Positions 1-32,661 of a stretch of 32,661 bases of DNA are shown in pieces; positions within the stretch are counted from its first letter, which is position 1; the number at the start of each line of letters is the position of its first letter. Origin of the DNA: Methylococcaceae bacterium (GTDB taxonomy: Bacteria; Pseudomonadota; Gammaproteobacteria; Methylococcales; Methylococcaceae). The notes below the pieces were generated by a model. That model had not been told where the DNA came from and did not search any database. It saw only the letters and a program-made list of their open reading frames with translations. The stretch covers positions 1 to 32,661 of the forward strand of contig CADDYU010000038.1 in assembly GCA_902810705.1 (NCBI GenBank). Reading direction: 5' to 3'. Made by a program: the position numbers and the translations under genes.

Positions 1-182
1 TGCCAGGGCGGTGGCCAGGGTCTGCGCTTCGGCGCCGGCGCTTGTTCGGGTTCTGGCGCGGGTGCGGGCGCCTCAGTCTCGGCGGCGACTGGCGCGGGTG
101 GCGGCGCGGGCGGTGCCTCGAAGAGCAAGCCCCTTCGCGCCGGCCCGATCTCGCGCCCGAACAAGTCGCGGTTGCCGGACAC
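1..182 (-). CDS. Partial unknown protein, Pro/Ala-rich
   Basis: This reading frame runs off the left edge of the window. It opens with a GTG at 182-180, preceded on the minus strand by GGGAGGG with a 7-nt spacer, a good ribosome binding site. It lies 2 bp after the stop of the upstream minus-strand gene, which suggests an operon. The visible 60 residues begin VSGNRDLFGREIGP and turn into a run of Pro, Ala and Glu (alternating PAP/EAP) ending in a basic KRRPW stretch. That looks like a flexible linker rather than a folded domain. I do not recognise the family. Proximity to phage genes later in the window makes a phage origin possible but unproven. Confidence 0.5.
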   Translation of the reverse strand, partial: MSGNRDLFGREIGPARRGLLFEAPPAPPPAPVAAETEAPAPAPEPEQAPAPKRRPWPPPW

Positions 183-184
183 GT

Positions 185-448
185 TCAAGCCCTCCCGATC
201 ATGGCGCGATGATGCGCGGTGTAGACCTCGGCAATCCGCGCCTGCAAGCGCTGGGCGAGTTGGTAGGCCGCGTCCATCAGCGGGACGAACGGATTACCCT
301 GGGAGTGAACGACGAAGACCGCGCCATCGGGCAAGCCGTCGAACCTGTTGGCGCTCTTGAAGAAAGACGAGTACGCGCGCCAAGCGGTATCCCACTGCCG
401 GCGAAGCCGGTTGATCCGCTCGATGCGCTGCATGAACTCCGGGGACAT
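185..448 (-). CDS. Hypothetical small protein (87 aa)
   Basis: The start at 448 (MSPEFMQRIERIN) is chosen because GGAGG lies 7 nt upstream on the minus strand. A longer upstream reading would lack this site. The protein is mostly helical in character, with basic and aromatic residues (RRQWDTAWRAYSSFF) followed by a short hydrophobic stretch (GAVFVVHSQGNPFVPL) and an Ala/Arg-rich C-terminal helix. No catalytic motif or transmembrane segment is evident. The next minus-strand gene starts 2 bp beyond its stop with its own ribosome binding site, so the pair is probably co-transcribed. Function unknown. Confidence 0.6.
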   Translation of the reverse strand: MSPEFMQRIERINRLRRQWDTAWRAYSSFFKSANRFDGLPDGAVFVVHSQGNPFVPLMDAAYQLAQRLQARIAEVYTAHHRAMIGRA

Positions 449-1265
449 TTCCGAACCTCCATCAGCACAGGGCGAGATAGACAAAGAACGTCAGCCACAG
501 GATTCGCCCTCCGTTCCAGCGGCCGGCGATTACGTCTCGGTTTGGTTGTTGAACACAGATTTTGAACACGACGGAAGACATAGAGAGCTGGCGGGAACAG
601 TGCAAAGAATTTCTGTTCAGATTTTGTGTTCGACAACTGAACTAACGCCAAATAGTGCATGACGTTCCGGCCCGTACTGGTTGGGCAAGATGGGACGGGT
701 GTAGGTGCATCCACCGTGCGGGCGCCGATGGACAGGCCGATAAAGCTGGGTGGTATTGCGGCGCGAGTGATCGAGCCGGCGAGCACGTCAAAGGCGAGAA
801 GGATCGAGCCGGCGGCCGTCGAGTGTCGGACAGCCAGGCGAAGCCGGCGGAGCGGTTGCCGGCGCGTGCTTCACCAGCCATTCAGCAGGCGACACCGGAC
901 ATGGAATCCTGTACCGCTCTCCCGAAAATCCTGAACAGGGAAGAACTTACGGTGAGTGTGGGCGGGACACGACCCTTAACCGACCCTTGTTAGGGTAGCA
1001 TCGGCCGCGCGGGACCGCTGTTAGGTGAGCGTGCGGGGCAGGCGCGTGGCGGCCGGCCGGGGGGCGTAGTACCCTGTCGAGCTGCGGTGGTCGCCGGAGT
1101 CTCGTATGTCGCGCAGAGTGACTTTCGATTTCGACCGTCCGACAACCACGAGGTTTTTATTGGAAACTTCCCACAAGATTAGCAACCGGGGGCACTCGGT
1201 TCTGCATCGCTTGCATCCCTGCGTGTCACCGCCTCAGCGCTAATCCGTTGTTTAGGAGATGCGCC
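449..1265. other. Gene-poor intergenic region
   Basis: No open frame here looks like a protein. The candidates on both strands (for example 659-934 plus and 642-881 minus) have low-complexity Arg/Pro/Ala compositions and no good ribosome binding site. The stretch 500-660 is visibly richer in A and T than its surroundings and holds a paired inverted repeat (listed separately). The last 25 bases carry the ribosome binding site TAGGAGA for the gene at 1266. Confidence 0.6.
545..637. repeat. Imperfect inverted repeat of GAAC-N9-GAAC units
   Basis: The left arm (545-568) and the reverse complement of the right arm (614-637) match at 20 of 24 positions. Each arm holds two GAAC half-sites in direct orientation separated by 9 bases (551-554 and 564-567 on the left). 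The two arms are inverted and about 45 bp apart. Paired half-sites of this kind are typical of operators or recombinase sites. The arrangement is similar in style to the GTTC-N7-GTTC LexA box of Alphaproteobacteria, but the spacing differs. It lies upstream of the minus-strand gene at 448. Confidence 0.5.
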
Positions 1266-1472
1266 ATGTACCGGGTGATTGTCCATGTGAGTGCGCGCGG
1301 CAAGCCTTTGACCCATGAGTTCACCAAACGAACGAAAGACGAGGCGCGGCGCTACGCCGAGGAAGTAACCAAGACCGGGTTCTGGGTCGAGGATTACCGG
1401 CGTCCAACCTTCATGCCGCCGTCGCGCATTAGGCTTGTCGAAGTCATGCCCGGATCAGCCACACGCACGTAG
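1266..1472 (+). CDS. Small conserved protein, paralogue of the gene at 1455-1697
   Basis: This is a 68-aa protein starting MYRVIVHVSARG, with TAGGAGA about 6 nt before the ATG at 1266. It pairs convincingly with the neighbouring minus-strand protein. Both begin MYRV-VHV-AR, then have a charged helix, then EEVT-(K/R)-(T/E)-GFW, and end with I-LVEV-P. The likely fold is a small alpha/beta domain (strand, helix, strand, strand). Neither has a catalytic motif I can identify, and I do not recognise the family. The last 18 bases overlap the end of the convergent paralogue. Function unknown. Confidence 0.72.
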   Translation: MYRVIVHVSARGKPLTHEFTKRTKDEARRYAEEVTKTGFWVEDYRRPTFMPPSRIRLVEVMPGSATRT

Positions 1473-1697
1473 CTGAACGGGATCATCCGTGACTACGGTG
1501 GCATCGTGATCCGGCAGCACTTCTACCAACTCGATCGCTGATGTTGGGAACAGCGTGTCGGATAGCGGTGTGTCGATCCAGAATCCTTCCCGCGTCACTT
1601 CCTCAACGAAGTGGTGGGCGTCATCCTGGGTATCTTCAAGAAACTCAAACGTCTCCGGCACTTCACGTGCGGCAACATGAACAACAACTCGGTACAT
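1455..1697 (-). CDS. Small conserved protein, convergent paralogue of the gene at 1266-1472
   Basis: This is an 80-aa protein beginning MYRVVVHVAAREVPETFEF. The ATG at 1697 is preferred over an upstream in-frame start because it aligns exactly with the start of the paralogue at 1266. The two share the N-terminal strand, the EEVTREGFW motif and the I-LVEVLP strand. This copy has a longer acidic tail (DHDATVVTDDPV). Upstream on the minus strand the sequence is purine-rich (GGAGAAAAAGCGAGAACAAGG). The two genes face each other and overlap by 18 bp at their 3' ends. Function unknown. Confidence 0.7.
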   Translation of the reverse strand: MYRVVVHVAAREVPETFEFLEDTQDDAHHFVEEVTREGFWIDTPLSDTLFPTSAIELVEVLPDHDATVVTDDPVQLRACG

Positions 1698-1842
1698 CCT
1701 TGTTCTCGCTTTTTCTCCATTGACTTTTTGCACGAACGAAACATCGGGCGGGAAAGCGTAGTGACGGATTTTTATCTCGTCAACAGCGCATCAAAATGAG
1801 CGAACTGAGCGGCGCCGGACGCACGCAATATCGGGGGGAAAG

Positions 1843-3909
1843 TCAGTCAGACGAATACAGAGAGGGGTCGCCCGTTCCGCCGGCAGCCTGAGATTGTGGC
1901 GTGAGTTCTCGCCCAAACAGGAGATTCTCCGGTGAAGCGCCGCTGAGCGGCAAGATAACGGTACGTCCGGTCTGGACGTGTTCGGGAGGAGGCGTCGTGG
2001 TGGTCACGATGTATTGAAACGGCGCATTCTCGTCGCCACCCAGCGCGTCGTGAAGTTCCTTGAAAAAGCTCAAAAGGCTGCGATAGATTCGCGCGCCCAA
2101 ATCAGCTTCGCGCGGGCTGTCGTGTAGCAGGATGCCGGGGTGAAGACACTTGTCTTCCATCGCAAGCAACATCGCTGACGCATCCGCGAGAAGAATGGCC
2201 AAGGTTTCCAACGCTTCGCCGCCAAGATCGCCGACCTTCGCGAGTGCGTACAGCAGTTCGTCGTCGCTCAAATCGATCCGACCGTGGTATGTATTTGACA
2301 GAACGCTGCTGACGGCGCCGTCGTAAACCCTGGTCAATTCGCTTCGCTGGGCGCTGTGCGACTCCAAAAGCGAAACGAGCTTATTCTTCAACTCCGTGCG
2401 CCGCTTCTCTGCAACCGCAAGATCTTCATTCAGGCTTATCAGCTTCGGGTCGGGAGATTGGTTCGTGAAATACGAATCCCATGCCTGCAAGCTGGTGAAG
2501 CTGGCGTCGAGGTCTCTGGCTTGCGACAGCAGCGCATATCGTTTTTCCTCCGCCTGCCGCCTGTCGCTCAGTAACTGCTCCCGCTTGCTCTTGATGCTCT
2601 CCACCATTCGGGTCCAACCAGCCAGCCGCTCGTTGGCGGCGGCAGCAACTTGGTCGTTCGCCGCTAATACACGCAGTTGCGAGGGCGCCGTCGCAGCCTG
2701 GGTCGATTCCGCGAGCCGAGCCTGGACATAGAAGCAGTCGTCCAAGCTGGTTTGACCGTACTTGCACCATTTCACCGGCGCGATCTTGCGCAATTCTTCC
2801 AATTCGCGTTGGCGCTCCTCAGATTCCGCTGCAATCACGTCTGCGCCTTCTGCCTTTACCCCGCCCGTGGCGGTGTCGATGTCAACGAACTGCTCGATTT
2901 CACCAAGCTGTGCAGCGAGGGTCAGAAGTTCCCGATCGATCCCCTTCAGGCGGACAGCTTGCGCGTCGGCGTCCGCGGCGAGTTGGTTACGCTTCACGTT
3001 CACGAGTGCCGGCATTCCGAATAGTTCCGTTGACTGCACGGCAATCGTCTCGGCGCCAATAATGCCATAAGCGGTCGCCAACCGCTTTCGATAATGCTTG
3101 GACCAATACTCAGGCTCTCGCTTCCGCTCGACAACTTCGACGTTCAGTTTCTCAATCTTCCGGTCCTCACCAACCAACTCTTCTTCGAGCTTCACTTCTT
3201 CGTCGCGAAGCAGCCCCAGCACGGCTCGCAACATGAGCGTGCCATCGAGCTTCGGTTTCTGGAACTGTGGTGTTTCTGAATCGCTTCGCGGTGATCGCCA
3301 GTCCCACAAGCTTTGGAAACGGCACTCCTGATCGCGCGAGCACCAGGCCAGCATGTGATCCCATTTGATCGGCTCGTTGGCCCCAATGGTGGCGCCAACG
3401 AGAAGGTCGCGCAGTGTCCGCTCTTCGAGGTGTTGTCGGAATTCGTGGTACGTTTCCGAACCTGGCCTCGATGCTAGCAAATCCTCAATCGTTGAATCTT
3501 TCCGCGCATAGGACAGTCTGGAATTGCCGATAGGACGCGCGACGGCCCAGCGTTGGCCATCCACGTACACGTCGGCGCCAACATACCCGCCTGGGAACGC
3601 GGCGCGAATGCGCTCGCGGGCGCGGGCACGTCCAAAATGCTTCTCGCCAAGACAATAACGGATGAGACGGCAGAAGGTTGTCTTGCCGACGCCGTGACCG
3701 TCAACTTCTGCATCGCCGCTGCCGCCGGTCGCCTCCTTGCCCCACACAATGTTCAGGCCCCGGTGCAATGGCACGTCGCGGAGCAGCTTGAGAGGATTGT
3801 AATTCTCGAAGATGACAATCCGGCCGACCCACACCAGCGGGTACTTCCGCTTTGGGTGTAGATTCAATCGCCTGACCGTGACTGCTCCATCTGCCATGCT
3901 AAACCTCAT
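1843..3909 (-). CDS. SMC/Rad50-like coiled-coil ATPase of the defence operon
   Basis: This is the last gene of the four-gene operon. The ATG at 3909 overlaps the methyltransferase stop by one base (TGATG), which implies translational coupling. An in-frame TTG one codon earlier is possible. The 688-aa protein has a P-loop GHGVGKTT at about residues 71-78, long charged coiled-coil stretches (about 230-300 and 400-530), and a cysteine pair CKYGQTSLDDC near residue 380 between them. Near residue 595 is a Walker-B-like strand GILLHDSPREAD. Here DSP replaces the usual DE pair, a feature I associate with DUF2326-type SMC-like proteins. It probably uses ATP to sense or clamp DNA for the helicases and methylase encoded upstream. 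No nuclease motif is visible. The general family is fairly certain; the precise role is inferred. Confidence 0.82.
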   Translation of the reverse strand: MRFSMADGAVTVRRLNLHPKRKYPLVWVGRIVIFENYNPLKLLRDVPLHRGLNIVWGKEATGGSGDAEVDGHGVGKTTFCRLIRYCLGEKHFGRARARERIRAAFPGGYVGADVYVDGQRWAVARPIGNSRLSYARKDSTIEDLLASRPGSETYHEFRQHLEERTLRDLLVGATIGANEPIKWDHMLAWCSRDQECRFQSLWDWRSPRSDSETPQFQKPKLDGTLMLRAVLGLLRDEEVKLEEELVGEDRKIEKLNVEVVERKREPEYWSKHYRKRLATAYGIIGAETIAVQSTELFGMPALVNVKRNQLAADADAQAVRLKGIDRELLTLAAQLGEIEQFVDIDTATGGVKAEGADVIAAESEERQRELEELRKIAPVKWCKYGQTSLDDCFYVQARLAESTQAATAPSQLRVLAANDQVAAAANERLAGWTRMVESIKSKREQLLSDRRQAEEKRYALLSQARDLDASFTSLQAWDSYFTNQSPDPKLISLNEDLAVAEKRRTELKNKLVSLLESHSAQRSELTRVYDGAVSSVLSNTYHGRIDLSDDELLYALAKVGDLGGEALETLAILLADASAMLLAMEDKCLHPGILLHDSPREADLGARIYRSLLSFFKELHDALGGDENAPFQYIVTTTTPPPEHVQTGRTVILPLSGASPENLLFGRELTPQSQAAGGTGDPSLYSSD

Positions 3910-6900
3910 CAAGCGGCCATTGTTGTCCGCTCCTTCTGAATAGATTGCTTCAGCGCTGTTACGTCGGTGCCCGCCGACGTGAGTTCGCTGGCGTTGTCGG
4001 TAATGTTCTTAGTGGCCTTCGCGATGAAGGAAACCAGTTGATCCGGCAATGCACCGAGGCTATCGCGCGCTTGTTTCCATTGTACCCCCACACTCACCGT
4101 GTTCGCCTGCTTGTCGATCGCCACAGCCTTGATGCCCACCAGAGCCTGCCGGATGTCGGCCCAAGGCAGTGATGACGCGGCTGGATCAAAAAGCTCAAGG
4201 CGTTGCTGCTTCACCAACTGCTGGTAGCGCTTGCGGTCGTTGTCAAACAGCGCCTTCTCGCAGAGGTCCGGGCGTGCCGCGAGGATCATTCCATCGAGGC
4301 AAGCACCAAGCGACGCGCCGGGCATCGCTTTGACCAAATCCAAGAACACTGCGCATAGCTGTTTGTCGCGCGGGTTGGCCGGGAATGTCTGCTCGGTTTC
4401 CTCTGCCGGAGCAAGAGTTGCTGGCTTTGCCTGAACGATCTTGGCGTGATCGACTGCGCCATACGCATTCAGGATCAAGTCCTTTGTGCGAAACGTCCCG
4501 TGCAATTCTTTTTCGCGTTTGGCCAAGACGAGAAATGAATCGAGGATTTCACCGAGCTGCTGCGCGGAGACTCCGAACATCTTCGCTGCGACGAAGGCGT
4601 CAACCTCGGCTAACGCTTGATCTCGCTGCTCGGGCGTGACGTATCCGGGTGGCGTCTCGCCAGATGCGACCGGCGAGCACCAACCATACGCGCTCATCGC
4701 ATTCCAGTAATCCGTCATTTCGGGAGCGGTACAGACGAGTCGCAGCACACGCGGCGCGAGGTATTGCACACGCTCGTCCTCTAAAGGCAAGCGCGGAAAC
4801 GGGAGGCTGTCTAGCAAGGTGAAGGTCATGTGTGGGGAACTGAGCTTTCGGCGGGCAAGCGAATCCATCACGAAAGAATTCGCTACTGCAAGCCACGTCA
4901 GGTAAGCCCACTCATATTCACGTTCAAAAACGATGGTCGGAACAGTGTGCCCACAAACAGTAGCGCGTGGAATCAACGTAGCGACGAAGGATCGCTCGTT
5001 GCGCGGATTGGCAACGTCGCCAAACCCGATCCGGTATCTATTGGGTCTGTCGCCAAGTTTGCCTGGAATATTCTGTCGTAGCATTCGCCATTGTGGAACA
5101 ATCGCCTTGTCTCGTGAACCAAAGGGTAGTTCCCTCCACTTCGCACTGTTTCCTCTGCCAGACAGGTATGCCTTGGCTCGATGGTCATATCGATCGAGCA
5201 TTCGACCTTCGTAAACCGGAAGTCCGCTCGGTTCCTCCGTGAATAGACCACGGTTGCTCCCCATATGGATTTCGGCTGAACAATGTCGATGAGGCTGGCC
5301 GGCACTGGCGTCACCGAACGATGGCCACGCCGCCGAAATGGCGCCGATAGCATCACTGTCGGCTTGGCTTCGCAAGTCAGGCACGGCATACGTTTGAGGG
5401 TCTCTCGACCGAATCTCGTCGGCTCGCAGTGGAAACATCAGCGAAGGTAATGCTGCGAGCATTCGTGGATCATCTATGCCGAAACAGACATTGACGGTAT
5501 CTGTAGCACCGCCGCGCTGCGCGGCATAAACGCAAAACCATGTCTGGGGATGCACGCCGGGGAAGAATGCTTGGTTCTTATTCTCAAGTCCAAGCAGCCG
5601 ACTGAGCCGATTGTGATCGAACAGGTACTTTCGGATCGCGGAGGCATTCGCGCCTCCGTACAAGTTTGCAGGAACGATCTGCGCCGCGAAGCCGTTAACA
5701 GCCGTCGTATCGAGCGCGGTTTCAACAAACATTCGGTAGATATTGAAGTCCCCCTTACCGAGATTGCCCGCCGCATACAGCGTGAAGCGGCCCGACTTCT
5801 TGAAAAAATGCACCAGCGCGAACAGATAGCGTTGGTGGTTTTTCCAAAGGTCTTTGAGGTTGTCGCTCGCAAGTAGAGCGTCGATGGCCGCCGTTTGCTC
5901 GGTGGGCGACATCGATCGAAGACCTGGCGTGAACTGGCCGAAAAATTCGCGCTGGTCGGGACTAAGCGTGTCCCAAGGGGGATTACCAAGCATCAAACTG
6001 AAGCCGCCGCTCCACCCAGTGCGCGCATTCTCCGGCGACTCGCCGTCCTTTGGCAGTCGGAACACACGCGGAAACGCAAGATGCCAATGAAAGAACTGGT
6101 AGTGGGAAGATAACCGCTGCACTTCCGCTTCCAGAGCCGGAGGAATGTCGTGCGGCCTCTTCTCGATGCGCCGGAATATGGATTCGGTGATGACCAGCCC
6201 GTCGCGCTGATGAGCAATGGTCTTGGGTATGACAAAGGCGGCGCACCACAGGTCCGCCCACAGCCGACCGAAGCGATACGCCGTGCCGCGCACCAACTCG
6301 TCATATAATTCCTCGACCTTGTGAACCGCGTCGATGTCGGTCTGCGGGAGGTCTTCGAGTTGCGCGTACGCGGCGGGAAGATTGCCGAGGCGGTCCAACG
6401 GATGTTCGCCGGAGAATACAAGACGGAGTTGCTTCCGATGGTCGTCGCGATTGTCCTTTCTCAGCTCCTTGCAAACCGGCTTCTCATCGCCCTCAATCGC
6501 CTCGAACGCCTCGTCAGGGATGCCCTTCTCAAGCAGCGCAGGAGTCGTTCCCAATAGGCTATTACCACATTGGATGTGGTGGTCGAGGAAGTTGAGCGGC
6601 TGTCCGGGTTCCAGTGCTTCCATCCACAACGAGAATTTGCACAACTCGACGGCCATTGAGTTCATGTCAACGCCGTAGATGCAGTGGCCGATCACATCGC
6701 GCAGTGCATGCCGATAGACTTCCGGGGCAGGTTCTTCGTCGCCGGTCTTCGCGGCGGCGAGGCGCTTGGCGATGCGGTGCGCGGCGGCGATGAGAAAATG
6801 GCCGCTACCGCACGCGGGATCGCAGACCTTCACATCGAGGATCGCGTGCGATGGGTTGGGCTTTTTGGCGGCATCATCGAGAATTGGATCGAGTGCCGAG

Positions 6901-8309
6901 TCCAGCAGGCAATTCACGAGGCTCGTGGGCGTGTAGTAGCTGCTCGTCGTCTTGCGCTCATGGCCGGCGGCAGTGCTTAGCTCGAAAAGGCCAGCCCCGG
7001 TGTTGAGGCGTGGATGAAGTTCCAACAGCGATTCATAAATGCCGCCGAGTTCTTCCGGGCCGAGATTGCGATAATCAACCGGCCGGCGGGCGCTGCCATC
7101 TTGGGTATAAGCAAGCTCATTGATAGCTGTGAGCAGATCCCGGTTGGACATCTCGCAATCCCGCAGATCGGCAATGGCGGCTTCGGACCACAGAAAGCTG
7201 CCGAGCGCCGGCAAGGCCAGTTCGGGCGAGCCAGTGCGATCAAGCTTGGAGAAGATCAGCCGCAAGCCAGCGTACAGATCGGCGTGCGGTGTGCCGCGCA
7301 TCTTCCCCGCCAGCGCGCGTAACCGCTGTGTTGAGTAGAACCGCGTATAGGTATCACGCGAGGCGGTATCACTGTTGGGCGGAAACAGCAGCCCCCGATC
7401 TTCGGCGACGAATAGGAACATCAGCCGGTAGATGATGCGCAAGAGTTGACGGTAATAATCCTGCGCCGCCAGCGTGCCGGTGCTCAGCTTCTGGCGCAGC
7501 GCTGCATTCGCGGGATGTGCGAGGAAGCCTCGGCCGAGCGCGGTGATAGCCTGCTCGACGCCGCGCCGCAGTTGATCGAGCGCCCGCGTTCCCTGCTTGA
7601 TCGCCGTCTGCGACCACTTCTCCAACCAACAATCTTCTCGTTGCGCGTCAGGCGGGATTTCAACACGCGACTGATGGCAGATTAGCCACAACAATTTGAA
7701 GTCAGGGTAAACCTGCCCATCCATCATCGCTTCAAGCTCGAACTCGACGAAGGACTGACGGGTGAGACTCTTGTTGTCGCGGAGAACGCGCAAGCGCAGC
7801 CCATTGGAGACGAAGCCCCAAAGGTCATCGGTGCGGTTGAGGAATTCTTGAAGCAGACTGTGCGGACTCGTGCGGGCGGCGCCGGCCACGCCGGCTGTAC
7901 GGCGATCAAGGTCAGCGCGAAAGCCAACCAGATGAATCGGCGTATCCTGCCAGCGATGCGACACAGAATATGTTTTGCCTTCGACTTCTACTGCTTTCGC
8001 TGTTGGAAGCCGGCCGTAGCCCAACTCTTGAAACAGTGGCAGCAGCCAGCGCTCGCGCGTGATGGAAGTACCCGCATCGGTTTGGGCCAGCTTCTCAGAC
8101 GCAGATCGGAACGCAGTCCACGCACCGGTCAGCTTGTTCCATGAGCGATTGATGGCCTCATTCAGCTTTTCGCCGGAGAGGTGATAGTCGCGGGCGGTGA
8201 GTCCCCCGATTTGGGTATCTTCGCTGGCGACGCGCTGAAGTAAATCGGGCGGAAGGATGGCGCCTTCCGTTCGGATAGTGGTAAACAGGTCTTGTCGCTT
8301 GATCTGCAT
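3909..8309 (-). CDS. Large N6-adenine DNA methyltransferase (Eco57I/DrmMI-like)
   Basis: This 1,466-aa protein should transfer a methyl group from S-adenosylmethionine to adenine N6 in DNA. Motif I, DPACGSGHFL, lies near residues 493-503, preceded by the helix YYTPTSLVNCLLD. Motif IV, LGNPPWD, is near residue 775, giving the gamma-class order of type I, IIG and DISARM methylases. The N-terminal 250 residues (GLTARDYHLSG, ELGYGRL, HLVGFRADLD) resemble the leading domain of Eco57I-type enzymes. I could not find a complete PD-(D/E)xK set there, so a cutting activity is not supported. The C-terminal third probably recognises the target and is helical. It lies 32 bp after the SNF2 helicase stop and is coupled to the ATPase gene. 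In this setting it likely marks self DNA. It could be an ortholog of DISARM DrmMI. Confidence 0.9.
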   Translation of the reverse strand: MQIKRQDLFTTIRTEGAILPPDLLQRVASEDTQIGGLTARDYHLSGEKLNEAINRSWNKLTGAWTAFRSASEKLAQTDAGTSITRERWLLPLFQELGYGRLPTAKAVEVEGKTYSVSHRWQDTPIHLVGFRADLDRRTAGVAGAARTSPHSLLQEFLNRTDDLWGFVSNGLRLRVLRDNKSLTRQSFVEFELEAMMDGQVYPDFKLLWLICHQSRVEIPPDAQREDCWLEKWSQTAIKQGTRALDQLRRGVEQAITALGRGFLAHPANAALRQKLSTGTLAAQDYYRQLLRIIYRLMFLFVAEDRGLLFPPNSDTASRDTYTRFYSTQRLRALAGKMRGTPHADLYAGLRLIFSKLDRTGSPELALPALGSFLWSEAAIADLRDCEMSNRDLLTAINELAYTQDGSARRPVDYRNLGPEELGGIYESLLELHPRLNTGAGLFELSTAAGHERKTTSSYYTPTSLVNCLLDSALDPILDDAAKKPNPSHAILDVKVCDPACGSGHFLIAAAHRIAKRLAAAKTGDEEPAPEVYRHALRDVIGHCIYGVDMNSMAVELCKFSLWMEALEPGQPLNFLDHHIQCGNSLLGTTPALLEKGIPDEAFEAIEGDEKPVCKELRKDNRDDHRKQLRLVFSGEHPLDRLGNLPAAYAQLEDLPQTDIDAVHKVEELYDELVRGTAYRFGRLWADLWCAAFVIPKTIAHQRDGLVITESIFRRIEKRPHDIPPALEAEVQRLSSHYQFFHWHLAFPRVFRLPKDGESPENARTGWSGGFSLMLGNPPWDTLSPDQREFFGQFTPGLRSMSPTEQTAAIDALLASDNLKDLWKNHQRYLFALVHFFKKSGRFTLYAAGNLGKGDFNIYRMFVETALDTTAVNGFAAQIVPANLYGGANASAIRKYLFDHNRLSRLLGLENKNQAFFPGVHPQTWFCVYAAQRGGATDTVNVCFGIDDPRMLAALPSLMFPLRADEIRSRDPQTYAVPDLRSQADSDAIGAISAAWPSFGDASAGQPHRHCSAEIHMGSNRGLFTEEPSGLPVYEGRMLDRYDHRAKAYLSGRGNSAKWRELPFGSRDKAIVPQWRMLRQNIPGKLGDRPNRYRIGFGDVANPRNERSFVATLIPRATVCGHTVPTIVFEREYEWAYLTWLAVANSFVMDSLARRKLSSPHMTFTLLDSLPFPRLPLEDERVQYLAPRVLRLVCTAPEMTDYWNAMSAYGWCSPVASGETPPGYVTPEQRDQALAEVDAFVAAKMFGVSAQQLGEILDSFLVLAKREKELHGTFRTKDLILNAYGAVDHAKIVQAKPATLAPAEETEQTFPANPRDKQLCAVFLDLVKAMPGASLGACLDGMILAARPDLCEKALFDNDRKRYQQLVKQQRLELFDPAASSLPWADIRQALVGIKAVAIDKQANTVSVGVQWKQARDSLGALPDQLVSFIAKATKNITDNASELTSAGTDVTALKQSIQKERTTMAA

Positions 8310-8341
8310 CGAACGCGCATTCCTTCCCTACGACAGCCCAC

Positions 8342-11179
8342 TTACGACCTCGGAACGGGCAAATACACGAAAACACCAAGCACGTCGGCAGGCAACTTGG
8401 CTTCGATGTGCGCCGTGCCTCGCATTCGCGCCGCCTCTCGCACGCGCTCGTGCGCAGTGAGAATCTGTCGTCCGCGATCCTGAGCAAACCCGTTGAGCCA
8501 AGACCGAAGATGATCGAGGTTCGCGAGCACCTTGCCGATCACGTCGGCGGCTTGCGCGGCGCTGGTATTGGCGTTGGGCTCGACGGCCAGAAGGTGCTCG
8601 GCTGCATCCTGCGGCAGCCACTCCGGCGCATCCGGCGGACCAGCGAATGCGACGACCTGCGCGTCTTCAGCCAACAGCGGGGTGTCTTCGCCGGCGCCAG
8701 CACTGTTGATCTGGTATCGCAGCCGCAGCAACAAAATCGTCGTCCGCCTTTGCACGGCCGAGCTACGGATCACACCGCATCTACACGCCTTGGCTTGGCC
8801 GAGAGGGTCCAAAGCGTTGTCCAAAATGTGAGCGGCGAGCTTTTCGACGATTGGATGGGTGCGGGTAAGGTGCGTGACACCATCCGGGATGGGAAGCTGA
8901 AAGCGCGCTTCGATTGACGAGGAACTGGCGGAAATGTCGAGGGATTCGCGCAATCCCTGCGGGAGATCGGCCAGTTCGATGCGCATTGTGCCATTCGGCC
9001 GCTCCGTGACGGCGGCGCCATGGACCTTCATCGCATCGCGTGTAAAGCTGGCCACATCCACGCCAGAACCGATGGCAGCGCGGACCTCGGCCAGTTCGCG
9101 CGATACCTCTTCTACTTTGATCGTCTGCTGCGCAAACATGGTCAGCGATCGCTTCTCGCGGTCGGCCACACTTTCCCACTCGCGATGAACCTGCTTCTTC
9201 ATAGGCTCAAGAACGTCCTCATCGAATAGCGGCATCTGCTGAGCGTCCTGCCCGGAACGGCCCCTGAGCAGCAACCCCTCGAAGATGGCCTCCACAACTT
9301 TTTCCGTGTCGATTGGGACCGGCACTGAAATCCCCAACGACGTACGAATGTTCTTGTGCTTCCGAATCAGCACGTCAAGCACGATGCCGTCGATCTGGTT
9401 ATCAATGCCGTAGTACGTCAGGACGCGGACCTTATCCTCCGGTTGGCCATAGCGGTCTACCCGACCCTCGCGCTGCTCATGGCGCGTCGGATTCCAACTC
9501 AAGTCGTAGTGGAGAACGGCGCTGAATTGATCTTGCAGATTGATACCTTCGCTGAGGCAGTCGGTGCAAACCAAGACCCGCTTCTCAAAGCTGGCCAAGC
9601 GATTGACACGACTCTCGCGCTCCACGGGCGGCAACAGTCCTGTTACCGCCTCAATTTCGATGCTCTTACCGAGCTGAGCGCGAAGCTCCTCTGCCAAATA
9701 AATGGCGGTATCAATGAATCTGCAGAAGACGATGGGCTGAAAGCCGTCGCGAAGAAATTCCTTGACCAGCTTCACCGCTTTCTGGAGCTTTTCATCGCCC
9801 TTGCCGCACAGCGCATCCGCTTCCCGCGCCATGTCCAGCAGCCGTCGGCGCTGAGACTTCTGAGTAGATTCCTCCTCGCCTGTGTCGGCGCCAGGAGTTA
9901 CGTCGATGCCTTCAGCGGCTTCATCATTCACCATGTCTAACACGGTGCGCTGGCCAATTTCGTCGGCCTCTTCGGCTGATTCCGCATCGACAGTGGCAGC
10001 GCGACTTCTGAGCGTAGCGCCGGCGGCGGCGGGACTAGACGCCAGCGCCCGAAGCAGCGCCAGCGCCGACCACCATCGCACTCGCTGCCGCTGACGGCCA
10101 CCATCCGCATCGAGGACGCTCTCGCGGGCGTAGTTCAACACCTTCGCAAATAGTTTCTTGTAATCGGGCGACAGCTTGTAAGTATCCTCGCGTTCCTCGC
10201 GTTCGGGAAACGGAGTGTCCGCCTGCATGTAATGGCGGATGTCGCCGCGCCGGCGCTGGACTAGGTGCTGCGCGAGACGGCGGCGGTGTTGCTCGTTCTC
10301 GCGACCCGCTAAATCTTCTGGCAAATCGGCAAATTGGCGGTCTAGGAACAGCAGCAGGGAACGGAACGCCTCTTCGTTGCCGCTATGCGGCGTGGCCGTA
10401 ACCAGGATTAGGTGTCGATTCGCAACCGCAGAAAGCGCCTTCACGAGTTGATACCGCTGGTGGCGCCCGCCCCGACCGCCGGAAGCAAACGCACAGGTAT
10501 GGGCTTCATCAACGATGACCAGCTCGGGACAGGTGCGGATGAATTCGTCCCGCCGGCTGTCGGATTTGATGAAATCAGCCGAAACCACGGTGAACGGGTA
10601 TGCCTCGAAAATGGATTGCCCTGCGAGACAAGAGCGCTCAAGCCGGGAGGCCGTGCTAGACAACACCAATTCTGCGTCGATGTAGAATTTCTCCTTCAAC
10701 TCTCTCTGCCATTGCTCAGCTAAATGAGGAGGGCAGAGAATCGCTACCCGGTGAACTTCACCGCGATCTAGCAGTTCACGCATGACCAAACACGCTTCGA
10801 CCGTCTTGCCAATGCCCACATCATCGGCGATCAGCAATCGAACAGGATTGAGTTTCAGCGCCACCAGCAATGGCACCAGTTGGTATGGTCGCGGCTCAAC
10901 CGCGATCTTGGCGAAGGAGCGGAACGGCCCCGCGCTCGATCGGAAACCTAGCCGCAGCGCATCTCGCAGCAGCCGGCAGGATCGATAGTCGCCAATCTTC
11001 GTTGGGTCGGGTGGGCCAAAGACGGCAGGTGTAATCGCCTCAAGGCTGGTGTGGATGCCGGTGACTTCATCTTCCGTGCCGCTCAGCGGGCGCAGCAGAA
11101 CCAAGTGATCGTTGGATTCGGGAAGAACAACCCATTCGCGGCCGCGCGCTGATACAAGTGAACCAGGCGAAAAACTCAT
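8342..11179 (-). CDS. SNF2-family helicase/translocase (DrmD-like)
   Basis: This 945-aa superfamily 2 ATPase should translocate on double-stranded DNA without classical strand separation. Visible motifs are ADDVGIGKT (119-126, ATP binding), DEAH in VIVDEAHTC (224-227), TATPHSG (261-267), and in the second RecA lobe CTDCLSEGINLQ followed by HEQREGRVDRYGQ near residue 570. The region after residue 700 is acidic and helical with no recognisable nuclease. Its ATG at 11179 overlaps the stop of the DUF1998 helicase by 4 bases (ATGA). DISARM class 1 systems carry a SNF2 protein (DrmD) next to an adenine methylase, as here, so this is the closest named comparison. The helicase family is certain; the DISARM assignment is inference. 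Confidence 0.9.
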   Translation of the reverse strand: MSFSPGSLVSARGREWVVLPESNDHLVLLRPLSGTEDEVTGIHTSLEAITPAVFGPPDPTKIGDYRSCRLLRDALRLGFRSSAGPFRSFAKIAVEPRPYQLVPLLVALKLNPVRLLIADDVGIGKTVEACLVMRELLDRGEVHRVAILCPPHLAEQWQRELKEKFYIDAELVLSSTASRLERSCLAGQSIFEAYPFTVVSADFIKSDSRRDEFIRTCPELVIVDEAHTCAFASGGRGGRHQRYQLVKALSAVANRHLILVTATPHSGNEEAFRSLLLFLDRQFADLPEDLAGRENEQHRRRLAQHLVQRRRGDIRHYMQADTPFPEREEREDTYKLSPDYKKLFAKVLNYARESVLDADGGRQRQRVRWWSALALLRALASSPAAAGATLRSRAATVDAESAEEADEIGQRTVLDMVNDEAAEGIDVTPGADTGEEESTQKSQRRRLLDMAREADALCGKGDEKLQKAVKLVKEFLRDGFQPIVFCRFIDTAIYLAEELRAQLGKSIEIEAVTGLLPPVERESRVNRLASFEKRVLVCTDCLSEGINLQDQFSAVLHYDLSWNPTRHEQREGRVDRYGQPEDKVRVLTYYGIDNQIDGIVLDVLIRKHKNIRTSLGISVPVPIDTEKVVEAIFEGLLLRGRSGQDAQQMPLFDEDVLEPMKKQVHREWESVADREKRSLTMFAQQTIKVEEVSRELAEVRAAIGSGVDVASFTRDAMKVHGAAVTERPNGTMRIELADLPQGLRESLDISASSSSIEARFQLPIPDGVTHLTRTHPIVEKLAAHILDNALDPLGQAKACRCGVIRSSAVQRRTTILLLRLRYQINSAGAGEDTPLLAEDAQVVAFAGPPDAPEWLPQDAAEHLLAVEPNANTSAAQAADVIGKVLANLDHLRSWLNGFAQDRGRQILTAHERVREAARMRGTAHIEAKLPADVLGVFVYLPVPRS

Positions 11180-14100
11180 GCCGGCCTCCCGAACACGTCG
11201 GGATGGCGGGCGGCAATCTGATGCCAGTCGTCTGTCCCCTTGAACCGAATAACTTGATAGCCCTCATCCTCAAGGCTCGATGCCTGCGCCGCGTCGCGCT
11301 GCTGACGGTCAGCGAACTCGTGTGGCGGACCGTCTACATAGATGATCGCCATCGCCTCTTTGTAGGCGAAGTCGGGCCGCGTGCCACAGGTCTCAATCAA
11401 CACCTGCGCCGATGAAGGCAAAGCAAACCGATTGCTGTCGATGAATCGAAGCCAGCACCTCTCCAACTCCGACGATGTGAGGCGCATTAGCCGGTTCATG
11501 TGCTCTTCGCGCGAGGCGTCAGTAGGCGAAGTTTCAACGGTTGCGAGCGCCATGTCGAGCAATAAGTCCTTGATGGAATGACGGTCAAGCAGACGATGAT
11601 CCATCTGGTTGCCATAACTCATTAAGCAGTCGTAACACGCGGCAGTGCAGGTCTCCTTCGCTCGCGGCCCCTTCTCCAAGTCCTTACCCGTCGCCGGATC
11701 GAAGTGACACAGGGTTAGTGCCTGACGCGCGACGGCGGAGATTGCATTCGGGTCTTCCACGAGTTGGCGCAGAACTCCCGCGCCTCCCTCCGATGCCTCG
11801 TAGAGCAAGATAGATTTGCGTTGGTCCCGATTCGGCAGCGGCTCAGCAGATAATTCGCTATCCTCCAACTGGTATTCGATCTGCACCGCGCTCTTGATCG
11901 CCGCTTGCAGGGACGCCATCGCCGCATCGGATAGCTGGGCCGCGGGAGTGATGGTCAAACAGTTCCGTCGGTCTTCAACATACGGGACAACACGCTGAGT
12001 ACGGGGACCGAGGCCATCGGGTTGTGGAGCACCGTTGTCCTGCGCGTCCGAAGCCCATGTGCCTCGCTCGATGTCAAGCACGAATCCAAGTTGGTCACGA
12101 TTTGCGCGCCGGTTTTCGCCTGCATTGATCCGCCAAATCGTCGCCGTGTGTCCGTATCTGAGCTTTGCGACATCGCGATCTCCGTTGCTCACCTTCGCCG
12201 TGGCGCAGGAAATGCGGCCCTCTCGCTCGGCGAAGCGAAAGCCAGTCCTGATTTCGTAGCCGAGCCGTGTCCGCTCCTCTTCATCGCAGTTGATTCTGTC
12301 CCGCCTTCGCGTCGAGACATTCTGTAGGCGGAACAACGAGCGCATCGCAATGTCAAGACGAGCGCCGCAGTTGTGGCAGAGGTCTGGGCCGGGGCCTTCG
12401 AGAATTGGGTGAACATATCCGCATGATTGACAGGACTTGATCGACGACGTAACGAGCGACTGGTCCGTCGCGGAGCGCGACCCGGCAGGGATAATCGCCT
12501 TCTCTATAATGTAGCGCGATCCCTCGTGATAAACAAAAGCGCGCGGGCCGAACTCAGAAATCGCGAGAAAGCGGGGCCTGGAGAGGAAATCCTCGTCACC
12601 TTTGGTCGTCCGTCGGCCGGGAATAAACGCTGAGAGCGGCAGTCGGGGAAAATTGTAACCGGGCAAGAAACCTTCGCTGGCGAAATAGCGGTAGCTGTAG
12701 AAGTCAGAAAATGACTCGCCGCGCGTTCCCGATCGCTCGTTCGTTAGCAGCCGCAATTGGATTTCGGCTTCGTTTCGGATTTGCGTGGCGCGCGCTCGCT
12801 CCGCCTGGCGCGTTGGATCGCGCGCTATACGGCCTTGAATCACCGATTGCTGGAATGCCGCCTCGTAGAGTGTGCGCCATCGCTCACATGCTTGTTCAAA
12901 GCGCTGTGGTACGGTATCCAGCGCCTTCGCTAGCCAGTCATCCGTGTACCAGTCCGTCGTGAGCAAATCAGCTTCTATTGCGGACAAGACATGGCGCGCC
13001 CGGAGCGCTGCCTTGGCCCTGACTCCTGTGTCTTGCAAGGCAGCAACAATGCTCTCCTTCAGCGTGAGGCTCGGCGGTTCACCGGCGCAATCGATTAGTT
13101 CTTGCAGCGAGCTGCCGAGGCTCAGGCTGGCTTCCGACAGCCAAATCGCGTGGACATGCGCGCGAATCAAGTCTTCGTTTGTTAAGTCCAAGCGCGGCGG
13201 AACAACGCTTCCCGCGACCATCCGTTCCGGCTGCTGATAAAAATACTGATCGTGCGGACTACCCGTCGTGCAGTAGGTGAAGACCAGCGCCGGCTGACCA
13301 CTGCGTCCAGCCCGACCACTTCGCTGCGCATAGTTGGCGGGCGTAGGCGGAACATTGCGCATGTTAACCGTGTTCAACTCCGCGATGTCCACGCCGAGTT
13401 CCATCGTGGGGGAGCAGAACAGGATCGGCAGTCGGCCATCGCGGAACCTGTCTTCTCGATCAAGCCGCTCTTCGCTTGGAACTTGTGCGGTGTGCTCTCT
13501 TGCTTCAATGGAACGAATGTGCTGAGCGACTTGCCGATAGAAGTCAATAAAGAAGCTGTTCGTCTGCCCGCCACCGGCTGAGGGATCAGCGACTCGGAGC
13601 GGATCGAGCGGCGGCGCCTTGCCGTCACCTTCCTTCCAGATCATGCAGCCGGCTTGGAGTTGGTATGCGGGAACCTCGTCCGCATCGCGCGGCTCGCGCA
13701 CCCGTTCAACTATGCCGCCGATGCGAAGGGCGTTCAGCAGGTCGTTGATGATCTGTTGTGTCTCGACGAGCGACAGTTTGCCACCGTCAAACGTATTGTG
13801 CCGCCTCAAGAACCGACCGAAATCGCCGTAAGGGGAAACGTAGGTAAACGCCCGATCATCATTGATCCGGCGCGATCGTGGCAGCAGAAGGCGAGCATTC
13901 TCAAGCTGTTCATCTTCATCGATCGCCCAGCGGCCCGCGAGCCGCTGGCGGCTGCGCTCGCGGATGCGGATTTGCCCATTCTCATCCAAACACTCAACTT
14001 TAATGGCAAGCTCACGGCGCATATAATCAAGTAGCGCCCGCGATACCTTCTCCCTCGTCTGCGGTGTCGCCGATACCAACGCTGCGTGGGATTGCGTCCA

Positions 14101-16365
14101 AACGTCCTCGGCCTTGCAGACTTCTGCGAGCGATTCGTAGTCGATGACCAGCAGGCCACACTGTTCGAGATTTGGCGAGGTAAGGCGCCACCCGCGCTGA
14201 AGGTCAAGGTACAGTCGGTATGCGAGGACGTCACACATCGCGCGACGCGTCTCGATTTCGGCTTGGAATCGCGCTTGATCGTTGCTCGCGTATGACTCGA
14301 ACGGAAGCGCTAGGGCTTCAAAGACCTTCTGCGGCAACTCCTCCTGCCGCAGCCCCGCCTTCCCGCTGCTCACCACTGCCTTGTACAGCGCGCCGCGCAG
14401 CACAGTGACTTCCACGAAATCGTTGAGGTGTCCCGCCTGCAAAGAAGCGTCTTGTCGGTTGTCCGTGAAGCTTAGCAGCTTGGGCGAAAGTCCCGCTGTT
14501 CCCTTCATTCCTCTGATGGCAGAGATGGACAGAATCGTCGTCGCCGTGCTGCGCCCGCCCGTGCCCAAAGAACCGAGCTTGCCCACGTCCGAATCTCGGC
14601 GCGCACTGTATGCGACACCGCATTCTGGCTGTAAACAGAGGCGGAAGGGCGCCGGGACAAATACGCAGTCGATTCCTCCGGGTGCCTCTTTGCCGTCTTT
14701 CCCGATCCTAACCGGCTGTGGCAGATACTTTTCTTGGCTCGGCTTGAGGCGCAACTTACCTCGATGCTCCTCAAGCCAGTCCGACGGCACGCGCGCCTCA
14801 ATCTCATCTCGGTCAGTTGGCCACGGTGACTGCGAGCTAAGATAGAGGAAGCCAGGCTCTAACGTTTCGCTTGCGGGCCGCCGTTCTTCCAACCGCCGCG
14901 GCGTAAAAAATAAATCTCCGTTGTCCTCCTGCCCTCGCCAAACGCAGTAATATTCCTGACCACACTGGCGGCAGAACACCAACGGGAGAAGTACGCGGGA
15001 ACGATCAGCAGGTACGAACTGTTGCCCTTTAACGGTAACAAATCGCTGCCGCTCCGGCTCGAAGGATGCGTAAACGGTGTCGCCGCGCCCGATGAACTGA
15101 TGAACACGAAATGCGAACACCGGCTTTCCGTCATCCGTCTTCACGGAAAAGCCCGCTAGTAGCCATTGGCGGATGCGGTTAGCACAGATGTCCTCCTCAA
15201 CACCTGTTGCTCGGGAGAGTAGCCGTGCGGCGCCATCTGGGCCGCTCAGCGGCCGGGGAACGGCGCGAATCAATCGGTGTGTCGTTGGCTCGTGGACGAC
15301 GCCGAACGTGCTCTCGATCCAAATTGACAGGGGATGATGCAAGAATACTTCTGGCTCGCCTGGGGGCGTGCAATCCGGGAGCGCAATGGCGGCGGCCAAC
15401 GTGTTGAGAAAGCTGGAACTGTTCGCGTCAGCGACAGGAGATGCGCGCGATAACGTTTCTCCAATGATGTTCTCAGGGCGCACTGCGCCACCGAAGAGAC
15501 TCGAAGCGACTCGTGCGACTTCGGCTTGCTGCTGTTGCAGTGTACCCGGAGCGGCAAGCGTCGCCGACGTTCCCACGCACTGCATCTGGTCGGCCCGCAT
15601 GAACTCACGCACGCGCCGAACGAGCATGGCCACGTCCGCACCCTGGCGCCCGCGATAAGTGTGAAGCTCATCAAGGACGAGAAACCGAAGGCCCTGCGCC
15701 GCGCGAATCAGTGCCTGCTCCTTCACCCGCGTCAGGATCAATTCGAGCATCATGAAGTTGGTCAGCAGAATGTCCGGCGGCTGCTCGATGATTCGGTTTC
15801 GCTGTTCTTCAGTCTCCTGCCCAGTATAGCGCTCGAACTTGACTGGCCCCCGGCCATCGGGATAGCCGTCCTGCAAGAACTTACTTAACTCGCCATATTG
15901 ACTGTTTGCCAACGCATTCATCGGGTAGACGACGATTGCTTGGATACCGCGCCCACTTCCGTTGCGAAGCACATGGTCAACAATTGGGATGATGTACGAG
16001 AGGCTCTTCCCTGACCCCGTGCCTGTTGTCAGGACGTAATTCTCTCCGCCCCGTGCGACCCGGACCGCCTCGGCTTGGTGCCGATGCAGGCGAAATTCGA
16101 TGCCGGCCCCGCCCGTTTCCCTCTTCTTGAGTCGGAATACCTCCCTGCACTTCGCGTGCAGGACTCCGGCCTCCACCAATTCTTCGACAGACTCTCCGGG
16201 TTCAAACGCGGGATTCAATTGGATGAGCGGATCGGGCCAGAGCAGGCCACGGTCAAGCTCGCCTTCGACAAGGGCGCGAATGTCTGGATCGCGGATTTGG
16301 ATGAAACTGCGGACGTACCCTGAGTAGTCGTTGACCAGCTTGTCGCGCAGTTCAAAAACATTCAT
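11176..16365 (-). CDS. DEAD/DEAH helicase with DUF1998-type region and C-terminal Vsr/DUF559-like nuclease
   Basis: This is the first gene of the operon. The start at 16365 (MNVFELRDKLVNDY) has AGGGG 7 nt upstream; a frame 15 codons longer lacks support. The 1,729-aa protein has TTGTGSGKS (113-121), VVYPMNALANSQ, DELH (232-235), TSATL (266-270) and QRSGRAGR (about 1013-1022), the pattern of COG1205/YprA-like helicases. A CxxC...CxxC knuckle lies near 1310 (CQSCG...CHNCG). The DUF1998-type region includes LYEASEGGAGVL near 1518 and CYDCLMSYGNQ near 1575. The last ~110 residues contain RPDF near 1660, VDGPPHE near 1677 and GYQVIRF near 1703, matching the order of the Vsr/DUF559 nuclease fold. 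DruE of Druantia and DrmA plus DrmB of DISARM are the nearest known relatives. It likely unwinds and cuts unmodified invading DNA. Confidence 0.9.
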   Translation of the reverse strand: MNVFELRDKLVNDYSGYVRSFIQIRDPDIRALVEGELDRGLLWPDPLIQLNPAFEPGESVEELVEAGVLHAKCREVFRLKKRETGGAGIEFRLHRHQAEAVRVARGGENYVLTTGTGSGKSLSYIIPIVDHVLRNGSGRGIQAIVVYPMNALANSQYGELSKFLQDGYPDGRGPVKFERYTGQETEEQRNRIIEQPPDILLTNFMMLELILTRVKEQALIRAAQGLRFLVLDELHTYRGRQGADVAMLVRRVREFMRADQMQCVGTSATLAAPGTLQQQQAEVARVASSLFGGAVRPENIIGETLSRASPVADANSSSFLNTLAAAIALPDCTPPGEPEVFLHHPLSIWIESTFGVVHEPTTHRLIRAVPRPLSGPDGAARLLSRATGVEEDICANRIRQWLLAGFSVKTDDGKPVFAFRVHQFIGRGDTVYASFEPERQRFVTVKGQQFVPADRSRVLLPLVFCRQCGQEYYCVWRGQEDNGDLFFTPRRLEERRPASETLEPGFLYLSSQSPWPTDRDEIEARVPSDWLEEHRGKLRLKPSQEKYLPQPVRIGKDGKEAPGGIDCVFVPAPFRLCLQPECGVAYSARRDSDVGKLGSLGTGGRSTATTILSISAIRGMKGTAGLSPKLLSFTDNRQDASLQAGHLNDFVEVTVLRGALYKAVVSSGKAGLRQEELPQKVFEALALPFESYASNDQARFQAEIETRRAMCDVLAYRLYLDLQRGWRLTSPNLEQCGLLVIDYESLAEVCKAEDVWTQSHAALVSATPQTREKVSRALLDYMRRELAIKVECLDENGQIRIRERSRQRLAGRWAIDEDEQLENARLLLPRSRRINDDRAFTYVSPYGDFGRFLRRHNTFDGGKLSLVETQQIINDLLNALRIGGIVERVREPRDADEVPAYQLQAGCMIWKEGDGKAPPLDPLRVADPSAGGGQTNSFFIDFYRQVAQHIRSIEAREHTAQVPSEERLDREDRFRDGRLPILFCSPTMELGVDIAELNTVNMRNVPPTPANYAQRSGRAGRSGQPALVFTYCTTGSPHDQYFYQQPERMVAGSVVPPRLDLTNEDLIRAHVHAIWLSEASLSLGSSLQELIDCAGEPPSLTLKESIVAALQDTGVRAKAALRARHVLSAIEADLLTTDWYTDDWLAKALDTVPQRFEQACERWRTLYEAAFQQSVIQGRIARDPTRQAERARATQIRNEAEIQLRLLTNERSGTRGESFSDFYSYRYFASEGFLPGYNFPRLPLSAFIPGRRTTKGDEDFLSRPRFLAISEFGPRAFVYHEGSRYIIEKAIIPAGSRSATDQSLVTSSIKSCQSCGYVHPILEGPGPDLCHNCGARLDIAMRSLFRLQNVSTRRRDRINCDEEERTRLGYEIRTGFRFAEREGRISCATAKVSNGDRDVAKLRYGHTATIWRINAGENRRANRDQLGFVLDIERGTWASDAQDNGAPQPDGLGPRTQRVVPYVEDRRNCLTITPAAQLSDAAMASLQAAIKSAVQIEYQLEDSELSAEPLPNRDQRKSILLYEASEGGAGVLRQLVEDPNAISAVARQALTLCHFDPATGKDLEKGPRAKETCTAACYDCLMSYGNQMDHRLLDRHSIKDLLLDMALATVETSPTDASREEHMNRLMRLTSSELERCWLRFIDSNRFALPSSAQVLIETCGTRPDFAYKEAMAIIYVDGPPHEFADRQQRDAAQASSLEDEGYQVIRFKGTDDWHQIAARHPDVFGRPA

Positions 16366-16845
16366 GTTCCGGCCCCTGGAAAGGGCGCGCAGCCTAACGA
16401 GCGGCGGCAATCCACCGCGTTTCGCCTGGAATCCGCTCGAATGGCAAGCCCGATGTGGCGTTAGTTTTACCCGCGATCACGGGACCGTTCCAGAGGCGCG
16501 TTAAGTCGCGGCAGGGTATAGACCTTGGCGAAGTCAGGGAACAGCGCTACCGGTTCTGCTTCAAGGGTTTGATCCATGACACCAAAGACCCCCCTACCCC
16601 CCAAGCAAAAACTTGGAGGCGCGACGGGGGCTGCGGACGCGCACAGACGCCGCCGATTAAGCCCGCGTTGCGCTTGGTCTGCCCCAATGGGAATCACCAA
16701 GCACCTGTAATCCCCGGAACTTCTTTCACGTCGCACTCCGGGGTCCGACCCACGACGGCTCGCAAATCTATCGCGCGCTCGCGCGAGCACTGCATCGATC
16801 GAAGCGTTGCAGCGCGTTTCGGCGCGTTTTCTACGCTGTCTCCCG
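16366..16845. other. Intergenic region between defence operon and phage genes
   Basis: This 480-bp gap separates the divergent defence operon and phage late genes. The minus-strand side carries the AGGGG ribosome binding site of the helicase gene. A TTGCCA element lies further upstream but has no convincing -10 partner. A short plus frame (16576-16710, about 44 codons, starting MTPKTPLPPKQ) has no good support. A minus-strand frame ending about 16467 with KVYTLPRLNAPLERSRDRG reads somewhat protein-like at its 3' end and could be a gene remnant, but I cannot establish that. The right end holds the phage promoter-like repeat. Confidence 0.5.
16803..16835 (+). promoter_or_regulatory. Phage promoter-like repeat, copy 1
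   Basis: TTGCAG (16807-16812) is followed after exactly 17 bases by TCTACG (16830-16835). The 17 bases 16803-16819 are identical to 22498-22514 upstream of the portal gene, where the same spacing leads to TCTACC. Conservation of both boxes and spacer length across 5.7 kb suggests a shared sigma-70-like phage promoter. The start codon at 16846 lies only 10 bases after the -10 box, so the transcript may be leaderless. Confidence 0.6.
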
Positions 16846-17220
16846 ATGGACCTGCAAAGCTCGCAATCGGTCTTCGGATCGCTCAGTTCCGCCAACGCAA
16901 CGACCGCCGCCGCCGTGGACCTGACGGACGGCGACGGCAACGCCGTCGCACTCGCACCGAATCATCGCGTTGTCATCACCGACATCGTGATCGTCGTCGG
17001 CGCCGACATGCGCGTGGATCTCTTCAGCGACGCCAACGGCGATGGAAGCGTGGCTGCGGGCGAGCGGCTGGTCGGCGGCGCCTTCGGGAAGAACGGCGGC
17101 CTGGCGATGAGCTTCATCAACACGCCGCGTTACTGCCGGCGCGGGTTGATTCCGAAGGTTAAGACCGACGCCGCTGGCCAAGTCGATGTGAACTTCACCG
17201 CCCGCCTCTACACCGCCTGA
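16846..17220 (+). CDS. Hypothetical phage structural protein (124 aa)
   Basis: The protein begins MDLQSSQSVFGSLSSANATT at an ATG 10 bases beyond a promoter-like -10 box. No Shine-Dalgarno sequence precedes it, which fits a leaderless message. The sequence is rich in Val, Gly, Asp and Ala, with predicted beta strands (NHRVVITDIVIVVGADMRVDL) and an Asp-rich loop DANGDGS that looks like a calcium-binding turn. The composition suits a small beta-sandwich virion protein such as a decoration, neck or fibre-associated protein. It stands first in the phage gene series and is followed 3 bp later by a lectin-like protein. No specific family is recognised. A longer frame from 16807 would begin within the promoter and is rejected. 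Confidence 0.6.
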   Translation: MDLQSSQSVFGSLSSANATTAAAVDLTDGDGNAVALAPNHRVVITDIVIVVGADMRVDLFSDANGDGSVAAGERLVGGAFGKNGGLAMSFINTPRYCRRGLIPKVKTDAAGQVDVNFTARLYTA

Positions 17221-17223
17221 TCG

Positions 17224-17913
17224 ATGAACAAGCTCATTTCCCGATCTTCGATCATCAAACGCGGCGGTCCCGCTGGATACGCCGGCATGATCCTCGCCTT
17301 GAATCCGGTTGCGTATTACCGGCTCGGCGATGCGAGCGGTCCCTTGGTTGACGCGACGGGCAACGGCCACGAGCTAACGGTTGACGCCCTGCAACTCGAC
17401 CAGACCGGCGCCATCAACAATGACACGAATCTCGCCATCAACTGCAACGGCGGGAGAGGTTACACCAACGGCGCCGCGTTCACCCTGACGTACCCGTTCA
17501 CGTTCCTGCTGTGGATGCGGCCCAACGGGTTCTTCATCAACTGCCCGTTCGGTAAAAAGCTCGCCTACAACTTCGGTGTCGAAGAGTACGCGCTCTTCTA
17601 CTTCCTCAGCGATACGCCGTCGTTCCTCGGGCAGGGCTTCGGGCTGTCCACTCCATCGGGCCAGTGGTCGCTCGTATCCATCGTCGGGATTGACGCGACA
17701 CACCACCGCTTCGGTGTGAACAAGACCTACAACAGCGGCGGCGGCTTCGGCGCGCTTCCCGGCAATACCGGCCTCGAATTCAGCCTGGGCAACACGCAGA
17801 GCAAGAACGCCGGATTTGACGGCAAGCTCGACGAATTCGCCTTCATCAACTCCGCCCTCTCAACCGTGCAAATCGACGCTCTCTACGACAAGGCTACGGA
17901 GGTTCTGCCGTGA
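17224..17913 (+). CDS. LamG/concanavalin-like phage protein, probable tail fibre or adsorption component
   Basis: This 229-aa protein carries a single LamG-type jelly-roll domain. The typical opening LNPVAYYRLGDASGPLVDATGNG is at about residues 25-47, then come FTFLLWMRPNG, a WSLVSIVGIDATHHRFGVN stretch, and the closing FDGKLDEFAFINSALSTVQIDALY. Such domains bind carbohydrate or mediate adhesion and are common in phage tail fibres and in PVC-group secreted proteins. There is no signal peptide, consistent with a virion protein. The start at 17224 follows the previous stop by 3 bases, and the stop overlaps the next start (GTGA). Placement next to the terminase genes fits a circularly permuted phage map with tail genes adjoining the packaging genes. 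Domain call is strong; the virion role is inferred. Confidence 0.75.
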   Translation: MNKLISRSSIIKRGGPAGYAGMILALNPVAYYRLGDASGPLVDATGNGHELTVDALQLDQTGAINNDTNLAINCNGGRGYTNGAAFTLTYPFTFLLWMRPNGFFINCPFGKKLAYNFGVEEYALFYFLSDTPSFLGQGFGLSTPSGQWSLVSIVGIDATHHRFGVNKTYNSGGGFGALPGNTGLEFSLGNTQSKNAGFDGKLDEFAFINSALSTVQIDALYDKATEVLP

Positions 17914-18110
17914 GTAAACCGTGTCAGTGGGATGGCGGGTGCTGCAAAGCCGCCTTGCCCAAAGAACGATTTTGCCCCGCGCATCGGGTTGCCATGCTTC
18001 GGCGGATGGAAGCAGACGGCTACTTGCAGCCGATCCCGCAGGACACCGCGCCGCGCAGCAACGGGCAATGCGAAGACGTCATGGAGACGAAGTTCGGACG
18101 TGAGGAATGA
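17910..18110 (+). CDS. Small Cys-rich probable zinc-binding protein
   Basis: This is a 66-aa protein with a GTG start at 17910 that overlaps the previous stop by 4 bases. Its N-terminal half has C-x5-CC-x9-C-x2-H (CQWDGGCCKAALPKERFCPAHR), a spacing suited to a single zinc-binding knuckle. The rest is charged and probably disordered. Its own stop overlaps the TerS start as ATGA, so translation of the three genes is likely coupled. It could assist DNA packaging or be a small regulator. No family assignment is justified. Confidence 0.65.
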   Translation: MSKPCQWDGGCCKAALPKERFCPAHRVAMLRRMEADGYLQPIPQDTAPRSNGQCEDVMETKFGREE

Positions 18111-18598
18111 GTGCCGACCACGCCAAGAAACGCCGCGACGCGAAGCTCTCGAAGTGGCTTCGGGAGCTGCTGGGGCGAAACGCGCCGATCGAGTTCCAAA
18201 TCGAGGCGGAACTGCTCACCGGCGATCCGGGGAAGACCAACGCCGAAATCATCGCTGAGAAAGTTGTCGAGGCGGCGCGAGAGGGAAAGCAGTGGGCGAT
18301 CGAACTGATTCACGACCGCACGGAAGGCAAGCCGGTTCAAGCGGTCAAGCAGGACGAAGGCGATCGCAGCGTTGAAGAACGGATCGAAGATGTCACGGTT
18401 CAACATCTCAACGGCCTCGCACGAAAGCTCGCCGCCGTTGGCGACAGCGGAAGCTCCCCGCTCAGCGCTGATCCCCCTGAGCCGGCGAATCCAAAACCTC
18501 ACGAACACGGCGCCGGTCCTGCTCACAAGCCCGCCGCCCCAGCACGGTCTCTTCTGGACCTGCCCCAAGACCGGGATCGTGATTCCCAAGACGCTTGA
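18107..18598 (+). CDS. Probable phage small terminase subunit
   Basis: This is a 163-aa protein whose ATG overlaps the upstream stop (ATGA), with GTGAGGA just before it. The first 80 residues are helical and charged, with the segment AAREGKQWAIELIHDRTEGKPVQAV. This is a hallmark of phage and prophage terminase small subunits of the DUF5681-like group, in which the DRTEGKP motif recurs. The C-terminal half is rich in Pro and Ala and looks flexible. It lies immediately upstream of the large terminase, which it would recruit to the packaging site. The last 200 bases overlap the proposed start region of the large subunit in another frame. Confidence 0.7.
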   Translation: MSADHAKKRRDAKLSKWLRELLGRNAPIEFQIEAELLTGDPGKTNAEIIAEKVVEAAREGKQWAIELIHDRTEGKPVQAVKQDEGDRSVEERIEDVTVQHLNGLARKLAAVGDSGSSPLSADPPEPANPKPHEHGAGPAHKPAAPARSLLDLPQDRDRDSQDA

Positions 18599-20372
18599 AG
18601 CGAACCTCAAGTGGCGCCGGCAACTGCTCAACGAAGCCGCCTTCGCCGACCATTTTCAGAACCAACTCCGTGCCGCGTGCGCCGCGTCGCCGTGGTTCTG
18701 GATCAACGCCTTCGTGTTCACCTTCCGCCAGAAGAAGGTTCTGTCGAATGGCGAGGAAGTTCCCTGTACCGGGCACGAAGCGCACCACCCGTTCATCACC
18801 TGGCTCGTTCAGGACGAATTCATTGGCGAGTTGATCGACGCCATCGACGGCGGCCATGACGTGCTGATTAACAAGAGCCGCGACATGGGCGCATCGTGGC
18901 TCTGCCTCACGGTGCTGCACTGGTACTGGCAGTTCCGCTCCTCCTGCACGTTCCTCGAACTCAGCCGCAAAGAGGAATACGTGGACAAGAAGGGGTCGAT
19001 GGACAGCCTGTTCGAGAAGCACCGCTACATCAACAAGTGGCAACCGCGCTGGCTGCTCCCGCAACACACGCTCGACGACAAGTACATGCACCTGGGCAAC
19101 CCGGACAACGGGTCGGCCATTGAAGGCGAATCCACCAACGGCGACGCGGGCCGCGGTGGACGAAAGACCGCCGTTCTGAAAGACGAATTCGCGGCCGTGC
19201 TCAATGGCGCCGAAGTCGATGCTGCGACCGCCGACACGACCGCTTGCCGCATCTACAACTCGACGCCGAAGGGGCCGGGCACGCAGTTTCACAAAATCTT
19301 CAAGGAGCGCCGGGCGCGCGTTCTCACGCTGCCTTGGTGGCGACACCCGGAGAAAGGCGCGGGCGCGCGCCAAGTCCTCGACGAAGCCGGCAAACCAAAA
19401 TGGACCTCGCCCTGGTACGAAGCGGAAAAGCTGCGCCGCGACAAGAAAGCGATGGCGCAGGAAGTGGACATGGACCACGGCCAAGCCGGGGACATGTTCT
19501 TCGACCACGATGAAATCGACCGCCACCGCCGGGCACACGAGAAGGCGCCGGTCCTCACCGGCACCCTCAGCCTGATCGTTGAAGACGCCGGGGACGAACG
19601 GAAACGAGCGATCATCGGCAAGGGATTGGCCGAGGCGTTCACGTTCGCCCGCGGTGGCGAGCGGCCGGCGTGGAAGCTCTGGATTCCGCTGGTCAATGGT
19701 CGGCCGCCGCAAGACTTGAGCTATTGCTTCGGCATCGACATTTCCAACGGCGCCGGCGGATCGAACTCGGTGCTGTCGGTCATCGCGGACGAAATCAACA
19801 TGAAGGTGGCGGAGTTTGCCTCGCCCTTCGTGTCGCCGGAAGAACTCGCGGAAATCGCGTGCTTCGCTGGCGTGTGGTTCGGCGGCGCCGGCGGCTCAGC
19901 GTTCCTCTGCTGGGAGAACAACGGACCCGGCGGCATCTTCGGCCGCAAGGTCGTCAAGCTCGGCTACCGCAAGTTCTATTTCCAGCGGCAAGACAACACG
20001 CAAGCGGAACAGAAGACCCCGCGCTGGGGCTGGCACTCGAACCAGCAGCGCAAGGAAATCTTGCTCGCGCGCTATCGCGAGGCGCTGGCGAAGGATCAGA
20101 TCATTAACGCCTGCAAGGAATCGCTCGATGAAGCGCTGGATTACGTCTACGACGAAACCGGCCTGCTCATTCCCGGCCGGCTCAAGCAGGAATCAGGTGG
20201 CGGGCGCGCGCTTCACGGCGATCGCGTCATCGCCGACGCGCTGACGATCCTGGCGCGCGAAGAACTCCCCTCGAAAAAAGGAAAGCGAACGCACGCGCCG
20301 GTCGGGAGCTTCGCCGGCAGGCGTGATGCGCACAAACGGAAGCTCAAAGAAGCGGACATTTGGAGGGATTGA
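18390..20372 (+). CDS. Phage terminase large subunit (packaging ATPase/nuclease)
   Basis: This is the motor that pumps DNA into the capsid and cuts the concatemer. The ATPase has the atypical P-loop [11 protein letters not shown] (about residues 160-170) and Walker B AVLKDEF (about 262-268). The nuclease domain has acidic residues in CFGIDISNG (about 450) and GDRVIADAL (about 612-616). The segment [10 protein letters not shown] before the P-loop is typical. The start is uncertain: an ATG at 18390, a TTG at 18372 and a GTG at 18579 are in frame. [21 protein letters not shown] before the conserved core looks like coding sequence, so I favour a start upstream of the GTG. This gives about 209 bp of overlap with the small terminase gene. 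Function is secure. Confidence 0.92.
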
Positions 20373-20374
20373 AC

Positions 20375-20698
20375 ATGGCAGGACAGCAGTACGACAACAC
20401 GAACCGCGGCGCGCTATTCAAGAACGATCGCAAAGAGAACGGCGACGCGCGGCCCGACTATACCGGCAAGCTCGACGTGAACGGCGAGACGTTTTACGTC
20501 AGCGGGTGGGTGAAGGAAATCAAGAACGGCGAACGCGCCGGACAGAAGTTTCTTTCGCTCGCGATCCAGCCGCCTCGCGAGAACGGGCAGCAGAAGCCGG
20601 CTGCCAACGCCCAGCGTCCGCAACGACCGGCCCGGCCGGCGCCGGCCAACTCGGTCAGCGAGGAACAACAGTTCGGGGAAGACGACATCCCGTTCTAA
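20375..20698 (+). CDS. Phage protein with SSB-like acidic tail (possible DNA-binding protein)
   Basis: This 107-aa protein starts at the ATG at 20375, with GGAGGG 7 nt upstream and 2 bp after the terminase stop. The N-terminal part ([52 protein letters not shown]) resembles small phage proteins with one OB-like beta fold and DUF736-like features. A Pro/Ala-rich linker leads to a C-terminal GEDDIPF, the peptide by which single-stranded DNA-binding proteins recruit partners. It could be a minimal SSB, or a protein that mimics the SSB tail to bind replication or recombination enzymes. Whether it binds ssDNA cannot be seen from sequence alone. Confidence 0.7.
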
Positions 20699-20707
20699 GG
20701 GCAAGCC

Positions 20708-20953
20708 GTGGCGCAGCGCGTGGAACTCCTGCTCATCGCCGGCCCGTTGAGCGGCCGGCGCGTCAGCGTGGATCACATTCTCGACAACGAAGTGTTCCAC
20801 CTGGAGGACCAGCAAACGCTGCTGTGCTACGAGCGCGACGCGGACAGTCTTAACTACTTCTTCAGCGCGGAAAAGACAGCATGGTTCAACAGCAATTACG
20901 AGCTTGCGATGGCGCGGCTCGGATCGACGTTCCAGCGGGTCGCATTCGAGTGA
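20708..20953 (+). CDS. Hypothetical phage protein (81 aa)
   Basis: The frame opens with a GTG at 20708, 9 bp after the previous stop, and ends with a TGA that shares its last base with the next ATG. The protein begins VAQRVELLLIAGPLSGRRV, then has an acidic middle (DHILDNEVFHLEDQQTLLCYERDADS) and aromatic residues (LNYFFSAEKTAWF). The GPLSGRRV opening recalls small phage proteins of unknown role. No domain is recognised. Its position in a tightly coupled run of genes argues it is expressed. Confidence 0.65.
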   Translation: MAQRVELLLIAGPLSGRRVSVDHILDNEVFHLEDQQTLLCYERDADSLNYFFSAEKTAWFNSNYELAMARLGSTFQRVAFE

Positions 20954-21312
20954 TGAAGACACTGTACATCAGCGGCCCGATGACCGGCTACGCGGGTTCC
21001 AATTACGCGGCGTTCAACGAAGCTGCCGCACGCCTTCGCGCCAAGGGATTCTCGGTCGAGAACCCGGCCGAGAACTTCAACGGCGAGGCACATCATCCGC
21101 GCGAGGCGTACATGAAGCTGGACATCGCGCGAGTGCTCAGGTCTGACGCTGTGGCCGTGCTGCCGCTCTGGAATTTCAGCAAAGGCGCACGCCTCGAAGT
21201 CGCCGTCGCCTGCGCAATCGGCCTGCCGATCTTGTACGCCGAGACGCTTGAACCCGTGCCGGCGTGGAAGTGCAGGCTGGAAGTCGTGGAGGAAGATCGT
21301 GACGAAGACTAA
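20953..21312 (+). CDS. DUF4406 / nucleoside deoxyribosyltransferase-like protein
   Basis: This is a 119-aa protein with an ATG at 20953 that overlaps the preceding stop by one base. The opening MKTLYISGPMTG is the hallmark of DUF4406, a Rossmann-like relative of nucleoside 2-deoxyribosyltransferases. AFNEAAARLRAKGFSVENPAEN and LRSDAVAVLPLWNFSKGARLEVAVACAIGLPILY follow in the expected order. Family members are frequent in phages and are thought to act on nucleotides or their derivatives, though few have been characterised. It lies directly before a nucleotide pyrophosphohydrolase gene, so the two may work together on the nucleotide pool. The domain is confident; the reaction is not known. Confidence 0.85.
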   Translation: MKTLYISGPMTGYAGSNYAAFNEAAARLRAKGFSVENPAENFNGEAHHPREAYMKLDIARVLRSDAVAVLPLWNFSKGARLEVAVACAIGLPILYAETLEPVPAWKCRLEVVEEDRDED

Positions 21313-21763
21313 GGCGCGGTTCGAGACGAAAGACAGCGGAAAGCGCGCCGAGTACGCGACCGGCGCCAAGCGCGATACCAACGATGGCAAGGGACGTTAC
21401 GACCTGTTGCCGGTTATCGCGCTGCGGCGCATCGCGCAGCTCTACCAGCGCGGCGCCGAAAAGTACGAGGCTCGCAATTGGGAAAAAGGCATCCCCGATT
21501 CCCGCTTCGCCGACTCGTGCATGCGCCACCTGTGCCAGTACATCGAGGGCGACCGGGAAGAGGATCACGCCGCCGCCGTCGTGTTCAACGCCCTGGGCCT
21601 GATCTTCAATGACGAAATGGTGCGCCGCGGCCTCCTGCCGACGACGTTGCTTGATCTTCCGAACTACATGCCGAAAGGAAATGTCCGTGCGCAATCTCGA
21701 ACTGCTCAGCGCCGTCCTGTGGTTTCTGTGCGGCCTGTTCTTCGCCGCCGGAAGCGCCGTTGA
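21299..21763 (+). CDS. Phage dATP/dGTP diphosphohydrolase-like protein
   Basis: This 154-aa protein starts at the GTG at 21299, with GGAGGAA about 8 nt upstream, and overlaps the previous gene by 14 bp. The core reads KGRYDLLPVIALRRIAQLYQ, GAEKYEARNWEKGIPDSRF, CMRHLCQYIEGDREEDHAAA and FNALGLIFND. These acidic and aromatic positions match the all-alpha domain found in phage proteins named dATP/dGTP diphosphohydrolase N-terminal (DUF5664-type). It would hydrolyse or bind deoxynucleoside triphosphates. The last 30 residues are Arg-rich and overlap a small membrane protein gene in another frame. That tail may therefore be unconserved. Confidence 0.75.
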   Translation: MTKTKARFETKDSGKRAEYATGAKRDTNDGKGRYDLLPVIALRRIAQLYQRGAEKYEARNWEKGIPDSRFADSCMRHLCQYIEGDREEDHAAAVVFNALGLIFNDEMVRRGLLPTTLLDLPNYMPKGNVRAQSRTAQRRPVVSVRPVLRRRKRR

Positions 21764-21788
21764 TCTGCTCAAGAACCTGTGGAAATGA
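21681..21788 (+). CDS. 35-aa single-pass membrane protein
   Basis: This short frame begins MSVRNLELLSAVLWFLCGLF, reaches FAAGSAVDLL and ends in a KNLWK stretch. Residues 8-27 form one hydrophobic helix with small residues, flanked by a positively charged end. AAAGGAA lies directly before the ATG. It overlaps the 3' end of the pyrophosphohydrolase gene in another frame. Such a protein could be a holin-like, anti-holin or membrane-attached phage protein, but its length is too small for assignment. The regular hydrophobic pattern and ribosome binding site argue for a real gene. Confidence 0.5.
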   Translation: MSVRNLELLSAVLWFLCGLFFAAGSAVDLLKNLWK

Positions 21789-21815
21789 TGCGCCCCACAC
21801 AACCGGCTGAAGCAT

Positions 21816-22487
21816 TCATTCACCACCATCGCGAATCCACGGGAACGGTTTCTTTAAGTCGATCTCATCGCCGTACCGGATGCTGCGCACTTCCAAAGTC
21901 TGCGGACCCACACCGGAATCCCAGCCGTCCTTAATGGCGTCATAGATGCTCTTGCAGAGCCGGAAATGCAACTCGCGAAAGTGCTGACGAAACTCGGCCG
22001 TTGCGGCCTCCTTCGGGTGTAGGCCATCGTATCGGAGCGGCACGGGGTAACGGCCCCAATACGGGATCGCATCTTGGCACACCGACAGCACGTGCCGATC
22101 TTCATCCGTCAGAGATAGGTCCGTCACAGATCGCGCCAACTCCACCAACTTGTGGCTCTTGATCGAACCGTGAAGATGGCCCTGATTTACCAAAGAGGGA
22201 TTTCGCGAAACGAGGATACCCTTTAAGGCGTTTTCGAGAGCCAAGCCAGCCAACAGTATGTACGACCGCGCATGCCCGGCGCTTCGCTCTATTTGCGAAG
22301 TGTCGGTTGCAGCAGTTTGCATCTCAATCGCCATGAAGTTGTCCGAACGCGACCAGAGGGATTCAGTAGCCTCGGCAAGCTCTTCTGCGTACGACAGCCA
22401 CTCCGACGGCATAGCGTCGCGCACAAACAGTTGCTTCTGATTGAACTGGTCGAGTTGCTCGTCCGTTGTGTCTGGTGGAAGTTCCAT
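21816..22487 (-). CDS. HEPN-like protein, reversed within the phage late genes
   Basis: This 223-aa protein is encoded on the strand opposite to all surrounding phage genes. The ATG at 22487 has AGAGGGA upstream. Its middle part ARSYILLAGLALENALKG, followed by ILVSRNPSL and SHKLVELARSV, matches the helical HEPN-type pattern found in nucleotide-targeting and toxin-related proteins. The classical Rx4-6H ribonuclease motif is not present in exact form (R to H is eight residues apart), so catalytic activity is uncertain. The N-terminal half is rich in Glu and Trp. As a single reversed gene between a small membrane protein and portal, with its own start region facing the portal promoter, it looks like a moron gene for host fitness or superinfection exclusion. 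It is not an ordinary structural gene. Confidence 0.7.
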   Translation of the reverse strand: MELPPDTTDEQLDQFNQKQLFVRDAMPSEWLSYAEELAEATESLWSRSDNFMAIEMQTAATDTSQIERSAGHARSYILLAGLALENALKGILVSRNPSLVNQGHLHGSIKSHKLVELARSVTDLSLTDEDRHVLSVCQDAIPYWGRYPVPLRYDGLHPKEAATAEFRQHFRELHFRLCKSIYDAIKDGWDSGVGPQTLEVRSIRYGDEIDLKKPFPWIRDGGE

Positions 22488-22497
22488 ATTCCCTCTG

Positions 22498-22530
22498 AGC
22501 GTTGCAGCGCGTTTTCACGCCTTCTCTACC
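22498..22530 (+). promoter_or_regulatory. Phage promoter-like repeat, copy 2 (portal)
   Basis: TTGCAG (22502-22507), 17 bases, then TCTACC (22525-22530). Its first 17 bases equal those of copy 1 at 16803-16819. The element lies between the divergent HEPN-like gene and portal. The portal ATG follows after 29 bases with an AGAGAGGG ribosome binding site, so this transcript has a normal leader, unlike that of copy 1. Confidence 0.62.
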
Positions 22531-22559
22531 TTGGACCGCGAGAGAGGGCGAGAAACACG

Positions 22560-24419
22560 ATGACGCAAAAGACGCCGATCCAGCGGCTCTGCCGGGCCGT
22601 CGAACTCGGCTTTCAGAAGATGCAGGTCGCGCGCGACGCGCGCTACAGATTCCTGGCGCAGTACGTCGGTCCCTTCTACTCCAAATCCAAAGGCTCGGCC
22701 AACAGCGACGAACGAAAAGCGTCGCCAATCAATCTCATGTGGAACGGCGTTACGACGCTTGTTCCCAATCTCGTCTACAACGATCCGCGCGTCAAAGTCC
22801 GCACGGAAGTCATGGCGTATCGGCCGTACGCCGGCACACTCGAGCTGGCGACCAATCACCTCATCCGAAAGATCAAACTTCGCCACACGCTGCGAAAGGT
22901 CATCACCGACGCGCTGTTCTGCGCCGGCTTCGTCAAGACGGGCATCGGCGTCTCCGGCCAGACCCTCGATCTCGAAGGTAAGTGGCACGACATCGGTGAG
23001 CCTTACGCCGATCGCGTTGATCCCGACGACATGGTTCTCGACCCTATGGCCCGCGATTGGGACGAGATGAACTTCGTCGGCAATCGCTTCCGCATGAAGA
23101 AGCACGAGCTTCTTGAGAGCGGGTTGTACGACAACGGTCTGGTCGAAAAGCTGTGCTCCCGTTACGACGCCGGCAAATTCCGCAAAGAGGCTTCGAGCGT
23201 CGGCGGCGATGCGAATGCCGTGGAGACGTTCAACCGCGACGTGGCCGATTACGTCGATCTGGTTGAAGTCTACCTGCCCAAAGAGCAGATCATCGTCACC
23301 ATCCCATACGGCAATTACGGTGGGCGCGGCGAGGACGACACGGTTCTTCGCGCGGTCGAATATGAAGGGCCGGAAGCTGGCCCGTATCACATGCTCGGTT
23401 TCGCTTACGCACCGGACAACGTGCTGCCCGTGCCACCCGCGAGCATCTGGTACTACCTGCACGTCATGGCGAATCGGATCGCCCGCAAGATCGGGCGACA
23501 GGCCGAGCGCATGAAAAGCGTCCTGGCGTATGACGGCACGGCCGTCGAAGACGCGCAGGAAATCGCCGACGCCGACGATGGCGAGACCGTGCGCGTGGAC
23601 AACATCGATGGCATCAAAGAAGTGAACTTCGGCGGTACGACCGACGAAGCCTACGCCTACCTGCAATGGGTCCAAGGCGAGTTCTCCAAGCAGGCCGGCA
23701 ACATCGACCTGCTCGGCGGCACACAGGCGGATCAGAACACGCTCGGCCAGTCGGAAATCCTGCAAAACAACGGGCAGGTCCGGCTCGGCGACATGCAGAA
23801 CATCAACTACCACTTCACCGCCGAGGTCTGCACCGACCTGGCGTTTTTCCTGCACACCGACCCGCTCATCGACTTGATGCTGACCAAGCGCATCAACGGC
23901 ATCGACACGCAGGTGCGCTACACGCCCGAAATGCGTGAGGGCGACTTCTTCGACTACATGCTGTCGATCCAGCCGTACAGCATGGCGCGTCAAGACCCCA
24001 ACGTGAAGATTCGCCGCGTGCTTGAGTTCATCCAGACCGGCCTGCCGGCGATGGCGCAGGCGTACCAGATGCTCGGCCCCGCGTTCAACATCGAGAACGC
24101 GATGAACCTGGTCATGCGCGAAGTCGGGATCGAGGAAGGCGACGAACTGATTAACTCCGCGGCGCTGCAACAGCAGGTTCAGATGATGCTCGCACAGCTT
24201 CAAGCCGGCGGCGTTGTCGCGGATGGCAAAGCGGCGCAGTTCCAGATGAACGGCGGCATCATTCCGCCGGCGCAGCCGGCGCCCCTCTCGATGCCGATGG
24301 GCGGGCGCCCGCAGCAGCCCAATCCCTACCAGATGGGACCGACCGGCGGCGTTTCGCCGGAGCAGGAAGCCAACGCCCGCTATCAGGAGCGCAGCGCTCA
24401 GCTTCAAGCGGCCCGCTGA
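22560..24419 (+). CDS. Phage portal protein
   Basis: The 619-aa protein starts at the ATG at 22560 (MTQKTPIQRLCRAVELGF), with AGAGAGGG about 7-13 nt upstream. A longer upstream frame would run through the promoter. The portal forms the dodecameric ring through which the terminase pumps DNA. Supporting features are an N-terminal helical region, NLMWNGVTTLVPNLVYNDPRV, the DRVDPDDMVLDPMARDWDE segment typical of this portal group, and YYLHVMANRIARKIGRQAERM. A long C-terminal Gln- and Pro-rich tail closes the protein. It has the usual portal length and sits where one would expect it relative to terminase. I place it as portal by this pattern rather than a single diagnostic motif. Confidence 0.8.
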   Translation: MTQKTPIQRLCRAVELGFQKMQVARDARYRFLAQYVGPFYSKSKGSANSDERKASPINLMWNGVTTLVPNLVYNDPRVKVRTEVMAYRPYAGTLELATNHLIRKIKLRHTLRKVITDALFCAGFVKTGIGVSGQTLDLEGKWHDIGEPYADRVDPDDMVLDPMARDWDEMNFVGNRFRMKKHELLESGLYDNGLVEKLCSRYDAGKFRKEASSVGGDANAVETFNRDVADYVDLVEVYLPKEQIIVTIPYGNYGGRGEDDTVLRAVEYEGPEAGPYHMLGFAYAPDNVLPVPPASIWYYLHVMANRIARKIGRQAERMKSVLAYDGTAVEDAQEIADADDGETVRVDNIDGIKEVNFGGTTDEAYAYLQWVQGEFSKQAGNIDLLGGTQADQNTLGQSEILQNNGQVRLGDMQNINYHFTAEVCTDLAFFLHTDPLIDLMLTKRINGIDTQVRYTPEMREGDFFDYMLSIQPYSMARQDPNVKIRRVLEFIQTGLPAMAQAYQMLGPAFNIENAMNLVMREVGIEEGDELINSAALQQQVQMMLAQLQAGGVVADGKAAQFQMNGGIIPPAQPAPLSMPMGGRPQQPNPYQMGPTGGVSPEQEANARYQERSAQLQAAR

Positions 24420-24453
24420 TCCCCAACACATGCGAACGAGGTGGAACGAGAAT

Positions 24454-24759
24454 ATGCGCGGTGGAATCTACACCTATCACTGTCCCAAGTGCGGCGCCTG
24501 CGACCAGCGCTTCATGTGGGACGTGGATGCTGACAAGCAGACGTGCGAATGCGGCGCGCCGCTCCGGCGCAGCGTGCCGCCGTCGAAGCAAGGATTCACG
24601 CCGATCCTCTGCGAAGCGCTCGGCGTCCATCCGTCACAAGTCGCCGAGCACCGGCGCGTCCATCCCGACATCCCCATGACCGACGACGGCCGCGTTGTCA
24701 TCCGAAGCTATCGCGAGAACGTCCGCATCTGCAAGAAGCTCGGCTTCGACCCGAAGTAA
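24454..24759 (+). CDS. Small zinc-ribbon (FmdB-like) phage protein
   Basis: This is a 101-aa protein starting at the ATG at 24454, where GAGGTGG lies 9 nt upstream. An in-frame ATG at 24430 is possible but lacks a ribosome site. The N-terminus has a ribbon CPKCG...C-x-C-G (YHCPKCGACDQRF, then TCECGAPLRR), the layout of FmdB-type zinc ribbons. The C-terminal half ends with RSYRENVRICKKLGFDPK, a basic helix. Such proteins often follow portal genes in phages and may help head assembly or bind DNA. The metal-binding fold is likely, but the role is unknown. It is the last phage gene before the chromosomal-type block. Confidence 0.75.
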   Translation: MRGGIYTYHCPKCGACDQRFMWDVDADKQTCECGAPLRRSVPPSKQGFTPILCEALGVHPSQVAEHRRVHPDIPMTDDGRVVIRSYRENVRICKKLGFDPK

Positions 24760-24791
24760 CTGCCAAAGCGCGCCGCTTACGGCCTTTATCA

Positions 24792-25271
24792 TCACGCAAG
24801 CGGAATCTTCTTACGCTTCGACTGCTCGGTCTTGTTGAGCGTGATGCAGAGGCAGCCGTCCTCCAGCTTGGCGTTGACGTTCTGATCGTCCACGCTCTGC
24901 GGCAGGGTGAAGCTACGCTGGTAGTGCTCGTAACGGCGTTCGCGCAGAAGGTAGTCGCCTTCGTCGCGGCGCTCCTTCTTGCCTTTCTGCTCCTCGCGCT
25001 TTTCCGCGGTAATGGTGAGCGTGCCGCCCTCCAGGGTTACATCGACCTCATCCTTCTTGAAACCGGGCAGGTCGGCATCAACGTAGATGTGGTCGGCATC
25101 CTCGCGAATGTCCACACCGAAAGGCGCGGCCGCCCAGCCGCCGTCGCCGAAGAAGTTACGCAAGAAATCGCGCCCGCCGAAGAAGCCGCCGAGCACGTTG
25201 TCGATGTCACGGTGGACGATGTCGAGCGGGTTGGCCGACGGCCCACGCGAAACTTTGACGGGGAGTGCCAT
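24792..25271 (-). CDS. Hsp20/alpha-crystallin family small heat-shock protein
   Basis: This 159-aa ATP-independent chaperone binds unfolded proteins and prevents aggregation. The alpha-crystallin domain covers about residues 50-150. It opens with FGVDIREDADHIYVDADLPGF, continues with VDVTLEGGTLTITAEK and RRYEHYQRSFTLP, and ends with KLEDGCLCITLNKTE and the C-terminal KKIPLA, which carries the I-x-(I/L/V)-like motif. The N-terminal 45 residues contain a Gly/Phe-rich segment (GGFFGGRDFLRNFFGDGG). The start has a strong GAAAGGAG site. It converges with the phage zinc-ribbon gene 32 bp away, with no clear terminator. It is the leftmost gene of the host-like block. Confidence 0.92.
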   Translation of the reverse strand: MALPVKVSRGPSANPLDIVHRDIDNVLGGFFGGRDFLRNFFGDGGWAAAPFGVDIREDADHIYVDADLPGFKKDEVDVTLEGGTLTITAEKREEQKGKKERRDEGDYLLRERRYEHYQRSFTLPQSVDDQNVNAKLEDGCLCITLNKTEQSKRKKIPLA

Positions 25272-25414
25272 AATTGATCTCCTTTCTTGTTTGCGGGCAG
25301 AAGCTTCGTGCCCGCCGCGAATCGCGCTGCAACACCAATGCCGCCCCGATACAATGAGCGGAAGTTTTTGACGTTGCCCGCCGCTCGCCCGTGGCCATAA
25401 GATTTCTCCTGATG

Positions 25415-25447
25415 GTCAGGATCGTGGCATCACACCGTCAGGATCGT
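25415..25447. repeat. Direct repeat GTCAGGATCGT
   Basis: Two exact 11-bp copies start at 25415 and 25437, 22 bp apart, which is two helical turns. They lie in the gap between the divergent Hsp20 gene and the response regulator at 25542. The geometry suits a dimeric regulator bound to one face of the DNA. No -35/-10 pair was convincing nearby. Confidence 0.4.
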
Positions 25448-25541
25448 ACCGCTTTGACCCGCAGGCGGCTTCCCGAATAGCTACGGGACACCTGCCGCAC
25501 GCGACGGGCCGACAGCAGCCGGTTTAGCTGTGGAGCGGCCA

Positions 25542-25913
25542 ATGCCGCATCGCGTTCTCGTCGTCGATGACACGCCGGAAGCCAGTGGCCCTCTGGCAAC
25601 ACTGCTCAAGCAATGCGGATTTGACGTAGACATTGCCTGCAACGGTGCGGACGGTCTGTCGTTGCTGAACGGGTTTGCGCCGGATGTCGTGATCCTCGAC
25701 CTGAACATGCCGGTGCTGGACGGCTATGCATTTCTTGAAGCAACTCGAAAATCGCCGGCATGGTGCGACGTTCGCGTGATTGTCTTCACTGCCGATCATG
25801 AGGCCGATGAGGATCGGCTTCGGAAGCTTGGGGTGGTGCAGGTCTGCCGAAAGGCGCAGACCTCATTTGAGGTACTTCTGCGGCAAGTAGAGAACTGCTT
25901 GGGATACGCTTGA
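25542..25913 (+). CDS. Single-domain response regulator receiver
   Basis: This 123-aa protein consists of only a receiver domain. The ATG at 25542 (MPHRVLVVDD) has a GGAGCGG site. The acidic pair is D9 D10, the phosphoacceptor is D53 (in VILDLNMP), the conserved Thr is T83 and the Lys is K104. It should accept phosphate from a histidine kinase and pass the signal by protein contact, as no output domain is present. The convergent kinase begins just 20 bp beyond its stop on the other strand, so they may form a pair. Direct repeats lie upstream. Confidence 0.9.
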   Translation: MPHRVLVVDDTPEASGPLATLLKQCGFDVDIACNGADGLSLLNGFAPDVVILDLNMPVLDGYAFLEATRKSPAWCDVRVIVFTADHEADEDRLRKLGVVQVCRKAQTSFEVLLRQVENCLGYA

Positions 25914-25933
25914 TGATCGTATCGTAGATCGTG

Positions 25934-27118
25934 TCAGATTTCGCGGACCCGCGCAGTGCCGGTCGCAGGCAGAACGAGAGAGAACTTCGATCCCTGTCCC
26001 ACGCGCGATTCTACCTTCAACTCTCCGCCCAACAGCCTTGCCGCCTGAGATGCGATCGTCAGCCCCAGGCCGACCCCCAACTGCCCATACGTCTGCCCGC
26101 GGCTGAACGCGGTGAAGATGCGTTCGAGATGCTCGGGCGCGATTCCCGGCCCCTCGTCCGATACAGAAACCACCAACCGTCCGTCCTCTTCGTCGCAGCA
26201 TTCGATGCGCACGGTTCCGTTGGTGCTGTACTTGATCGCATTGCCTATCAGGTTTTGCAACACAAGCAGAATGAGTTCGCCATCGCTCACCACCGTCACG
26301 CTCGGATCAACGTCCACCTCGATTCTTACTCCCTTTCGATCCGGCTGTGCAGACACGGGGTCAACGATCTTCATCACGAGCGAGTGCAGATGTACTGGAG
26401 CGGCTGTGGGCTTTACGCCTGCCCTGCGCAGTCGCTCAGCTTGCAGCAGTCGTCCCATGCCGCCGATGGTGTCCAGAATCGCTTGCTGCGCAGTATCCAG
26501 CGTTTCGACCGCCTCGCGGAATCCATCGGAAGACGCCAGTTGGGACTTGAGCACCTGGAGCCACAGCGTAACCGTGCCAAGATTGTTGTTCAGATCGTGG
26601 GAGAGAAACGAGAGGTACTTCAATTCAGCTTCGGCGGCGGTGCGTAGGTGTGCATTTTGATGTTCAATGAATGCGGCGATCGCCTCTTGCAGCATCAGGT
26701 CAATGGCGGTGTCGAGGCCGATCTGCTCGTCCTGCGTCATCCGGCGTCTCAGTGCCGCCTCAGCGCGAACAATAATGACCCGCCGCAGCAGGCGATCCTC
26801 CGTCATAAGATCCCTGACGGCGTACTTTTGCTGGAAGCGGATGGCACCCTGAGCGGGTGATTCCTCTTTGAGTTGATCCACCTTCGTCGAATCGGATGCC
26901 AGGGCGTCGAACATCCGTGACAGAATATCCGGCAGATGGTCTTCAATCTCGACGGCAGAGAGTTGCGCCGCCAACGGCAGCGCACGCCGCACTAGGGTTA
27001 TCCAGTCCTCGATGATTTGGGGAACCTGCGCTTGCAGCGCGCGGCCTAATTCTGGAAAAGCACGATGGACAAGCGGATCGTCGGCAGGCTGGCGTGTTTT
27101 CTTGAGCTTCTTCGCCAA
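25934..27118 (-). CDS. Cytosolic histidine kinase with RsbRD-like N-terminal domain
   Basis: The start is placed at TTG 27118 (LAKKLKKTRQ), with AAGGAAG 5 nt upstream. A longer TTG frame from 27229 has a Ser/Ala-rich, unlikely N-terminus. The first 150 residues are helical (IIEDWITLVRRALP, HLPDILSRMFDAL), similar to the RsbRD/RsbR-type sensor region. There is no transmembrane segment. The H-box is LSFLSHDLNNNLGT, with His at residue 174 and three Asn after DL. The ATPase has NLIGNAIKYS (N box), DEGPGIAPEH (G1) and GVGLGLTI (G2). It should autophosphorylate and feed the adjacent receivers. It is flanked by a receiver gene on one side and a divergent LuxR-type regulator on the other. Confidence 0.9.
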   Translation of the reverse strand: MAKKLKKTRQPADDPLVHRAFPELGRALQAQVPQIIEDWITLVRRALPLAAQLSAVEIEDHLPDILSRMFDALASDSTKVDQLKEESPAQGAIRFQQKYAVRDLMTEDRLLRRVIIVRAEAALRRRMTQDEQIGLDTAIDLMLQEAIAAFIEHQNAHLRTAAEAELKYLSFLSHDLNNNLGTVTLWLQVLKSQLASSDGFREAVETLDTAQQAILDTIGGMGRLLQAERLRRAGVKPTAAPVHLHSLVMKIVDPVSAQPDRKGVRIEVDVDPSVTVVSDGELILLVLQNLIGNAIKYSTNGTVRIECCDEEDGRLVVSVSDEGPGIAPEHLERIFTAFSRGQTYGQLGVGLGLTIASQAARLLGGELKVESRVGQGSKFSLVLPATGTARVREI

Positions 27119-27331
27119 TGGTGCTTCCTTAGCGGCGACGCAGGATCGCACCGCATGATCAGCACCGATTGGCGATTCAGAATCTGAAGCGGAAGCAGCC
27201 GACGAGCGGCGTCTTCCGCCACGCCCCAAGGGGGTGCCAAGGGTGGGCGTTCACGGGCTTGTGCCGAGAGCCACAAGTCTATTGTGATGCTAAGCGCAAG
27301 TGTGCTAATGGTCAACGTCGAATCCCCCGGA

Positions 27332-27360
27332 TTGAATGTGTCGCGGCGCACGCGTATGCT
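27332..27360 (+). promoter_or_regulatory. Sigma-70-like promoter for the LuxR-type regulator
   Basis: TTGAAT (27332-27337), 17 bases, TATGCT (27355-27360). Each box matches the consensus at four of six positions and the spacer is optimal. Transcription would begin near 27367, about 19 bases before the ATG at 27386. Confidence 0.45.
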
Positions 27361-27385
27361 TCGCTTTTCTCGTCGAAGGGCCTTG

Positions 27386-28024
27386 ATGAGAATCATTTTA
27401 GCTGACGACCACAAGCTCGTGCGCCAAGGACTGCGAACGTTGCTGCGGGACGAGCCGGATGTCGAGGTCGTTGCCGAAGCGGACGACGGGCGCACGGCAG
27501 TGCGCCTCGCAGCCGAGTTGTCGCCGGACGTGGTGGTGATGGACATCGACATGCCGGACATGAACGGCGTCGAAGCCATGCGACGGATCAGCGCCAATGG
27601 CGACGGCCCCAAGGTGATCGCGCTAACTGCATCGGCCAGTCCGCAGGCCACGGCGCGGATGCTCGATGCGGGCGCGTCTGCCTACGTCGTGAAAACAGCC
27701 GCGTTCAAGGACTTCGGCGATGCGCTCAAGGCGGTGCGGGCGGGAAAACTTTACCTCAGTCCCGGCTTGGCAGATTCAATGCCACAGGCAGTCGATAACC
27801 GTAGCGGACATTCTCGGGTTCGCCAACTATCAGCGCGGGAGCGGGAAGTCTTGCAGTTGATGGCCGAAGGCAAGTCGATGAAGGAGATTGCCGCGCATCT
27901 GCACGTCAGCACCAAGACTATCGAGACGCACCGCAGAAACCTGATGGAAAAGCTAAGGCTTGATAGCGTGGCTGAACTGACCAAATACGCGATCCGCGAG
28001 GGCATCACGTCGCTCAACGTGTGA
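27386..28024 (+). CDS. NarL/FixJ-type response regulator with LuxR helix-turn-helix
   Basis: This 212-aa transcription factor starts at ATG 27386 with GAAGGG upstream. The receiver (1-120) has D7 D8, D53 as phosphoacceptor (VVMDIDMPDMNG), T81 and K103. The output domain (about 150-200) is a LuxR helix-turn-helix with LSAREREVLQLMAEG, KEIAAHLHVSTKTIETHRRNLMEKL. Phosphorylation normally promotes dimer binding to DNA. The kinase gene next to it is divergently transcribed and is the natural partner. Its 3' end overlaps the convergent receiver gene by 11 bp. Confidence 0.93.
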   Translation: MRIILADDHKLVRQGLRTLLRDEPDVEVVAEADDGRTAVRLAAELSPDVVVMDIDMPDMNGVEAMRRISANGDGPKVIALTASASPQATARMLDAGASAYVVKTAAFKDFGDALKAVRAGKLYLSPGLADSMPQAVDNRSGHSRVRQLSAREREVLQLMAEGKSMKEIAAHLHVSTKTIETHRRNLMEKLRLDSVAELTKYAIREGITSLNV

Positions 28025-28385
28025 GCGGATCGTGTGCTTTCCGCACCCAGTCCAATAGCTCGCCGGGAGCAAATGGTTTGATAAAAATCGCGTCGGGCCG
28101 AAAGCGATTCAAATCTTCGATTCGCTTGGTGTCCGCTGACCCGGTAATAATGCACACCTTCGATGGAAGGTCATTCGTGCGAATGTGACTAAGCACCTCT
28201 TCGCCGGTCCCGTCCGGCAGATTCACATCAAGCAGCACGGTTCTCGGCTTTGATCGCAGCTTCGCCAGCGCAGCGGCCACGGTCTCGGCTGAATCGACCA
28301 ACAGGCCGCTATACTGCAACAGCTTTACGAGACCCACGCGGTTCGTAGCGTCATCTTCCACCACGAGCGTTGTCGGATTGTTCAT
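28014..28385 (-). CDS. Single-domain response regulator receiver (convergent)
   Basis: This is a 123-aa receiver starting at ATG 28385 (MNNPTTLVVEDD), with AGGGCAAG upstream. The acidic pocket is E10 D11 D12, the phosphoacceptor D53 (LLDVNLPDGTG), then T81 and K103 in FIKPFAPGEL. No output domain is present. It resembles receivers that compete for or relay phosphate in a multi-component circuit. Its 3' end overlaps the LuxR-type regulator by 11 bp, so both messages could pair over that stretch. A terminator separates it from the upstream sialidase operon. Confidence 0.9.
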   Translation of the reverse strand: MNNPTTLVVEDDATNRVGLVKLLQYSGLLVDSAETVAAALAKLRSKPRTVLLDVNLPDGTGEEVLSHIRTNDLPSKVCIITGSADTKRIEDLNRFRPDAIFIKPFAPGELLDWVRKAHDPLTR

Positions 28386-28541
28386 CGTCTTGCCCTGACG
28401 TGACTGCCATAACTCTACCACCGGCGGCGTTTGAACGCACGCCCTTCAAACCGATCTGCAAGCTAAGGAAAATCCTGATGGTTGCCGCGCAGGGCAAGTT
28501 TACGATTCTGATGACTCGCCAAGGACGGTGCCGAAAAGAAG

Positions 28542-28568
28542 ACCCCGCGGGTGTTGCACCCGCGGGGT
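28542..28568 (-). terminator. Strong GC hairpin, likely terminator of the sialidase operon
   Basis: ACCCCGCGGGTG (28542-28553) pairs perfectly with CACCCGCGGGGT (28557-28568) across a 3-base loop. On the minus strand it is followed by CTTCTTTTC, a short U-rich tract. It lies about 140 bases after the sialidase stop and before the next minus-strand gene at 28385. On the plus strand TTTGCTTTC follows, so it could act in both directions. Confidence 0.7.
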
Positions 28569-28580
28569 TTGCTTTCAAGT

Positions 28581-28632
28581 GTCGGGGGTTGAAGAAGGAG
28601 GGGGGGAACCTTCTTCGGGGAGTACCCCCGAC
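28581..28632. other. Nested hairpin, structured RNA or second terminator
   Basis: An outer stem GTCGGGGGT/ACCCCCGAC (28581-28589 with 28624-28632) encloses an inner perfect 8-bp stem GAAGAAGG/CCTTCTTC (28591-28598 with 28609-28616). The loop is G-rich. It lies in the 3' region of the sialidase operon just before the terminator hairpin. It may protect the 3' end or be part of the termination region. No gene overlaps it. Confidence 0.45.
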
Positions 28633-28707
28633 GCCCAGAATCGTAAAGGCACGTCTCCGCGTAGTCAATCACTCTCACAGACTCGCGACACCCAAATCCG
28701 TAACCCC

Positions 28708-29910
28708 TCATGGCAGCCTTCGAGCGACCCAAGTCACGCTCTTGCCGGGTGCCTGCTCCGTCCAGAGCGCGCGGAACCCCTGGCGCGTACAGATGATTCG
28801 CGGATGGTCCGCCGTCGTGCCGTCCGGGTTCAAACGCTTTGAGGCATCCCATGTCTTTCCAGCATCGCGCGAGGTTGAGGCGAAGACGGCTGTACCGCCA
28901 TCCGCGTACGCATCCCACACCGCTATGATGCTCGTGCCATCGCAGGCGATGTCGGGATGCCACGACTGCGGACCGCCGAGGCGGGTCGGTTCATTCCACG
29001 TCTTGCCTCCGTCCGCGGAGGACAGCACATAATCGCCGTGCGCCGTTTCGTCTTTCGCCGTCCAGACAACGCTGTAAAGAATTGTGCCGTTTGCTGTCGG
29101 CAGGATCGACAATCCGCCGCCGACGTGGGGACAGCCATTGATGTTCCAACCGAAACGCCCAACTGTGACGGGCTTGCCCCAGGTTTGACCGCCATCATCC
29201 GACGAGGCAATCGCCATGTCGCGCGGTTCGCGGTCGCGGTACAAGACAAACACCTTGCCTCCGGGTGCCGTCGCGATGGTGTTCCAGCAGCACTCGCACG
29301 TCGCCGGATCGATGGTCACGTTGGCTGACCACGAAGCACCGCCGTCCTTCGAGCGGGCGTAACGCAGGCCCTTGCCGGTGTCGGCGCCGCGGTTGTCCAG
29401 CCAAACCACGTGAAACGTTCCGTCGGCGTCGGCGGCAACGTCAACGAAGGCGTGACCGCTTGCTTTGCCGTCGTCGGCAGGGTTTGGTCCGGCGCTCCAA
29501 GTCTTTCCGCCGTCGGTTGAGTAAGCACACGCCATCGGGCCGCGCCCGAAACGATCTTCCGTTCCCTCGGTTGTCCACACTGCGACGATGTGCTCGCCCG
29601 ACGCGGCAATCTGCGCGTCCATGCCACGGTGGGCCGGTTCGGGCGGAGGTTGGCCGACCCCGATGGTCATGGGCGCAGACCACGTTTCGCCGCCATCATC
29701 GGAGCGCTGGTATTGAAGCTCCGGTGGTTTCTCGGCTTCGCGCGTTGCGACCAGCAGGTGGATTCGGTTTCGATCGGCGTACACGTCGAGGCTCACGACG
29801 CCGCTACCCGCTCGGTGGTCGTGCTTTGGCTTATCGTCCGCCCCATGCGCTGTCGCGCAGGCGAGAAGGATCAGGCACAACATTAAAGCATTGAATGTTC
29901 TGGTGTTCAT
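28708..29910 (-). CDS. Secreted sialidase-like (BNR/Asp-box) protein
   Basis: This is a 400-aa protein starting at ATG 29910 (MNTRTFNALMLCLILLACATAHG), with GGAGGAAAG upstream. The N-terminus is a typical signal peptide with a cleavage-like site AHG-AD near residue 23. Six Asp boxes follow (SDDGGETWS, STDGGKTWS, SKDGGASWS, SSDDGGQTWG, SSADGGKTWN, SRDAGKTWD), one on each blade of a beta-propeller of the sialidase/BNR superfamily. Asp boxes do not themselves give activity. The classical arginine triad cannot be confirmed, so an enzyme that releases sialic acid is not proven. It lies 17 bp after the pseudopilin gene and is probably cotranscribed. It should act outside the cytoplasm. Confidence 0.85.
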   Translation of the reverse strand: MNTRTFNALMLCLILLACATAHGADDKPKHDHRAGSGVVSLDVYADRNRIHLLVATREAEKPPELQYQRSDDGGETWSAPMTIGVGQPPPEPAHRGMDAQIAASGEHIVAVWTTEGTEDRFGRGPMACAYSTDGGKTWSAGPNPADDGKASGHAFVDVAADADGTFHVVWLDNRGADTGKGLRYARSKDGGASWSANVTIDPATCECCWNTIATAPGGKVFVLYRDREPRDMAIASSDDGGQTWGKPVTVGRFGWNINGCPHVGGGLSILPTANGTILYSVVWTAKDETAHGDYVLSSADGGKTWNEPTRLGGPQSWHPDIACDGTSIIAVWDAYADGGTAVFASTSRDAGKTWDASKRLNPDGTTADHPRIICTRQGFRALWTEQAPGKSVTWVARRLP

Positions 29911-29927
29911 GATTCGCTTTCCTCCCC

Positions 29928-30605
29928 TCAATTGATGACCCACATCCGATCAAGGAAGTTCGGATCAGCCGGGTCTGTGATGCCGTTGCCGATACCCGGT
30001 GTCCCAATCGGACCGGGGTAAAACGGCGGCTTCATCGGCATCACTTCGGCGTGGCCGTCACAGAAGCCGACGCCGATTCTTTGTTTGGGGTGTCGGAGAT
30101 AGTCGGGCCGACATGCGCTGCTCGAACCCGGCGTGCCCGGTGACCACATGTGCGTGGCGGTGCTGGGCGTGAGGTCTTCCTTCAAGCCGCCGTCGCAGAG
30201 CGCAACTTTTTCGCTCGTGCGCCGGATTCGGGAATACTTCTGCCAGTTCAGCTTCGTGTTGAAGCCGTAACTGGCTTGAACGTCGATTCGGTCGTTGGCC
30301 GGGCAATTCCAAACCGACATCTGCTGATTGTCGCTGTTGTTCTTGCCCATCTTCAGGTACGGGTACAGCGCGGCCTTTCGGTCCGTGCTGCTGGAATACC
30401 CGATGAAGACCTTGTAGTCGTTCGCATACATCTGGAGCGCGGTGGCGAGTTGCTTGACGTTTGCCAAGCAGGTAACGGCTTTCGCCTGAGATCGGGCGGC
30501 ACTAAGCGCGGGCAAGAGAACGGCGATGAGAACCGCGATAATGCCGATGACGACGAGTAATTCAACGAGAGTAAAAGCCGAGAATTTTCGGCGCGTGTGA
30601 GACAT
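29928..30605 (-). CDS. Pseudopilin-like protein with prepilin N-terminal motif (H-x-DG type)
   Basis: The 225-aa protein begins MSHTRRKFSAFTLVELLVVI at ATG 30605, with GGAAGGTG 4-5 nt upstream. A basic leader is followed by FTLVELLVV, the prepilin peptidase site and hydrophobic helix. Ala, not the usual Gly, precedes the Phe, as in many PVC-group proteins. SAARSQAKAVTCLANVKQLATALQMYAND is typical of planctomycete proteins with this N-terminus. The C-terminus has KQRIGVGFCDGHAEVM, the H-x-DG signature seen in this set. It would be processed and placed in a pilus-like or secretion structure, or at the cell surface. It sits between the small Cys-rich gene and the secreted Asp-box gene. Confidence 0.87.
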   Translation of the reverse strand: MSHTRRKFSAFTLVELLVVIGIIAVLIAVLLPALSAARSQAKAVTCLANVKQLATALQMYANDYKVFIGYSSSTDRKAALYPYLKMGKNNSDNQQMSVWNCPANDRIDVQASYGFNTKLNWQKYSRIRRTSEKVALCDGGLKEDLTPSTATHMWSPGTPGSSSACRPDYLRHPKQRIGVGFCDGHAEVMPMKPPFYPGPIGTPGIGNGITDPADPNFLDRMWVIN

Positions 30606-30695
30606 GCTGCACCTTCCGTGAGAATTGGCGGAAACCCTGACGGCGCAACGCCCCAACATGGTGAGCGACGGTCGTCAGAAACAGATTGGAAGATG

Positions 30696-31049
30696 TCAGA
30701 CGGCGGGCGGAGCGCGGCCGTGGTAGGCGAGCGGGAAGTCGATGCAATCGACAGTGGCCGGTTGCGCGACGGGCAGAAGAGCCAAGAGGCCGCTGCTTGT
30801 AGGAACCGAGATCGCGGGTGGCGGTGTACACAGTCCCGCCGCGAAATAGCAGATCGCGCAGTGCGCGCGATCGGCAGGCGTGGGCTGTCCGCCCTTGGGT
30901 TTGCCCGGTTCCGATTCTTTGGCAGCACAACAAGAATGCGCCGCCGGCCTACTGCCGGGAAGCGTAATTGCGCCGCGCGTGTGGCCTGGCAGAACAATGT
31001 TCAGCCACGCGAACTGAAAGATGATGAATAGCCAACGCGCAAGCCGCAT
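30696..31049 (-). CDS. Small secreted/membrane Cys-rich protein (DUF2946-like)
   Basis: This is a 117-aa protein with MRLARWLFIIFQFAWLNIVLPG as an N-terminal hydrophobic signal or anchor. It contains HSCCAAKE and HCAICYFAAGLCTPPP, with His and Cys placed as in DUF2946-like proteins, some of which are linked to copper. Another hydrophobic segment (GLLALLPVAQPATV) lies near the C-terminus. A metal-binding role outside the cytoplasm is plausible but not demonstrated. It is the first gene of a probable three-gene minus-strand unit with the pseudopilin and the sialidase-like protein. The gap to the pseudopilin is about 90 bp. Confidence 0.7.
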   Translation of the reverse strand: MRLARWLFIIFQFAWLNIVLPGHTRGAITLPGSRPAAHSCCAAKESEPGKPKGGQPTPADRAHCAICYFAAGLCTPPPAISVPTSSGLLALLPVAQPATVDCIDFPLAYHGRAPPAV

Positions 31050-31058
31050 CGCGCCGCG

Positions 31059-31087
31059 AATCTACACCGGCCATCGTTTCGCCGCAA
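31059..31087 (-). promoter_or_regulatory. Possible promoter for the Cys-rich/pseudopilin/sialidase operon
   Basis: On the minus strand TTGCGG (31087-31082) is followed after 17 bases by TAGATT (31064-31059). The start codon is at 31049, only 9 bases downstream, so the message would be nearly leaderless. The -10 matches at four positions; the -35 matches only TTG. Confidence 0.3.
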
Positions 31088-31200
31088 GTCTCTGAATCTG
31101 CGTCTTCCTCCATCCGCGACCTCGAATTCCGCGCTGCAACCCACACACCGCCATACGGATTCCGCCGCGATTTGAGATGGTGATTGCGGAGGCAAGAGGA

Positions 31201-32361
31201 ATGGCTGTTGAGAGTGACGGTTCGGAATCGGTCGTGAACGACGCTACCCCGGCCATCGGCGCCGGCGAAGTCAGCTCCGAGGAACTGGCCGAGAACGCGG
31301 AAATCCAAGCGGCTTTCCAGAAGGTTTTCGGCAACTCGGACACTGACGGCGAAGCTACGGCTACCGCCCAAGACGCCGCCGACGCCGAGCAGCAGGAAGA
31401 ACTCGTTGAGGGTGAGCTTGCTGCGAAGCGCGATACCGATGAGGGAAGCGACGACGATCAGAAGCCCGAAGCCGTCAAGCCAAAGCAGCAGGTCAAGCCC
31501 GGCAAACAGGAAGCGCGCGGTGAGGCTACCCCCACCGCCGAAACTACCCTCGATGCGGCGCTGCGCCATGCGGCCAAGCGTGCAGGTTGGTCGGACGACG
31601 AAATCAAGCAAGCGTTGGAGCTGAATCCCGACGCCGCCGTTCGTCAGTTCGAGAAGCTGCACGGTTCCTACAACGACCTGTCCAAGCGTTATGCCGAGCT
31701 TGGCCAGCAGCGGGTGAACCCCGCCGCGGGCCAGCAGCCGCCGGTGCCAAAGCCGGCGGCAAGCGGGAAGGATGCGCCTTCCCCGGCCGACGCGCCGACG
31801 GCCAGCAGTCTCGATGCGTTGTTCACCCCGAAGGCCCTGGAGGAATTCGGAAACAACAATGGCGAGGAACTGGTCGAGAAGCTGCTCAAGCCACTGCACG
31901 CCGAAGTCATCCAGCCGTTGCGCGAGATGAAGGCGTGGTACGAGGCGCAGCAGCGCGAGGTGTTGCGGAAGGAAGTCGATCTGGTCTTCAAAGGATGGGA
32001 AGGCGACTTCGCGGACCTCTACGGCACGGGCGGGACACTCACGAAGGAACAACTCGACAACCGGAGCAAGGTGGCGCTTCTCGCCGACCAAATTGGCGCG
32101 GGCGCGGCCGCTCAGGGGATCGAGCTATCGGTCAGCGATGCGCTGGAGCGCGCCAACGCGCTGTTCACGGCGGATCGCAGGGCGGAAATCGAGCGGAAAC
32201 AACTCACGAGCCGGGTTGTGAAGCGATCGGCCCGACTGACCGCGCGGCCCACACAGCGAAAGATCGCGCGAACTGTTGGCGACGGCGCCCCCAAGGGCGA
32301 CGCGGCGGCAATCGAGGCGGTCAAGAGCTTCTGGTCGGAGCGCGGCCAAGACGGTGACTAA
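31201..32361 (+). CDS. Probable phage capsid scaffold protein
   Basis: This 386-aa protein starts at ATG 31201 (MAVESDGSESVV), with GGAGG upstream. It is very acidic and Ala/Gln/Glu-rich, with a disordered N-terminal half (ATATAQDAADAEQQEELVEG) and mostly helical, charged segments (AALRHAAKRAGWSDDEIKQ, EELVEKLLKPLHAEVIQPLREMK). The C-terminal tail is basic (SRVVKRSARLTARPTQRK). That distribution and position directly before the major capsid gene are characteristic of scaffold proteins that direct shell assembly. It lies 6.4 kb away from portal, separated by host-like genes. No direct sequence family could be confirmed. Confidence 0.65.
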   Translation: MAVESDGSESVVNDATPAIGAGEVSSEELAENAEIQAAFQKVFGNSDTDGEATATAQDAADAEQQEELVEGELAAKRDTDEGSDDDQKPEAVKPKQQVKPGKQEARGEATPTAETTLDAALRHAAKRAGWSDDEIKQALELNPDAAVRQFEKLHGSYNDLSKRYAELGQQRVNPAAGQQPPVPKPAASGKDAPSPADAPTASSLDALFTPKALEEFGNNNGEELVEKLLKPLHAEVIQPLREMKAWYEAQQREVLRKEVDLVFKGWEGDFADLYGTGGTLTKEQLDNRSKVALLADQIGAGAAAQGIELSVSDALERANALFTADRRAEIERKQLTSRVVKRSARLTARPTQRKIARTVGDGAPKGDAAAIEAVKSFWSERGQDGD

Positions 32362-32392
32362 CAACAAACGACGAAACTTGAGAGGGTAGAAA

Positions 32393-32661
32393 ATGTCCAC
32401 TGGCATCTCCAATGCCGACCTGATCGACCTTCAGCGCACGACGCTGGCGAACCTTCCCGACATGGAGTTCGAGGTCGCGCTGAGCTTGCAGAATTTCCCG
32501 GTCATCGACCGGTGGTTCGGGCGCAACAAGAAGCAGATCGAAAGCGGCACGTCGATCGAGCGCAACATCATGCTCGATACGACCGGCAACGCGCGGCACG
32601 TCAAGCTCTATCAGAAGACGCCGATCAACGTCGGCGACGTGCAGCACAAGTTCACGGCGCC
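32393..32661 (+). CDS. Probable phage major capsid protein (partial, runs off window)
   Basis: The frame begins at ATG 32393 (MSTGISNADLIDLQRTTLAN), with GAGAGGGTAG about 5 nt upstream, and stays open to the end of the window (89 codons). It contains FEVALSLQNFPVIDRWFG, SGTSIERNIMLD and KLYQKTPINVGDVQHKF, helix-strand segments typical of the N-terminal arm of a phage capsid protein. The gene follows the probable scaffold gene by 32 bp, as is usual for phage head modules. The C-terminal fold cannot be seen, so this is an inference from order and composition. Confidence 0.62.
   Translation, partial: MSTGISNADLIDLQRTTLANLPDMEFEVALSLQNFPVIDRWFGRNKKQIESGTSIERNIMLDTTGNARHVKLYQKTPINVGDVQHKFTA

Follow-up and report, generated by a model that had tools for sequence, protein, structure and literature searches.

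An ARMADA Type I-like defense operon with a fourth, SMC-like gene adjoins phage virion genes in a Methylococcaceae genome

As described in the main text of a recent preprint (PMC12458937, Bell et al. 2025), ARMADA Type I loci generally encode two helicases, first a YprA-like and then a BrxHII-like one, followed by a PglX-like methylase, and the YprA protein bears a Vsr-type nuclease domain. The activity tests reported there were performed on Type II only, and found this type to confer protection, to need all four of its genes and to leave cells intact (PMC12458937). The window analyzed here, i.e. the whole stretch of DNA under study, equals the entire contig C38 (32,661 bp) of a Methylococcaceae assembly of 375 contigs (93.6% complete, 4.78% contaminated). 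It contains a defense operon of four minus-strand genes, spanning positions 1843–16365:

11176–16365, minus strand: operon gene 1, YprA/DruE-like DEAD helicase of 1729 aa, with MZB and a C-terminal DUF559
8342–11179, minus strand: BrxHII/RapA/DrmD/DpdE-like Snf2 helicase of 945 aa (Pfam: Helicase_C and SNF2-rel_dom)
3909–8309, minus strand: PglX/DrmMI-like adenine methyltransferase of 1466 aa (Eco57I, 3.5e-17; N6_Mtase, 6.9e-10)
1843–3867, minus strand: operon gene 4, SMC/LmuB-like ATPase (possible start at 3867, within an ORF that is open from 3912)

In gene set and gene order (YprA, then BrxHII-like, then PglX-like), the operon is like ARMADA Type I as portrayed in the main text of the preprint, and a putative nuclease-type domain at the C-terminus of its YprA may add to this likeness. 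The shared traits comprise a YprA-family helicase with DEAD, Helicase_C and an MZB/DUF1998-type domain (Pfam E-values of 1.6e-27 for DEAD, 3.8e-15 for Helicase_C and 2.4e-10 for MZB), a BrxHII/RapA-like helicase gene, which is common with DISARM, and a PglX-like methyltransferase gene. The C-terminal match of YprA (residues 1640–1725, E = 1.3e-5) is to DUF559, a family related to the Vsr-type nuclease. For the Snf2 helicase, PADLOC returned DpdE (3.4e-268), DrmD (6.9e-87) and BrxHI/HII (1.4e-59), and NCBIfam returned DrmD at 1.7e-95, below the cut-off of that model. The methyltransferase matched DrmMI in PADLOC (1.1e-63) as well as PglX models below their cut-offs, and an NPPW motif was read by eye. 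The fourth protein matched LmuB over 42–639 (PADLOC, E = 5.5e-13) and carries, as read by eye, a Walker A-like GHGVGKTT and an HDSPRE motif; a search for related solved structures returned none at E up to 0.1, and its structure model (mean pLDDT 46) was not used. From these matches, we interpret the operon as an antivirus system that is ARMADA Type I-like and extended by a fourth, SMC-like gene. This additional gene, together with the adjoining virion genes, distinguishes the window from Type I as described in the preprint, in whose main text (supplements aside) the terms SMC, Lamassu, DUF2326, AbiE and Planctomycet are absent.

Related systems share parts of this architecture. Three protein families are common to the operon and ARMADA Type II, whose order is given in the main text of PMC12458937 as BrxHII, PglX, YprA and GajB; however, the window's operon starts with YprA, and its fourth protein matches LmuB, with GajB not among the three families listed for it. 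A Type II assignment was rejected on these two grounds. Druantia comes in through DruE, the best PADLOC match of the YprA protein (1.9e-98), yet the window also has BrxHII-like and methylase genes, and DruH was not among the matches listed, which for three of the four operon proteins are the best 25 of 34–50 PADLOC matches. A DrmD-like helicase and a DrmMI-like methylase recall DISARM class 1; in the window, however, DEAD helicase and MZB module reside in one protein rather than in separate DrmA and DrmB, and DISARM was therefore discarded. DrmB and DrmC were found neither among the three families listed for the fourth gene nor among the other matches listed. Finally, the fourth protein resembles Lamassu in its match to the LmuB model, but its gene sits in a helicase-methylase operon, and no LmuA-type effector was among the matches listed.

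The SMC-like gene recurs behind the same three genes elsewhere. In 19 genome loci, gathered by exact short patterns and thus a sample rather than a census, tblastn recovered YprA in all 19, BrxH in 18 and the methylase in 16, in the same order, with the missing genes falling beyond contig ends. At least three of these loci (L008, L013 and L016) have the SMC-like gene behind the trio, a lower bound because, in at least nine of the 19, the available sequence stops within the operon or less than 2 kb past the methylase. The SMC-like protein additionally matched eight of 72,556 plasmid records; its gene follows YprA, BrxH and methylase in seven of these, and the eighth has no ARMADA gene within 16 kb. 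This fourth position in seven of eight plasmid records and at least three of 19 genome loci marks the four-gene form as a recurrent unit. Two of the plasmids encode a Mu/TniA-type transposase and TniB behind the four-gene operon (L200, 18633–21401, which also has TniQ; L202, 20657–23152), and this suggests carriage by transposons.

YprA itself matched 109 of the 72,556 plasmids (in 68, the match spans 80% or more of the protein), and six of 61 genomes of the wider family and order gave a strong match (the window's own genome included). Only one of 50,697 phage records was matched (Ruminococcus phage NatCom_28274, a YprA-family protein), in a stretch without a BrxH or methylase match. The operon was found without the window's phage genes in the 19 genome loci, in four loci of relatives and on plasmids, and no ARMADA locus of another genome or of a plasmid matched any of these phage genes. 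Its neighbors vary. For the 97 ORFs that flank it in 14 loci, the listed families range from porphyrin-synthesis, GroEL and transporter genes to those of conjugation and CBASS type, alongside phage-type repressors and two integrase families with one member each, and neither terminase nor portal was among the best 25 of 89 Pfam and 25 of 70 PHROGs families. Several copies among the 19 genome loci look damaged, with a stop within the translated stretch (L007), YprA or methylase matching in separate pieces (L021 and L016, respectively) or parts of YprA and most of BrxH lacking (L025). This distribution points to a self-contained module that probably moves between genomes and plasmids. As the operon occurs in other bacteria and on plasmids without the phage, its pairing with a phage in the window looks local.

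The preliminary description had placed the operon less than 500 bp from the first phage gene and pointing away from it, and we confirm both: with the YprA-like gene (minus strand) starting at 16365 and the first phage gene (plus strand) at 16846, 480 bp lie between the two divergent units. The junction and the features on its two sides are as follows:

185–448, minus strand: weak small ORF on the far side of the operon
1455–1733, minus strand: weak small ORF (DUF6934 match at E = 0.008, below the DUF6934 cut-off)
16366–16845, no strand: intergenic junction of 480 bp between defense operon and phage late operon
16807–16834, plus strand: putative promoter-like repeat TTGCAG-N17-TCTAC, copy 1, before the first phage gene
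16846–17220, plus strand: first phage gene, 124 aa, predicted all-beta (jelly-roll-like), with homologues in related viral contigs
17224–17913, plus strand: LamG/concanavalin-like protein (Laminin_G_3, 1.1e-8; phrog_18503, 2e-8)
18107–18598, plus strand: probable small terminase (TerS), named by position (DUF5681 at E = 0.088, not significant)
18438–20372, plus strand: large terminase (TerL), 644 aa (PHROG terminase matches; 60% identical in L120)
20360–20698, plus strand: phage single-strand DNA-binding protein (phrog_18154, 3.1e-19)
20881–21312, plus strand: DUF4406/nucleoside 2-deoxyribosyltransferase-like protein, in the equivalent place in L120
21299–21763, plus strand: dATP/dGTP diphosphohydrolase-like protein (PF18909, 7.7e-21), in the equivalent place in L120
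21816–22487, minus strand: gene between dGTPase-like gene and portal, with no Pfam or PADLOC match at the limits used
22502–22529, plus strand: putative promoter-like repeat, copy 2, before the portal
22561–24419, plus strand: portal (SU10_portal, 3.3e-8; phrog_1216; 50% identical in L091, 63% in L120)
24430–24759, plus strand: Zn-ribbon protein, which follows the portal in relatives
24792–30659, no strand: cell-type block of about 6 kb between Zn-ribbon and scaffold genes (whole gap ~6.4 kb)
29928–30605: prepilin/DUF1559-like protein (DUF1559 part below cut-off), which may point to a host of Planctomycetota type
31177–32361, plus strand: scaffold-like phage protein, named by position (54% identical in L090, 33% in L091)
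32393–32661, plus strand: N-terminal 89 aa of a major capsid-like protein, named by place and conservation; the contig end cuts the gene

The small genes reported earlier on the far side of the operon correspond to the two weak minus-strand ORFs at 1–1.8 kb. Apart from DUF6934, neither has a family match, no phage gene was recognized in these 1.8 kb left of the operon, and ORF 1458–1697 had no match on plasmids. Likewise in agreement with the preliminary description, neither integrase nor att site was found in the window (with a subset of ORFs scanned), whose contig ends on both sides. There is no long direct repeat flanking and no clear att-like repeat within the window, no tRNA gene occurs in the whole 32,661 bp, and words common to the junctions stayed at chance level, bar one 12-base match (16401 vs. 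32302) that exceeds the 95% point of shuffles (11). A comparison of the right contig end with its own genome returned no joining contig and, besides itself, chance-level matches only.

The phage identity of the late genes noted in the preliminary description stands, given TerL, the portal and homologues in a similar order. These genes are interrupted, however: with positions 24792–30659 being cell-type, they form one virion module in two parts (16846–24759 and 31177–32661). Related contigs were reached from the 89-residue capsid fragment, followed by profile scans, which yielded at least 559 TerL relatives (80 kept). The resulting set of 89 viral contigs omits L123, a duplicate, and includes the full record L102 in place of L091; similar contigs (e.g. 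L095/L097, L187/L189) were kept separate. The capsid fragment is 78%, 73% and 63% identical in L090, L091 and L092 (IMG/VR), and has no PHROG or other family match; its alignment found only the window itself among 398 genomes of the phylum, and the rest of this gene did not turn up in the assembly. The scaffold-like protein is without family match (a weak PHROG match at most). Single-sequence searches retrieved only the window itself for the portal (viral contigs, phages and the 398 phylum genomes) and for TerL (viral contigs and 38 family genomes); by tblastn with a limit of E = 0.01, TerL had matches in 140 of the 50,697 phage records.

The first gene of the module deserves separate mention, as its protein had no significant Pfam or PHROG family match. 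Homologues were detected in six of the 89 related viral contigs; the gene precedes TerS in L091/L102 and L120 and follows it in L094. An AF2 model built from four sequences (pLDDT 90.4) gave a best viral match in BFVD at E = 1.7e-5, and weak matches in the PDB (best E = 1.7e-3), a phage cement protein among them. Homologues in phage relatives and a confident model with a viral match thus support 16846–17220 as a phage gene.

L120 matches the window in the order all-beta protein, small gene, TerS, TerL, single-strand DNA-binding protein, DUF4406, dGTPase-like protein and portal, but lacks the LamG gene as well as the minus-strand gene before the portal, such that dGTPase-like gene and portal adjoin. 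The same late-gene order is seen in L120 and L091/L102, and from TerL to the capsid gene also in L094–L099. What sets the window apart from these related phages is the ~6.4-kb cell-type stretch, the extra minus-strand gene and the ARMADA operon upstream. The putative promoter-like repeat, allowing up to three mismatches, occurs in two copies genome-wide, both in the window, and its reversed control in none.

The cell-type block consists, in order, of genes for Hsp20 (minus), a response regulator (plus), a histidine kinase (minus), a LuxR-type regulator (plus), a response regulator (minus), a BNR protein (minus) and a pseudopilin (minus). Portal end and capsid start are 7974 bp apart in the window, compared to 3476 bp in L090 and 1486–2961 bp in 50 of the 51 related contigs that have both genes. 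We consider these genes cell-type because relatives of the BNR protein occur in 29 of 38 family genomes, counting the window's own, and the histidine kinase has three paralogues in the same genome (38–47% identity); the neighbors of the BNR gene in ten relatives have none in common. Kinase or regulator genes of the block were also matched in three ARMADA loci (L018, L038 and L201). Among the 89 related viral contigs, the kinase had a match in L090 only, where a kinase (31.5% identity, E = 1e-40, over most of the kinase length) sits in the corresponding position, flanked by the Zn-ribbon and scaffold genes. This shared slot argues for a real insertion and against a misassembly of ARMADA, phage and host sequences into one contig. 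Such a misjoin would fit a MAG that is as fragmented and contaminated as this one and in which phage and cell genes alternate; nevertheless, the junctions seen fall between genes and cut none, and L090 is a separate IMG/VR record, with which an unrelated misassembly would hardly agree. This last point is limited, as the portal of L090 is itself truncated and L090 therefore no clean control: its record L106 (9181–18111) contains the truncated portal and an antiporter-like gene (by eye) beside an integrase, and has no TerL match. On the whole, we regard misassembly as improbable.

The preliminary description left two origins of the operon side by side, prophage cargo or a phage having entered a defense locus. 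Both are kept here, within narrower limits: the operon is no regular component of the phage lineage, since related phages carrying it in the same place were not found, with none of the four genes present in any of the 89 viral contigs (stretches of up to 10 kb from the match). We slightly favor the operon being lineage-specific cargo within an integrated phage, at the upstream edge of its late operon (probability of about 0.5). In support, two of ten related phage records, which are mostly fragments, contain an integrase, and non-phage genes do enter this lineage as cargo, as the kinase in the L090 slot and the antiporter-like gene beside the integrase indicate. Six loci with YprA relatives came out of a profile scan of viral contigs. 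In L210, a tape-measure-like ORF (33% identity, the match covering 36% of the ORF) is followed 4.7 kb later by YprA, BrxH and the start of a methylase. The phage nature of L210 rests on this gene match and its IMG/VR listing, as a further upstream ORF (1131–1574) matched nothing in the phage records. Contig L211 breaks off inside YprA; the N-terminal half that it shows follows a tail-protein-like ORF at 1.9 kb, with one ORF between. The two offer a thin precedent for phage carriage of ARMADA. L208, L212 and L213 contain YprA relatives as well. L209 was rejected as proof of such carriage: its BrxH pieces (1473–4468) lie beside an ORF matching phage small terminases, but since they are two and opposed, the contig may be rearranged or misjoined.

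Somewhat short of even odds, in our judgment, is a chromosomal defense locus beside which lies the late half of a truncated or rearranged prophage, its early half lost or elsewhere. Consistent with such a remnant, the left 1.8 kb are without a recognized phage gene, the virion block is already broken by cell genes, the capsid remainder was not found in the MAG, and the neighbors of the operon are diverse, the families listed for 14 loci including neither terminase nor portal. Moreover, the same genome harbors a second copy beside AbiEii and AbiEi genes. On contig C174 (L033, 1–8112), these two genes are upstream of a YprA that is 87% identical to that of the window and is accompanied by the start of BrxH (89% identity over 305 residues). 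Of nine plasmid loci, one, on a Mesorhizobium plasmid, has relatives of this AbiE pair ahead of ARMADA; of 23 genome loci, one (L037) has an AbiEi-like gene there. Against a chromosomal locus speak the whole phage genes at the junction, whose flanking genes are all uncut, the repeat before 16846 that matches the one before the portal, and the cases of L210 and L211, where ARMADA-like genes (a fragment in L211) lie in the vicinity of phage-like tail genes. Base composition differs between the two sides of the junction, with a third-position GC of 0.66–0.68 in the operon and 0.75–0.91 in most phage genes of the window (TerS, 0.67). Yet, this gap is only a weak sign of separate origin, because YprA has a value of 0.81 in the C174 copy vs. 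0.67 in the window.

Comparison of the two YprA copies revealed purifying selection (dN/dS of 0.042, with dS of about 2 being near saturation). Both copies have the motif GGGTAAAACTA ~105 bp before the YprA start, and the motif core GGGTAAAA was present in none of 20 other loci in up to 400 bp upstream of YprA. Given this common upstream motif and the opposite direction of transcription, the operon is probably expressed apart from the late genes.

What the analysis directly establishes is the content and order of the genes and the purifying selection acting on YprA; the functional steps are all ones that we infer. Based on its domains and on the published Type II system, the PglX-like methylase may mark self DNA. 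The Snf2 and YprA helicases would then load on unmarked or replicating invader DNA, to be cut by the nuclease-type C-terminal domain of YprA. Sensing or holding of DNA ends has been proposed for LmuB-type proteins, and the SMC-like ATPase may act in the same manner.

Several aspects make this locus worth pursuing. An ARMADA Type I-like system adjoins intact phage virion genes; its recurrent four-gene form with an SMC-like ATPase can be tested as one unit; and the phage virion block holds a large stretch of cell-type signaling genes. A broader proposal, which we consider unlikely, is that the phage lineage (with temperate members and Planctomycetota-like hosts) keeps cargo slots both inside and at the edge of its virion genes, namely a slot for two-component genes between Zn-ribbon and scaffold and one for ARMADA-SMC at the head of the late operon, and that ARMADA repeatedly enters unrelated phages at the borders of late modules. 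If the operon indeed lies inside a prophage, this phage would be carrying a large multi-gene defense system against its rivals.
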